From Argyresthia goedartella (taxonomy: Eukaryota > Arthropoda > Insecta > Lepidoptera > Argyresthiidae): a stretch of DNA of 64,000 bases. Shown in pieces: positions 1-64,000 of the stretch. The DNA lies in NCBI GenBank assembly GCA_949825045.1, contig OX463813.1, positions 2,790,001 to 2,854,000 of the forward strand. Direction: 5' to 3'. The notes under the pieces are model-generated. The model made no database searches. It saw only the letters and a program-made list of their open reading frames with translations, and had not been told where the DNA came from. Made by a program: the position numbers and the translations under genes. Position 1 is the stretch's first letter, and every line of letters starts with the position of its first letter.

Positions 1-526
1 TATTGTTTTGCTTTTGCTACTGCTTATAAATATAGTGATATTTTTGTATTCGTGTCACGTGTCAATCGACGCGCGTTATTGTGATTGTTTACCAATTTCG
101 AGGTTAGAATAAAATCAATCATCTTCAAACATACTGTATAGTGAAATTGCATTAGTGTGAGTACTGTGAACGTGCCAGCTTTAGTTAACCGATCTATAAG
201 ATTGCGCCACACTCCACCACCTCAATGAAGAGTATTCTGACATTTGATTCGTTTAAAAGCTTCCAAATGAGCTGTCTGAAAAGTCCTAATTCTGGATGTA
301 TGTAAAGAAAATATAGAATTCCAAAAAAAAAATTAATTTCAGAGGGGCTGTTATGATGTTACATCGATGCCCGGTTTCCGAAAAAAAAATACTGTGACTT
401 CCGAAAAGAAAATTGTAGCATTACCCCTTTGTATTTGTATGCAACTCCGTCCAGCTGATCACGTGACTTATTGTACGCATGCAGTTACACTCATTGGAAT
501 AGTAATTAATATAAGTAATACTTACT
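1..526. other. Intergenic, nothing recognised
   Basis: AT-rich sequence with frequent stops in all frames. I see no coding signal or repeat boundary before the SINE that follows. Confidence 0.5.
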
Positions 527-728
527 TTGACGACCTCTGTGGCATTACGGTACTAGGCTCCGCCTCCCAAGCAAGAGGTCCGTGATTCGAATCCAGGCTG
601 GGGAAGAAGAAAAAGCCCCTAGGTCTTGGATGTTTATATGTGTGTGACGTTGCCTTTTTTATTCCCACAGCACAGAACATCCTAGTGAGGGGACAGAAGC
701 AGTATGTGCCTGTGTATGTTCATGTATG
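527..728 (+). mobile_element. SINE-B copy (tRNA-derived), degenerate
   Basis: SINE-B is defined here by a tRNA-like head with an A box (TGGCGCAGCGG in good copies) and a B box (GGTTCGATCC). The head is followed by a body reading 'aggtcttggatg', then 'gacacagggtatcctagtgtggg' in variants, and a tail rich in 'catgtatg/aaacat'. This copy has a damaged A box and a B box reading GATTCGAATCC, so it is old. Confidence 0.75.
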
Positions 729-925
729 TACCAAAATTTTAAGATCCACTCGAAATAGAATCTCAAAATCGCGTAATTCTCTACCCGCCACGTGAACTGA
801 ACACATAATCTTCATCGTCAATACTTCACTGAATGCTATCGGTGTTTGTTGATGCGTAGCGCAGTAATGCTAGTGGAAAACATACATCGCTGGAGTGCAT
901 AGGGTGGCTCAAGTATTATGGAATA

Positions 926-1180
926 AAAACCGGTCAAGTGCGAGTCAAAGTCGCACTTCAAGTCCCGTACCTTAACCACAAGAAAAAAGACAAAAATCAT
1001 ACACGTCTCTCTAAGTACACCCAATGTATTTTTAAAAACGACACCCCAAAAAAGACTTTTATAGTTTATTATGTGTTGCTTAAGCGGCTATAGAAATATA
1101 CACACTGTGGAAATATGATCTGTGGCTAATTCATTTTATGAGATAAAGATAGACAGACAGCTGCGGGGCGGAGGCTTAAT
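926..1180 (+). repeat. Family D interspersed repeat, decayed
   Basis: Family D has a left end like 'ggtcaagtgcgagtcggact', a middle with 'ttgttatagcggcaacag', a run of GACGGAC units and a right end like 'cttcgggtacggaaccct'. Here only the left end ('ggtcaagtgcgagtc') and the 'agacagacagctgcgg' part near the right end are clear. No ORF or clear terminal inverted repeat is visible. It resembles an abundant lepidopteran repeat, from recollection only. Confidence 0.5.
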
Positions 1181-1195
1181 AATTAAAAAATTAAA

Positions 1196-1869
1196 AAGGT
1201 CCAAATTCCAAATTTCTTTATTACTGTAGATATTTACACTTAGCGATCGTAATTTTTTGCCTCTTATCTACATTGGACTTCTGTGGGAGCAGAAGGGCGT
1301 AGAAAATCCCACAGATTAATTTTTAGATCTCTTTTAAAAATTGCTTGTGCTTAACTAATACAAATATATCAGTATCATAATTAATAAGCAGGAATAAATA
1401 ATTACAACATTATTAATAGCAAGGTCTGTGTTGAGCCAGATTAACTCCTTACAGTCCCGTCATTTAATTAATCTTGAACATTGTAATAGCCCTTTTTCGA
1501 CAAAGTCGCTTTAACATGGTTTTTAACTTGCTCAAATGGCAATTTCAAGATATCCAGAGGTATCTTATTGTAGTAGAGAATGCACTGACCCTTGAAAGAA
1601 TTGCTAACCTTCGCGAGTCTAAACCGGGGCGCACATAGTCTGTGATTATTTCTTAGGTTAACATTACAGCTATCGCTAAGTTTGAAAAATGTTGTAAGGC
1701 TCTTGCGTACATACATTATATTTTCGAAAATAAATTGACTAGCTACTGTTAGTATGTCAATTTCTTTAAAAAGCTCTCTTAAGGAGTCTGTTCGTTTTAA
1801 ATAATAATTGCTCGAATAACTCTTTTCTGTAAAATAAAAATACTTTGAATATCCGCTGCTTTCCCCCAC
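1196..1869 (-). mobile_element. LINE family A, 3' end with C-terminal RT fragment
   Basis: On the minus strand an open frame from 1869 to 1468 (133 codons) reads as the C-terminal tail of a LINE reverse transcriptase ORF, with KRTDSLRELFKEIDILTV and RFRLAKVSNSFKGQ-type motifs. A 3' UTR of about 270 bp follows, ending near 1196 with 'ctacagtaataaagaaat'. The same tail sequence recurs at 28142-28384, 39415-39927 and 41865-42285. The copy is 5'-truncated and has no RT catalytic core, so it is dead. The 3' UTR holds a GTGGGA/TCCCAC inverted pair seen in the sister copies. The clade is not certain; a Jockey/CR1-type element fits. Confidence 0.7.
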
Positions 1870-2739
1870 AACAAGATACCATAGGAAATTACACTATAAA
1901 AGTAACTAAAATATATTAGACTAGATGTAGCCACATCCGTGTTTTGTCTGATGATTCCCGTTCAGCACCCTTCGGGTACGGATCCCAAGAAAGCAGGGAG
2001 ATGAGTAATCTGCATGTCAGGAGTGTTTGGATGGTAAATATAGAAATGGGTCAGGCTGTCGGCAGTTTGTAATGCCGATATTATTGTGTGTGACAAGATT
2101 CAGAGGCTTTTCTGGCGAGAAATTAGCATGATGCTCTATGGCAACAAATATATTGTTTACCGATAATAAGTTTTGACTACCAGATTTGCTTGATGATCAT
2201 CAAATTTAGTGCTCCTACGAAGTTTCACAGAACCGTCACTTTCATTATTATTGTAAGTATTTCTATACAATGTCTGCAATGAAATGCCTACAGGTAAAGA
2301 CAAAACTCTTCAAACATCAAAATAACAATTAATATTTTAACCAGCGTCACCATGTTCCTATCGCAATAACAACCCACGTTTGAGTACATTTCAAATTAAC
2401 AATATCGTATGTGCCCTGAAATAATACGTTTTGTTATCATCTTATTTCGGTGGGTGACTTTCACATTACGCATTTGAAGGCAGTGAAATTGAATTTCTCT
2501 ACAGAGTTCGGCGGGATTTGTGCTTCATACCTATAATTTCTTGCTCGTGGTATTTTCTTAAAACTGGAATGAGATAATGTGGGTTAGGATATATTAGATG
2601 TAGGTAGGGTTTAATTAAATATACACAATTATCACGTAGTTTTAGTAATCTGTGTATTATCTCAAAGGGATCCATCTAAACAAACATACATGTGGTTATT
2701 TTTATGCAAGCGCATATTGTGCTGTTAGCCCAATATTTA
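1870..2739. other. Intergenic, only a family D scrap
   Basis: No gene seen. Around 1946-1985 there is 'cacccttcgggtacggatcc', a fragment of the family D right end. The rest is AT-rich and unrecognised. Confidence 0.45.
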
Positions 2740-3065
2740 GATGCCTCTATGTCGTAGTAACAAGGATCAGCGATGAATGCCAGGATCGTATCAAGTGGAA
2801 GTCTTTAGTCTCTGCCTTCCCCTCCTTGGGAAAAAAAGGCGTGAGCATGATGTATGGTTATTCCATGACGGTTATAAAACGTCAGCTTTTTTAGTGAGCC
2901 TACACGGTGTCCAAATACTGAGCAAAGAGCTCACCGGTTCGAGCCCAGACATCTCTAGCTAAAGCTTCATGAATCCACTCTGTCAGGAAATTGTCCAGGT
3001 CGTCCCTCCATCTCCTTCTGGGCCTTCCCCTACGCCGGTGTCCGTCTGTAGGCGTCATTCAGCCA
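2740..3065. mobile_element. LINE fragments in opposite orientations
   Basis: On the minus strand, from 3065 to about 2890, there is an uninterrupted stretch with the motif GRPRRRWRDDLDNFL followed by EWIHEALARD. This is the typical post-RT C-terminus of several LINE clades (GRP-x-RW-x-DD ... W ... A-x-DR). On the plus strand, about 2777-2865, 'tctctgccttcccctccttggg' followed by 'aggcgtga' resembles a lepidopteran LINE 3' UTR. The two pieces are back to back. Neither is functional. Confidence 0.5.
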
Positions 3066-3506
3066 GTCAGTCAAAACTTCAGTGTTTTTTCGATATCACT
3101 TAACTGAAGTAGCCAATTTCGTATACGCTAAAAAGCAGCAACAAAGATAACGAATGATTCACAAATTGGTAAAATTTGCAAGAAGATCTTCTTGAATAAA
3201 TTCCTTCGGTGCACTATGAGATGATACCTTTTGAGTACGAATGAAATTTTATAATCCATTTGAAATACTCCAGTGAAATGCTGATTTCTTTGTTTATCGC
3301 AAGTAGTTTCCGTTTCTTTTTACATTTTCAAGAAATGTTGTAGATTGAAGTTTGTTTGACTCTCAGTAATCTTGAAAAAAGACGGAATTGGAACTAAGGT
3401 ACTCTTTCGTGTTTGCTTCAAGAGAACACGAACACGATAGGTACCTTAAGTTGCGTCCCCTGTCATGCAAATCGGAGTACATAGTCACTGAGTACTACTA
3501 CTACTA
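3066..3506. other. Intergenic, short CTA microsatellite
   Basis: Nothing gene-like. A (CTA)n run at about 3495-3510 marks the left edge of the family G insertion, and a similar run lies at its right edge near 4132. Confidence 0.45.
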
Positions 3507-4131
3507 CTAGTGGCCCTGTGGGCAGTAGACCTCGCTAACAGGGGGGACTGTGAACCCACTTTTAGGTAAGTATTTTAGATTAAATCAAAATCAATTAGTA
3601 AAGTAGCCGCACCAATAACTTTGTAAACTACTTTTTGCGATTTAAAATACAATCTATTAAATTTTCACGAAAATAGTTATAGTCTATTTCACTCACTCTC
3701 ATGGTCTGTATAGATCCTCTTTACTAATCCGTCTCCGACTTCGAGGAGTCCAAACTTGGTTGTTTGAAAATATTTCTTGGATTTTTAGAAAACAGGCAGC
3801 CGAAACGTTATGGTGTAGTATATTTTTAGAACCGGCTCATGAAGCCCTTTAATTTGATAGCCCACAGGATACTTTTCAGATAAAATAATAAAAAATCCCG
3901 TACAAAAAAATAAATAAATACGTCATAGCTCCCACCCAAGAGGAAAATCGAGAAAAGCTCTCAACAAAAAAAAAATTACTCAAGGAACACGTATGCCAAG
4001 TTTTGTGAGGATCGCTTGAAAACTGTGGCCCCTAGACCGGAACTGACAGACACACAGCGACAAACGAAAGCAAAATCAGCCTCCTATCTTGTCGAAATGG
4101 AGCCCTTGGCTCGCTTCGCTCGCTCGGTCAA
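3507..4131 (+). repeat. Family G interspersed repeat, copy 1
   Basis: A repeat of about 625 bp that begins 'agtggccctgtgggcagtag' and ends 'gctcgcttcgctcgctcggtca'-like. It is highly similar to 34741-35391 in the same orientation. It lies between two CTA runs, which could be a target duplication or a slipped microsatellite. There is no ORF. It is non-autonomous and its class is unknown. Confidence 0.65.
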
Positions 4132-4176
4132 CTACTACTACTGAGTACAGTATGGAGTACCGTATCGGTGGATTTA

Positions 4177-4430
4177 TTAATAATAATAATACCTTGGACA
4201 CTATTTACACACATTGATCTAGCCCCTAACTAGGATTACCTGTATTTTGGGTACTAGACAACGATACACATACTTATATAGATAAATCTTATTCTTAGAT
4301 AGATAAACAACCATGACTAGGGTACAAACATCCGTTCTTATTAAACAAATATTTGCCCCCACCGGGATTCGATCCCGGGACCCTTGGCTTCGTAGGCAGG
4401 GTCACTACCGACTAGGCCATTCGGGTCGTC
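4177..4430 (-). mobile_element. SINE-A copy
   Basis: SINE-A has a tRNA-like head with an A box (TGGCCGAGTCGGC in good copies) and a B box (GGTTCGAATCC, on the minus strand here). The body contains 'ggttgtttatctat' and 'gtctagtacccaaga', and the tail is (TAT/TTA)n. Copy 1 has a slightly altered A box (TGGCCTAGTCGG). The left edge is the simple tail (AAT)n. Confidence 0.8.
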
Positions 4431-4567
4431 ATTTTCATCAAATGAAGTATTTTCACAACTGATATGATAGGATTAGGGTAAGGAAAGATACACGTTAAAC
4501 AGGTCAATGACCTGGTTAAGCTGACGTTTTGGGTGGCCGCGACAAAATAGAGAAATAAATTGTTAAT

Positions 4568-4862
4568 TCATCCGTCTGTCACCAAGCTGTATCTCATGAA
4601 CAGACAGATTAATTTTTCACAGATGATGTATTTCTGTTGCCGCTATAACAACAAATACTAAAAAACAGAATAAAATAAATATTTGAGGGGGCTCCCATAT
4701 AACAATTCTTTCAATACCACATACAAAATTATGAATGCACCTGGTTACGTGCATGGAGTGTGAAAGTGGCCGCACCAACAACTTTGTAAACAACATCTTG
4801 CTATGTAAAATCCAAACTATTCATTCCACACCATCCCTACCATTTGTACGGTGGAACCAAGA
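4568..4862 (-). repeat. Family D repeat, partial
   Basis: It carries the internal markers 'ttgccgctataacaacaaat', 'gcacctggttacgtgcatgg' and 'ccaaactattcattccacac' in reverse orientation. The left end with 'gtgcgagtcgg' is missing and replaced by unrelated sequence after 4862. Confidence 0.65.
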
Positions 4863-5338
4863 TTAACTCATGTGAATAACAGATAAATTTTTGAGGCCGA
4901 TGAATTTACTGTTTTTTTTTCTAAAGCGCTCTTTAGTGGTGTTCTGTGAACTTGGGCCTAAAAACAGATTTGAGTTTGATCTCAAACGTTTCTAGGGTAG
5001 GTCTATAAAGCCTCCTTCTCTTTAAAGATACCCACCAGACCCAAAGATGTAAGGAATTCACATAATCAGTGTTGCAGTTTTATTCGGCATTTTCACAGCT
5101 CTCATGAAACAGTAGCACTTATACTGCGTACAGAAGACAACTCGTGATTCGATAGTATTTCGTCTTTGATTCGTTTTCTGGGACTGTGCTAACATAAGAC
5201 GATACGAGTGTAAGGCAATATTCTTACAAAAGTATTCCACCAAGTCTACGTGTAGGGAGTAATTAAACAAACCTTTGTGTTACAGGAAGCTAGTTCAGCG
5301 CCGTTAAGTGGGTCGTAAATAAAACTCCATCTTACTTT
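4863..5338. other. Intergenic, nothing recognised
   Basis: The minus-strand open frame at 5058-5270 (70 codons) has no recognisable motif and no supporting context, so I do not call it. Confidence 0.4.
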
Positions 5339-5525
5339 TACGGTCTCTGTGGCGCTGCGGTTGTGGCTATGCCTACTATGCTAGAGGTCCCGGGTTCGAT
5401 ACCCGGCTGGGGATAAAAAAACAGGTCTTGGATGTTATATGTATGTTGTCGCGTTTCTGGTTCCCGCGACACAGGGTATCCTAGTGTGGGGCCAGAATAA
5501 ATGTGTATGTTTATGTTATGTTACC
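5339..5525 (+). mobile_element. SINE-B copy
   Basis: The head reads 'tctctgtggcgctgcggttg' with a B box GGTTCGATACC. The body 'caggtcttggatg' and 'gacacagggtatcctagtg' is intact. This copy is better preserved than the one at 527. Confidence 0.8.
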
Positions 5526-6538
5526 TTATTATCGACCATAGATAGATATCGAGCTTATAAATCATGTTACCCTGATATGCAGATCCTTCATGCTCTTTCC
5601 TTCGCCCAACAGTCAGCTTAACTTTTCTGATTTTTCTTGGAGGGTAACCTTAAAATAAAGCCAACGTACCAACCGTGTTTGAGTTATGTAGAAAGTAAAG
5701 CCTAGATTACACTAGGGGACAAATGTCCCGCAACATGTCGAGCAACGCTCAATCTAAAACATCCTCCGTGGTTGCCCCCAGTGTATCCAAGGCTTTCTTT
5801 ATTTCTTCCACGGTACCAATTGAGATAGGTTAATGCGAAAAAAGAAGTGCTTTAGGTACTAACCTAATAACGAAGGTAGAAATGTTATCCAAAGTACCAA
5901 CAGAGTTACTGTGACTAACGGGAAAAGTTATGCTTTATAAGTTCTCAACCATACCGTCTTGTTCGGCATATCGTGTGTTTTACACGCAAACATAAAAGTC
6001 GTCAGGAAAGTGCTAGTTTTATCTTTCAACGAAATCGTAACGTTACAAGTTGTGGCGCTTTACTTGGTGCAGTTTTATTGCCCTGACTTGTATTTCACGT
6101 ATGGAAATGAACGGTACATAACATAGTAGAACGAGCGATGAAGAGTCTCCGTTGCTAGAATGCCAAAATGACAATTAAGCGGCCCTTTAATTGAGCAGCA
6201 CTCTCTGCATTCGGTCATCAATCTACTAATGAAACATAAAATATTGAGCCCTCGCATTCAGGTAGAAGCTTTCACAGAACTATCACTGGAAAGTTTGAAA
6301 CAGAAACAAAAGCACAATCGAAAAACTAAAAGTGTCCATTCGCAAGTTTTAATTAACAAAACTTTGACACTGAAAGCTTCAGGTGGTCTCGGTATTTCAT
6401 ACCAGTTTGTATTTCAATTAGGGGCTTCATGTCCGAATGCACTTACTGCTGCTCAAGTTAAGTGCAGCCTGGCGCTGTCATTTTTATGACGAGAGACAGC
6501 GACAGCGAGTTTGAGTGGCTCAATCTCCATCGAGAATT
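5526..6538. other. Intergenic flank of the LTR complex
   Basis: No gene or repeat boundary recognised. The last four bases, AATT at 6535-6538, are the left copy of the target-site duplication of the LTR complex. Confidence 0.5.
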
Positions 6539-7885
6539 TGTAACGTTGTAAGTTACCGTTGTCTTCACTCTATCATTAACTGGTCTTATTTTAAATTTAA
6601 GTAGTAATTCTCTTAATAAAACTACCAAATGAGGCTAGTAATCACAGTATTAATTTTCACGCGCTGTACTAGCAACATTCCACTGTTGACAACTCACTCG
6701 CTCTGCTATGATTGGCCCGTTTTAAACTAACTAGCCGTGACCGCAACTTGACTTTGCGGCGCCGGCGTCATTCCGAAAACTCACTCAGCACTATACGCAC
6801 GTCCGTCCTACTGGCGCTCTGTAACGGTCCCTTTTTACCGTACGCCGACGAACGACTCTAAACAGTAATTACTTACGTTTAATCATAACGTACTACTAGT
6901 AGTTACGTTTTAGTTTTGTCTGTGCTTCATATTAACCCCGATTGAGGTGAGTGGTGAAAGATACTGTTTTAAAATCATCTTACCGTTAGGTACTTTCGGG
7001 CTTACTCATTTGTGTCCAGAATCATCTCATTTCATTTATTGCTTGTTGCGTTTTATTCCTTTTAGACTCGCTAATTATTATTTCGCGATATTCACATCGC
7101 ATTGTAACGCAAATTGCTACCCGCTTTTAGACACGCGTTAGTGTGTCTTGGCTTCTTATAGAATGTCTGGAAAATATGTTCAGCTTACTAAATTATACTA
7201 GCTACCTTTTTGTGTGGAAATTGTTGATTGTTACCGGCAGATTTCATATTTGGGCATTTCATAAAATGTCCGGATTGTTTGCATAATGTCCCAAGTGAGG
7301 TCTGCCGATAAACAAATAAATATCCTTTTTTCATATATAGAAATAATTAATGTTACCGGCAGATTGCACATTTGGACATTTTGTAGAATGTCCGATTATT
7401 TGTAAAATGTCCCAAGTGGGGTCTGCCGATAACAAATATGAATGCTTGCTTGTTTTTATTCCTAGCACTGTATTTTCCTTTGTATATGTAACTCCGTTCT
7501 GATTGTTACCACCACGACAACACTATTCTTTTCTTGGCGGGTGGAGCATTCGGACGGAGTGCAGTAACAGATGTTAAAGGAGGAACGGTTTCGAATTCCA
7601 GTTCGGGGTTCCTGGCACCTCTTCGGGATCACCGCTTTTCCTCGCTACCCTACGGTTTCCCGGTTCCTGACACCGCTTCGGGCTAACCTGCTTCCCTGCT
7701 CCGGCTGCATTCGGACCGTTACTTCTCCGACGTCAGCGGCACTCCGACTACGGCAAAACCCGCAGGGAAGATTCGTTGCTGCGTAACCAGGGTCAGACTA
7801 CATTTGGAGAACCCACGTTAAATAAAATTTCTTGTTGGCTACCTATTTGGAATCTTTTTATTCCTCTCCAAGTAGGGACGTCACA
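6539..7885 (+). repeat. 5' LTR (full length, 1,347 bp)
   Basis: It begins TGTAACG and ends GTCACA. It matches 17210-18556 in every stretch I compared. The initiator-like CCAGTTC places the inferred transcription start at A7600, which leaves U3 of about 1,061 bp and R-U5 of 286 bp. A GGATC motif about 27 nt downstream resembles a DPE. AATAAA lies in the R region, in the 'gttaaataaaatttc' context near 7820. Together with the following 18 nt this segment equals a plus-strand strong-stop DNA. Confidence 0.92.
7230..7433 (+). repeat. Paired hairpin repeats inside U3
   Basis: Two related units, 7230-7313 and 7352-7433, each open with GTTACCGGCAGA and close with TCTGCCGATAAAC or TCTGCCGATAAC, so the ends are inverted. 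Inside lie repeated AATGTCC/GGACATT boxes, partly palindromic in the second unit. The same pair is at 17901-17984 and 18023-18104. The inverted LTR at 7905-8639 lacks the whole region. It may be a regulatory module or an older foldback insertion in U3. Confidence 0.7.
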
Positions 7886-7886
7886 G

Positions 7887-7904
7887 TGGCGCCCAACGTG
7901 GGGC
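7887..7904 (+). other. 18-nt tRNA-Lys-derived primer-binding site copy
   Basis: TGGCGCCCAACGTGGGGC is the exact complement of the last 18 nt of tRNA-Lys (the 'Lys1,2' PBS of retroviruses; the insect tRNA-Lys CUU end matches from memory). The element's own PBS at 13649-13665 and 14241-14257 instead reads TGGCGCCCATAACGTGG, with TA inserted, and diverges after it. This site therefore looks copied from the tRNA itself, ending where reverse transcriptase stops at the methylated A58. It runs straight into the inverted LTR. Confidence 0.85.
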
Positions 7905-8639
7905 GTCCCTACTTGGAGAGGAATAAAAAGATTCCAAATAGGTAGCCAACAAGAAATTTTATTTAACGTGGGTTCTCCAAATGTAGTCTGACCCTGGTTA
8001 CGCAGCAACGAATCTTCCCTGCGGGTTTTGCCGTAGTCGGAGTGCCGCTGACGTCGGAGAAGTAACGGTCCGAATGCAGCCGGAGCAGGGAAGCAGGTTA
8101 GCCCGAAGCGGTGTCAGGAACCGGGAAACCGTAGGGTAGCGAGGAAAAGCGGTGATCCCGAAGAGGTGCCAGGAACCCCGAACTGGAATTCGAAACCGTT
8201 CCTCCTTTAACATCTGTTACTGCACTCCGTCCGAATGCTCCACCCGCCAAGAAAAGAATAGTGTTGTCGTGGTGGTAACAATCAGAACGGAGTTACATAT
8301 ACAAAGTAATTACTGTTTAGAGTCGTTCGTCGGCGTACGGTAAAAAGGGACCGTTACAGAGCGCCAGTAGGACGGACGTGCGTATAGTGCTGAGTGAGTT
8401 TTCGGAATGACGCCGGCGCCGCAAAGTCAAGTTGCGGTCACGGCTAGTTAGTTTAAAACGGGCCAATCATAGCAGAGCGAGTGAGTTGTCAACAGTGGAA
8501 TGTTGCTAGTACAGCGCGTGAAAATTAATACTGTGATTACTAGCCTCATTTGGTAGTTTTATTAAGAGAATTACTACTTAAATTTAAAATAAGACCAGTT
8601 AATGATAGAGTGAAGACAACGGTAACTTACAACGTTACA
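7905..8639 (-). repeat. Inverted 3' LTR with 606-bp U3 deletion
   Basis: This is the reverse complement of the LTR. It lacks the outermost 5-6 bp at its U5 end (7905 side) and an internal 606 bp equivalent to 6875-7480. The deletion ends share CTT. The U3 start (ACA at 8637-8639) abuts the polypurine tract exactly, as expected for a 3' LTR. In this orientation it is the 3' LTR of the intact gag-pol arm. Confidence 0.9.
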
Positions 8640-8653
8640 ATACCCCCTCGCCC
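8640..8653 (-). other. Polypurine tract of the minus arm
   Basis: On the minus strand GGGCGAGGGGGTAT lies immediately before the LTR TGT, the standard primer site for plus-strand DNA synthesis. There is no ORF between the pol stop at 8696 and this tract, so no env gene. Confidence 0.85.
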
Positions 8654-8695
8654 AGTAAAGGGTTTTCATACGTAATGAAAATCCAAAACCTAATT

Positions 8696-11600
8696 CTAAA
8701 TATTCTTAACTAGTTTTAGATCCTTAACATGCCAGGTGCCTAAGTCCTTTCCCGTCATATCCTCTAAAATGTATACCAAGGGTGATTTCTTAGCGGAGAC
8801 GCGACATTTGGTATATTTGGGCGCTAACTTTTTACTAAAGTACTTGTCTTTATCACTCAAGACATAAGCACGTTTTAGGACAATGTCGCCTACGCTGAAT
8901 TCTGCCTCTTTCCGCCTAAGATTATAGTGCGCCGTATTTTTTTTATGTGCGTGCCAAAGAGATGCCTGTACCTTATCAAAATATTTTGACAGGTGACCCA
9001 GATTTTCAGCGTAAATGTCGCGTGGCAGAAATAGTAGTTCCTCACCCAGATCGTTATCTGTATAATGAGAACCACAAGTAACCGTTTCTCGTCCGTACAC
9101 GAGGAACGATGGAGTGTAGCCAGTTGCTTCATTGACGGAGTTGTTAATGGCATACTGTATTTTGGGAATATAAGTGTCCCAGGTTCTGTGGTCATTGTCC
9201 ACGTAGGTGGAAATACATGTAACTATTGTTTTGTTATAGCGCTCGACAGTGTTTACTTGCGGAGTATATCTCGGAGAGAAGAATACGTTAGGTATCTTGT
9301 ATTTCTTAAAGAGGGTATTTGTTACCGAGCTAATAAACTGGGTACCATTGTCAAGGAATATTGTCTGTGGGATTCCGTGGACCAGAAACACAGAGTCCTC
9401 CAGAGCCTTGACGACAGCTTCCGAAGTAGCGCGTCGCATGGGAAAAATAAGGCAATATTTTGAGAAGCAACATGTTACGACCAAAATATAACTATTCTGC
9501 TTTCGACTGACCGGAAGTGGACCTATGAAATCAATGGATATCATTTGAAACGGCCGTGAGCATTGTTTAGGTCGACCCATCGTACCCAGCGTCGGATGGT
9601 TTTGTGGTTTGTAAGTGAGACATTTTGAACAAGAACCAACAAAACGTACGACGTCTTGGTGCATGCCCGGCCAGTAGTATCGAAGAAGTAAGCGTCGATA
9701 GGTCTTGAAAATACCCAAGTGAGCAGCAGTAGGGTCAGCATGATTCTCCTCTATGACGCTGTCACGCAATTCTTTCGGCACCACTTCCTTCCAGGAAAAC
9801 TCCGAAATCATTTCGCACTTATTTTTGGAGTGGCGATAGAGAGCACCACCTTCGATCAAGTAGTTAGGAAAGAGGTTCGGCTTTTCTAAACAACCGTTAT
9901 AAATGTTTTTGTACCATGTGTCAGTAGTAGTCAAATTAGAGTTGACCGTACTGATAGAAGCACATGGGAAAGCACGAGATAGTGCATCTGGAATGACATT
10001 ATCGACCCCACGACGATGTTTAAGTTCGAAATTAAAGGCAGACAACCTCACACACCAGCGTGCTAGTCTTCCGGTAGGGTTGTCCAGTGACAAGAACCAT
10101 TTGAGCGCGGAGTGGTCGGTGTAAACGGTAAAGGTTTTTCCGTTTTCCAAGTAACACCGCCAGTGTTCTAGAGCGGTTAAAACTGCTAGCGTCTCCCTCT
10201 CGGTTATACTGTAGTTCTTCTCAGATCCCGACAACGCCCTACTCATGTATGCAATCGGATGTTCTTTACCATCAATCGTTTGTGTGAGCATGGCACCAAT
10301 CCCAAAATTGCTCGCATCAGTGTGTACTTCGAACGGTAAATCGTAATTGGGACAAGAGAGAACCGGGGCTGATACAAGACACTCTTTTAGCTTATTAAAA
10401 GCATCATCAGCTTCAGTTGTCCACTGAAACTTGGGTGCGTTCTTCTTACTTGAAGTCAGCTGGTTGAGTGGTCCGGCAATAGTGCTAAAGTTGGGGACGA
10501 AACGGCGGTACCACGTGGCTGTTCCAAGGAAGCGTTTAAGATCTTTTTTTTTTGTGGGTGTTGGGAAATTAAGGATAGCCTCGACTTTTTCAGGATCAGT
10601 GCGAAGGCCATGCGCATCCACAACATAACCCAAGTACTTCAACTCATTTCTGAAGAACTTGCATTTTTCAAGGTTGATGGATAAGTTCGCTTGTTTTAAT
10701 TTATGCAGCACGCCTAGTAGTAAGGACACGTGTTCCTCAAAGCTGCTGCTGATGATAATAATATCATCTAAATATGCGAACGCCTTTAGATCAAAATTCC
10801 CGAACAGAAGATCGACAAGCCTTTGTTGAGTGGCAGGGGCATTGGTGAGACCGAAAGCAGTGGTCTTAAAACGGAGAGTTCCTCTGCCTGGAACATAGAA
10901 TGCAGTTTTGTCTTGATCTTCTGGAGCTATTGGAATTTGCCAGAACGCTTTCGACAAATCTACGCTAGATAAGAATTTTGCATCGCGTAGGTTGTCTAAT
11001 ATTTCAGTTATATAGGGTAGGTTATATGCGTCCTTTTTTGTGACCGAATTCAGTTTACGGCTGTCGAGGCAAAAGCGAGGTTGTCCATTCTTTTTATAGA
11101 CAATGAGGACAGGGGACGACCAAGCGCTCTCGCAAGGTTCAACTACATCTAACGCTAGCATTTCGTCGACTTGCTCTACCAAAATTCGCTGCTTCTCAGG
11201 TGACATTCGATAGTAACGTTGTCTTATAGGTTGAGAGTCACCAGTATCGATATGGTGAGTTATAAGACTAGTTCTACCAAGGCCCATACTGTCAGTGGAG
11301 ATTTCCTGGAATTGACTGACAATTGAATCGGCTGTGGACTTTTGTGAATCAGAGAGATTATCGTAAGACTGTATAAAAGTCTCATTTTTGTCGATACTTA
11401 TTTCTGCCAAAGAAGAGTTGGACAAGGTGATGCTACCTAAGTATTTGGGACAAATATTGAAAATCCGCCAAAAGTCAATGCCTAGGATAAGTGGGCTGTC
11501 CACATTTGGTAACACGTAACCCTTAATAATGTGGAATTGTTCTTCAAAGTGAATGGGAAGATTGATGTAGCCAATACTTTGAAGGGACTGGCCTCCAGCA

Positions 11601-11914
11601 GCAGTCACGGAGATACAATCATCGGTAAATACTTTTAGACCATGGTCCGACAATAATTTATGAGAATCATTGCCGAGAATAGTGACAGCAGATCCAGAAT
11701 CGAGTAGACCAGAAGCAGGGATGTCCCCGATTCTAACGGAAATATAGGGTCTACTGTCCTTTGTTGGTTTACTATCCAGAATTGAGGCGACTCTGAAACT
11801 AGAGAAGAAGTTTCTAAGGGTTTGTAGCCATTTTTCAAAATCTACTCTATCGAAATGACCCTTAGAACCGTCCCAATTCTGGCTAATTAGTTTTTTTGAA
11901 CGGTAGGAGTACAT
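8696..11914 (-). CDS. pol: Pol polyprotein (protease, RT, RNase H, integrase)
   Basis: Intact 1,072-codon frame. Domains in order: aspartic protease with LLDSGS (residues 71-76); reverse transcriptase about 230-410 with SVDLSKAF (D319) and catalytic YLDD (381-384); RNase H about 525-650 with HTDAS (D533), YTDHS (D600) and IPDALSR (D643); integrase with an HHCC zinc site (H725, H732, C762, C765) and catalytic D795, D855, E891, giving the classic 35-residue spacing between the last two. The order RT-RNaseH-integrase marks the Ty3/Gypsy type. The frame is -1 relative to gag, and the ATG at 11914 is incidental: expression should come from frameshifting at 11890-11896. No envelope gene follows. 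It produces the enzymes that copy the RNA in cytoplasmic particles and insert the cDNA. All catalytic residues checked are present. Confidence 0.95.
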   Translation of the reverse strand: MYSYRSKKLISQNWDGSKGHFDRVDFEKWLQTLRNFFSSFRVASILDSKPTKDSRPYISVRIGDIPASGLLDSGSAVTILGNDSHKLLSDHGLKVFTDDCISVTAAGGQSLQSIGYINLPIHFEEQFHIIKGYVLPNVDSPLILGIDFWRIFNICPKYLGSITLSNSSLAEISIDKNETFIQSYDNLSDSQKSTADSIVSQFQEISTDSMGLGRTSLITHHIDTGDSQPIRQRYYRMSPEKQRILVEQVDEMLALDVVEPCESAWSSPVLIVYKKNGQPRFCLDSRKLNSVTKKDAYNLPYITEILDNLRDAKFLSSVDLSKAFWQIPIAPEDQDKTAFYVPGRGTLRFKTTAFGLTNAPATQQRLVDLLFGNFDLKAFAYLDDIIIISSSFEEHVSLLLGVLHKLKQANLSINLEKCKFFRNELKYLGYVVDAHGLRTDPEKVEAILNFPTPTKKKDLKRFLGTATWYRRFVPNFSTIAGPLNQLTSSKKNAPKFQWTTEADDAFNKLKECLVSAPVLSCPNYDLPFEVHTDASNFGIGAMLTQTIDGKEHPIAYMSRALSGSEKNYSITERETLAVLTALEHWRCYLENGKTFTVYTDHSALKWFLSLDNPTGRLARWCVRLSAFNFELKHRRGVDNVIPDALSRAFPCASISTVNSNLTTTDTWYKNIYNGCLEKPNLFPNYLIEGGALYRHSKNKCEMISEFSWKEVVPKELRDSVIEENHADPTAAHLGIFKTYRRLLLRYYWPGMHQDVVRFVGSCSKCLTYKPQNHPTLGTMGRPKQCSRPFQMISIDFIGPLPVSRKQNSYILVVTCCFSKYCLIFPMRRATSEAVVKALEDSVFLVHGIPQTIFLDNGTQFISSVTNTLFKKYKIPNVFFSPRYTPQVNTVERYNKTIVTCISTYVDNDHRTWDTYIPKIQYAINNSVNEATGYTPSFLVYGRETVTCGSHYTDNDLGEELLFLPRDIYAENLGHLSKYFDKVQASLWHAHKKNTAHYNLRRKEAEFSVGDIVLKRAYVLSDKDKYFSKKLAPKYTKCRVSAKKSPLVYILEDMTGKDLGTWHVKDLKLVKNI

Positions 11915-13149
11915 TTAGGGCATTCAGGTTTCTTTACACCTTTATTACCGCACCCAAAACAGACGATGACGTCACGACTAACCTTACACTGACGAAGATC
12001 GTGAGTGTTAGAGCGGCATCTTAGACAAAAGTTATTTGACTTTACAGTTGTTGCAGGAGCGATCGCAGAGACATGGTTGTCAGATTTCGTCTTACATGGC
12101 TTGTAAGCAAATTCGGGTGCTAGTGTGTGTGTGGTAATCGTTGGTGGCTCGCGAAAGTGTGACATACGGGTTTGTATATTTTCGTAATTTTTGCACAACG
12201 TTCTCAATACCCCAATATCCACAATCTGAGTTGCCGAGGCCAACGTACTCGCATAACATGGCCGGATATTGTGCAATAGTATCTCTAATTTGTCCTCTTC
12301 GGATAATTGTTTCGATAAGCGCGAAAACATTCCTGCCATTATGGAAAGATAAATGGTTATCGTTTCTGATTCGCCCTGAGTGCGAGCCCTAATTTCAGAA
12401 AGTAGACGATAATCATAGTCAGTTTGGCTGAAATCCTCTAACAACAGAGATTTGAGATCCGACCAGTTGTTAACGCTATCTCTTATACTTCGGAACCAGT
12501 GCAATGCTTGATCGGTGAAAATTTCCGTTGCATAGGACAGAAGTTTGGAGTCCGAAATATTTCTGGCCTGACACAGTTCCGAAACCCTTTCGATAAAAGC
12601 CCGAACACATGATTTCCCGTCGTACTTCAATTTACTAAGTTCGGAAGTATTGCTACGCTCGCAAGTTACAGAAATCACGCTCGCGCCACTAACAGATGGC
12701 GTTGATTCCCTACACGCAGTATTAGACGAGGAAGATATTGAAAGGGGATCCTTTGCTTGTGATAAGAGAGCTAGGATCTTCGAATAATATTTTCGGTAAA
12801 TCTCCGACAGTTGATCATGGCCCGTTTCGAACTTTTCATCCGTAGGTACCCGACTTAATCTGTGATAGACATGGTGCATCAGATTTTGTGTCCTAAGAAG
12901 AGAGGATCTATCTGGTGCAGGTCCGTCAAGAGTAGATTGCACTTTGTCCAAGATTTTGACGACTGCAAGTAAGTCGTCCTTAGGTTCAAGGTGAGATAAC
13001 AGAACGTCCTCTGACGGGTATTCTGTCACAAGTTTAGTTATTTGTTTACGTAAAATTTCTACGGTAGTGCCTGGGTTTTCACCTCTGATGGCAACTTCGT
13101 ACTCCAGTTCTGCTTTGTTTAGAGAGAGAAACTTAATTTGAAAAGACAT
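11887..13149 (-). CDS. gag: Gag structural protein with zinc knuckles
   Basis: 420 codons from the first real ATG at 13149 (the open frame extends to 13161 through a TTG). Gag assembles the particle and packages element RNA. The central part (HWFRSIRDSVNNWSDL region) fits a retrotransposon capsid domain. Near the C-terminus there are two CCHC-like knuckles. The first is canonical, CLRCRSNTHDLRQC. The second, CFGCGNKGVKKPEC, has the spacing C-x2-C-x4-[V]-x4-C, so valine replaces the histidine. The stop at 11887 lies right after the A AAA AAC slippery site that gives access to pol. The head-to-head partner at 14756-15628 encodes the same first 290 residues. Confidence 0.92.
   Translation of the reverse strand: MSFQIKFLSLNKAELEYEVAIRGENPGTTVEILRKQITKLVTEYPSEDVLLSHLEPKDDLLAVVKILDKVQSTLDGPAPDRSSLLRTQNLMHHVYHRLSRVPTDEKFETGHDQLSEIYRKYYSKILALLSQAKDPLSISSSSNTACRESTPSVSGASVISVTCERSNTSELSKLKYDGKSCVRAFIERVSELCQARNISDSKLLSYATEIFTDQALHWFRSIRDSVNNWSDLKSLLLEDFSQTDYDYRLLSEIRARTQGESETITIYLSIMAGMFSRLSKQLSEEDKLEILLHNIRPCYASTLASATQIVDIGVLRTLCKNYENIQTRMSHFREPPTITTHTLAPEFAYKPCKTKSDNHVSAIAPATTVKSNNFCLRCRSNTHDLRQCKVSRDVIVCFGCGNKGVKKPECPKCTPTVQKN
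11890..11896 (-). promoter_or_regulatory. -1 ribosomal frameshift site
   Basis: On the minus strand the gag codons end CAA AAA AAC TAA. A AAA AAC is an optimal -1 slippery heptamer, and the gag stop follows directly. Slipping back one base continues into CTA ATT AGC and the pol frame. I did not identify a downstream pseudoknot. Confidence 0.8.
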
Positions 13150-13648
13150 GATGCAGCTCAAATAATAAATACCAAAGAGATGAGTAGTGAAAGTGTACTG
13201 ATTCCTTTAGTCGCCTCTTACGACATGCACAGGAGGAAATGCAACTGCCGTATTCTTTTTTGATTTCCCGGGACAGCACAGGAAGAGAAATCAAGGAATT
13301 GAAAATGACGCTACTAATTAGTCTCCGTTCTGTTACAAAATGATTTATGTACGTTAGGTTTTGACGGTATGAATGAAGTGAATGACGATGTAGAAAAAAA
13401 ATATATATGTTAAAACTGCAAATAAAAATATTGCAACTAGTGGGTAGGTGGTTAATTTTTTTATAAGAGAACGAGAAATTAAAACCAACGTAGGAATTTG
13501 AAAAAAACACTACAATTTAAAAGTTTGAATAATAACCACGTACACAGAAGTTGCTAAGCAAAACCAAAATTACAACACAGGTAAACGTTTACAAAAACAC
13601 GCACACACAAACAACTAACTACTTACAGCGTAAGCAAGGCCAGACTAA
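13150..13648 (-). other. gag leader of the minus arm
   Basis: About 500 nt of untranslated leader between PBS and gag ATG. It differs from the plus-arm leader by very few substitutions (for example a transition near 13385 versus 14521). Open frames in it are not supported. Confidence 0.7.
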
Positions 13649-13665
13649 CCACGTTATGGGCGCCA
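13649..13665 (-). other. Resident primer-binding site, minus arm
   Basis: TGGCGCCCATAACGTGG on the minus strand, one base after the LTR end. The first nine bases pair with the tRNA-Lys 3' end. The TA after CCCA is an insertion relative to the tRNA, so only a bulged or 9-nt pairing is possible. Confidence 0.8.
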
Positions 13666-13666
13666 C

Positions 13667-13952
13667 TGTGACGTCCCTACTTGGAGAGGAATAAAAAGAT
13701 TCCAAATAGGTAGCCAACAAGAAATTTTATTTAACGTGGGTTCTCCAAATGTAGTCTGACCCTGGTTACGCAGCAACGAATCTTCCCTGCGGGTTTTGCC
13801 GTAGTCGGAGTGCCGCTGACGTCGGAGAAGTAACGGTCCGAATACAGCCGGAGCAGGGAAGCAGGTTAGCCCGAAGCGGTGTCAGGAACCGGGAAACCGT
13901 AGGGTAGCGAGGAAAAGCGGTGATCCCGAAGAGGTGCCAGGAACCCCGAACT
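13667..13952 (-). repeat. R-U5 segment, minus arm (no U3)
   Basis: 286 bp identical in extent to 7600-7885. The minus arm starts exactly at the A of the initiator-like CCAGTTC, as an RNA 5' end would, and has no U3 upstream. One substitution relative to the outer LTRs (GAATACAG for GAATGCAG, read on plus). Without U3 this arm has no promoter of its own. Confidence 0.88.
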
Positions 13953-13955
13953 CAA

Positions 13956-14239
13956 TCGGGGTTCCTGGCACCTTTTTCGGGATCACCGCTTTTCCTCGCT
14001 ACCCTACGGTTTCCCGGTTCCTGACGCCGCTTCGGGCTAACCTGCTTCCCTGCTCCGGCTGCATTCGGACCGTTACTTCTCCGACGTCAGCGGCACTCCG
14101 ACTACGGCAAAACCCGCAGGGAAGATTCGTTGCTGCGTAACCAGGGTCAGACTACATTTGGAGAACCCACGTTAAATAAAATTTCTTGTTGGCTACCTAT
14201 TTGGAATCTTTTTATTCCTCTCCAAGTAGGGACGTCACA
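13956..14239 (+). repeat. R-U5 segment, plus arm (no U3)
   Basis: It begins at base +4 of R, separated from the minus arm by CAA (13953-13955). It has about three changes from the outer LTRs within the first 80 bp: a C-to-T and an added T in the 'cacctcttcggg' part, and 'tgacgccgc' for 'tgacaccgc'. This is denser than elsewhere. Confidence 0.88.
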
Positions 14240-14240
14240 G

Positions 14241-14257
14241 TGGCGCCCATAACGTGG
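14241..14257 (+). other. Resident primer-binding site, plus arm
   Basis: The sequence is identical to the minus-arm site, including the TA insertion. This shows that the inserted bases belong to the genomic RNA of this element and are not a single-copy error. Confidence 0.8.
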
Positions 14258-14755
14258 TTAGTCTGGCCTTGCTTACGCTGTAAGTAGTTAGTTGTTTGTG
14301 TGTGCGTGTTTTTGTAAACGTTTACCTGTGTTGTAATTTTGGTTTTGCTTAGCAACTTCTGTGTACGTGGTTATTATTCAAACTTTTAAATTGTAGTGTT
14401 TTTTTCAAATTCCTACGTTGGTTTTAATTTCTCGTTCTCTTATAAAAAAATTAACCACCTACCCACTAGTTGCAATATTTTTATTTGCAGTTTTAACATA
14501 TATATTTTTTTCTACATCGCCATTCACTTCATTCATACCGTCAAAACCTAACGTACATAAATCATTTTGTAACAGAACGGAGACTAATTAGTAGCGTCAT
14601 TTTCAATTCCTTGATTTCTCTTCCTGTGCTGTCCCGGGAAATCAAAAAAGAATACGGCAGTTGCATTTCCTCCTGTGCATGTCGTAAGAGGCGACTAAAG
14701 GAATCAGTACACTTTCACTACTCATCTCTTTGGTATTTATTATTTGAGCTGCATC
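14258..14755 (+). other. gag leader of the plus arm
   Basis: Mirror copy of 13150-13648. No supported ORF. Confidence 0.65.
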
Positions 14756-15628
14756 ATGTCTTTTCAAATTAAGTTTCTCTCTCTAAACAAAGCAGAACTG
14801 GAGTACGAAGTTGCCATCAGAGGTGAAAACCCAGGCACTACCGTAGAAATTTTACGTAAACAAATAACTAAACTTGTGACAGAATACCCGTCAGAGGACG
14901 TTCTGTTATCTCACCTTGAACCTAAGGACGACTTACTTGCAGTCGTCAAAATCTTGGACAAAGTGCAATCTACTCTTGACGGACCTGCACCAGATAGATC
15001 CTCTCTTCTTAGGACACAAAATCTGATGCACCATGTCTATCACAGATTAAGTCGGGTACCTACGGATGAAAAGTTCGAAACGGGCCATGATCAACTGTCG
15101 GAGATTTACCGAAAATATTATTCGAAGATCCTAGCTCTCTTATCACAAGCAAAGGATCCCCTTTCAATATCTTCCTCGTCTAATACTGCGTGTAGGGAAT
15201 CAACGCCATCTGTTAGTGGCGCGAGCGTGATTTCTGTAACTTGCGAGCGTAGCAATACTTCCGAACTTAGTAAATTGAAGTACGACGGGAAATCATGTGT
15301 TCGGGCTTTTATCGAAAGGGTTTCGGAACTGTGTCAGGCCAGAAATATTTCGGACTCCAAACTTCTGTCCTATGCAACGGAAATTTTCACCGATCAAGCA
15401 TTGCACTGGTTCCGAAGTATAAGAGATAGCGTTAACAACTGGTCGGATCTCAAATCTCTGTTGTTAGAGGATTTCAGCCAAACTGACTATGATTATCGTC
15501 TACTTTCTGAAATTAGGGCTCGCACTCAGGGCGAATCAGAAACGATAACCATTTATCTTTCCATAATGGCAGGAATGTTTTCGCGCTTATCGAAACAATT
15601 ATCCGAAGAGGACAAATTAGAGATCTGA
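14756..15628 (+). pseudogene. gag: gag, truncated by internal deletion
   Basis: It matches the intact gag over the first 290 codons, then hits a TGA created where gag sequence is joined to pol at GAT 15622-15624. The whole nucleocapsid (zinc knuckles), the frameshift site, protease and RT are missing. The product would lack RNA-binding knuckles. It could at most act as a partial Gag, a dominant-negative possibility that is speculative. Confidence 0.9.
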
Positions 15629-17153
15629 GAAGAACTACAGTATAACCGAGAGGGAGACGCTAGCAGTTTTAACCGCTCTAGAACACTGGCGGTGTTACTT
15701 GGAAAACGGAAAAACCTTTACCGTTTACACCGACCACTCCGCGCTCAAATGGTTCTTGTCACTGGACAACCCTACCGGAAGACTAGCACGCTGGTGTGTG
15801 AGGTTGTCTGCCTTTAATTTCGAACTTAAACATCGTCGTGGGGTCGATAATGTCATTCCAGATGCACTATCTCGTGCTTTCCCATGTGCTTCTATCAGTA
15901 CGGTCAACTCTAATTTGACTACTACTGACACATGGTACAAAAACATTTATAACGGTTGTTTAGAAAAGCCGAACCTCTTTCCTAACTACTTGATCGAAGG
16001 TGGTGCTCTCTATCGCCACTCCAAAAATAAGTGCGAAATGATTTCGGAGTTTTCCTGGAAGGAAGTGGTGCCGAAAGAATTGCGTGACAGCGTCATAGAG
16101 GAGAATCATGCTGACCCTACTGCTGCTCACTTGGGTATTTTCAAGACCTATCGACGCTTACTTCTTCGATACTACTGGCCGGGCATGCACCAAGACGTCG
16201 TACGTTTTGTTGGTTCTTGTTCAAAATGTCTCACTTACAAACCACAAAACCATCCGACGCTGGGTACGATGGGTCGACCTAAACAATGCTCACGGCCGTT
16301 TCAAATGATATCCATTGATTTCATAGGTCCACTCCCGGTCAGTCGAAAGCAGAATAGTTATATTTTGGTCGTAACATGTTGCTTCTCAAAATATTGCCTT
16401 ATTTTTCCCATGCGACGCGCTACTTCGGAAGCTGTCGTCAAGGCTCTGGAGGACTCTGTGTTTCTGGTCCACGGAATCCCACAGACAATATTCCTTGACA
16501 ATGGTACCCAGTTTATTAGCTCGGTAACAAATACCCTCTTTAAGAAATACAAGATACCTAACGTATTCTTCTCTCCGAGATATACTCCGCAAGTAAACAC
16601 TGTCGAGCGCTATAACAAAACAATAGTTACATGTATTTCCACCTACGTGGACAATGACCACAGAACCTGGGACACTAATATTCCCAAAATACAGTATGCC
16701 ATTAACAACTCCGTCAATGAAGCAACTGGCTACACTCCATCGTTCCTCGTGTACGGACGAGAAACGGTTACTTGTGGTTCTCATTATACAGATAACGATC
16801 TGGGTGAGGAACTACTATTTCTGCCACGCGACATTTACGCTGAAAATCTGGGTCACCTGTCAAAATATTTTGATAAGGTACAGGCATCTCTTTGGCACGC
16901 ACATAAAAAAAATACGGCGCACTATAATCTTAGGCGGAAAGAGGCAGAATTCAGCGTAGGCGACATTGTCCTAAAACGTGCTTATGTCTTGAGTGATAAA
17001 GACAAGTACTTTAGTAAAAAGTTAGCGCCCAAATATACCAAATGTCGCGTCTCCGCTAAGAAATCACCCTTGGTATACATTTTAGAGGATATGACGGGAA
17101 AGGACTTAGGCACCTGGCATGTTAAGGATCTAAAACTAGTTAAGAATATTTAG
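15622..17153 (+). pseudogene. pol: pol 3' half (end of RNase H plus integrase)
   Basis: The frame is open from the deletion joint to the stop at 17153, corresponding to Pol from about residue 562 to 1072. It keeps YTDHS and IPDALSR of RNase H, the HHCC zinc site and the D, D, E integrase residues. It has no start context and no frameshift link, so it is not expected to be expressed. One amino-acid difference from the intact arm is visible (Y915 becomes N). Confidence 0.9.
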
Positions 17154-17195
17154 AATTAGGTTTTGGATTTTCATTACGTATGAAAACCCTTTACT

Positions 17196-17209
17196 GGGCG
17201 AGGGGGTAT
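17196..17209 (+). other. Polypurine tract of the plus arm
   Basis: GGGCGAGGGGGTAT directly abuts the LTR at 17210, the same as in the minus arm. Confidence 0.85.
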
Positions 17210-18556
17210 TGTAACGTTGTAAGTTACCGTTGTCTTCACTCTATCATTAACTGGTCTTATTTTAAATTTAAGTAGTAATTCTCTTAATAAAACTACCAAA
17301 TGAGGCTAGTAATCACAGTATTAATTTTCACGCGCTGTACTAGCAACATTCCACTGTTGACAACTCACTCGCTCTGCTATGATTGGCCCGTTTTAAACTA
17401 ACTAGCCGTGACCGCAACTTGACTTTGCGGCGCCGGCGTCATTCCGAAAACTCACTCAGCACTATACGCACGTCCGTCCTACTGGCGCTCTGTAACGGTC
17501 CCTTTTTACCGTACGCCGACGAACGACTCTAAACAGTAATTACTTACGTTTAATCATAACGTACTACTAGTAGTTACGTTTTAGTTTTGTCTGTGCTTCA
17601 TATTAACCCCGATTGAGGTGAGTGGTGAAAGATACTGTTTTAAAATCATCTTACCGTTAGGTACTTTCGGGCTTACTCATTTGTGTCCAGAATCATCTCA
17701 TTTCATTTATTGCTTGTTGCGTTTTATTCCTTTTAGACTCGCTAATTATTATTTCGCGATATTCACATCGCATTGTAACGCAAATTGCTACCCGCTTTTA
17801 GACACGCGTTAGTGTGTCTTGGCTTCTTATAGAATGTCTGGAAAATATGTTCAGCTTACTAAATTATACTAGCTACCTTTTTGTGTGGAAATTGTTGATT
17901 GTTACCGGCAGATTTCATATTTGGGCATTTCATAAAATGTCCGGATTGTTTGCATAATGTCCCAAGTGAGGTCTGCCGATAAACAAATAAATATCCTTTT
18001 TTCATATATAGAAATAATTAATGTTACCGGCAGATTGCACATTTGGACATTTTGTAGAATGTCCGATTATTTGTAAAATGTCCCAAGTGGGGTCTGCCGA
18101 TAACAAATATGAATGCTTGCTTGTTTTTATTCCTAGCACTGTATTTTCCTTTGTATATGTAACTCCGTTCTGATTGTTACCACCACGACAACACTATTCT
18201 TTTCTTGGCGGGTGGAGCATTCGGACGGAGTGCAGTAACAGATGTTAAAGGAGGAACGGTTTCGAATTCCAGTTCGGGGTTCCTGGCACCTCTTCGGGAT
18301 CACCGCTTTTCCTCGCTACCCTACGGTTTCCCGGTTCCTGACACCGCTTCGGGCTAACCTGCTTCCCTGCTCCGGCTGCATTCGGACCGTTACTTCTCCG
18401 ACGTCAGCGGCACTCCGACTACGGCAAAACCCGCAGGGAAGATTCGTTGCTGCGTAACCAGGGTCAGACTACATTTGGAGAACCCACGTTAAATAAAATT
18501 TCTTGTTGGCTACCTATTTGGAATCTTTTTATTCCTCTCCAAGTAGGGACGTCACA
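17210..18556 (+). repeat. 3' LTR (full length, 1,347 bp)
   Basis: Same length as the 5' LTR and no difference noticed between them. Inferred start of R at A18271, AATAAA at 18492-18497. The right TSD AATT follows at 18557-18560. Confidence 0.92.
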
Positions 18557-18864
18557 AATTTGAGTTAAAGCTTATGCCTCTCGGTGGGAGAATGGGCTGT
18601 GTCCGAATGGTACTCATGCTATGATAAATTATTACTACCTACATCATGCTAAAGTAAATATGCTGACAAAGCAAAAGCCTTCCCACCATATCGAATTATA
18701 CGAAACACATTAACATTATGACATGGCCGGGAATCGAACCAGGTCAACCCAACCCTTTTCGGAGGCGCAGACATAGTAAAATAATATATTATCTTCGTTT
18801 TGATTGATAACTTCGTCTTTTCGCCGAAAAGGTGCCAAAATATATTTCAAATAATAAAGTAGCT
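18557..18864. other. Flank with decayed tRNA-like B box
   Basis: The first four bases are the right TSD. On the minus strand near 18730-18750, GGTTCGATTCC is a Pol III B-box match, probably the remains of a SINE head. No other structure seen. Confidence 0.4.
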
Positions 18865-19024
18865 CGATCAGACGCCTTCAGAGCACAATGCGATCAGTCG
18901 CCTTCAAGAGCACAATGCGATTAGTCGCCTTCAGAGCACAATGCGATCAGTCGCCTTCAAGAGCACAATGCGATTAGTCGCCTTCCGAGCACAATGCGAT
19001 CAGTCGCCTTCAAGAGCACAATGC
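18865..19024 (+). repeat. Tandem array, alternating 26/27-bp units
   Basis: Six units of the type CGAT(C/T)AG(T/A)CGCCTTC..GAGCACAATG. Even units have an extra A (TTCAAGAG versus TTCAGAG), so the real period is a 53-bp dimer repeated three times. The array ends in 'cgattgcgattg'. Confidence 0.85.
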
Positions 19025-19740
19025 GATTGCGATTGATTTCGAAGGATTTTGTCACATTACGAGGGGTTGGTGTGAATATCCCCCCGTAACGGAAGCTTAA
19101 TTAATGCACTGAATTTATTTTTTTACTGTTAAGTTTAAAATGCGTAATGTCCTCAAATAATTCTGTAAATTATTAAAATTCTGCAGATTTTTGAAAATTA
19201 TTTTGAAATTGTTAATTTAATTTGTTTAAATTGTTAATTTCTTCTAAGAAAACTAATTTCTTTGATTTATTGTGTTTGTAATTTTAATAAAGTGCGTAAT
19301 CTTTTTATAACACGCTGTGTACACATATTTTTGGCGCTGAAGACAGCTCACCCGATGTTGTGTAATATTTTAGTGTATTATCTTCAATGCTGTTTTGTGT
19401 ACCAAAGATAATAAATAAATAAATAAAAATGGGAAACGGAATTGAGTTAGGAACATAATTATCTCGAAATGGTTTTCTCAGTGTTTGTTTTTTTTACATG
19501 GATCATTTTGCATTATTCATGCCCTGAAATTAAAATAAAACAGAGTAACTTATCATAACTGCAACTGTATACGATTCCTATTTTTGTAAGCATCGTCAAA
19601 GATGGCGAAGTCCCTGAAATAGAAGATGAAGTTTGCAACAAAATTTTCACACTTCTGTTTGATGCAGTGTAATTGCAACAGTATATTAACTTTTAGAGAA
19701 CAACATATACTTGACAGGGCAGGAGGCCTGGCTATTGCCG
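19025..19740. other. AT-rich intergenic sequence
   Basis: Very AT-rich, with runs like 'aataaataaataaat' near 19412. Nothing coding. It may include an old LINE 3' tail. Confidence 0.4.
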
Positions 19741-19744
19741 AGTT

Positions 19745-19775
19745 GTCCTACTCAAATAATTTATTTGAGTAGGAC
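19745..19775. repeat. Near-perfect 31-bp palindrome
   Basis: GTCCTACTCAAATAA and its exact reverse complement, separated by one T. It lies 12 bp upstream of a SINE-A head. Confidence 0.85.
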
Positions 19776-19787
19776 ACTCAACTCACT

Positions 19788-20040
19788 GACGACCCGAATG
19801 GCCGAGTCGGCAGTGACCCTGCCTACGAAGCCTAGGGTCCCGGGTTCGAATCCCGGTGGGGGCAAATATTTGTTTGATGAGAACGGATGTTTGTACCCTG
19901 GTCATGGTTGTTTATCTATCTAAATATAATATTTATCTATATAAGTATGTGTATGGTTGTCTAGTACCCAAGATACAGGGAATCCTAGTTTGGGGCTAGA
20001 TCAATGTGTGTAAATAGTATCCAAGGTATTATTATTATTT
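19788..20040 (+). mobile_element. SINE-A copy, plus orientation
   Basis: The best-preserved head: TGGCCGAGTCGGC A box and GGTTCGAATCC B box, then body and (ATT)n tail. No anticodon arm suggests a functional tRNA. Confidence 0.85.
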
Positions 20041-20096
20041 CATGTAGGCAGAAATAATGCACTTTTACAAGTCTAACACCTCTCATATACATGGAC

Positions 20097-20537
20097 ATAG
20101 TAGCAGTTTATGTGACTGCTACATAATGGAGGGCATTCATACTCGAGAGTAGGTGTATGAAACAAGCCGAAGGCGAGTTTCATAATAATATCACTCGAGA
20201 GTTTTAATGCCTAATTATGTACAGTTACATTCACTAGTTTATCTACACACATATCATAAGCTCTCTTTGATGTGTTCAGAAACCGCAAGTTTGACCGGCA
20301 TTGTGGCTCTGCAGTTGTTTAGCTTGTTCTGTAGTACCAACTTCACAGACAAACTAGGGGCGGCACGCAGGCGGGCGTCGGCGTTTGAAATTTGAATGTC
20401 ATAATATGTAGAAAAATTACACGTGTAATTTTTCAGATAAGAAATGAGTTTTTACCAAGTAGTTTAACATTATGCTGATCGTAACGTGCGGTTTTGTACG
20501 CAGTAAAGAGGGTTTATGATACGTGTGTAGATAAATA
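20097..20537 (+). mobile_element. Family F MITE-like element
   Basis: The inner part begins 'tttatctacacacatatcat' (20238) and ends with its imperfect reverse complement 'gatacgtgtgtagataaa', giving terminal inverted repeats of about 65 bp. Outer sequence ('gtttatgtgactgctacata', 'cactcgagagttttaatgcc') is shared with 40186-40630 and 62855-63333. Non-coding. Confidence 0.65.
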
Positions 20538-20689
20538 AAAAAATAAAAAAATATGATCAACTAAACTAACGAGTAATGATTATGGTTTGAGTTTGAAAAG
20601 CCAAATTTCACTTTCAAGTGGTGATCCATGGCTGAATCTCGCGCAGGAAAAGGAAACTTCGAACTCTACGGGGATGTCATTTTTAGGGT

Positions 20690-20970
20690 TCCGTAGAGAA
20701 ACAAGGAACCGTTATAGTTTCGTCAAGTCTGTCCGTCCGTCCGTCCGTCCGTCCGTCCGTCCGTCCGTATGTCGCAGAAATGACATTGAGGTTTCTGAAA
20801 CCATTTTGCTTCAAAGTAAATCGGAAAATGTGTGTGTCAAAAAATAAAGTAAATCAGGGAACTTCAATGCCAATTTTCGTCAAAATCGGTTGAAAAATGC
20901 GATCTGTAGACGAGAACAGACAGACAGACGGACCAAAGCATTTTTGGCCAATCTCGCTTCACACGGTCAA
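20690..20970 (+). repeat. Family K repeat with (CCGT)n core
   Basis: It begins 'agggttccgtagagaaacaa', contains a (CCGT)n microsatellite at about 20729-20767, and ends '..cacggtcaacta'. It is related to decayed copies at 51980-52190 and 53985-54130. Confidence 0.6.
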
Positions 20971-21380
20971 CTAGCATAAGCGTGTCTTTATTCTCACCTT
21001 GAAGTAAAAGTTTTATCACGGGAATGAGCTTTCTGTCACGTCCCGTCATAACATTTATGTATTGCCTATTGTCAGTTTTTCATCCACTGCTAGCCCAAGG
21101 TATTTTATTTCGTCAGTTCTTGCGATAACGAGGCATTCGCACTGTGAATCACCGGGGATCACTGGCATGAGTGAATTAGGAGTTGCTTAAGCTCTGGTCA
21201 GCTGTTTTGTGAAAACAAACGAACTTTGGCTTATCGACATTAAAGCTGTCTTACAGCAGACTTTTTACAGTGGCTAAATACAACCACGCCACAAGTACGA
21301 TACACCTAAGTCACGAAGTTAAGCATAGCAAGGCTATTGCGTGTCAACCAGGTTCCCATTCAACATGGCCGCGTTGTATT
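20971..21380. other. Intergenic, nothing recognised
   Basis: No supported gene. Moderately GC-balanced, without repeats I could match in the window. Confidence 0.4.
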
Positions 21381-21615
21381 TAATAAAAATAATACCTTGG
21401 ACACTACTTGCACACATTGATCTAGCCCCAAACTAGGATTCCCTGTATCTTGGGTACTAGACAACGATACACATACTTGTATAGATAAATTTCAACCATG
21501 ACTAGGGTACAAACATTCGTGGTCATCAGACAAATATTTGCCCCCACCGGGACTTGAACCCGGGACCCTTAGCCTCGTAGGCAGGGTCACTGCCGACTCA
21601 GCCATTTGGGTCGTC
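21381..21615 (-). mobile_element. SINE-A copy
   Basis: Reverse orientation. B box GGTTCAAGTCC is slightly decayed. It carries the (AAT)n tail at its left edge. Confidence 0.8.
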
Positions 21616-21687
21616 ATTTATATTGCGTTTAAATTGAGTGGCTGTCGAAAGTCTGCTGCAAGCTGGCCTAAAGGTAAAAACGTTATC

Positions 21688-21757
21688 GTTTAGCCACTTG
21701 CCTAAGTCTGTCATGCAGGAGTTAGCCTGTATGACAGTCTTAGGCAAGTTGCTAAAC
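21688..21757. repeat. Hairpin with 32-bp arms
   Basis: Arms 21688-21719 and 21726-21757 are inverted with three mismatches and a 6-nt loop (AGTTAG). The size and imperfect pairing resemble a miRNA precursor, but a small foldback element is equally possible. Confidence 0.65.
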
Positions 21758-21799
21758 CTAACTAAATATGATATGGCGCTTTCTATAGGGCATAAAGTA

Positions 21800-22693
21800 C
21801 TGTTTTTAAAAGAAAAATAACATGGCCATGTTTATTATCAAATTAAAGGGCTTTACGTGAAATGAAAAATATTTAAAAGGAATACGTATGTAAGCGAAAG
21901 TGACAGCGTTAATTACTTACACATAAGAAAGAAAAAGAGCGCAAACAATGAGCTCGACTCAAACTTTAGAGATTACAAATATATAATATCCACATTTTGA
22001 ATGCAATTCTGCAATTAAATTAGTTAGGATTTCAGAATTACAGGAAAAATAAAACTATTTGGAAGTCATTCGTAACTGATTCTATCAAGAAAATTACATC
22101 TGATCGCGTTTTCCTTCAGTGAGAATTTTAATCAAATACTTTATAAACAATAACTAAAAAATCAAATTTGTAGATGACTTTACAGTGAAGTAAATGGATT
22201 CGGAGAAAACCCCATTTTTTTGTATCACCTTAATCAAAACTTTCCGAAAATCTATGACTCTCTCTCGACCGCTACTAGCGTATTATATATAGCGCATATT
22301 ATTTTAGTAGACGGGTTTGAGTTTCTGAACTAATTGTCCTGCTGGGAGTGAGTATACTATGATGTACTTAGTTCAGCTCCTCTGAAGAACTTTACGCCGC
22401 AATCTCATACCTCGTTTATGGTTTACTATTTTATAGTTTGGCAGTTGCAGGCTGGCAGCTTGCAGCTTGCAGAGTTACTCGCATTTTACTTTCTACCACA
22501 GAGTTAGTTGAGAGGGCATTGAAACTAGATAGCCGTAAACATTTGAATATACGGAAATCCATATCAGTAAAATTCGACATCCAATATACTTTATTTATTG
22601 TATGAAGCAACATGGAAGATACATTTACAAAGGCGAGATTGCGAGACTTTTTGCTGATTTTAGAATCATTTTGTATTGTTTGTGTATATGTTG
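21800..22693. other. Intergenic, nothing recognised
   Basis: AT-rich, no supported ORF. Short direct repeats 'gcaggctggcagcttgcagc' near 22446 are not informative. Confidence 0.4.
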
Positions 22694-23185
22694 TAGTTGG
22701 TTGTTTAAATCAGACACTTAACTAACTCTCTAGACCGTTAATTAAATACCGAGGTTTATCCAAGTCACTAAAATTCCGTCAGACAAGTGAGTGAACGAAA
22801 CGTTTTACGAGTTTTCTAAACGTTTCTAGGCAACAAGACAATATAAATATTTTTTTATGTGTACTTAAGTTTATGTTTTAAGTATTTTTGTTGTTCTTAT
22901 ATGTTCAACCTCACTCGAAGAATAAAGGGGGCTTCGCTTCGCTCACCCCCTTTACCCTTCACCTACCTAGCTAAGCTACCGCAATGTTTTGTCCTGATAT
23001 AAGCTGTGCAAATCAGCTGTTGTCGTGACGCCATCTTGTTTTCCAAAACGCCGGCTTTCGGTAAGACAAATTGTTAAACGTTTTCGACGATGCTTTATTT
23101 AAATCAAAATGCTAGTGACTTTGTTGATCGTAGGTATTTAATAAACGGTCTAGAGAGTCAGTTAAGTGTCTGATTTAACCAACTA
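22694..23185. mobile_element. MITE with ~55-bp terminal inverted repeats
   Basis: Left TAGTTGGTT..AAATCAGACAC and right end are reverse complements over about 55 bp with few mismatches; both include CTCTCTAGACCGTT. Total about 492 bp. The interior contains the 'gggggcttcgcttcgctcac' core of family E. A partial copy is at 54850-55010. Confidence 0.75.
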
Positions 23186-23875
23186 AATGCGACATATACG
23201 TTGATGCCGAGTGTAGTAGGTATAACATAACTGACCGAGCTGGCTCAGCGAAGCTCGGGCAAAAATGCTTTCGTATGCCTGGATTTCTCTCCGACTGTTC
23301 TCGTCTTCGTCTAAATTATGTGAGCACGTTTGATAATAATATAAATATTTTTTGTAGATTTAGTTTTTTTTTTTTTTTTAATAACCGAGATGCACCGTTT
23401 GAAAACGTAAACAAAATCATATTGCCAAGCGGTTTGACGGATTTGAACAAATTAGGTCCTTGGATTTGTGGAAACCGTCACAGTGACACAAGATGACATT
23501 TAATGAGCTGACCATATTTTTTGATAGCACCGATCATTATGGACAACTTTCCCAAAGAAACATATGGTCGGAAACGAAAAATATTTTTCGTATAAAAAAT
23601 ATGCACAGACGTTGTTGTTATGGCGACGGTGGCGCTCCTCCTCCAGTAGGTAACCAGGTGCTTTCATAATTGTGTATGTTAGAAGTTGAGCGTTCCACCA
23701 ACTCCTCCCGAGATCTGTAGCTCAAAGAGCGTCTAGTGTGTAGAATCTACTATTCCACTGAAACGACCGAATAAAAAACTAATTGAGCGAATGATCATGA
23801 ACAGCTGAATTTCCGGAATTGATTTACCCGACTTAATTACTGAATTGCTTAGCAAGCGCATTGTAACTAAAAAAG
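23186..23875. other. Intergenic, nothing recognised
   Basis: The plus-strand open frame 23275-23496 has no motif and spans a poly-T run, so it is not called. 'ccgagctggctcagcgaagctcgg' near 23234 is a short inverted pair. Confidence 0.4.
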
Positions 23876-23879
23876 ACAG

Positions 23880-23945
23880 TTAAGCGAAGCGAAGCCCCCT
23901 TTATTCTTCGTATTATTTTGAACATGCGTAAGAACAAAAACATCC
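23880..23945 (-). repeat. Family E core fragment
   Basis: 'gcgaagcgaagccccctttattcttcg' in variants, as in family E, but truncated on both sides. Confidence 0.5.
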
Positions 23946-23962
23946 AACTCTTTTTTAGTGTT

Positions 23963-24262
23963 CTGTACCTAAAGCGTAAAACATGACCCTATTACTAAGA
24001 CTCCGCTGTCCGTCCGTCTTGTCGTCTAAAAAACAGAATAAAATCATTTATTGATCTCTAAACCACACACAAACTTATAATCGCACCTAGTTAAACAAGT
24101 AAATGGAGTGTGTAAGTAGCCGCATCAATAATTTTGCAAACAACATTTTGCTATGTAAAATCCAAACTATTCACTCCACACAACCATTACCATCGTACCA
24201 TTGTACGGTGGTACCAAACCCTTTGTGGGCGAGTTAGACTCGCACTTGACCGTTTTATTTTA
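23963..24262 (-). repeat. Family D repeat
   Basis: Starts 'tgttctgtacctaaagcgta', then 'accctattactaagactccg', and ends 'gactcgcacttgaccgtttta'. The middle is shortened: the 'gccgctataacaacaaatac' segment is absent. Confidence 0.6.
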
Positions 24263-24745
24263 CTTACTCGAATTAAGGTTTTCAATTCGCTGTTTTTATA
24301 TTTCTAGTCGCGCAATCTAGTTATTTTCTCAGACAAAGCCAGTATTTCTAATCGCGCTCATTGACTGTCGCTATTCAGTAATTCAGTCAGGCAATATCAG
24401 TAATTTTACCAAGCAAAAACTGGATCAACATGGTTTAAATACTTCCCTTATTCCACTGCCAATCCATCTCGGAAATGCATAGCAAGAGCAAGACGTACAT
24501 CATGCAGCAGGAAGTGGAACCCAGGGTCAGAGACCCCCCAAGTCACGTGACAAATAGCAGCTAAAAGTTTGCAGCCATATTTCGGGGACTCGTGCGACTG
24601 CAGTGTGATGCGAATCCGAACTTTAAAGCCTGCGAAATAAGGCGCGCAACAAAGTATGAGACTTCATAAAACTTAGTAGATTTATTGCTGAAATGGTCCT
24701 GAGATGGTTTGGTCAAATAGGGTTTCGTTGTTTGAAATTAGGATA
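24263..24745. other. Intergenic, nothing recognised
   Basis: No supported ORF or repeat. Confidence 0.4.
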
Positions 24746-24747
24746 CG

Positions 24748-24801
24748 AATGAAAGTTGGTAAGTGCTTGGTACACATACCAAGCACTTACCAACTTTCAT
24801 T
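24748..24801. repeat. Perfect 25-bp hairpin, 4-nt loop
   Basis: AATGAAAGTTGGTAAGTGCT..GGTA at 24748-24772, loop CACA, exact complement at 24777-24801. No flanking tract of Us on either strand that would suggest a Pol III transcript, except (A)9 just after the right arm. Confidence 0.9.
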
Positions 24802-24918
24802 AAAAAAAAACCTTCCGATTAAAGCGATAAACAATTTTCAGTGAGATAGCGATAACTATTTTCAATAATAAGAATGCCTCTGCAACTAAGTACAGCTTAG
24901 GATACAAAAATTGTGTTA

Positions 24919-25168
24919 TAATAATAATAATACCTTGGACACTATTTACACACATTGACCTAGCCTCAAACTAGGATTGCCTGTATCTTGGGTACTAGAC
25001 AACGATACACATACTTATATAGATAAATATTATGCTTGGATAGATAAACAACCATGATAGTACAGACATCCGTTCTCCTCAAACAAATATTTGCCCCACA
25101 GGGACTCGAACCCGGGACCCTTGGCTTCGTCAGGCAGGGTCACTGCCGACTCGGCCATTCGGGTCGTT
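24919..25168 (-). mobile_element. SINE-A copy
   Basis: Reverse orientation. The head has one extra base ('cttcgtcaggcagg') and an intact A box. Confidence 0.8.
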
Positions 25169-25549
25169 ATGCTGAATTGATGAATTGTAGATTTCTACTG
25201 GAGTAGCTGATTGCTTAGGTAATCTACATATGTATGATAGATGGTCCTCCTCTTTTTCAACAATGGTACCTTGTTTTTGTCTTCGTTGTTTCCGGGTATC
25301 CTAAGAATGCAAGTTGAGGAATACTTTAAACTGTATATTTTATCTTATTTATGAATTTCGTTGAAAACAGGCTGTTTGAAATATTGAGCGATAAAATTAA
25401 TTTCGGAAATAGAATGTCCTGAGTTGCAAAGTGGTTGAGATAAGATTTTTCAAAGGTTCGGGAGAAAATTACCACAAAATTTCCACTTAATCCATATTAT
25501 TTTTATTGTGACTCATAACAACAGTACAAACAGGTTTTTCTTTGTTTTT
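25169..25549. other. Intergenic, nothing recognised
   Basis: No supported gene or repeat. Confidence 0.4.
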
Positions 25550-25966
25550 AGGGTTCCGTACCTGAAGGGTTCCAAACGGGACCCTATTACTAAGACTTCG
25601 CTGTCCGTCCGTCCGTCCGTCCGTCCGTCTGTTACCAGGCTGTATATCAAGAACCTAGCTAGCTAGAGAGTTGAAATTTTCACAGATTATGTATTTCTAT
25701 TGCCGCTATAACAACAAATACTAAAAAACAGGATAAAATAAATATTTAAGGGTATGGGAGCCATACAACAATTCTTTCAATACCACATACAAACTTATGG
25801 ATGCACCTGGTTAAGTACACGGAGTGTGAAAGTAACCGCACCAATAACTTTGTAAACAATATTTTGCTGTGTAAAATCCAAACTATTCACTCCACACCAT
25901 CGCTTTCATTGAACGGTGGTACGGAACCCTTCGTCCGCGATTTAGACTTACACTTGACCGGTTTTT
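25550..25966 (-). repeat. Family D repeat, near full length
   Basis: Right end 'agggttccgtacctgaaggg' with a (GTCC)n run at 25598-25629, middle 'gccgctataacaacaaatac', left end 'cttacacttgaccggttttt'. One of the more complete copies. Confidence 0.7.
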
Positions 25967-26014
25967 TTTTTATTATAATTGCCTTTCTAAATAATTCAAA
26001 AGTTCCAACAAATA

Positions 26015-27321
26015 CACAGTCAGGTCATAAGTTCTGTCACACAATAAAAACTTTTGAATTTAGAACGCTGGCCACAAAAAAGTTTATTGAATTCGAATTT
26101 CAAATTTTTCATGAAAATAAAAATGTGTACTTTTTAGAATTTTCCTCCTTTTTAAATATGGAGTGGACACTTAGAGAAGACCGTATCGCAGTTATTGCGT
26201 TGCATCGTTGCGGTTTAGCGCCAATTCAGATTTTCGACTTACTGAAAAATTTGAATATAAACAAAAGATTCGTTTATCGTACCATAAAACGATACAATGA
26301 AGACTCTAGTGTAGATGACAGGTCAAGAAGTGGTCGCCCTCGCTCTGTTAGGACTCCAGCAGTGATAAAAGCTGTGAAGGCGCGAATTCAATGAAATCCC
26401 ATACGTAAGCAGAAACTGTTGGCCCTTCAGATGGGGTTAAGCAGGACCACAGTTAAAAAGGGTGTTAAATGAAGACTTAGGGCTAAGGGCATATCGAAGA
26501 AACAGGACATCGTTTGGACACTCGTTTAATGGACCTGAGACTGAAGAGATGCCGCGCTTTGTTGAAGCGGTACGCGGGAAAAAAGCATCGGGAAATTCTT
26601 TTTTCGGATGAAAAAATTTTCACCGTGGAAGAGAGCTACAACAAACAAAATGATAAGGTGTACGCACACAGCAGTGAAGAAGCGAGCAACCGTATTCCGC
26701 GTGTCCAACGAGGTCATTTTCCATCCTCGCTCATGGTTTGGTTGGGAGTCTCTTATTGGGGCTTAACTGAGGTACATTTTTGTGAGAATGGCGTAAAAGC
26801 GAATGCAGTTGTGTATCAAAATACAGTCCTCAAGAACCTTGTGGAACCTGTTTCTCATACCATGTTTAATAACAGGCACTGGATATTCCAACAAGATTCT
26901 GCGCCAGCTCATAGAGCGAAAAGCACACAAGACTGGCTGGCGGCGCGTGAAATCGACTTCATCCGGCACGAAGACTGGCCCTCCTCCAGTCCAGATTTGA
27001 GTCCGTTAGATTACAAGATATGGCAACACTTGGAGGAAAAGGCCTGCTCAAAGCCTCATCCTGATTTGGAGTCACTCAAGGCATCCTTGATTAAGGCAGC
27101 CGCCGATATTGACATGGACCTCGTTCGTGCTGCGATAGACGACTGGCCGCGCAGAATAAAGGCCTGTATTCAAAATCGCGGGGGTCATTTTGAATAAACT
27201 TATTACCATAAGAATCTATGTTTTATTAAGTTCATTTTGCTATATAAATGTTTACATAAATAATAAACATGTCCAAATTATTTCATATTGCACATGTGAC
27301 AGAACTTATGACCTGACTATG
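26015..27321 (+). mobile_element. DD37D (maT-type) mariner element
   Basis: 1,307 bp, flanked by TA on both sides (26013-26014 and 27322-27323). The 27-bp terminal inverted repeats, CACAGTCAGGTCATAAGTTC..TGTCACA, match with one mismatch (third base). Length, TA target and transposase place it in Tc1/mariner. The ends look competent, so it could be mobilised in trans. Confidence 0.92.
26158..27197 (+). pseudogene. mariner transposase, frame-broken
   Basis: ATG at 26158 (MEWTLRED). The N-terminal helix-turn-helix region is open to 26394, where an in-frame TGA interrupts. At least two frame changes lie between about 26455 and 26510, and the reading then stays open to 27197. The catalytic part keeps all three aspartates: FSDEKIF, QQDSAPAH and SPDLSPLDY. 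There are 37 residues between the second and third, hence DD37D, the maT family signature. The enzyme would cut and paste DNA at TA sites but cannot be made from this copy. Confidence 0.9.
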
Positions 27322-27530
27322 TATGTAAGTAGTAAGCATAACAGAAAGTTATGGGCTTCAATACTTTTTAAATTTTAAAAAGTCAGGGTAAGAAAATTAT
27401 TTCTAAATTCTGCTTAATGAAAACTAAGGACTTGTAAGAATAAAATATCACTTCAAAAACTTTTTCAATTCATGCCCATTCTTTTGGTGAACAAATCAAG
27501 ATGAGTCGCCAAGGTCGGCGAATGATCGAA

Positions 27531-28001
27531 GCGGTCAAGTGCGAGTCAGTCTCACGCACGAAGGGTTCCGTACCATCTTAGAAGAAAAAAAACCCTGAAT
27601 ATTAAAACCAAAACAAAAAGAAAAAATATATGTGTTCTCTAGGAATTGAACCCGGAACTTCAAGATTGCGAAACCGATACGAAACCGATTGAGACATCTC
27701 AAAGTTATTAAGAGCAGCGAAATGTATGGTGATATTGAATCATGATGTTATGAGGTATTTCGCAGGGGCAGGGATTTTAAAAAAATCGGTCGCTTGTATG
27801 GGGACCCCTTTAGTTTTCTAAATTGCGTGTAGTTATCTGTTGCTGTTGCGGCAACAGAAATGCACATTCTGTGAAAATTTCAGCTCTCTATCTATTTCGG
27901 TTGATCCGATAGAGCCCGGACGGAGGGACCGGCAGACAGAAGGACAGCAGAGGCTTAGTAATAGGGTCCCGTTTGGCACCCTTCGGGTACGGAACCCTTA
28001 A
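27531..28001 (+). repeat. Family D repeat, long variant
   Basis: Left end 'gcggtcaagtgcgagtcagt', right end 'cttcgggtacggaaccctta'. Unlike the other copies it contains, near 27640-27665, a sequence whose reverse strand includes GTTCAATTCC, a B-box-like motif, and no '-aactattcac-' section. Probably a different subfamily. Confidence 0.65.
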
Positions 28002-28141
28002 AGTAATGCGGCAAAAATAATTGGTTTCAACATAGTGGAAACTCCGTTCACAATCTCTTTTGGTGGACAGTTCACGTCCGCAGGAAATACATGGATCCTA
28101 TGAACTATCACCAGACGCGCGTCCGCGCGTCCTAGGTAGTA

Positions 28142-28384
28142 TTGAGCAAGTTAGTGGTACGACACACAGAGAAAAGAGCTATTCGAGCAATTTATAATTT
28201 AAAACCAACAGACTCTTTAAGAGAGCTTTTTAAAGAAATTGACATACTAACCGTAGCTAGTCAATTTATTTTCGAAAATATAATGTATGTACGCAAGAAC
28301 CTTACAACATTTTCAAAACTTAGCGATAGCTGTAATGTTAACCTAAGAAATAACCTGTCAGCACTCCTCATAACTTTCCTTTAG
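28142..28384 (+). mobile_element. LINE family A fragment fused to LINE J
   Basis: It reads LKPTDSLRELFKEIDILTV and matches the C-terminal coding part of the 1196-1869 LINE. It has no 3' UTR; at 28384 it runs straight into a different LINE. Confidence 0.65.
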
Positions 28385-29943
28385 AAACTTATTAAATCCA
28401 TATCAATCAGGTTTCAGGCCGGGTCACAGTACTACCACGGCATTGCTTAAAGTCACCGATGACATTCAATTAGCTATGGATCAGAAGCAGCTTACGGTTC
28501 TCACACTGCTTGATCTCAGTAGCGCCTTCAACTGCGTCAATTTCGATATCCTGGTTGAAATTCTAAAATTGCTCAGAGTCTCCTAACATTCGGCTCTCTG
28601 GTTTGACTCCTACCTGAGAGATCGCCAGCAGCGCATAAAGTCTGAGGAGATCTCAACGAACTGGAGTAATCTCTCCGCGGGTGTTCCGCAGAGTGGTATC
28701 CTTTCTCCTCTTCTCTTCTCAGTATTCATTAACTCCATCTCTGATGTTCTTACTTCTTCTTATCATCTCTACGCAGATGACCTCCAAATATATCGGCACT
28801 TCTCTCTTAGTGATGTAAATCTGACCGTAGAGGCGTTGAATGCTGACCTCGATAACATCGATCGGTAAATGGGCAATTTCATATGGGCTGCTTGTCAACC
28901 CGGCAAAATCTCAAGCCATGATTATGGGTACACGGCACTCAATTAACACAATACAAAATATCCCCGTCGATCCTGTGATGTATGAGGGTACGATAATCAC
29001 TTACAGCGAGAAAGCTAAGAATCTTCGGGTTATATTTGATAACTTGCTGTCCTGGTCGCCCCATGTTTGTGAGGTCAGCAGATGAGTCTTTGCGTCATTT
29101 TACTCCCTACGGAGATTGCAGTACTTCCTGCCATGGCAGACTAAAATCACCCATGTTCAGTCCCTTCTACTACCTTTAATAGACTACGCGGATGCTTGTT
29201 GGGTCAGTGCGAACGAAGAACAACTGAATAAACTCGAGCGACTTCAAAACCTTGGGATTTCGGTTTGTCTACGGGCTGCGCAAGTAAGACCATGTCTCCC
29301 AGTATCGCAAGGAGCTGGGATGGCTTCCGATCCGTCTTCGCCGTGATATGCACATTCTCTCTTATCCATTCAATATTTTGCGAAATCCCCGCTACCCCAC
29401 ATATCTTTGAGAACGTTTTGAGTTTCTTTTCCCAAGGGATAGTAATCGGAGATCCCACACGGTGTCTCTCCTGTCAACTCCTCGGCATAACACTGCCGCT
29501 TACAAACACTCTTTTAGGTTAAGGGCAATCCGACTGTGGAACGCACTTCCCTGCACTATTAGGGATAGTCCCTCAATTTTCGCTTTTAAGAAAAGATTGA
29601 AAGCGTATTTCCTTTCTCTTCCGTAATCGGTATCATATTTAAGTAAGTATATGTATGATATTTTGTAGTTTATATATGTGCATGCTATCTAGTGTATTTT
29701 ATATAGTTGAGATATATATATTTTTAATTAGGTATATTTTATTTATATTTTAAAAGTAATTTTGTATGTATACAGTTTTATTGCGCACTAGGACTGTCCT
29801 TTTTCATAAACACTCCTGTCTTGCCTAGGTTTGCTGGAAGAAATCTCTTTTTAGAGATAAGCTCGCCTTTGCCTATAAAATTTATTGTAACTGTCTGTTT
29901 ATCTATATTGTCTGTGCAGTAAAGAATATGAATATGAATTTGA
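28385..29943 (+). pseudogene. LINE family J: reverse transcriptase remnant and 3' end
   Basis: Across several frames the conserved RT order is visible: SGFRPGHSTTTALLKV, a LLDLSSAF motif (D present), GVPQSGILSPLLFSVF and catalytic LYADDLQIY near 28770-28795. Then the C-terminal GLLVNPAKSQAMIMG and, further on, the RLWNALP-type end near 29535. Stops and frame changes are numerous, so it is dead. The 3' UTR holds a stem-loop (29833-29872) and ends in GAATAT repeats near 29930. 5'-truncated. It looks like a Jockey/CR1-group element. A second copy is at 55500-56215. Confidence 0.8.
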
Positions 29944-30950
29944 ATGGAGAGGAAAAAAAAAGAAACTAAAGGTAGAACTATGTGCACAACAATAAAAACT
30001 TAATAAAAATAATAAATTACTTACCAATATCTACATAATACAAAAAATAATGCTTTATATAAATATGTAACATATACATAAATAGTAGCTACAAATAAAT
30101 ACTAATACTTATCATGGAAGAGAAAGATAGCGTTCTTTCAAACGACTTTTAAAAGAGTGAATTGACGGACTGTCTCTGATGGCGCTCGGGAGTTTGTTCC
30201 AGTACTAAGACCTTGCTTCTTGACGGACTGTCTCTGATGGCGCTGGGGAGTTTGTTCCAGTACTAAGACCTTGCTTCTTGACGGACTTGACAGACTGTCT
30301 CTGATGGCGCTGGGGAGTTTGTTCCAGTACTAAGACCTTGCTTCTTGACGGACTTGACAGACTGTCTCTGATGGCGCTGGGGAGTTTGTTCCAGTACTAA
30401 GACCTTGCTTCTTGACGGACTTGACAGACTGTCTCTGATTGCGCTGGGGAGTTTGTTCCAGTACTAAGACCTTGCTTCTTGACGGACTTGACAGACTGTC
30501 TCTGATGGCGCTGGGGAGTTTGTTCCAGTACTAAGACCTTGCTTCTTGACGGACTTGACAGACTGTCTCTGATGGCGCTGGGGAGTTTGTTCCAGTACTA
30601 AGACCTTGCTTCTTGACGGACTTGACAGACTGTCTCTGATGGCGCTGGGGAGTTTGTTCCAGTACTAAGACCTTGCTTCTCTGATGGCGCTGGGGAGTTT
30701 GTTCCAGTACTAAGACCTTGCTTCTCTGATGGCGCTGGGGAGTTTGTTCCAGTACTAAGACCTTGCTTCTCTGATGGCGCTGGGGAGTTTGTTCCAGTAC
30801 TAAGACCTTGCTTCTCTGATGGCGCTGGGGAGTTTGTTCCAGTACTAAGACCTTGCTTCTCTGATGGCGCTGGGGAGTTTGTTCCAGTACTAAGACCTTG
30901 CTTCTTCCAAATTTCCAAATGTCGTGATTCTTGCTCAACGGGCAGCACCT
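29944..30950 (-). mobile_element. LINE family K 3' end with internal tandem expansion
   Basis: On the minus strand the sequence just below the array reads [18 protein letters not shown], a standard LINE ORF2 C-terminus (compare LWNALPCTIRDSPSIFTFK in family J), followed by an AT-rich 3' UTR. Above the array, 30906-30950 continues the upstream coding direction. The element abuts the tail of LINE J. Confidence 0.65.
30162..30905 (-). repeat. Minisatellite derived from a LINE C-terminal codon block
   Basis: Thirteen units each centred on 'ggcgctggggagtttgttcc'. Unit spacing on plus is 58 once, 67 six times, then 45 five times. The 45-bp units are a multiple of three, so the minus strand is open with a 15-residue repeat ([15 protein letters not shown] in one frame). 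This open frame is a by-product of repeat length, not evidence of a protein. Confidence 0.9.
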
Positions 30951-31496
30951 ACGTTTTGATTCCGTGTATGCGGGTGTCGAGCAAGTCTACAATGTCGTGG
31001 TTTAATGGCCGCCGATATTAATACTCAAGACTGTGAAAGACTCAAGACTCCCTTAAATCTGTGAAAAAAACAAACTTCTAAACAAACAAAATCAAGATAG
31101 GGCCCTTTAATGCTCATATTTCGTGGCAGAGAACTCGTAAACCCTACAGGGTGGCCCATTTCGAAGGGTCAATAGGGTGAAAGCGGGAACTATAAGTTTT
31201 TGTTGATATCCATGACATAGATTTTGGTAAAAAGCAAAACCACATTTTTTTATTTTTTTTAAACTATTTTCCTAGCTGAAATTAAAAAAGTGATTCTTTT
31301 TTTTTTGTGTTGCTAATAAGGATGAATTTCTGGGATTTAATATAATTGATAAAACAAAGTGGAAAGTATTCATTTTCTATAAAAAAAGAACATTCGAAAC
31401 TGGTAACAAACAAAGCAATTTTTTTCAAATTGAGTTTTGTTATCGTATTGGTGATCGGATATAAAACAAAAAAAGCATATAAGCATTTTATTTAAA
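30951..31496. other. Intergenic, nothing recognised
   Basis: AT-rich, poly-A/T runs, no supported ORF. Confidence 0.4.
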
Positions 31497-31793
31497 AACG
31501 AGCCAAGTGTGAGTCGGACTCGCTCACGAAGGGTTCCGTAACATTATCTATATAAACGGCAAAAAAATCAAGTCTGTTGAATGGGAGCCCCCTTAAATAT
31601 TTGTTTTAGTCTATTTTTTAGTAATTCTTGCTATAGCGGCAATAAAAATACAACATCTATGAAAATTTCAACTGTCTAACTATCATGGTTCATTATATAC
31701 AGCCTGGTGACAGACGGACAGACAGACAAACAGACGAACAGCGTAGTTTTAGTAATAGGGACCCGTTTGGCACCCTTCGGGTACGGAGCCCTA
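31497..31793 (+). repeat. Family D repeat, short variant
   Basis: Left 'gccaagtgtgagtcggactc', right 'cttcgggtacggagccctaa'. The central section between 'tccgtaac' and 'gggagcccccttaaat' is mostly missing. The run of GACAGAC units gives a spurious open frame. Confidence 0.65.
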
Positions 31794-32746
31794 AACATGA
31801 ACACTTTCCCCTCTTTTGCTTACTGTCACAGAAATGTATCCGCATCTGCAACACTGTCGAATAATATCATGATACAAAATGATGTTTTATTTCAAAATCA
31901 GTTAGATTCCCGGCTTGGAAGAAAGATTTTTTTAAATCGAGTGTTCCTAAGAACAATACTTCTATTTCTTATGTTTTCCCTTTCTGGAGAGACACAGACA
32001 GACAGGCATACAGACGCTTTAACCATTCAAGCGTCCAGGTTACTCAACTCCCCAAAAATAAAAGAGGGTTAGGCGTCCGGGGGAGGCAAGACACCAAAAC
32101 GACTTGCGGTATCTAATGCCATCTTTTGTTGTTTTCTTTAAACTTTAGTACTGCTACTCGGCGCTAGATGGTACTCTTGATTGTTTTTTAGTGGTATAAA
32201 ACAGAAATTTCTTTCTGGCAACATGCAATGTGCAAAAAAAAATGGAAATTTCGCGAGGCGATTTCGAAGTGACATTTTGTGAAATTGGTGTTGTGTATCT
32301 CCGCAATTATGAGGTAATTACGCTGTTTTTACTATTTAATTATACAAATATCATACCAAAATAGAATCCTGAGGATGCCTAGATTACGTATAGGCACGTA
32401 TTATAATAGTTTCATGGCTACCAAGCCCAAAGAAATGCAAAAGATAACTTCCTCGTACCGAATCAAACATGCCGTCAAACTACTTACGAGTTTCTAGTGC
32501 CAATTTTACAAAGACCTGATGTAGTTATAGCAGAAATAGAAGGAGTTGTTCCTTAATTAAGTTGAACAACCTTTGTCGTGAAGATTTATTGAGAGATTTG
32601 TGACTATTTCATGCTTTGAGTCAGCTTTGAGTACTTTGGTTGGTGTCGTTACCGGTCTGGGGACTTGACTCCCCAGCGGACAATTGCAAATGAATGACAA
32701 TAAGGCTCTCGACAGACAGACGTAGGAAAACGGGAGATTTTTTACT
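31794..32746. other. Intergenic, nothing recognised
   Basis: No supported gene. A short 'gacagacagacgtagg' piece near 32710 may be a family D or K scrap. Confidence 0.4.
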
Positions 32747-33020
32747 TTGATTTGAATTGCTTTTGCATTACCTTCATTGGACTCCTACGGAGTCTATACA
32801 GGTGACTTTTATTTAGCTGACCAGATTATTACCATTTTTAACTTAAATTGGATTTGGTTTTGCAGTACCTACGGGGTCTTCATGCACTATACAAGGTGAC
32901 TTTTAATTAACTGACTAGATTATTACCATTTTGAACTTAGATTGGAATTGCTTTCGCAGTACCTACGGGGTCTTTATGCACTATACAGGGTGACTTTTAA
33001 TTAGCTGACCAGACCATTAA
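32747..33020 (+). repeat. ~95-bp tandem repeat, three units
   Basis: Units start at about 32747, 32846 and 32939 with 'gatt(t)g(a)attgctttgca'-type sequence. Each contains 'cctacggggtct', 'ctatacagggtgactttta' and 'agctgaccagattatta'. Confidence 0.75.
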
Positions 33021-33094
33021 CATTATTTATCACTTTTTTTTAATATTGCGGTTCTTTTGGGGTCTTTAATAAACACTATTTTCAAAGACATTTG

Positions 33095-33185
33095 TAAAGA
33101 CCTATCTATAGATACCCCACACATATGTTTTTTAATATGTTATTTTTAAAGACCTATCTATAGATACCCCACACATATGTTTGAT
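33095..33185 (+). repeat. Direct repeat pair with dyad core
   Basis: 'aaagacctatctatagatac' followed by 'cccacacatatgttt' occurs twice, about 52 bp apart. CTATCTATAGATA is partly self-complementary. Confidence 0.75.
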
Positions 33186-33369
33186 GATTATTTTTTGTTT
33201 TAGTTCCATGTAGCCCCCCATTTTTTTTTTCAATTTTTGCATTAAAATTTTAAAGTTGTTCATATTGATGGGTACTATCATTACCCAAAAGGAACAAAGT
33301 TAATAAAATGACAATCCGTATACATTGTACGTTCACCCGGTATAGTCTTTTTATTTATAATTGTTTCTT

Positions 33370-33670
33370 TAATTTAAAATAAATACATTGCAGTAATAGC
33401 GCATCCATATGGATAGGTATCCATATCATTTCCCAGGAGGAATCACCCTGTATAGTTGATTTCTTTAAGTATATTGTTTTAATTTAAAATAAATATTTTG
33501 CAGTAAAGCGCATCCATATGGATGGGATCCATATCATTCCCCAAAAGAAACAAAGTAAAAAAATGTCACCCTGTATACTGTATAATTGTGTGTTCACCCT
33601 GTATAGTCATTTTTTTTATTTATATAATGTGTTCTTTAATTTAATAAATATTTTGCAGTAACAGCACATC
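33370..33670 (+). repeat. ~130-bp degenerate tandem repeat, three units
   Basis: Each unit has 'taaataNattttgcagtaa' then 'gcgcatccatatggat' and, in the first two, a following 'caccctgtata'. The third unit is truncated at 'cacatccaaat'. Confidence 0.7.
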
Positions 33671-34738
33671 CAAATATCTTTCATTGAAAAAATCAAACTG
33701 TTTGACGAAAACCTTACATCGGCGGCCATCTTGCCAATATTTCATCGACATGAAGCCCGATTGGGTTGGTCGAAATTTGTTCTGCTAGCGGTAAGTAATA
33801 CATTTATTTCTGCTACATTAAACATATGCAGTGAAGAGTTATTGATATCGTTAGAAAGCTAAATAAATGTAGTTTATTTTAAAATAATTAATTAGGTTTC
33901 AAGTAATAAAATGAAGGGCCGGGCTCGATGTAAAGAAAACATACGACAAAAAAATGTGACATTGTGAAGTTTACTATTTTTTTTGAGGCATTTGTTTTTG
34001 TTAAATGTAGTATTACTTTCCATATTATTATTTTGTATCTATTCACCTGTTAATTAATATTTTTATTATCTATATAACTATGTTAGTGAAGCAGATATCA
34101 CGTTTTTCGTAACATGGTGCCTGCTGCTCCAGTCGCTACACCACTGGATCGCGCGCTCGGACGTTTGAGCGTGTGGTGGCGCGGCGCGACGGACGTTCAA
34201 GTGGTTAAACTTATAAGTTTGTTAAAACCAATACTGATAGAACCAGAGAGATCGTTCAAAAACCATTAGAGCAACAAAACCTTTTTGCTTTGTAAATGAA
34301 ATAAAAAAAACAATTTGCGCGCGAATCCCGCAACATAAGCATTCGATGTTTGAAAATGGTCCCCGCGATAATACGAGCAGGCCGCCCTAATAGAAATATA
34401 TCCATCTCTTTCTCACACATGCTTAGTGTATACTCTTGTGGTAAGTTGCGGTGAATTGAAACGAGAATTCAAGTGTGATTTGACTAAAAGCACCGATTTA
34501 TTACGACATGAAAAGGTTGAATCTTTAGCAATATTCGCGTTTTTGGCGCGTAATGGATGCGAATTGGCGTTAGGGAGGTGTGCTGAAGCAACGGCCATTT
34601 TTTAGACTGAACTTGTGATAAAATGGCGTGACGTCATGTTGTGATAACTGTAAAACAATCGGCCACATTCGGATCGGACTCACACTTGAAGGGTTCTGTA
34701 TCATCGCACAAGAAAACTTAACCACTACAAATAATAAA
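33671..34738. other. Intergenic with a GC-rich patch
   Basis: Around 34125-34200 there is a GC-rich stretch ('gatcgcgcgctcggacgttt', 'ggtggcgcggcgcgacggac') out of keeping with its AT-rich surroundings. No ORF of note. A family D scrap ('ggactcacacttgaagggtt') lies near 34676. Confidence 0.4.
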
Positions 34739-34740
34739 AC

Positions 34741-35391
34741 TAGTGGCCCTGTGGGCAGTAGAGCTCGCTAACAGGGGGGACTGTGAACCAATTTATAGGT
34801 AAGTATTATAGATTCAATCAAAATCAAAGTAGTAAAGTAGCCGCACCAATAACTTTGTAAACTACATTTGGCGATTTATAATACGATCTATTGACTTTTG
34901 ACGAAAATAGTTATAGTCTATTTCACTCACTCTCATGGTCTGTATAGATCCGCTTTACTAATCTAATCCGTCTCCTACTTCGAGGAGTCCAAACTTGGTA
35001 GGTTTTGAAAATATTTCTTGGATTTTTAAAAAACAGGCGGCCGAGAGGTAATGCTGTAGTATATTTTTACAACCGGCTCATGAAGCCCTTCAATTTGATA
35101 CCCCACACGATAGGTTTCAGAAATAAATAAAAAAACATACAAAAAATTAATAACGACAACCCTTTGGGGGATTCGATTTTCCCCTTGGGGGGGGGGGGGG
35201 GGGGCAAAGGGGAAAATCGAGAAAAACTCTCGACAAAAAAAACACGTGTGCCAAGTTTTGTGAGGATCGCTTGAAAACTGTGGCCCCTAGACCGGAACTG
35301 ACAGACACGAGACATAGAGACAGACGAAAGCAAAATCGGCCTCGTATCTTGTCGAAATGGGGAACTTCGCTCGCTTCGCTAGCTCGGTCAA
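34741..35391 (+). repeat. Family G interspersed repeat, copy 2
   Basis: Same ends and orientation as 3507-4131. It differs by indels and by an 18-base poly-G at 35187-35204 where copy 1 has 'cccacccaagagg'. Flanks differ from copy 1. Confidence 0.65.
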
Positions 35392-35869
35392 AAAAAATAG
35401 TAACAAGTTACATCCGATAAAACATATTTTAATCCCAAATTGACTTAATGTTCATAAAAAATATACAACCTCTTTGTACTAAACTCTCAAATCCGTTTCG
35501 CTTCGGCTCCAGGTTGTGCATAAAGTTGTGAACTAAAAAACCTAGCTTTAGTATTCGGATAGAAACACGGTTCTGTGAATGTCCACGGGGGCACCAATTC
35601 GGTGAACATTTAACATACAATTGGGAGTCAAAACTTATATTGGTGAACAATATATTTGTTGCCGTAATTCATTACTCCATATACCGTGACGGGGTCTTGT
35701 CCTAGATTCGAAGGTTTCCTCATGATGTTTTCCATCCGGAGTGTAGACGTAGATGTCACAATATAGCTAAAGTTATTTGCAGAAAGCCATAGCCGCAGTG
35801 TAATAAATGTTATGTGATGTTTGTTTACGTTCTAGTGAGAAGCGAGAAATGATGCTTACCGGGAGGCGT
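35392..35869. other. Intergenic, SINE-C scrap
   Basis: Near 35712-35735 'gtttcctcatgatgttttcc' is a reversed piece of SINE-C. Otherwise unrecognised. Confidence 0.4.
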
Positions 35870-36480
35870 ATTCTGAAAAGCCCGTGGGGAACAACGCTGC
35901 GCCGCATTATGCCACACAAGCTTTTCAGATTTTTTACCGCTTGAAAAGCCAGAGCGCTACAGCGTGGCGCTGCACGTGACGTTGTAATTATGCACGTAAT
36001 ACTTGTGTCCACTTTAAGCCAGTTTATCATTCCTCCATTTTGCATGACAGGAGGCCAATCGCCGCAGCTATGGGGTAATGAAGGTTTACTCACGATGTTT
36101 TCCATCACCGTTAGATTATATAAAGATTGACTGAGTATTGGAAAATCGGCCGTAACTTGAACGAACTTAATCTATAAGAAGTATAAATTTTGAATTACTT
36201 ATAGTAGGAAAAACATAGGCGTGTTGTCGCGTTGTAGCGCTCCGGCTTTTAAGTAAAAGCTAATACACGAAAAGCCAGAGGGACACAGAGCCCCAGGCGC
36301 TGTACCCCACGGCCTATTCAGACGATGGATTGTTAATGTGAGCGCTGAAAAACCCCGTGTGGTACAACGCAGCGTCTCGCGCTGTAGCGCTCTGGATTTT
36401 CAAGCGGTCGAAATTCTGAAAAGCCCGCGGGCACAACACAGCATTGTACCACACGGGCTTTTCAGAAGACGCTTCCGGGA
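35870..36480. repeat. Cluster of CTGAAAAGCCCG foldback repeats
   Basis: Units of the form CTGAAAAGCCCGTG..GTACAACGC occur in direct and inverted order at about 35874-35930, 36260-36320, 36347-36375 and 36417-36465. Some pairs form hairpins, for example 36415-36466, which opens with CTGAAAAGCCCG and closes with CGGGCTTTTCAG. GCGCTGTAGCGCTCTGG-type boxes lie between. Near 36080-36110 a reversed SINE-C piece intervenes. Confidence 0.6.
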
Positions 36481-36851
36481 GATACATGGCTTAGAGGGCA
36501 CTGAGCGAAACTACGTACATATTCTGTCGTTTTCAGACATTCTGTGGCAAAAAGTTTGACAAATCATGGCCTTTCTTTGTTTGTCATTAAATTATCTGTG
36601 CCTACTTACCCACAATAAGAGCCAGCGCTCAGTTACAATTTCGTCAGGCGATGATCTAGCAACGTGACACTTTTTTTGTTGCCAAGAGAATCTATGGTTT
36701 GGAAAAAATATGTGGGATTATTAGGTGTTTCTGCAGCTTTGGCTACATACTACTTGATAACATATGTAATGTAATGCAATGATTAATGAAGTCATAATAA
36801 TTTCTATGTAAATGGCTGACTAAATGTAAATTGTGCCTCATCAGCTCGTCT

Positions 36852-37036
36852 TAACATAAACATTTACATACAGGCACATAAATTGCTTCTGACCCCACAC
36901 TAGGCTACCCTGTGTCGCGGGAATCAGAAACAGCGACTTCACACACATATAAACATCCAACACCTTGGGGTTTTCTGTATCCTCAGCCCGGGGTCGAACC
37001 CGGGACCTCTCGCACGGTAGGCAGAGCCACAACAGC
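36852..37036 (-). mobile_element. SINE-B copy
   Basis: Reverse orientation. B box GGTTCGACCCC, decayed. The A-box side reads 'gccacaacagcagcgctatg'. A family D element follows 20 bp to the right. Confidence 0.75.
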
Positions 37037-37055
37037 AGCGCTATGGTGGTCGGAT

Positions 37056-37335
37056 AGAAAGACCGGCTAAGTGCGAGTCGGACTCGCGCACGAAGGGTTC
37101 CGTACCACCGTACAATGGTAGGGATGGTGTGGAGTGAATAGTTTGAATTTTACATAGCAAAATGTTGTTTACAAAGTTATTGGTGCGGCTACTTTTACAC
37201 TCCATGCACGTAACCAGGTGCATTCATAAGTTTGTATGTGATATGGAAATAATTGTTGTATGGGGGCCCCCTTAAATATATTTTTTATTCTGTTTTTTAG
37301 TACTTGTTGTTATAGCGGCAACAGAAATACATCCA
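37056..37335 (+). repeat. Family D repeat, right end missing
   Basis: Left end 'accggctaagtgcgagtcgg' is well preserved with 'cgcacgaagggttccgtacc'. It stops after 'agcggcaacagaaatacatc'. Confidence 0.7.
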
Positions 37336-37489
37336 ATCATCATCATGATATTTATAAAATTAAAAGTATTTTTGCTGATCCTTTTTATCTGTAAAAATCA
37401 GTATTTTTGCTGAGCGATTAAATACTAGCCTATTCTTTTTAGCTGACACGAAATAGGATGTTTAAGGTAAAAACATCTATTTAGTTTGG
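37336..37489. other. Short AT-rich spacer
   Basis: Contains 'agtatttttgctgatccttt'-type sequence also found near 55310 and 55340, probably a family E satellite piece. Confidence 0.35.
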
Positions 37490-37805
37490 CTTATGTTTAA
37501 ACGATTACCAAAAACGCACCTATTTTACTACCAATAAATTCGAAATGACTGCCAGAATGGATGAATGTCCACCAAATTGTGTTTGGATAAATGATCACCA
37601 AACTTCTTTTTATGTTTTGTATACTTAAGTTTATGTTTTAAGTATTTTTTGTTGTTCTTACATGTTCAACCTAACACGAAGGATAAAGGGGGCTTCGCTT
37701 CGCTCACCCCCTTTACCCTTCACCTAAGCTACCGCAGTATTTTGCCCTGATATTTTTTGTAACTTTTGGTGTTCATTCATCCATTTTGGGTAGGAAAATA
37801 TTTGT
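37490..37805 (+). repeat. Family E repeat, copy
   Basis: Markers: 'ttatgtttaaacgattacca' at the left, three more ACCAAA boxes, a central dyad GGATAAAGGGGGC..CCCCCTTTA, and 'ttttggtgttcattcatcca' at the right. The ends TAAACGAT-ACCAAAA and TTTTGGTG-TCATT are inverted, so this may be a MITE. Very similar to 43715-44035 and, reversed, 60695-61018. Confidence 0.65.
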
Positions 37806-38023
37806 TGCCATTTAGTTTTACTACAGTTCATATTGACATATATTATTTCCAAACTTACAGAATGAAGGAAAATAATGTCTTCATAATATATTTCTCGGGA
37901 ATTTAAGAGGATATTTGACATTACCCAGAGCGTCTTAGTTGAACAGCCGCAATTCCTTAGAAGCGTCTCATAAACCAACAACAATCGAATTAACAGACGA
38001 GATGCGTTTAATCTGCCGCGCAA

Positions 38024-38470
38024 ACATTTAAGTACGAAACTAACCCACTGGCTCCGTCCCGCTTTAACACATACACCATAGTATCTTTGTCTCTTTCTCG
38101 GAAGTGTTCCAAATTTAATTTGGGAGAGAGCTTCAATTTATATGTGTCTGTTACATCATAACGCCGAGTTTGGCTCTGTTTCTGTTTCGTGAAATGAACT
38201 TTGCAGCTTTATTAAGGCTTTACCACTGATGTGTAGTATTTTCTAGTAAGTCCCAGTTGGAAAAAGATTTCTTATATCACTCAGATTATTTTTTTCCGTA
38301 TTTTTGTACATAGGGAGAGATAATTAAGAACTTACGGGAATATATGTATGGTCGGCTGACAATTTCACATTACACGGTAATAGAATAGCCCCCTAGCAAG
38401 CAAAATACTTCTTAACTATTATCGAAATATGACTATGGCACTTCATCTAGGATTATGGATAAAACATTGT
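38024..38470. other. Intergenic, nothing recognised
   Basis: No supported ORF or repeat. Confidence 0.4.
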
Positions 38471-39000
38471 CTCTGGCCCCACTAAGTATCTAAGAAATAA
38501 ATCGACGAAGTGCCGAACGTATCTGGCCCCACGAAGAATCTTAGAAATTAATCGACGAAGGACGAAGTCCCAACTTCTCTGGCCCCACGAAGTATCTAAG
38601 AAATAAATCGACGAAGGACAAAGTCCCGAACATCTCTGGCTCCACGAAGTATCTAAGAAATAAATCGTCGAAGGACGAAGTCCCGAACGTATCTGGCCCC
38701 ACGAAGTATCTTAGAAATTAATCGACGAAGGACGAAGTCCCAACTTCTCTGGCCCCACGAAGTATCTAAGAAATAAATCGACGAAGGACAAAGTCCCGAA
38801 CATCTCTGGCCCCACGAAGTATCTTAGAAATTAATCGACGAAGGACGAAGTCCCAACTTCTCTGGCCCCACGAAGTATCTAAGAAATAAATCGACGAAGG
38901 ACAAAGTCCCGAACATCTCTGGCTCCACAAAGTATTTAAGAAATAAATCAACGAAGGACGAAGTCTCGAACGTCTCTGGCCCCACGAAGTATCTAAGAAA
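38471..39000 (+). repeat. 57-bp tandem array, about ten units
   Basis: Unit core 'tctggccccacgaagtatct' then 'aagaaataaatcgacgaagg'. The first spacing is 50, the rest 57. Two variant forms (ATCTAAGAAATAAAT and ATCTTAGAAATTAAT) alternate in part, suggesting higher-order duplication. 57 is a multiple of three but stops occur in most frames. Confidence 0.88.
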
Positions 39001-39414
39001 ACAAGTAAAGTATAGGTTAGTTTATTCTACAAGTAATATTCCAGCAAAAGAACTTTTAATTATCCGAACTAACGACTGCAAGTAATTACTGTTAGTGGAC
39101 CTCCGTTTAGTCGTAGGTCTTAGGGTTCCGTAGAATTATTAATGGAATGATAATACACATTTAATGGCCCGGCGATGAAGTTGAAAATGTATGAAAAAGT
39201 TATTTTGTATGGCATTGCTTTATATGCTTTATATGGCTTTGTATGGCACTGTAATTAAAAAATATACAATCTTACACGATAGGATGATTATTATAATTGA
39301 TTTATTGTTACCAGATGATATCTGAAATTTGTTCTAACAAGTTCTTGTTTATTTCTGATGTCAGACACACAGTTTCCAAAATTTGCTAGAGAAGTAATGG
39401 CTCCTAAGAAATAA

Positions 39415-39927
39415 TCACAGACTAGTTGCGCCCCGGTTTAGACTCGCGAAAGTTATCAAATCTTTCAAGGGTCAGTGCATTCTCTACTACAATAAGTACC
39501 TCTGGAGATTACAATGTTCAAGATAACATAATTGTCAATACTGTATGAGGTTAATCTTACTCAACACAGAACTTGCTGTTAATGAAATAATAATTTTGAA
39601 ATTATATATTTACACCTATTGTTTTAATAATTAATATTAATTCAACACAACCATTTTTTTAAACAGATATAAAAATCTATCTGTGGGAGTATCTTCGCCC
39701 TTCTACTCCCACAGTCTTCCGATGCAGAGAAGATTCCAAAAAAAAATCCAAAATTCCAAATGTCTTTATTACTGTAGATATTTACATATACTCAGCAATC
39801 GTCATTTTTTGCCACTTCTCTACATTGGACCACTGTGGGAGAAGAAGGGCATAGAAAAGGCTAAAAAAATCCAAAGTATATGTAAATATCTACAGTAATA
39901 AATAAATTTTGACTTTGACTTTGACTG
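39415..39927 (+). mobile_element. LINE family A 3' end with inverted segment
   Basis: It starts in the C-terminal coding sequence ('gcgccccggtttagactcgc'). Within the 3' UTR, 39745-39866 is an inverted copy of the element's own end, so 'ctgtagatatttacatatac' at 39774 pairs with its complement near 39880. It ends in ACTTTG repeats (39907-39927). A 9-bp hairpin CTGTGGGAG..CTCCCACAG is at about 39680-39715. Confidence 0.75.
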
Positions 39928-40185
39928 CACGGAACCCTTAACTGAATCGGCGAACTTGCACTAAACCGTTTCAAATTATAAAAATAGGTTCGAGTTTTCA
40001 GTTTCTCTCATGAAAGTTCAAAATCGCGTACGAAATCATTCGTTTCGAAAAGTTTAGCGAAATAACTGTCGCTATGTGTTAAACCAAGTTAACGTCTTTC
40101 CCGAGAATTTCTCTTCTTAATTGCTCTCCCGGATGTGATAACAAATTCATATATCTGCAGTAACTTTGAGAAGTATGTAAATAAT
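39928..40185. other. Intergenic, family D scrap
   Basis: 'cacggaacccttaactgaat' near 39930 resembles a decayed family D end. No gene. Confidence 0.35.
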
Positions 40186-40630
40186 TTTTATCTACACACG
40201 TATCATAAACCCTCTTTACTGCGTCCAAAAACCACACTTTAAGACCAGCATTATGATAAACTTCTTGGTAAAAACTCATTTCTTATCTGAATATTGATAT
40301 ATTATGACAATAATGTACCAAAATTTGTCAAATTATGACATTCAAATTTCGAACGCCGACGCCCACCTGCGTGCCGCTCCTAGTTTGTCTATGAAATTGG
40401 TACTACTGAACAAGCTAAACAACTGCAGAGCAATGATCAATGCAACAATGCCGGTCGAACATGTGGTTCCTGAACACATCAAAGAGAGCATATGATATGT
40501 GTGTAGATAAACTAGTGTATGTAGATAAACTATCGAGTGATATTATTATGAAACTCGCCTTCGGCTCGTATCATAGACACACTCTCGGGTATTAATGCCC
40601 TCCATTGTGTAGCAGACACATAAACTACTA
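40186..40630 (-). mobile_element. Family F MITE-like element
   Basis: Reverse copy. It lacks the internal duplication of the 'cgttcgaaatttgaatgtca' block seen in the 52267 and 62855 copies, so it is an ancestral-type unit. Confidence 0.65.
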
Positions 40631-41331
40631 ATATATACGATAAGATAATTGAATAATTATAATGTAAAAAAATAACTAAAACCTTCACTACATTGGAAAT
40701 TTCCCCTAGATCACTTCGGGGCAGCATGGCGCTCAATATGCTGGCATTATTTCCTTTTTGTGTCACTAACTAAGCTAAACTGATGCGTTGAGCAAGGTGC
40801 TTAGAGATGTTGAATATTAAATAATGAATTATGATAGCTATTAGGTCTACTTACACCAAGTAGTAAACCTAGAGCTACCCAAGGATGCAATTAGTAAAAC
40901 CGGAGTGATAATACAGAATGAGATGGTATCCGGAATGGCGCCTAGGATATTCTCTAGGTTTACAAAATGGAAACCAAAAATAGAACATTTAGATGAAGTT
41001 ATTGATTATTGTCTTTAACCTTGAATTGGTTCACAGTTAATCATTTATTGGTAAAACCAAGTGTGACAAATTCTCACTACCAAATTTAAGGCAAGTTGAG
41101 ACAAGTTTAGTATTAGACAGCAACACGTAAGAATGAGTAAATGATACGAAGTTTCTTGTAATAAATAACAATTGATAGCAAATTGCAGTGGGAACCACAA
41201 ATAAATAAATTTGCTGATAGAAAAAGATTTGCGGCTTAAGCTGTTGGGAACATCAGACAAAACACGCATGTGGGTACAGCAAGGCTAGTCTATTTTAGTC
41301 ACTTTCATAGTATCTGGTATTTTTTGACAAA
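40631..41331. other. Intergenic, nothing recognised
   Basis: No supported gene or repeat. Confidence 0.4.
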
Positions 41332-41700
41332 ATCATCTGCGGTCGCGGCAGACCCACAGGCATCACCTGCAATGGTGGAAAACACAGCAGAAACCGCGAA
41401 TGGCTCATCGGTCGCGGGTGACTCGCAGGATCTACACGCATTGAAGGCAATAACCTCGTCGGTCGCGGCTAACTCGCAGGCATTATACGCATTGGAGTCA
41501 TAATCATCTTCAGTCACGGCATTCTTGCAGGCATCACCAATAACGGTGGAAAAAGGGTCTGGCGTCACGAGTGGCTCATAGGCGTCATCCGCAGTGGAGA
41601 CATAATCATCTGCGGTCACGGTAGACTTGCAGGCATCGCCAGTAATGGTGGAAAGTATGAAAGGAACAGCGTGTGGCTCAACGGCTGCATACATCGATAA
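41332..41700. repeat. Degenerate repeats, open on both strands
   Basis: Irregular units of about 50-105 bp with the boxes 'tcatctgcggtcacgg', 'gcaggcatcacc' and 'aatggtgga'. The minus strand is open from 41724 to 41305 (139 codons) with an acidic repeat of the type FSTI-x-GDAC-K-x-AVTADDY. The plus strand is partly open too (SSVAANSQAL type). It could be a decayed exon of a repetitive acidic protein or simply an old minisatellite. No splice or homology support. Confidence 0.5.
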
Positions 41701-41864
41701 ATGGCACAAATATGTGGATCTCATTCCAGTAAAGGGCTCAATTTTAAGAGCGCCTGGCTAGAACCAAACAGCAAGACGCAGAATTTAAGGGGCTACAAAA
41801 CTTACAGTAGTTTGTAATTTATTTTTAAAACCAAGAACCAAGTCTAATGTTCATAGAATAGCAG

Positions 41865-42285
41865 TAAAGTGAACCTAAGAAATAATCACAAACTAGTTGC
41901 GCCCCGGTTTAGACTCGCGAAAGTTTGCATTTCTTTCAAAAGTCTCTGCTTATTCTACTACAACAAGATACCTCTAGAATTTTTTAAATTTCCATTTTCA
42001 ATATTATTTAAATGACGGGACTGTATGGGGTTAATCTAACTCAACACAGAACTAGCTGTGAACAATTTTGTAATTATTTATTCCTGCTTATTATTTATAA
42101 CAATAAATATTGTAATATTTATATAAGTTAAACACAAACAATTTTTGAAAGAGCTCTTACTCGAGGGGATTACTTCGCCCTCCTTCTCCCAAAGTTCAAT
42201 GTAGAGAAGACGCAAAAATTACGTTTGCCTAGTTTAAGTAAATATCTATAGTAATAAAGAAATTTTGAATTTTGACATTGGGTCT
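41865..42285 (+). mobile_element. LINE family A 3' end
   Basis: It carries the C-terminal coding remnant 'gcgccccggtttagactcgc' and the full 3' UTR through 'agtaataaagaaattttgaa'. No inverted segment, unlike the copy at 39415. Confidence 0.7.
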
Positions 42286-43264
42286 CCCTCAAACCAAAAA
42301 CGATGGCTTCTTTAGACGTTTGAAAATACCAATATAATATTTACGGCATTTTCTCATACAGTGATCCTACATAGTACCTATAGGGGCTGTTTGATATTAT
42401 CAAGCATATTATAAATAAGTGGAAAACCTATTGAAAACTTTACTTTACCTTATTTTAAAACAGGAAAACTATTTCCTCGTTTCCTCTGAAAGAATGTAAA
42501 CAGCTATGAACCGTATCATCTCAGTGCTTTCTACTAAGTACTTTAACTGCAAGATTTTAAGCTTCGTAAAGCATACAATGTTGACTTACAAAAGATAAGC
42601 GGTATACTTTAAAACAGCCGTAAAACATGGACAAAAGAGTCCTTTTAGACAGAGTTGTAGTGGTTTTGATGGGTCATTAAAGGTGGTTTGTAAATCATAA
42701 TGCGGCTTTAGAGCTTAAATTGTTTGAAAATATGACAGCTGCTGTCCGGGAGATGGCGTTGTTAACAGTATTTTTATTGTAAAAATAAATAATTGTAATG
42801 CTAAACCATCTGGAAATAAGCAAAATTATCAAATTTAGCAAAGTGAACCAGAAACATTTAGCTTAGAATCATCAAATACCATAATCACGACAAGAAGTTC
42901 AGTAACTGTAGAAAAGTTAAAAGTTAAAGTTAAGTTTTACTTATGTTTAAACGATCACCAAAATCGCACCTGTTTCGTTTTCAAAATGGTCACGTATCCC
43001 TCAGGCAATCTATTTGTGCTAAAATAGCATTAAACTTGTATCTTATACGCTTGCGGGCGTTATTTCAAAAAGTACAATGAACATAAACATAAAATGCGAG
43101 AACGCACGCCCGCCATCTTGAATTATTACGTCATATCCACAGACCGCAAATGTGCATGAGACAGGGTTAACTTTTTCGATGAAATTATGTAAAATACATT
43201 TTGTACTTTTGGTAATGTATTGTCACGTTTTCGTTTTCCATTTGAGATGGCAGAAGCACGGATT
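42286..43264. other. Intergenic, small family E scrap
   Basis: 'ttatgtttaaacgatcacca' at about 42941 is an isolated family E end. Otherwise nothing recognised. Confidence 0.4.
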
Positions 43265-43368
43265 TGCACATTAAGCATATACAAATATAAATAAATAGGC
43301 TCATACATTGCCTCTGGCCCCACACTAGGATACCCTGTGTCGTGTGGACCAGAAACAGCGACGTCAAA
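43265..43368 (-). mobile_element. SINE-B, tail half only
   Basis: 'ccccacactaggataccctg' and 'accagaaacagcgacgtca' without the tRNA-like head. Confidence 0.65.
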
Positions 43369-43428
43369 TTACAGATCTGGGGAATTATAAATCCGTAAAT
43401 ACAGGACAAAAAGGTTGAGTCATATTTT

Positions 43429-43625
43429 AAGTGGGTTTTAGGGACATCATTCTGAACAACTTTTACCATGACACCGATTTGATCAGAGCAACATTTAATT
43501 GTCTTTCCTCCGTAAGTTTAGGCTTGAGCGGTTAGCTGATTTGTATGGAGAGCTCTGATCAAATTGGTGTCTTAGAGAAAGTTGCCCAGAATGAGCGCCC
43601 TAAAAAGTCCTTCAAATATGACTAC
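43429..43625. mobile_element. Family H foldback element, copy 1
   Basis: 'cattctgaacaacttttacc' at the left has its reversed counterpart 'aagttgcccagaatg' at the right, and 'tgatcagagcaac' has 'gagctctgatca'. About 200 bp, non-coding. A sister copy is at 51630-51860. Confidence 0.6.
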
Positions 43626-43714
43626 ACAATGCTGTTACATCCTGTATAGCTAGGCAAAGATTAACATATTTGTATTCATAGATTTTAATTTTTATTAGTG
43701 CAATATGTAATGGC

Positions 43715-44035
43715 TTATGTTTAAACAATCACCAAAATTGCACCTATTTTACTACCAATAAATTATACATATAAAATAATAAGTAAACGACCACCAAATT
43801 GTGTTTGGATAAATTATCACCAAACTTCTTTTTATGTTTTGTGTACTTAAGTTTATGTTGTAAGTATTTTCGTTGTTCTTACATGTTCAACCTAACACGA
43901 AGGATAAAGGGGGCTTCGTTTCGCTCGCCCCCTTTACCCTTCACCTGAGCTACCTCAGCATTTTGCCCTGATATTTTCTGCAACTTTTGGTGATCATTTA
44001 CCCATTTTGCTGTAGGAAAGAAATATTTTGGTGAA
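43715..44035 (+). repeat. Family E repeat, copy
   Basis: Collinear with 37490-37805 but with different spacing of the ACCAAA boxes. The right end 'ttttggtgatcatttaccca' is a good inverted match to the left 'taaacaatcaccaaaa'. Confidence 0.65.
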
Positions 44036-44732
44036 CATCATATTTGTTGCCAATGTAATGCTGAAGTTTATGAGGAGCAAGATGCATTTGGTCACTGGAC
44101 CTGGTTAAGAGAGATCGTGATTTTAAACCTCACGCCTTGGTTATAAAATTCAAAACCTAGAACGGGAAAATGACATCTTTTAAATACTCCCGGCTTTGAG
44201 AGGTTAAAGGCGAAAAGCTTTTCTGAACCATATTGTATAGCTATAATAACAACTGTATAATATGTATAACAATTTCGATCGATGATTTATTTATTCAATT
44301 CCAATAATTTTATACCTGGGGCCTAATTGAGTTAATCAACAAAGGGAATGGGATTACAAAATTGTCAGATATTGTATATCTAAAGTTGACCGTAATCGTA
44401 ATGTAATTGTCATTGAGCTGTCATTGTGTACCGGAATTGGGCCCCTGTACTAATTTGAAATGGTTCGGGTATCAGATGAAAAAAAATTTTTCATGGAATT
44501 AAATTCAGAAGGTATTTTCACTAAAAACTTTTCACGAGGAGCCTCTTTCGCAACAACCATCCCGCATTTTCTCCCACCTTGATTCGGATGCGTGAAAATG
44601 GAAGTCGTAAAAAATCAGATTATATTCGTTTCATTCGTATTTCGTGTAAATTAAAATGGCCACATTTCTGCTGAAATATAGCACATATGGAAGCGTTACA
44701 GAATAATTTATTAACAACATAAACAATTTTTA
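44036..44732. other. Intergenic, nothing recognised
   Basis: No supported gene. Confidence 0.4.
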
Positions 44733-44900
44733 CGGTTCCGTACCCAAAGGGTGCCAAACGGGACCCTATTACTAAGCCTCCGCTGTCCGTCTGTCTGTCT
44801 GTCCGTCCGTCACCGGGCTCTATCGGATCAACCGAAATAGTTAGAGAGCTGAAATTTTCACAATGTGTGTATTTCTATTGCCGCTATAACAAAAAATAAT
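44733..44900 (-). repeat. Family D repeat, right end only
   Basis: 'acggttccgtacccaaaggg', 'gggaccctattactaagcct', a (GTCT/GTCC)n run, and 'tattgccgctataac', then truncated. Confidence 0.65.
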
Positions 44901-45153
44901 GAAACATACTGGTTTTTAAGAATTAAAATAAGTACCCGTACAATAAATTATTGGTATGGCCATTTTGTTTTATTTGTTTATTGGTGAAAATTGGACTCTC
45001 CCGATGTTATCGGAAAAGATCTTTAATTGCAAGTATTGAGTGTTTTGCTCAGTTATTTGTCAATATACGATTAATAATTGCTCACCGAATTATAGTAAAT
45101 AAAATTTAGTTTTTTTATCATAAATGTTTTTATTTCTGTAAATAAGTTACTCA

Positions 45154-45184
<31 letters not shown>

Positions 45185-45397
45185 TTTATTTATTTACATA
45201 ATCTATTTGTGCCATTACAGCAAAGCCAAGTCGACACAAATATACAAAATTAGAAAATACAATACAATTCAATTATTACAAATTAATTTACCATAATTAT
45301 GTCAAATATAATAAGTTAAATTCAATCGTATAAATGCAGTTACCATATTATCATTATATCCATAAACATTCGAGAAAATAATTACAAGACTACACTA

Positions 45398-48280
45398 TCA
45401 TGCAATCTTCTCACAGAACCTTCCACATTCTCGCACAATATCCCTCCATGCATCACCAAACAGATCATTCAATGGTGCTGCGGCCAACAGTGCATTGAGG
45501 CTATTCCGTGCCCGGACCAGCGGAGACTGCAGGCGCGCCACCGTGCGGTGCGAGCCGCCCGCTAGCAGCTGGTGCCTTCGAGCGCGTAGGTAGTTGTCAG
45601 GCACGTAAAGCGCGCATACGGCACTGACAAGCGCTGCGCAGTCACTGTCGCCTCGCAATAATCGACACACAGTCAGAAGCTGTTCGGTGTTACGTCTCAC
45701 CTCTAGTGAGTTAAATCCAAGCATACCTAAAATAAAATCGGATGGATAAAGGTAAGGGTAGTATCCAAATTTCCTCTTATATAGGTATCTAAGAAAAGCT
45801 TTGTGTACCTTCTCGAGCATAAGGACGTATGAGCTTTCGTGCGGATTCCAAACAACCGAGCTAGATTCAAGTTTGGTTCTCACTAGGGCCGTGTATAGAA
45901 GCTGGACCACACCCAAGTTATGGAATCCCTTACTATTCCGTATCACAAACCCTAATCTTCTGAAGCATTCCTTGGCTAAAGTGCTCACATGCTCATGGAA
46001 TGTAAGTTTAGGGTCGAACGTAACACCGAGGTCCTTCATCGAATACACTCGAGTCAGAGACTCAGTGCCGAGTGTATACGTCGCGCTAATAGGCCGTGGA
46101 GAGCGCGTGAAGGACATTATACAGCACTTTTCAGTATTGAATAGAAGCTTGTTGTTCACACTCCAACTATGAACCGCGTCTAAATCTTCCTGTAGTAGCC
46201 TACAATCATTCACTGACTTCACGGGAAGTACCAGTTTCAGATCGTCCGCGTACAAAAGGCAATTGGCGTGTTTCAGTTCAGATTCCAGGTCATTTATCAT
46301 GATGATAAATAACAACGGACCAAGGATCGAGCCTTGGCTAACACCTGACCGTGTGTGGTACGGCTGGGACTCATAACAGCCATGTCGCACGTATTGTTGG
46401 CGGTTCTTCAGGTAGTCAGCGAAGAGAACCAACAGCCGTGGGGCAAATCCAATGGCACACAATTTCTTCATTAGGACGTCGTTATCGACTCTATCGAACG
46501 CCTTGCGGAAGTCCAGATAGGCGACGTCCACCTGACATCCCCGATCCATGCTCTCTGAGACCAACTCGACTAACGTCAGTAAGTTGGTGGTTACTGAGCG
46601 ACGACTCCTGAATCCGTGTTGCGAGTCACATAAAAACGGCGCAATCTGGGGCCAGATTTTACCGTATATGATTGACTCGAACAATTTTGCCAATGAATTC
46701 AGGATCGCAATCGGTCGATATTGATTTACAGAGGCAGTGTCACTAGACTTGGGCATAGGACTGACTCGAGAGAGCTTCCAGCCGGTAGGGTACTTCCCTT
46801 GCTCGAGAGCTAAGTTGAAGATGTGACCCAACGGTATAACTAGCTGATTACTGTAGGCCTTTAAAAAGTAAGGAGGGACGTTGTCCGGTCCAATTGCGCT
46901 CCTTGGCCTAAGCTGCCTCAGTCCCTGCTCTACATCCCTATGGGAAACATGTGAAATTTGGACGTAGTTAGCCGTGCGCGAGGCATCGGAACTGTTTACC
47001 AGGTCCGGTGCAAGCGCCGGAACGTCGGTGAGGAAAACGTCAGAGAAGTAGTCTGCAAAAGCGGCGGCTGCTTCCTCTCCGACACACTCTTGCCCCTGAT
47101 GCGTGACCCGAGATTCAAAACCACCCTTTGATCTGAGGCCACTCACATGTTTCCAAAACGCACGCGGGTTAGATCTAATATTACCTTCAATATTTAGCAT
47201 ATGGTTCGTGTATGCTGTAGCTACGCGGGACTTTATGTTGGCTCTCAGCTCACTGAATGCTGAGTAGTCAGCTGGCCTCTCCGACGATTTCCATTTACGA
47301 TGGAGCTTTGCCTTAGTGGCAAGATCCCTAATAATATCACCAGTAAACCACACTGGATACCGCCTGGAAGGTTGGTTAGGCCTGTTCTTCTTGGGGATCG
47401 ATTTATTCAAAACCCCGTAAATGGCATCGTAAAAGCGGCCAACTGCCGTCTCCACATCGCGAGCTACGACAACATCGTCCCACGATACGCTACACATGAG
47501 CTCATACAGGACTGTGTGGTTGCCTTTGGCAAAGTTCCAGTCATTGTGGCCGCGAATGTTGCTGGGATCCAGACGGCCGGATCGTCCATCCGCGTCTTGC
47601 GCTTTCAACAGCGGCACAATGACGTCGAGAGGCGGGTGGTAGGCGTCAGTGCGTGGCACCATGCTGCCTGACACGGAGGTGCGCACAGTTACGCCACGGA
47701 CGGTCTCCGGCAGCAGCACCACATCAAGCACGCCACCGTGAGCATTCCTCACCTCATTCGTCTCATACAGACTACAAACACTGAGAAAAAAACAATAATA
47801 ATTCGTAACAGACACTGACGCACTGTTCAGATTTAGGTCACCCAGGATGATTAAAGTTCCACTTAGTTCCGACATGTTCTCCTCGGTTTTTGTAAACCAA
47901 CTAAGGTATTGGGCGTCTTTTTCGGCTTGTGTAATTTTTTTCTTATTTCTCATCATGCTGGGATCCACATAGACGACGCAGATTGTGAATTGGGCCCCAT
48001 CTAGAGAGAAGGTTGCCCAAAGATCTTCTCCATTTTCTGTCTCGAGGTCACGACGTCGGCGAAGCGTGATGCCAGGGCGGGCGGCGAGCAGTACGCCTCC
48101 GCACGCGGTGGCGCGGTCCCGGCGCAGTATGCTCCAGCCCCCCGCCGTTACCTCCGCATCGCCGACGGACGTGTCTAAAAAGGTTTCAGTTGCGGCGACT
48201 AGGTCGTGCTCTAAAATAATCAAATTATTCTGCCAATACGCCAACCGACTTTTTATGCCTCTGAAATTTTGATAGTGCAT
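45398..48280 (-). CDS. LINE ORF2: endonuclease and reverse transcriptase
   Basis: 960 codons from an ATG. The apurinic-type endonuclease fills about residues 1-225: QNFRG (N5), TETFLD (E32), GDLNLNS (D148) and YHPPL (H215); the usual SDH before the last histidine is AYH here. RT about 440-770: GPDNVPPYF (465), YLDFRKAFD (588-596), GVSQGSILGPLLF (646) and catalytic LYADD (677-680). The cysteine/histidine-bearing tail is weak. The protein nicks DNA and primes cDNA at the nick (target-primed reverse transcription). It starts 10 bp after ORF1 stops, so reinitiation is likely. The fit is CR1/Jockey group, clade not resolved. Confidence 0.93.
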   Translation of the reverse strand: MHYQNFRGIKSRLAYWQNNLIILEHDLVAATETFLDTSVGDAEVTAGGWSILRRDRATACGGVLLAARPGITLRRRRDLETENGEDLWATFSLDGAQFTICVVYVDPSMMRNKKKITQAEKDAQYLSWFTKTEENMSELSGTLIILGDLNLNSASVSVTNYYCFFLSVCSLYETNEVRNAHGGVLDVVLLPETVRGVTVRTSVSGSMVPRTDAYHPPLDVIVPLLKAQDADGRSGRLDPSNIRGHNDWNFAKGNHTVLYELMCSVSWDDVVVARDVETAVGRFYDAIYGVLNKSIPKKNRPNQPSRRYPVWFTGDIIRDLATKAKLHRKWKSSERPADYSAFSELRANIKSRVATAYTNHMLNIEGNIRSNPRAFWKHVSGLRSKGGFESRVTHQGQECVGEEAAAAFADYFSDVFLTDVPALAPDLVNSSDASRTANYVQISHVSHRDVEQGLRQLRPRSAIGPDNVPPYFLKAYSNQLVIPLGHIFNLALEQGKYPTGWKLSRVSPMPKSSDTASVNQYRPIAILNSLAKLFESIIYGKIWPQIAPFLCDSQHGFRSRRSVTTNLLTLVELVSESMDRGCQVDVAYLDFRKAFDRVDNDVLMKKLCAIGFAPRLLVLFADYLKNRQQYVRHGCYESQPYHTRSGVSQGSILGPLLFIIMINDLESELKHANCLLYADDLKLVLPVKSVNDCRLLQEDLDAVHSWSVNNKLLFNTEKCCIMSFTRSPRPISATYTLGTESLTRVYSMKDLGVTFDPKLTFHEHVSTLAKECFRRLGFVIRNSKGFHNLGVVQLLYTALVRTKLESSSVVWNPHESSYVLMLEKVHKAFLRYLYKRKFGYYPYLYPSDFILGMLGFNSLEVRRNTEQLLTVCRLLRGDSDCAALVSAVCALYVPDNYLRARRHQLLAGGSHRTVARLQSPLVRARNSLNALLAAAPLNDLFGDAWRDIVRECGRFCEKIA

Positions 48281-48290
48281 AGAGAGTGTC

Positions 48291-49460
48291 TTAGTCGTGC
48301 TTGACTGTGGCTGCGACTTTCGGAGAGCGGTAGTAGGCCTCGAGGTATTCCCGAAAGGGCATCCATTCTCTCACCCTTGCATTATCAGGCCAGATATCTA
48401 TGCTGAAACAAGTGTCGAAACAGCTCATGGGGACTCCTATTTTGTAGGACTTATAGTCCCCTCTGGATGAGAGCTGCTCGACACTGACCGCTTCAGGCGC
48501 ACACAGTTGCTCTACATACTTTTTTACATCCTCAGGACCCGACATCATGTTCCAAAGGTGTAAATATTTGCGACGCTCTACAGCTTTCAAGGTCGTGACG
48601 CTGGGCCCCGCCGTACAGCAGAGAGATTGCGGTCGTCGGTGTGACTTCTTTTTAACTTCCGTCCAGCCCTCTTCAGCTTCGACAACGGGAGCATTATCTC
48701 GTGGGCGGTCGGTGGATAGGGTTAGTTCGGGGACCGGTCCGATCGTAATGTTCATCAGACTTGGGAGGCTTGGCGCATCCTCGCTGTCACTGCGACGGCT
48801 CACTTTTGGGACACCCTGTATATCTCTTTGTATTTTCTCCCGATACATGACGTCATTATCCCGCACAGCAGATACTTTTTCGTGTTCAGTCTTCTTCTTT
48901 CTTGCAGGTGCAGCTTTAGTAGACTGGGAGACACTGCGGATTGGCACTTTTTGCAGAGACGACGAGTGCTTGATCTCTAGGGTGGTCAACTTGGACTCTA
49001 CTTTTTCAGTCTGAGTTACTATGGCATCCATTTTAGCTGAAAGCCCTGTCGTAGACGAAATAACGCTTTTTAGCATTTCTGCTATTGCGGCTACATCCTG
49101 CTGCACTTTGCGGATTTCCTCTCTGATCTCCATATACTCAGTCGTACGGAAATCAATGTCGGGGGTTACCAGATGCTGGGTCTTGCTCCTTATAGTAACG
49201 GACGACGACGGGCGTATTTTCGGGGTACCAACGGGTGTCAGCGTGTTGTCGCCTCCCTTTTTCATCGAAATCCTACACTCCGGACAGACCCATGAACAAA
49301 TCTCCTCTCGACTCATACGATCCTCGGTGTTAGTGGTGCATAAAAAATGGAATTTGTTACGGCAACACCCGACCGTACAACTCAGGCGACTCTCTTCCAA
49401 CTCAAAGTCGGCCCGACAAGCGTAACAATTATTTTCACTCCTATTAGCGCTCTCCTCCAT
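48291..49460 (-). CDS. LINE ORF1: PHD-finger nucleic-acid chaperone-type protein
   Basis: 389 codons from the ATG at 49460 (the open frame extends upstream to 49574 without another ATG). An N-terminal C4HC3 PHD finger is clear: C12, C15, C28, C32, H38, C41, W57, C59 and C62. A coiled coil is likely at about residues 109-164 (EEIRKVQQDVAAIAEML). The C-terminal domain contains KYLHLWNMMSG and SYKIGVPMSCFD, a module seen after the PHD finger in insect LINE ORF1 proteins (recollection). A PHD finger in ORF1 is known from CR1-like elements. It presumably coats LINE RNA in the RNP. Confidence 0.88.
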   Translation of the reverse strand: MEESANRSENNCYACRADFELEESRLSCTVGCCRNKFHFLCTTNTEDRMSREEICSWVCPECRISMKKGGDNTLTPVGTPKIRPSSSVTIRSKTQHLVTPDIDFRTTEYMEIREEIRKVQQDVAAIAEMLKSVISSTTGLSAKMDAIVTQTEKVESKLTTLEIKHSSSLQKVPIRSVSQSTKAAPARKKKTEHEKVSAVRDNDVMYREKIQRDIQGVPKVSRRSDSEDAPSLPSLMNITIGPVPELTLSTDRPRDNAPVVEAEEGWTEVKKKSHRRPQSLCCTAGPSVTTLKAVERRKYLHLWNMMSGPEDVKKYVEQLCAPEAVSVEQLSSRGDYKSYKIGVPMSCFDTCFSIDIWPDNARVREWMPFREYLEAYYRSPKVAATVKHD

Positions 49461-49596
49461 ATTGGTTTGATGAGGGTTGTTGTCTGGTGGTTCCGCTGAT
49501 AGCGCTAGTGGTCTTATTATTGTAGTCGTCGTTAATTCGTGGTAGCAGGCCACAGAGGGCGCCACTGGGCACACACAAATTGAAAAAGGTGAATGC

Positions 49597-49673
49597 GGCG
49601 GGCGAGGATCGAACCCGGGGTCAATTGAGCGCTCAGCTATTAGACCAAAACGTTAACGCAGTGCGCCATCAAG
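49597..49673 (-). repeat. tRNA-like sequence upstream of the LINE
   Basis: On the minus strand TGGCGCACTGCG fits an A box and GGTTCGATCCTC a B box, with about 40 bp between. The spacing is slightly long and the stems are imperfect, so it is more likely a SINE head or part of the LINE 5' UTR than a functional tRNA. Confidence 0.45.
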
Positions 49674-50096
49674 TCACTATGTACACGTACGAAATTGGGG
49701 AACTCTATGGAGTGCTTGATGCGTTATTATAACGTTGATGTAGGTGTTTGGAGAAATGTGCGATTTTGTGTGCACTCAGCGGAATTCGGTCACACTTTGC
49801 ACTGATTTCACTGTTTCACTGATATAAAAGTTGAAGATTTTACAAAACACTTGAAGATGTATTGGTCTGCTACACTTTGTATGAAAATTGGTACATTTGG
49901 TGCACTTTGGACTAATTTTATGAATAAAATTTCAATCACTTCCGATTTTAATGAGCAAAGAGTTTCGTTAACCTGAGTAAATAGTTTAATAGTTACATAC
50001 TACATCCATAAAACAATTTTTCAATGTTTCGATGTCCGGTCTTGAATGTACCTACCTAACTGGTATTTAATATTTTATCATTAAAAATTAAAAATA
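49674..50096. other. Possible LINE 5' UTR or flank
   Basis: Contains repeated 'acactttg' boxes (about 49793, 49874, 49903) and 'cactgatttcactgtttcac'. No ORF. It might be the promoter-bearing 5' UTR of the LINE. Confidence 0.35.
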
Positions 50097-50881
50097 TACC
50101 TAGTCGGTGCTTAAGTTCTGTCACAAGGTTTTTGATAGATAAAACTCAGCAATAAACTTTTTCTTTTTCGTATTATACATGATTAAAAAGCTTATTTTAT
50201 ACGAATCAAATTGCAATACAATACATTTTGTACGATTATCGCAATATGACAAAAACCTTATAACTTGAGACAATCGCGAACCCAAAACACGCCGCAACTG
50301 ACAAAAATACCACTTACCACAAATTTCATAAAAAAAACAGTGTTCCAGATAACCAACAAGCTTTTTTTTATTTATTCTGAAACCTCGATTTTAGACCATG
50401 CTTAACAACTAGCATTTGATTTTCTGTTAGCTTTCAGTTCCAACTGCTCCCAAAGAGAACTTTACGTACTTTTTACGTTTTCAGAAAAACGTATAAAAAT
50501 GATCTTGTGGGCAACAAGTAAACTACGTAAAATGTGAATATGAAAATTAGTTTTACCCAGACTAAGTTATCTTATGCTTCAAAATGAAGGTAACGGGTTC
50601 AGAGAGGGTTCTGACTAAAATCTCACGTAAGTTTGAAAGGTTTCATGGAAAAAAGATAAAGTGAATCACGTCCGTATTTTTAATTGGTTAAAAAAGTGCA
50701 AAATCTCTGAAGAAACTAGCATTTGTGTAATATGGCTTTAAGCATTTAAATCCAATAATCGTTCTAATTTATCAGTATTTAATGAGCTATCAAACCATAT
50801 ATAGTATTGAATAAAATAAAACTTGGTATTATTTACTATGCAGCAAAATATTTGTGACAGAACTTAAGGACCGACTAGGTA
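50097..50881. mobile_element. Non-autonomous mariner-like MITE
   Basis: 785 bp between TA dinucleotides, with inverted ends of about 30 bp (TACCTAGTCGGTGCTTAAGT..TCTGTCACAA, one mismatch). The inner 14 bp, TAAGTTCTGTCACA, equal those of the mariner at 26015. No transposase sequence inside. Confidence 0.88.
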
Positions 50882-50925
50882 TACTCGTAGAAAAGTCGAT
50901 TTACGTTTTTCCATGTGCGTGTCTG

Positions 50926-50980
50926 TATGGAACCCTGCGTGTGCAGTCCTACGTCCTACTCGCACTTGACCGGTTTTTAT
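50926..50980 (-). repeat. Family D left-end scrap
   Basis: 'ctactcgcacttgaccggtt' with a degraded 'tatggaaccctgcgtg' before it. Confidence 0.5.
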
Positions 50981-51029
50981 TATACATTCACATACATCTT
51001 ACTGATTGTAATGTGCGGCGAGGTGAGTC

Positions 51030-51195
51030 ATGGTACTACCACTATAAATGACGCCTTGGGAACACATCGAGGGGGACACGAACTTACCCGGTTGCGCCGG
51101 TTAGACTGAGCCATACTTCATTAAACTGGCTCAGTGCTGGTTGATGAAGGGGTTTTACGATTACTACCAAGTAGGGAAAGTAGCCGGGAGCTAAA
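51030..51195. repeat. Dyad region with CTGAGCCA boxes
   Basis: 'actgagccatacttcattaa' and 'actggctcagtgctggttga' form a short inverted pair. A related 'cactgagccagcgtggtata' is at 58437. Identity unknown. Confidence 0.4.
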
Positions 51196-51207
51196 AACAA
51201 CATAATA

Positions 51208-51362
51208 TCTAATATATAAAATTATCGTATCACGTGTTAGTTGCCATACTCCGTATTTTAATGAATTTTTATATGTAAGGTTTGAGAATAGGTTTGGTGG
51301 TCCACCCCAAAATTTGTATATTAGAATGTATATGTCAAAACAACATTTGCAGGGTATGCTAG
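51208..51362 (+). mobile_element. Possible short non-autonomous Helitron
   Basis: It starts TC (preceded by A) and ends CTAG (followed by T), the expected 5'-TC and CTRR-3' ends with A|T insertion. Sequence 'ctaatatataaaattatcg' is reminiscent of insect Helitron-like starts. The subterminal 3' hairpin is not evident. Confidence 0.35.
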
Positions 51363-51629
51363 TTTTTTTTATAAATATCTTTTTTATAAGAAATTAATTA
51401 CAATGTTCTTAAAGTAAATTAGTATTTGTAAAAATCCACAAGGTGAATCTAGCACATGTGTTTATACACTTAAAAGGAGATTTTCATCAACTTATGTGTT
51501 AAATTAAGTTATAGTTAAAGAAATAAAAAATAAACATTGTTCATTTTGTTAAGTAACGCTGTTACTTTAAAAATATTTGAATTCAGCTATAAAGGTAATA
51601 AATTATTACTTATACAGGCTGTAACAGAA

Positions 51630-51860
51630 AAGTGGTCATATTTTAGGGGGTTGTTAGGGGAATCATTCTGAACAACTGTTACAAAGAAACCCATTTGATC
51701 AGAGCAACTTTATTTTTTACTTCTTCATACATTTTGGACCAGGCGGTCTGCTGATGTGTTCAAGGAAGTAAAAAATAAATTTGCAGTGATCAAACCGATT
51801 TCATAGTGAAAGGCGCTTAGAACGATGTGTTTAAAAAAATGCGGTCTTAAACCCAACGTA
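51630..51860. mobile_element. Family H foldback element, copy 2
   Basis: Shares 'atcattctgaacaactgtta' and 'ttgatcagagcaact' with copy 1. The interior is extended by an inverted 'acttcttcatac..caaggaagt' section. Confidence 0.6.
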
Positions 51861-52266
51861 CTGACTGACTTGACTTTTCACTAAAATTAAATAGCCTGTT
51901 ACACTCACGGTCTCTACAAATCCAGCGAACCTCAATTATTGAAAACGTCAAGCTGTTTGAACTGTAGAGTTTTTTTTTAATTTTGTAACCCCTACATCTC
52001 CGCCATTTTTAAAAATTGCCAAAAACTGAATCGACAAAAAATATATATTTATTTATCGAACCTGCTCACAAAAATTCAAGAGAATCAGTTAAGAAATGCG
52101 GCCTGTAGAGGAGAACATCCGGACACACATCCGGACATACGAAATCATTTTGGCAAACCCTGAAATGACGCTTCTCACGCTCGGTCACATATGACTGTAT
52201 AGCTGATTTCATATTTTTTGTAAAAATTGAGCTATTATTTCTAATAATGGGTTAATTTTTGCAAAT
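51861..52266. repeat. Decayed family K copy in intergenic DNA
   Basis: About 51980-52190 contains 'atgcggcctgtagaggagaa', 'catccggacatacg' and 'cacgctcggtcacat', matching family K order. The rest is unrecognised. Confidence 0.45.
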
Positions 52267-52640
52267 TAGTAGTTTATGTGACTGCTAGATATCTACACAC
52301 ATATCATAAGCTCTCTTTGATGTGTTCAGGAACCGCATGTTTGACCGGCATTGTGGCTCTGCAGTTGTTTAGCTTGTTCTGTTAGCACCAACTTCGGGCG
52401 CCGGCGTTCGAAATTTGAATGTCAGTACCACCTTCACAGACAAACTAGGGGCGGCATGCAGGCGGGTGTCTGCGTTCGAAATTTGAATGTCATTATACGA
52501 GAAAAACTACACATAATGACCATAATGTGTAGTTTTCCAGATACGAAACGAGTTTTTACCAAGTAGTTTATCATAATGCTGATCGTAACGTGCGGTTTTT
52601 GAACGCAGTAAAGAGGGTTTATGATACGTGTGTAGATAAA
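52267..52640 (+). mobile_element. Family F MITE-like element
   Basis: Terminal inverted repeats 'atctacacacatatcataag' and 'atgatacgtgtgtagata'. It has an internal tandem duplication ending each time in 'gttcgaaatttgaatgtca'. Confidence 0.65.
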
Positions 52641-53060
52641 ATATATTTCAATGTTATTCTTCACAACGGTGTATTTATTATCAAATTTTTAGCCTTTAAA
52701 ATACATTCAAATCTCTCGTTTTCGAGCAAAAATAACCCTTTGCATCTCAAATAACACGATATTGTAAAGTAAATTCGATACATTTTTCGATCAAACTCTT
52801 CGTGAGGGGACACACGGGAAGATGGTTGGGGTTAACTCTAAACTTTGCATATTTCGACCTACTCTGAATACTAAGTGGTCTACCTCGGAAAAAGTTCGGT
52901 TTACTCGTAGTTGCTTCACTTAGCGGTTAAAAGTTCGCGTTGAATCTGAATTTTGATAGTTGTTTTGAAACAACAGGTAATTTCGGTATGAGTTTGTGCT
53001 TTAAAACAGGATAATATTATACTTTTGATGTTAGTTTTATGCGACCTAGATTGTGAAAAT
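52641..53060. other. Intergenic, nothing recognised
   Basis: No supported gene. Confidence 0.4.
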
Positions 53061-53065
53061 ACCTC

Positions 53066-53235
53066 AGTAAGTAAGTAAGTAAGTTTATTCATGTAGGCAC
53101 AATACATTTTTACACTTTGTGGGTAGCGTCCCATACTAGGAAAATCCATATCATGGGACACAGCTTAAGGTTACATCGTGCCTATTTAAGTAATATTCTA
53201 ATCTAACATGCATTAGATAAAGTTAAAAATCAGAA
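53066..53235 (-). mobile_element. LINE 3' UTR fragment with TTAC tail
   Basis: The left edge is a (GTAA)n run at 53066-53085, then 'tttattcatgtaggcacaat', which resembles the tail near 20036. Probably a reversed LINE 3' end. Confidence 0.5.
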
Positions 53236-53481
53236 TAAAAAATAAAATAACATAAAATAATGATACAATTTTGTCGCACTTTGATCTCTAAGTAATTGCC
53301 AAAAGAAGATTCTCAACAGATTCGTATTCTGCAGTTATTAGCCAAATTTTCAACTGTTTTTTATGTATTTTGTTTTTATTTTAGTAACTCTCCGTCGCTC
53401 TCTCTCTTTCGCTCTCTCTCATCAAGTCAACAGGATCGTAATAGATCCTGCTAACTGTGACCTCAGGGTCTAGCGGAACGT

Positions 53482-53883
53482 CATCATCATCATCAACTAG
53501 CCCACATTCCCCCACTGCTGGGTACAGGCCTCTTCTTCACCACGCCATCCACTCCGGTCCCGAGCCTCCCGCATCCACTGCCTACCCGCTACGGCGATGT
53601 TGTCATCCGTCCATCTGGCTGGTGGTCTGCCGACTGGTCGTCCTGCGGTTCTGGGTAGCCATCTCTGCAACCGCTTTGGTCCACCTTCCGTCATCTGTCC
53701 TTGCCAAGTGTCCTGCCCACATCATCGACGATCTTAGTACGACGACACATTGGTTGTAAACCCTGGTCTTTAGGTTCTGCGGGATCTTGGACTTGAAGAC
53801 GTCTTTAAGCTTTCGAAATGCGGCCCAACCCAACTGAATCCGTCTGGTAATCTGATTCATTTGAGAGTCTCGGCCAAAAGACA
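53482..53883 (-). mobile_element. RTE-type LINE, C-terminal fragment
   Basis: On the minus strand the order is RRIQLGWAAFRKLKDVFKSK, IPQNLKTRVYNQCV, MMWAGHLARTDDGRW and, in another frame, GRPVGRPPARWTDDN..W. This is characteristic of RTE-clade ORFs after the RT core. A frameshift lies near 53650. The tail is (GAT)n at 53482-53494, as in RTE elements. 5'-truncated, dead. Confidence 0.8.
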
Positions 53884-53984
53884 AACAATATGAAAAATAT
53901 GGTTGTAAATATAGAAGTATAGGTAGTATGCATGTAAGTATTTATCAGTACATATAATGTATATTATAAGTATTTAGCATATTA

Positions 53985-54130
53985 TTGACCGAGCGATCGA
54001 AGCGTCCATTTTTGAGATTAGCCAGAAATGCCTTTGTCCGTCAGTCAGTCTGTTTTCGTCTACAGACCGCCTTTTTCATTCGATTTTGACGAAAATTGGC
54101 ACAAGTTCCTTGTTTTTTTTCTGTTGATTG
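53985..54130 (-). repeat. Family K copy
   Basis: 'ttgaccgagcgatcgaagcg', 'tctgttttcgtctacagacc' and 'gattttgacgaaaattggca' mirror 20860-20960. Confidence 0.55.
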
Positions 54131-54476
54131 CGATTTTTAATTAGAGAATAATAGGTGGGTTCGTTATTTACCGACGGATTCCAATCAAATTTGAGAAGCA
54201 GACTAAGGACTTCGTTCTACACAAGAAGTTGCGAAAAAATAACAAAAAGGGGGCAGTGGAGAGGGAAGCACTTCGAGGTATTTTTGACCCCCTGTAACTA
54301 TGTTGTAGAAAAAGCTAGACACCTGAATTTTCTGTGACTAATAGGCAAGGACTTAAATGGGCAAATTCCTAAAATTCAGTAAATTTGATCTAATGGATTA
54401 GAAAAAACAGCCGTTCAAAGTTCCGCCATTTTGTCACCGACTGACTCATCATCGATCATCAACATTCTAATGTACT
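54131..54476. other. Intergenic, nothing recognised
   Basis: An open frame at 54155-54337 (60 codons) has no motif and is not called. Confidence 0.4.
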
Positions 54477-54619
54477 ACACGCGCGAGTTAACTTGGCACC
54501 TGGCTCGCCCCACCCGCTTCCTCGCCCGCTACCCGCGATCGCCTTGGCAAGGACCACCGCGGGTAGCGGGGCGGGGAAGCGGGCGGGGCGAGCCAGGTGC
54601 CAAGTTAACTCGCGCGTGT
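54477..54619. repeat. GC-rich hairpin, ~60-bp arms
   Basis: Arms 54477-54537 and 54558-54619 are inverted with only a few mismatches; loop of 20 nt that itself contains CCTTGGCAAGG. The arms are strongly GC-rich (CGCCCGCTACCCGCG), unlike the AT-rich flanks. No ORF explains it. Confidence 0.88.
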
Positions 54620-54667
54620 TATACTTCTAGCAGACCCACAAACTTGAAATTTTAGAAATATTAAACT

Positions 54668-55010
54668 GCACATCAAAAATACCGATTTGCACAGCAGATA
54701 TCAGGGCAAAATACTGCGATAGCTTAGGTTGAGGTTAAAGGGGGTGAGCGAAGCAAAGCCCCCTTCATCCTTTGTGTTAGGTTGAACATGTAAGAACAAC
54801 AAAAAATACTTAAAATATAAACTTAAGTACACATAAAAAATATTTATATTGTTTATCTCTTGTTGCCTAGGAAGGTTTAGACAACTCGTTAAACGTTTCG
54901 TTCACTCACTTGACTGACGGAATTTTAGTGACTTGGTTAAACGTCGGTATTTAATTAACGGTCTAGAGAGTTAGTTAACTGTCTGATTTAACCAACTAAC
55001 TGCGATATAG
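54668..55010 (-). repeat. Family E core plus half of the 22694-type MITE
   Basis: 54690-54800 has the family E dyad 'gagcgaagcaaagcccccttc'. 54850-55010 matches the right half of the 22694-23185 MITE, including 'acggtctagagagttagtta'. The left inverted repeat is missing. Confidence 0.6.
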
Positions 55011-55109
55011 ACATGATTAATTCATATTACGGCACAGACACACAATACAATGGCGATATCCTGTCAATAGTAGCGTCGATCGATCGATTTGATTGGCTAC
55101 TGTATAAGG

Positions 55110-55380
55110 GGAAATATTAAACTGCTCATCAAAAATACTGATTTGCACAGCAATTATCAGGGCAAAATGCTGCGGTAGCTTAGGTAAAGGGATTTATCCT
55201 TCATATTAGGTTGAACGTGTTAGAACAACAAAAAATACTTAAAACATAAACTTTTATGTTTAAAATGTTTTATGTGTACTTACACATAAAACATTTAAAA
55301 CATAAAAAGTGTTTTTGTTGATCCTTTTTTGCTGTGCAAATCCGTATTTTTGAAGTGCGATTAAATACTAGCCTTCTAAA
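55110..55380. repeat. Family E-related dyad
   Basis: 'aaaatgttttatgtgtactt' is followed by 'acacataaaacatttaaaac', an imperfect hairpin of about 27 bp per arm, within a truncated family E copy that lost the GC-rich core. Confidence 0.55.
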
Positions 55381-55499
55381 TAAACGAGGTATACCGTTCT
55401 CAGAAAACCACTAGTTACAGTTATTATATAATTAATTTTATTTATTCATATGTATGTAAGTACTCAATTGTTTATATTGTTGTACACATAAGTCAACAC

Positions 55500-56215
55500 T
55501 TATTCATATTCTTTATTGCACAGAAAACAAAGATAAACAGACAGTTACAATAAATTTTATAGGCAAAGGCGAGCTTATCTCTAAAAAGAGATTTCTTCCA
55601 GCAAACCTAGGCAAGACAGGAGTGTTTATGAAAAAGGACAGTCCTAGTGCGCAATAAAACAGTATACATACGTACGAAAATTACTTTTAAAATATAAATA
55701 AAATATACCTAATAAAAATATATATATCTCAACTATATAATACACTAGATAGCATGCACATATATAAACTACAAAATATCATACATATACTTACATAAAT
55801 ATGATACTAATTACGAAAGAGAAAGGAACTACGCTTTCAATCTTTTCTTAAAAGTGAAAATTGAGGGACTATCCCTAATAGTGCAGGGAAGTGCGTTCCA
55901 CAGTCGGATTGCCCTTAACCTAAAAGAGTGTTTGTAGGCGGCAGTTTTATGCCGAGGAGTTGACAGGAGAGACACCGTGTGGGATCTCCGATTACTATCC
56001 CTGGGGAAAAGAAACTCAAAACGTTCTCGAAGATATGTGGGGTAGCGGGGATTTCGCAAAATATTGAATAGATAAGAGAGAATGTGCATATCACGGCGAA
56101 GACGGATCGGAAGCCATCCCAGCTCCTTGCGATACTGGGAGACATGGTCGTACTTGCGCAGCCCGTAGACAAACCGAATCCCAAGACAAACCGAATCCCA
56201 AAAACACTTGCTGTG
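55500..56215 (-). pseudogene. LINE family J, C-terminal coding part and 3' end
   Basis: From 56218 to 55829 the minus strand is open and reads RFVYGLRKYDHVSQYRKELG, GWLPIRLRRDMHILSYL and RLWNALPCTIRDSPSIF, the RT-ORF C-terminus. The 3' UTR with the stem-loop (55562-55602) and GAATAA-type tail (55500) follows. A small internal duplication of a 'cggtttgtc' block sits at the 5' edge. Better preserved than 28385-29943 over the shared part. Confidence 0.8.
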
Positions 56216-56345
56216 CAATCAACCTTTCCCATCTTAACTTGGTTTCCAGGAAGAGATCTCTTATTGGAGATAAGCTCGCCTTTGAACACTTTTTTCATGC
56301 AACTCTTGTTTTTATTGATCTATGGGCAATAAAGTAGATAAAATT
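56216..56345 (+). mobile_element. LINE 3' UTR with stem-loop, opposite orientation
   Basis: 'gagatctcttattggagata' followed by 'agctcgcctttg' is the family J 3' stem-loop in plus orientation, ending 'gggcaataaagtag'. It sits back to back with the minus-strand copy. The loop-closing pair is G-T here. Confidence 0.6.
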
Positions 56346-56449
56346 ATTATTAAATCATCACGCCTTTTCCTACACGGAGCATCAGATGCACAATAGTGCC
56401 CACGTGAGCCAGTTATTCAGTATTCCATTTATTTTATTTTTATGTTATT

Positions 56450-56664
56450 ATAGTCGCGCGCTCCGTGTCCTAGTGGGTTTCACGCTCGCTTCTCACGCAA
56501 GCGATGCGGGTTCGAATCCGGTGCTGACTATGTACCAATGAGATACATAATTTATCTTTACACAACGAGTGCCAAGGACGCCTGAGGCAAAAGTGTCCGA
56601 CCGGTGTATTACCCGTGATACACACGACCTTTAACAAAACCTCAGGTGTATCTCTGGAGATACA
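56450..56664 (+). mobile_element. SINE-C head
   Basis: tRNA-like: 'cctagtgggtttcacgctcg' region and B box GGTTCGAATCC, then 'ctatgtaccaatgagata'. An internal dyad 'ggtgtatctctggagataca' precedes the SINE-B insertion. Confidence 0.7.
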
Positions 56665-56882
56665 CATAAACACATAAACATAAACATTTACATACAGACA
56701 CATACTTTGCTTCTATCCCCACACTAGGATACCCTGTGTCGTGGGAATCAGAAACAGCGGCGTCACACACATATAAACATCCAAGACCTGGGTTTATTTT
56801 TCTTTACCCCCAGCCAGGGATCGAACCCGGGACCTCTCGCATGGTAGGCAGAACCCCAACCGCTGCACCACAGAGGTCGTCA
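56665..56882 (-). mobile_element. SINE-B copy, between SINE-C parts
   Basis: Full reverse copy with B box GGTTCGATCCC. It separates the SINE-C head from a SINE-C tail, which suggests a nested insertion. Confidence 0.8.
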
Positions 56883-56894
56883 ACCGCTGGCGCT

Positions 56895-57090
56895 GAGCGT
56901 GTTAAATACATTATGCGGACGTCCGAACGGTGATGGAAAACATTGCGAGGTTAATCTCCATATCTGCGGCGATGGGCTAGCCCCTGGTCACGCAAAAGAG
57001 AGAATGGTATTACTGGCTAAATTTGGGCACAATTGTGCCTTGCAATCCCGAATAGGAAAAGGCGTGAAGCAATGTCATGATATTTTCTTC
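56895..57090 (+). mobile_element. SINE-C tail
   Basis: 'cggtgatggaaaacattgcg', 'gcggcgatgggctagcccct' and 'gggcacaattgtgcctt' match 61350-61520. Confidence 0.7.
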
Positions 57091-57367
57091 CTAGTTATTA
57101 CTTGTTACTACAGTCAAACATTCTTTTTTAAATCTTTTCATTTTATTTTTTCTTCCTAAATCTTACAAATTCAAACTTTTTGTGACGACGCGTAATAACA
57201 ATTCTAACAGAATTAACACTGGAACACAAATGTTCAGAGCCGCCATTAAAATTCAAATTTAACCCTTTCGGGGTCGCGAGATATCTGTCAGGCAATCCTA
57301 TTAATTCTGTGTAACCTCCTTTGCATATAAACTGTAAGTCGGACAAAATGTTGATGACTCCAGTTAT
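57091..57367. other. Intergenic, nothing recognised
   Basis: No supported gene. Confidence 0.4.
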
Positions 57368-57599
57368 TAAACATAAACATAAACATAAACATTTACATAC
57401 AGGCACATACATTGCTTCTGGCCCCACACTAGGATACCCTGTGTCGTGGTAACCAGAAACAGCGTCGTCACACACATATAAACATCCAAGACCTGGGGAT
57501 TGTTTTTTTTTTTTTTTTTTCATTACCCCCAGCCGGGGATCGAACCCGGGACCTCTCGCATGGTAGGCAGAGCCACAACCGCTGTGCCACAGAGGCCGT
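57368..57599 (-). mobile_element. SINE-B copy with (AAACAT)n tail
   Basis: Well-preserved reverse copy: tail 'aaacataaacataaacat' at the left, poly-T stretch at 57498, B box GGTTCGATCCC, A box readable. Confidence 0.85.
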
Positions 57600-57777
57600 C
57601 AAAATAAATAAAAACAAACAATTTTAATACAACTTCTTCATAGAACTGTCTCCTTAGATACAGTTTAAACTGGTTATGGAGACAGGGATCCATCAATATG
57701 TAATATATACGTTTATTTTTGGGAATATACAATGTTTACTTTACTTACACGGGGTGCAAAAGCGCATATATAAAAAA

Positions 57778-58182
57778 AGGTCAAGTGCGAGTCGAACTTA
57801 CGCATGAAGGGTTCCTTCACACCGTACAATGGTAGGGATGGTGTGGGGTGAATAGTTTGGATTTTACAAAGCAAAATGTTGTTTACAAAGTTATTGGTGC
57901 GGCTACTTTCACACTCTATGTACGTAACCAGGTGCATCCATAAGTTTGTAAGTGGTGTTGAAAGAACTGTTGTATGCGAGCTCCCTTAAATGTTTATTTT
58001 ATTCTACTTTTTAGTATTTGTTGTGTTAGCGGCAACAGAAATACATCATCTGTAAAAATTTCAACTGTCTAACTATCACGGTTCATGAGATACAAGCCTG
58101 GTGACAGACGGACGGACGGACGGACAGCGGAGGCTTCGTAATAGGGTCCCGTTCGGCACCCTTCGGGCACAAAACCCTAAAA
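57778..58182 (+). repeat. Family D repeat, near full length
   Basis: Left 'ggtcaagtgcgagtcgaact' through 'ggtagggatggtgtgg', 'ttgttgtgttagcggcaaca', (GGAC)n and 'cttcgggcacaaaaccctaa'. Collinear with the reversed 25550 copy. Confidence 0.7.
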
Positions 58183-58572
58183 GAATCCCTACCGAAGCGT
58201 CCGTGGAAACGATCGTGCGGTTAGCAACATCTGGCCGAGACGGCTACTGGATGGGTGTCCGCTTCTGTGTGGCTTTCGACTCTGGTGCTTCTGTGTTTCG
58301 TATAACACATTAAGTTAAAGGTCCCGGCTACTATCGCTACTTGGTGCTAGGAGTTGTGAAGCTGTGTCAGAGGCCCTAATAGGGCAGCTTGCACTCCTGC
58401 CAGACGGGTTGGCCCGACTCCACTCCGTCAACCCGCACTGAGCCAGCGTGGTATAGTATGGCTAAATCTTACGCGTTTCCGGGTAAAGGCCCAAGCCCTT
58501 CGGTGAGGACAGTAATGGGCTACATTTCAACGAGCTTACAATGCGTTGGCCCTGCCATAGTATACTGCACTA
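58183..58572. other. Unassigned sequence left of the MITE
   Basis: Moderately GC-rich for the window, contains 'cactgagccagcgtggtata' also seen at 51107. The last bases 'ctgcacta' plus the sequence after 59466 rebuild a SINE-B-like 'cacta-ggatacc'. Confidence 0.4.
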
Positions 58573-59466
58573 CACTGAAAAAAATGTTTATTTACCAGTC
58601 AACGAAAAGTTTTGTTACTAGTAAGCCCTAATTTAAAGACTTGCGAACTATGACTTACTAATAACAAAACCAGGTTCATTTAGTTGTGTTGAGATACTTG
58701 AAGCTTAACCATTTTTGTTAAAATTAACTTCATCGTTTTACTTTTTCTAAGCTAACTGTTTAATGTTAACAAAACTGTTTCGTTATCAGCAAAGTTTCAG
58801 TTAGGTTTTTGGTAACCATATGTTTGATTACAGGCTACAATGTGGTTTGTCAGTATGTTACAAAATTGTTTGGTTATGACCAAAATTTCAGTAAGGTAAT
58901 TGGTAATCAAATCTTTGGTTGCAGGCTACAGTGGTGGGGTTTGTCATTGTAAAATATAAAGAACTTTTTAATTAATATATCACTTAGCTGATCTTCGAAC
59001 ACTGTAACTAAGTTGAAGTTAAACAAAACAACCAACTGGTCACTTGATCTGGTAAAATAAATAGTTCAATGTTACACAAAATATTTTTGGTTTATATGCG
59101 TTTCTCGGTAATAAAACCTTATCGCGATCTAAAATACATACTACGCCATCTATCGAACTAAAAGTAAACTTTCTCCGTTGCAGCGATATGAAGTGTAGAT
59201 TGATAGATATCAATTTAACTAATCGGTAAAACAACTTAGCACGTTGGATATTAGGATATAAGTTTTGTTGCTGCAAAAACGCAGTTTGTCTCTATTAATT
59301 ATGTTGCCACTAACTAAAAGTTGTGTTAATGCATACCAAATAAAAAATTACAAAACAAATTTTGGATTCGTTACCAAACTACTTCCTTAAATTAATTAAA
59401 ATTTTGTTTACTCACAACAAAAGTCTAATCTAACTAAACTAGTTCGGTTAATCCTTTTTTTCAGTG
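58573..59466. mobile_element. TA-flanked MITE with CACTGAAAAAAA ends
   Basis: 894 bp. Ends CACTGAAAAAAA and TTTTTTTCAGTG are inverted; TA lies on both sides (58571-58572 and 59467-59468). The interior is rich in 'ttaactaa/ttggtaac' motifs and has no transposase. The right flank is SINE-B-like, so it inserted into a SINE relic. Confidence 0.75.
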
Positions 59467-59594
59467 TAGGATACCCTCTGACGTGGCGACCAGAAATATT
59501 GACCTCACAAACATTCAAGACTCTGTGACCCGCTGGAGCCTTGGACCTGGTTATGAGGCCTCGCGATTTTGTATCTCATGCCATCTTAAGACAT

Positions 59595-60128
59595 CTGGCA
59601 CTAAGAAGCAGGCTTATCTCCTGGCACTAAGAAGCAGGCTTATCTCCTGGCACTAAGAAGCAGGCTTATCTCCTGGCACTAAGAAGCAGGCTTATCTCCT
59701 GGCACTAAGAAGCAGGCTTATCTCCTGGCACTAAGAAGCAGGCTTATCTCCTGGCACTAAGAAGCAGGCTTATCTCCTGGCACTAAGAAGCAGGCTTATC
59801 TCCTGGCACTAAGAAGCAGGCTTATCTCCTGGCACTAAGAAGCAGGCTTATCTCCTGGCACTAAGAAGCAGGCTTATCTCCTGGCACTAAGAAGCAGGCT
59901 TATCTCCTGGCACTAAGAAGCAGGCTTATCTCCTGGCACTAAGAAGCAGGCTTATCTCCTGGCACTAAGAAGCAGGCTTATCTCCTGGCACTAAGAAGCA
60001 GGCTTATCTCCTGGCACTAAGAAGCAGGCTTATCTTCTGGCACTAAGAAGCAGGCTTATCTCCTGGCACTTGACACTGGGTTACGGGAAGCAGGCTTATC
60101 TCCTGGCACTTGACACTGGGTTACGGGA
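59595..60128 (+). repeat. 26-bp minisatellite, 18 units plus variants
   Basis: CTGGCACTAAGAAGCAGGCT..TATCTC is repeated 18 times without gaps from 59595 to 60062, with one visible base change (TATCTT). Two longer variant units carrying 'cacttgacactgggttacgg' follow. The uniformity indicates recent expansion. Confidence 0.93.
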
Positions 60129-60202
60129 GATCCTGTAGCCTAAATAAGTAATTCTGATGTGAATCGCAAATGTGAAGTACACCAATCTCGATCATTATAT
60201 TA

Positions 60203-60446
60203 ATGATAATAACACCTTGGACACTATTTACACACATTGATCTAGCCCTAAGCTAGGATTCCCTGTATCTTGGGTACTAGACAACGATACACATACTTAT
60301 ATAGATAAATATTGTACTTAGATAGATAAACAACCATAACTAGGGTGCAAACATCCGTTCTCATCAAATAAATATTTGCCCCCACCGGGACTCGAACCCG
60401 GGACCCTTGGCATCGTAGGCAGGGTCACTGCCGACTCGGCCATTCG
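60203..60446 (-). mobile_element. SINE-A copy
   Basis: Reverse orientation, intact B box. The last bases of the head are lost ('ccattcgacacggtc' rather than 'ccattcgggtcgtc'). Confidence 0.8.
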
Positions 60447-60694
60447 ACACGGTCTGTCTTTTATTGTGACGTCGCCTGTCGACTCCTGTGTAAAGTCTGA
60501 CCGTTGAGAGCTTAAAATCCATATTTTTTGACAGCTGCAATGAAAAATATTGCTTATAATGCATTAATAAAATGTCATAATCGCACTCTAAAAACCGCCG
60601 AAGTGAAGAAGGCATTAATGATTTTGCGTCGGAAAAGTATGCGAATCCCTCTGTCAGTGACTACGTACAATGACATAAGGCAATAAATATGTAT
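60447..60694. other. Intergenic, nothing recognised
   Basis: No supported gene. Confidence 0.35.
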
Positions 60695-61018
60695 TATGAT
60701 CACCAAAATTTTCCTACCCAAAATGGATAAATGAACACCAAAAGTAATAAAAAATATCAGGGCAAAATACTGCGGTAGCTTAGGTGAAGGGTAAAGGGGG
60801 TGAGCGAAGCGAAACCCCCTTTATCCTTCGTGTTAGGTTGAACATTTAAGAACAACAAAAAATACTTAAAACATACAACTTAAGTACACAAAACATAAAA
60901 AGAAGTTTGGTTATCATTTATCCAAACACAATTTGGTGGACATTTATCCATTTTGGCAGTCATTTTGAATTTATTGGTAGTAAAATAGGTGCGTTTTTGG
61001 TCATCGTTTAAACATAAT
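60695..61018 (-). repeat. Family E repeat, full reverse copy
   Basis: Starts 'gatcaccaaaattttcctac', central dyad 'aaagggggtgagcgaagcga', ends 'ggtcatcgtttaaacataa'. It gives the full length of the family, about 324 bp. Confidence 0.7.
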
Positions 61019-61038
61019 CCGTAACATAAGGTTAATGG

Positions 61039-61236
61039 ATGACCTCTGTGGCGCAGCGGTTGTGGCTCTGCCTACCATGCGAGAGGTCCCGGGTTCGATC
61101 CCCAGTTGGGGGTAAATAAATCCCAGGTCTTGGATGTATCGTATGTGGCATCACTGTTTCTGGTTTCCACGACACAGTGTATCCTAGTGTGGGGCCAAGA
61201 AGCAATGTATGTGCCTGTACGTAAATGTGAATGTTT
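61039..61236 (+). mobile_element. SINE-B copy
   Basis: The best plus-strand copy: TGGCGCAGCGGTTGTGG A box and GGTTCGATCCCC B box. Confidence 0.85.
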
Positions 61237-61267
61237 TAAAATATGGTTTATTTTATGGTTTATATCT

Positions 61268-61535
61268 GAGCTCGAACACTGTTGTGGTCACACAGGAGAT
61301 GCAGGTTCGATTCCTGACCATGTACCAATGAGATAATTAATTTATCTTAAGTACATTATACGGACGTTCTAACGGTGATGGAAAACATCATGAGGAAACC
61401 TTCATTACTCCTTAGCTGCGGCGATGGGCTAGACCCCTGTCACGCAAAATGAGTATTAACTGACTCGAAGTGGGCACAATTGTGCTTCTACTACCCCGTA
61501 TGGGAAAAGGCGTGACGCTATGTTATGTTATGTTT
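61268..61535 (+). mobile_element. SINE-C copy
   Basis: B box GGTTCGATTCC, 'catgtaccaatgagataatt', 'ggtgatggaaaacatcatga' and the tail 'gttatgttatgttt'. Shows SINE-C uninterrupted and supports the nesting at 56450-57090. A more decayed tail follows at about 61620-61745. Confidence 0.75.
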
Positions 61536-61745
61536 CGAGCGACTGTTCCAATTGGTCTATTCGTCGATGGCGATGGAAATTCTTAGACATCCCAGATACA
61601 TAAGTTAGCTACTGTATAAGTTGATCAATGGCTTCGGCAATGGGCTAGTCCCTTGACAATCAAAACGCTGAACAACTGTCAAAACGTGGACCAAACTGTG
61701 CATATACTGCTTTATATGGGAAAAATCCGTGGCGATGTGTTTTGA

Positions 61746-62134
61746 ATTTAAGAATGTTCGCACACCAGCGCCCTCGCCAATAAACCGTTAGTTCTCCGGA
61801 CTACAGCGAAGGCCAGCAAAGATTGGACTTGTAAATAAAGTTTTGAATTTAAGCCTTCGTTAAACAGATTACATCGGAACTTCGCAAATGTTCGATAGAA
61901 AATTTCTAAAGAATATTTTAAAAGGGCTTTTGAGCTTTTGAACAATAAAAGCTTTTCCTTTTTCAATGTAATTTCTGCTTTTTTTAATATTTAAACTTGC
62001 AACGTCAATCGAAAGTACGTAAAGCACATATACTGTAATATTATATGAATATAGATAGACCAAGTAGAAAAAATAAGTCACCAGCGTAATCATGCTACGA
62101 AAGCATATGTAGTTCGAGGTAATTTGTAATTTAT
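61746..62134. other. Intergenic, nothing recognised
   Basis: No supported gene. Confidence 0.4.
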
Positions 62135-62245
62135 TTATTGTATTACACAAAACAGACATACAGATAACTTATAGAAGAAAAAACATGTACAAAGCGAGCT
62201 TCTCTCTAAAAAGAGATTTCTTCCAGTAAACCATGACGGGTAGTA
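62135..62245 (-). mobile_element. LINE family J 3' UTR fragment
   Basis: The stem-loop 'gagcttctctctaaaaagag' followed by 'atttcttccag' is conserved; only the final 100 bp of the element are present. Confidence 0.6.
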
Positions 62246-62854
62246 CTCTATAACTAGCTGACATTTTCTTTGATACAATCCCAAAGTTATAAAACGATCT
62301 GACTCTACTATGTCGTTTCCACAGATAAATGATAAGTGTTGCTTTTTGTTACTAAATATCTAGCAATAAGTGCAATTTGGTAAATAAATTATTACTTATA
62401 AGCTATATTGTAAACTATTGAATAAATAAATCAATAATTAAATACTACGAGTAATATATACTAAAAACAATATTATACTAATAACCCTAATTTCTAAAAA
62501 TAATGATGCCCTCTACACGTTGGTCACAAAAGGCCTCGATGAGATCGGGGCAGCTGGTGTGAATACTTTTTCCCTGACCCACCAAAGACAGTACTTAGTT
62601 TGACGAAAAGTGGTTCTTTCATAGTGTTAATATCGCTTTCCGCACTAACAAATTCATAGCTAGAAGCACACGACAAGAAACTATCGTTATTGATATCCAT
62701 ACTATGTGTAGGTAAATATAATAGATATATGTATGAAATATAATACAATAATGTAAAATATTAATAAAAACAACCAAAAAAAACGAAGTTATATAAGTAA
62801 ATAACTAGATGGGGTGACTTAGACCCCCTAACCAGACAAGGATTGCTGTAATAA
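62246..62854. other. Intergenic, nothing recognised
   Basis: No supported gene. The 74-codon minus-strand frame at 62524-62748 has no motif. Confidence 0.4.
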
Positions 62855-63333
62855 TAGTAGTTTATGTGACTGCTACATAATGGAGGGCAATAATACTCAA
62901 GAGTGGGTTTATGAAACGAGCCGAAGGCGAGAATCACTCGAGAGTTTTAATGCCTAATTATGTACAGTTACATACACTAGTTTATCTACACACATATCAT
63001 AAGCTCTCTTTGATGTGTACAGGAACCGCATGTTTGACCGGCATTGTGGCTCTGCAGTTGTTTAGCTTGTTCTGTAGCACCAACTTCGGACGTCGGCGTT
63101 CGAAATTTGAATGTCAGTACCAACTTCACAGACAAACTAGGGGCGGCACGTTGCGGGCGTCGGCGTTCGAAATTTGAATGTCATAATGTGTAGAAAAATT
63201 ATACATTATGGTCATAATGTGTAATTTTTTTAGATAAGAAATGAGTTTTTACCAAGTAGTTTAACATTATGCTGATCGTAACGTGCGGTTTTTGTAAGCA
63301 GTAAAGAGGGTTTATGATACGTGTGTAGATAAA
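62855..63333 (+). mobile_element. Family F MITE-like element
   Basis: The longest copy with outer sequences, both inverted ends and the internal duplication seen at 52267. In the middle 'acattatggtcataatgt' is a perfect short dyad. Confidence 0.7.
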
Positions 63334-64000
63334 ATAATTAATACTCGGGGTAATAGTACATTATGGTACAAGTGTGTAATGTTGGTGATTACCTCTGAGA
63401 CGCCTTTGAGACGCGAGCCGTTAGGTAAGGGTCTTAAGAGAGCCGAGAACGGTAATCATCAAAACACACGTGTATCATACGACGTTTTTCAACACACTTG
63501 TGAAGAAAATAATACAAAAAAATAATTTTCTTCATAACTAGTACTTGTAGACATTTTGATTAATAAATAAATATAATTTCAACAGTGAAAATGATTAATG
63601 ATTTATTTTTTCGTAATGGCGGGAAAATTAATCTGTTTTTCTATGCGCGCGCATCTAAAACTGGCGATCGGCCATAGAATAAAAGAATGAGGTTTCTTAA
63701 TGTTTGGGATTTTGCGGATAGCGTTTTAGCCACGTACAAAATGGGGAATTCAAAGTTTTCTTTATTACAGAGATAACAAAAGTTATATTTGAGCGAACGT
63801 TTTATTTATTAAAAACGTACAAGTTGAAATTATCTATTTAAATACGAAGTTGCATGAAATGAGCAAGCAATAGGCACATTAATTTATTTGTAATTTTGAC
63901 ACTATCTGTTGGGGGACAGGAATGCACGACCCCGAAATGCCCGACCCCGGAATCGTGGGATTTGGGACGCCAATTCCGGGCCCGGCCATTCCAAGCCGCA
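63334..64000. other. Right edge of window, GC-rich end
   Basis: Mostly AT-rich and unrecognised. The final ~95 bp become GC-rich with repeated 'cgaccccg' and 'attccggg' boxes and run off the window. Confidence 0.4.

What the first reader, a model, noticed from the sequence alone, without database searches (positions are those of the whole stretch)
6539..18556. A palindromic retrotransposon cDNA that integrated as one unit
Two full LTRs in the same orientation and one AATT duplication enclose two head-to-head arms of the same Gypsy-type element. Either two elements integrated independently (which would give internal TSDs and four complete LTRs) or a chimeric cDNA was built first. The internal LTR ends are trimmed, U3-less or joined with filler, and no internal 4-bp duplications are seen, so pre-assembly is favoured. 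The different deletions on each arm argue against a simple sequencing palindrome.
Basis: partly seen in the sequence, partly recalled or inferred. Interest (0 to 1): 0.92.

Follow-up and report, generated by a model that had tools for sequence, protein, structure and literature searches.

The report
Retrotransposon built by self-primed fold-back cDNA
This stretch of an insect genome holds a mobile element that was copied into DNA wrongly, apparently with one strand folding back on itself at a copied piece of its tRNA primer, and was then inserted as one piece; about twenty other copies in the same genome carry the same kind of joint.

Summary
Two identical 1347-bp LTRs in the same orientation (6539-7885, 17210-18556) with one 4-bp duplication (AATT) enclose two head-to-head arms of a Ty3/Gypsy element. 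Bases 7886-7904 at the left joint are G plus an 18-nt copy of the 3' end of tRNA-Lys(CTT), unlike the element's own primer-binding site: the tail of plus-strand strong-stop DNA. The inverted LTR follows directly. This 19-mer occurs 66 times in the genome; 65 belong to this family's LTR. In 22 the tail runs into inverted U5, and 18 of these show different second breakpoints. Six fold-back elements with both ends located, the window included, have 4-bp duplications; a seventh lacks a normal left end. Most likely the tail fails plus-strand transfer, folds back, primes itself, and the strand switches templates before finishing on the original minus strand. The centre of the palindrome is a second inverted repeat, the deletion junction of a short-LTR subfamily. 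The joints are shown; the enzymology is inferred. End joining remains a rival. No reads or biochemistry were available.

The parts
6535..6538 (.). Target-site duplication AATT, left copy
6539..7885 (+). Full LTR (TGTAAC..GTCACA), read as the body of plus-strand strong-stop DNA
   Evidence: identical to 17210-18556
7886..7904 (+). G plus 18-nt copy of the tRNA-Lys(CTT) 3' end, TGGCGCCCAACGTGGGGC; differs from the element's PBS (TGGCGCCCATAACGTGGTTAG)
7904..8309 (-). Inverted LTR 1342-937 (fold-back copy); last 5 or 6 nt of the LTR end missing, the C at 7904 being shared
8304..8639 (-). Inverted LTR 336-1 after a switch with 3 shared bases (CTT)
8640..13666 (-). Arm 1 internal region, PPT end at low coordinate, PBS at 13666 downwards
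8696..11914 (-). pol frame, 1072 aa between stops: RT, RNase H, integrase domains; protease match below cut-off
11887..13206 (-). gag frame, 439 aa between stops (PF03732)
13667..13952 (-). Inverted LTR 1347-1062 (5' side of arm 1), short-LTR type
13942..13963 (.). Centre: hairpin AACCCCGA-ACTCAA-TCGGGGTT; 13934-13963 matches 30 nt of the short-LTR deletion junction read backwards
13956..14239 (+). LTR 1065-1347, 5' side of arm 2
14240..15624 (+). Arm 2 PBS, leader and 5' part of gag
15622..15624 (+). Deletion joint in arm 2 (about 2.06 kb of gag-pol missing), 3 shared bases GAT
15625..17209 (+). Arm 2 3' part of pol and PPT
17210..18556 (+). Full LTR, identical to the left one
18557..18560 (.). 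Target-site duplication AATT, right copy

Best explanation
One Ty3/Gypsy reverse-transcription reaction went wrong at plus-strand transfer and its product integrated once. (1) Minus-strand DNA was primed by tRNA-Lys(CTT). Plus-strand strong-stop DNA copied the LTR and 18 nt of the tRNA, to the base beside position 58 [the product is in the sequence; the stop cause is inferred from the known m1A58 block]. (2) The tail pairs poorly with the element's PBS: the usual PBS has 2 extra bases and its last 3 bases do not match the tail. Instead of being transferred the tail folded back and primed synthesis on its own strand, giving LTR - tRNA copy - inverted LTR [product shown, folding inferred]. (3) The strand switched within the LTR and ran on through an internal region to short-LTR sequence, so a short-LTR template took part. 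(4) There an 8-bp hairpin at the short-LTR deletion junction turned the strand round again, or let it switch, so that it resumed in plus orientation. (5) After a 2-kb jump it ended on the original minus strand, which had also templated the first LTR; that would explain two identical outer LTRs in direct orientation. (6) Integrase inserted the whole as one unit with a 4-bp TSD. Steps 3-5 are inferred from breakpoints.
For: Single TSD, identical LTRs. The 19-mer has 66 exact genomic matches, reversed control 0. 64 directly follow this family's LTR end, 1 (L013) follows LTR plus a partial tRNA copy, 1 (L068) is another element. Of the 65: 22 go into inverted U5, 14 extend the PBS with GGC in place of TTA, 12 jump to internal 3661-3663, 4 go straight to an LTR start, 2 return to U5/PBS, 1 reads through the whole tRNA, 10 are other jumps (with L013 added by hand). 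A scan for tail-to-tail U5 ends that does not ask for tRNA letters found 18 places; 16 hold the complete 18-nt copy. Fold-back starts: CACTG 13, ACTG 4, GCCACTG 2, others 3; the 19-mer folded alone pairs its last base so as to give CACTG (p 0.62), GCCACTG (0.23), ACTG (0.017). 4-bp TSDs in other rearranged copies: L009, L013/14, L022, L018, L050, L059, L063, L075. ARAGORN calls the read-through copy tRNA-Lys(ctt) with CCA. m1A58 as the stop for plus-strand strong-stop DNA in HIV-1: PMC13191261, passages.
Against: The window's own fold-back begins at GTCCC, 11 nt beyond the best predicted register; one other insertion (L124) has the same joint. The 19-mer hairpin is not more stable than shuffles (z -0.51), and with 80 nt of single-stranded LTR added the terminal base seldom pairs there. 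Four fold-back examples (window, L009, L013, L030) had been read before the fold was run, so it was not a blind prediction. The starts also equal the minus-strand 5' end with A, CA or GCCA of the tRNA, as ligation would give. Three variants private to arm 1 are absent from arm 2: arm 2 may come from another strand rather than snap-back. Copying into U3 at 396-408 needs a DNA template or an RNA that starts upstream. L030 lacks a normal left end and direct TSD. In 6 of 10 further elements the ends were not located. The PBS-mismatch cause has no control from other families (search did not complete).
Confidence: 0.78

Rival explanations
1. [quoted passage not shown]
For: The fold-back starts ACTG, CACTG and GCCACTG equal the minus-strand 5' end plus A, CA or GCCA of the tRNA, so the joint alone does not tell the two apart. 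In the window 5 or 6 nt of the LTR end are missing.
Against: Inverted stretches are often short, 7-49 nt by exact match in 11 of 13 loci parsed (L083 has 171; the script could not parse L009), and are followed closely by other sequence of the element, which suits extension and switching better than ligation. The window joint recurs at the same base in L124. Of 18 tail-to-tail places found without asking for tRNA letters, 16 keep the exact 18-nt copy.
Confidence: 0.14
2. Two independent or nested insertions of the same family, later altered by deletion and recombination.
For: The family is abundant, with many near-identical LTRs, so nearby insertions are possible.
Against: One TSD, identical outer LTRs, a tRNA copy at the joint that is in neither arm's PBS, and the same kind of joint at 22 places.
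Confidence: 0.03
3. Sequencing or assembly artefact (palindromic read, chimeric amplification).
For: Palindromes are a known artefact type; no reads were available.
Against: The arms have different deletions and private variants; the joint carries tRNA sequence; loci on many contigs have their own second breakpoints, and four of them were checked for TSDs and have one.
Confidence: 0.02
4. Autointegration: an LTR end attacked a second cDNA near its PBS before integration.
For: Self-integration of retroviral cDNA can give inverted joints (recalled).
Against: Strand transfer would leave the terminal CA-3' end joined to the target; in the window that end is trimmed, and the neighbouring sequence is the exact tRNA copy in 16 of 18 tail-to-tail places rather than varied target sequence.
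Confidence: 0.02

Closest known systems
Template-switching complex LTR retrotransposons (Sabot and Schulman 2007, PMC1950507; both parts of the held text read)
   Same: More than one template combined into one cDNA, integrated once with flanking TSDs and highly similar outer LTRs.
   Different: Theirs hold an internal LTR shared by two complete cores and are explained by a switch between R regions; they report four cases. Here the arms are inverted, the joint holds tRNA, and the proposed step is plus-strand transfer.
[quoted passage not shown]
   Same: A strong-stop DNA folds back and primes itself instead of being transferred.
   Different: That is the minus strand, at TAR, seen in vitro. Here it is the plus strand, at the tRNA copy, and the products are integrated in a genome.
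Plus-strand strong-stop DNA stopping at m1A58 of primer tRNA (review PMC13191261, passages)
   Same: 18-nt tRNA copy at the 3' end of the strong-stop DNA; full-length tRNA copy as another product.
   Different: Known from HIV-1 work in vitro and in cells; here it is read from genomic insertions of an insect Gypsy element, and the modification itself was not tested.
Ty3/Gypsy (Metaviridae) elements of Lepidoptera
   Same: gag and pol frames with RT-RNase H-integrase order; the named relatives among the listed hits are from moths and butterflies.
   Different: The window copy is a rearranged palindrome, not a standard element.

Membership tests
Ty3/Gypsy LTR retrotransposon | pol order RT - RNase H - integrase, with gag | tested here: met
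   RVT_1, RT_RNaseH, Integrase_H2C2, rve in order; Retrotrans_gag
Ty3/Gypsy LTR retrotransposon | LTRs with TG..CA ends, PBS and PPT | tested here: met
   TGTAAC..GTCACA, tRNA-Lys PBS, PPT GGGCGAGGGGGTAT
Ty3/Gypsy LTR retrotransposon | short fixed-length TSD | tested here: met
   4 bp in the window and in 8 other rearranged copies, and in six solo LTRs read from the flanks; not in L030 or L028
Template-switching complex LTR element (PMC1950507) | single TSD pair and highly similar outer LTRs | tested here: met
Template-switching complex LTR element (PMC1950507) | internal LTR and two complete core sequences, same orientation | tested here: not met
   arms are inverted; arm 2 core is deleted
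Product of self-primed plus-strand strong-stop DNA | LTR followed by the exact tRNA 3' copy, then inverted U5 | tested here: met
Product of self-primed plus-strand strong-stop DNA | fold-back start at the best predicted hairpin register | tested here: inconclusive
   met in 13 of 22 loci, not in the window
[quoted passage not shown]
   needs biochemistry

The most novel reading that the evidence does not exclude
A family whose PBS has drifted from its primer tRNA does not die. Its plus-strand strong-stop tail, which can fold, primes itself often enough that inherited inverted-LTR and jumped elements make up a regular share of its copies, so a reaction called suicidal in retroviruses is here a standing route that creates new element forms, some of which (the internal 3661-3663 class and the GGC class, both with a full 18-nt tRNA match) may have gone on to multiply.
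Probability: 0.45. Interest if true: 0.82.

Novelty: new variant of a known kind. Interest (0 to 1): 0.74.

Why it matters
Plus-strand transfer is known mainly from retroviral work in test tubes and infected cells. Here dozens of insertions keep what look like its failed intermediates letter for letter: where the strong-stop DNA ended on the tRNA, how far it copied back and where it jumped. If the reading is right, the effect of PBS mismatch on strand transfer becomes testable from genomes, and inverted-LTR and palindromic elements, which are easily put down to nested insertion, recombination or assembly error, get a concrete mechanism. A simple scan (LTR end, 18 nt of primer tRNA, then anything but the usual leader) could look for it in any species.

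Tried and rejected
Transcription start at LTR position 1062: at first arm 1 seemed to end exactly at an initiator-like CCAGTT, as if copied to the RNA cap. One search showed that 1062 is the border of a deletion shared by a short-LTR subfamily, and that the window centre is that junction read backwards. Rejected. L052, first taken as support, carries the same short-LTR junction.

Different source RNAs from arm variants: the seven private variants (three of arm 1, four of arm 2) were in none of the 23 long-LTR loci examined, and the five of them that lie in LTR or leader were in none of 13 short-LTR loci, so they do not identify sources.

A lost His in the second nucleocapsid knuckle as the cause: the knuckle is CX2CX4VX4C here and has V in 98 of 112 relatives parsed (of 120), so it marks the lineage, not this family.

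m1A58 misreading in L059: the copy has G at 58 where the two tRNA-Lys(CTT) genes found have A, but it also differs from both at 40 and from one at 20, and the pattern with the L059 anticodon-arm letters matched only L059 itself, so this is suggestive only.

Not obtained: a control with other families that carry the full 18-nt match (pattern HTGGCGCCCAACGTGGGGC, never answered). Papers: aimed at a paper I recalled, found PMC1950507; two searches returned no paper; searches listed none that, by title and abstract start, describes integrated plus-strand fold-back products; passages of six of the listed papers were opened, of which PMC12789967, PMC10986323 and PMC3832253 gave nothing used.
Full report
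What is there. The window is bases 2,790,001-2,854,000 of contig C7 of a 1.109-Gb genome in 89 contigs. Between 6535 and 18560 lies one LTR-retrotransposon insertion: AATT, a 1347-bp LTR, two head-to-head arms, a second LTR identical to the first, AATT. The gag and pol frames of arm 1 are open, with RT, RNase H and integrase domains.

The left joint. The LTR end CACA (7885) is followed by GTGGCGCCCAACGTGGGGC and then by the inverted LTR, from position 1342 if the shared C is counted to it. In both arms the same place reads GTGGCGCCCATAACGTGGTTAG. The 18 nt after the first G are the reverse complement of GCCCCACGTTGGGCGCCA, the 3' end of a tRNA with CCA. Another insertion, L059, continues the copy through a complete tRNA that ARAGORN names tRNA-Lys(ctt), CCA included. 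Two genomic tRNA-Lys(ctt) genes share its last 15 encoded bases and are followed by CAA, not CCA. So the piece was most likely copied from mature tRNA. Plus-strand strong-stop DNA of HIV-1 is known to end after 18 nt of the primer because of m1A58 (PMC13191261, passages). The modification was not tested in this insect.

It is a recurrent event. The 19-mer has 66 exact matches in the genome and 0 for the reversed control. I read the contexts of all 66 (60 fetched already held). 64 directly follow GACGTCACA of this LTR, L013 follows LTR plus a partial tRNA copy, and L068 is a different element. Of the 65: 22 go straight into inverted U5; 14 continue at internal 22-24 with GGC in place of TTA; 12 jump to internal 3661-3663; 4 start a new LTR at position 1; 2 return to the U5/PBS border; 1 is the tRNA read-through; 10 are other jumps (L013 was sorted by hand). 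The 14 and the 12 may each be one or few events that later multiplied. Among the 22 fold-backs, 16 loci change template within the 200 nt read, at places that differ from one another (L009, L030, L034, L036, L037, L040, L049, L050, L051, L052, L063, L069, L070, L075, L083, L090); L067 passes into unidentified sequence; L013 and the window have their own later breakpoints; L065, L074 and L088 run past the stretch read. So at least 18 events are distinct by mapped second breakpoint. The exact 19-mer misses copies with other tail lengths or mutations, such as L124.

How common. The usual PBS form (GTGGCGCCCATAACGTGGTTAG after the LTR end) has 223 exact matches, two of them the window's own arms, and the form with AACGTGGTTAG has 36. 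Among the 28 places that I count by hand behind the 40 scored LTR matches (40 of 841 candidates were scored), 6 are solo LTRs, 6 are rearranged (window, L009, L013/14, L018, L022, L030), 14 have a normal or GGC-type 5' joint or normal LTR spacing (six of these by spacing alone), and 2 (L020, L024) were not read on the 5' side. This sample favours copies most like the window's LTR and is small.

A scan that does not assume tRNA. GGGACGTCACA and TGTGACGTCCC facing tail to tail within 5-35 bases occur at 18 places (36 rows, both strands; reversed control 0); 16 hold the full 18-nt copy, one holds about 12 nt of it, one has another short spacer. The window itself is not among them, as its inverted end is trimmed. 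L124, a short-LTR insertion with one extra base in the tRNA copy, shows the same trimmed joint GGGGC-GTCCC as the window.

Single integrations. 4-bp duplications flank the window (AATT), L009 (ATAA), L013/14 (AAGG), L022 (ATCT), L018 (ACGT), and L050 (AGGT), L059 (ATGT), L063 (ACAC), L075 (AGGT). Six of these nine (window, L009, L013, L050, L063, L075) are fold-backs after the tRNA tail. In one search ten elements were tried and six gave no end at the predicted place, so they say nothing. L030, a fold-back, lacks a normal left LTR end and has no direct duplication. Six solo LTRs also show 4-bp repeats in the flanks printed.

Fold-back. After the 18-nt tail the fold-backs start CACTG (13, with L013), ACTG (4), GCCACTG (2), CCCACTG, GTCACTG and, in the window, GTCCC. 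Folding the 19-mer alone as DNA pairs its last C with G3 (p 0.62), G5 (0.23) or G2 (0.017), which would give CACTG, GCCACTG and ACTG. These are the three commonest starts, in a partly different order. The test was not blind: the window, L009, L013 and L030 had been read before the fold. The hairpin is no more stable than shuffles (z -0.51), and when 80 nt of single-stranded LTR are added other pairings dominate; the argument supposes that the LTR part is duplexed with the minus strand.

Why this family. The usual PBS differs from the tail by a 2-nt insertion, and the last three tail bases, GGC, face TTA. The 14 loci that read GGC-GTCTGGCC (one GCCTGGCC) look like cases in which the mismatched end was extended anyway, or their descendants. 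L018 joined an internal site that shares CGTGGGG with the tail. The four fold-back elements in which I saw a PBS (window, L013, L049, L050) all have a mismatched form. That PBS mismatch causes the fold-backs is inference; the control in other families did not complete.

The window, step by step. Fold-back copied LTR 1342-937, switched at CTT to 336-1, ran through PPT, pol, gag and PBS, then LTR 1347-1062. There the sequence passes into U3 of a short-LTR subfamily that lacks LTR 409-1061: the pattern DAGTTCGGGGTTCCTGGCACC has 310 matches, the 100 listed all begin with G, and 13 of 13 fetched loci show CCCCGATTGAG-TTCGGGG. 30 nt of the centre match that joint. The joint is an inverted repeat, AACCCCGA-TTGAGT-TCGGGGTT; the centre folds strongly (z -5.91), as any such palindrome would, whereas a strand ending at 13955, before the second half, does not (z 1.33), so the strand must have run on into U3 before turning. 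Arm 2 resumes at LTR 1065, loses about 2.06 kb at GAT, and ends in a full long LTR. If both outer LTRs were templated by the 5' end of the same minus strand, their identity and direct orientation follow. Against simple snap-back at the centre: arm 1 has three private variants not in arm 2, and arm 2 four not in arm 1.

Rivals. End joining of cDNA ends explains the joint bases as well as fold-back does, since the starts equal the minus-strand end with A, CA or GCCA of the tRNA; it explains less well the short inverted stretches (7-49 nt by exact match in 11 of 13 loci parsed) followed by jumps. Nested insertion, recombination, autointegration and assembly error each fit badly with the tRNA joint, the single TSD or the recurrence.

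What is known. Complex LTR elements by template switching were described in cereals (PMC1950507, both parts of the held text). Self-priming of minus-strand strong-stop DNA is known in vitro and self-priming is called a suicidal reaction (PMC4668388, PMC3141651, passages). In ten library searches I saw no title or abstract start reporting integrated plus-strand fold-back products; the library lacks most subscription papers, so this is weak evidence of novelty.

Noticed in passing
56805-56878 and 57524-57597 (-): Two tRNA-Gly genes called by ARAGORN.
   Followed up: no
30162-30905, 38470-39000, 59595-60070: Long tandem arrays with units of 45-201, 57-170 and 26 bases.
   Followed up: no
18865-19028: Tandem array of a 53-base unit just right of the insertion.
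   Followed up: no
L046 and L047 (C5, 1247 bases apart): LTR-tRNA copy-LTR joints in tandem, as if the strong-stop tail had been joined to an LTR start twice.
   Followed up: partly
L067 and L093: After a short fold-back (L067) or the tRNA tail (L093) unidentified sequence follows; could be captured host or other-element sequence.
   Followed up: no
L030, around 9004 and 5274: Left LTR start replaced, and the flanks TGTCAATGT and ACATTGACA are inverted rather than direct repeats.
   Followed up: no
L022, 3041-7280: A turn inside the LTR without tRNA copy (LTR 1004 to inverted 1225-1111) with TSD ATCT.
   Followed up: partly
L059: Complete tRNA-Lys copy differs from both genes found at positions 40 and 58; 58 is the m1A site.
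   Followed up: partly
11887-13206 (-), gag C-terminus: Second nucleocapsid knuckle has V in place of H, as in 98 of 112 parsed relatives.
   Followed up: partly
L125 and L126: Short LTRs in opposite orientation close together; in L126 unidentified sequence follows both U5 ends, and in L125 the script found no intact U5 end.
   Followed up: no
L028 and L033: An element with a normal 5' side whose flanks do not show a 4-bp duplication; the right flank is a T run.
   Followed up: no
L068: A different element with a perfect 18-nt tRNA-Lys PBS.
   Followed up: no
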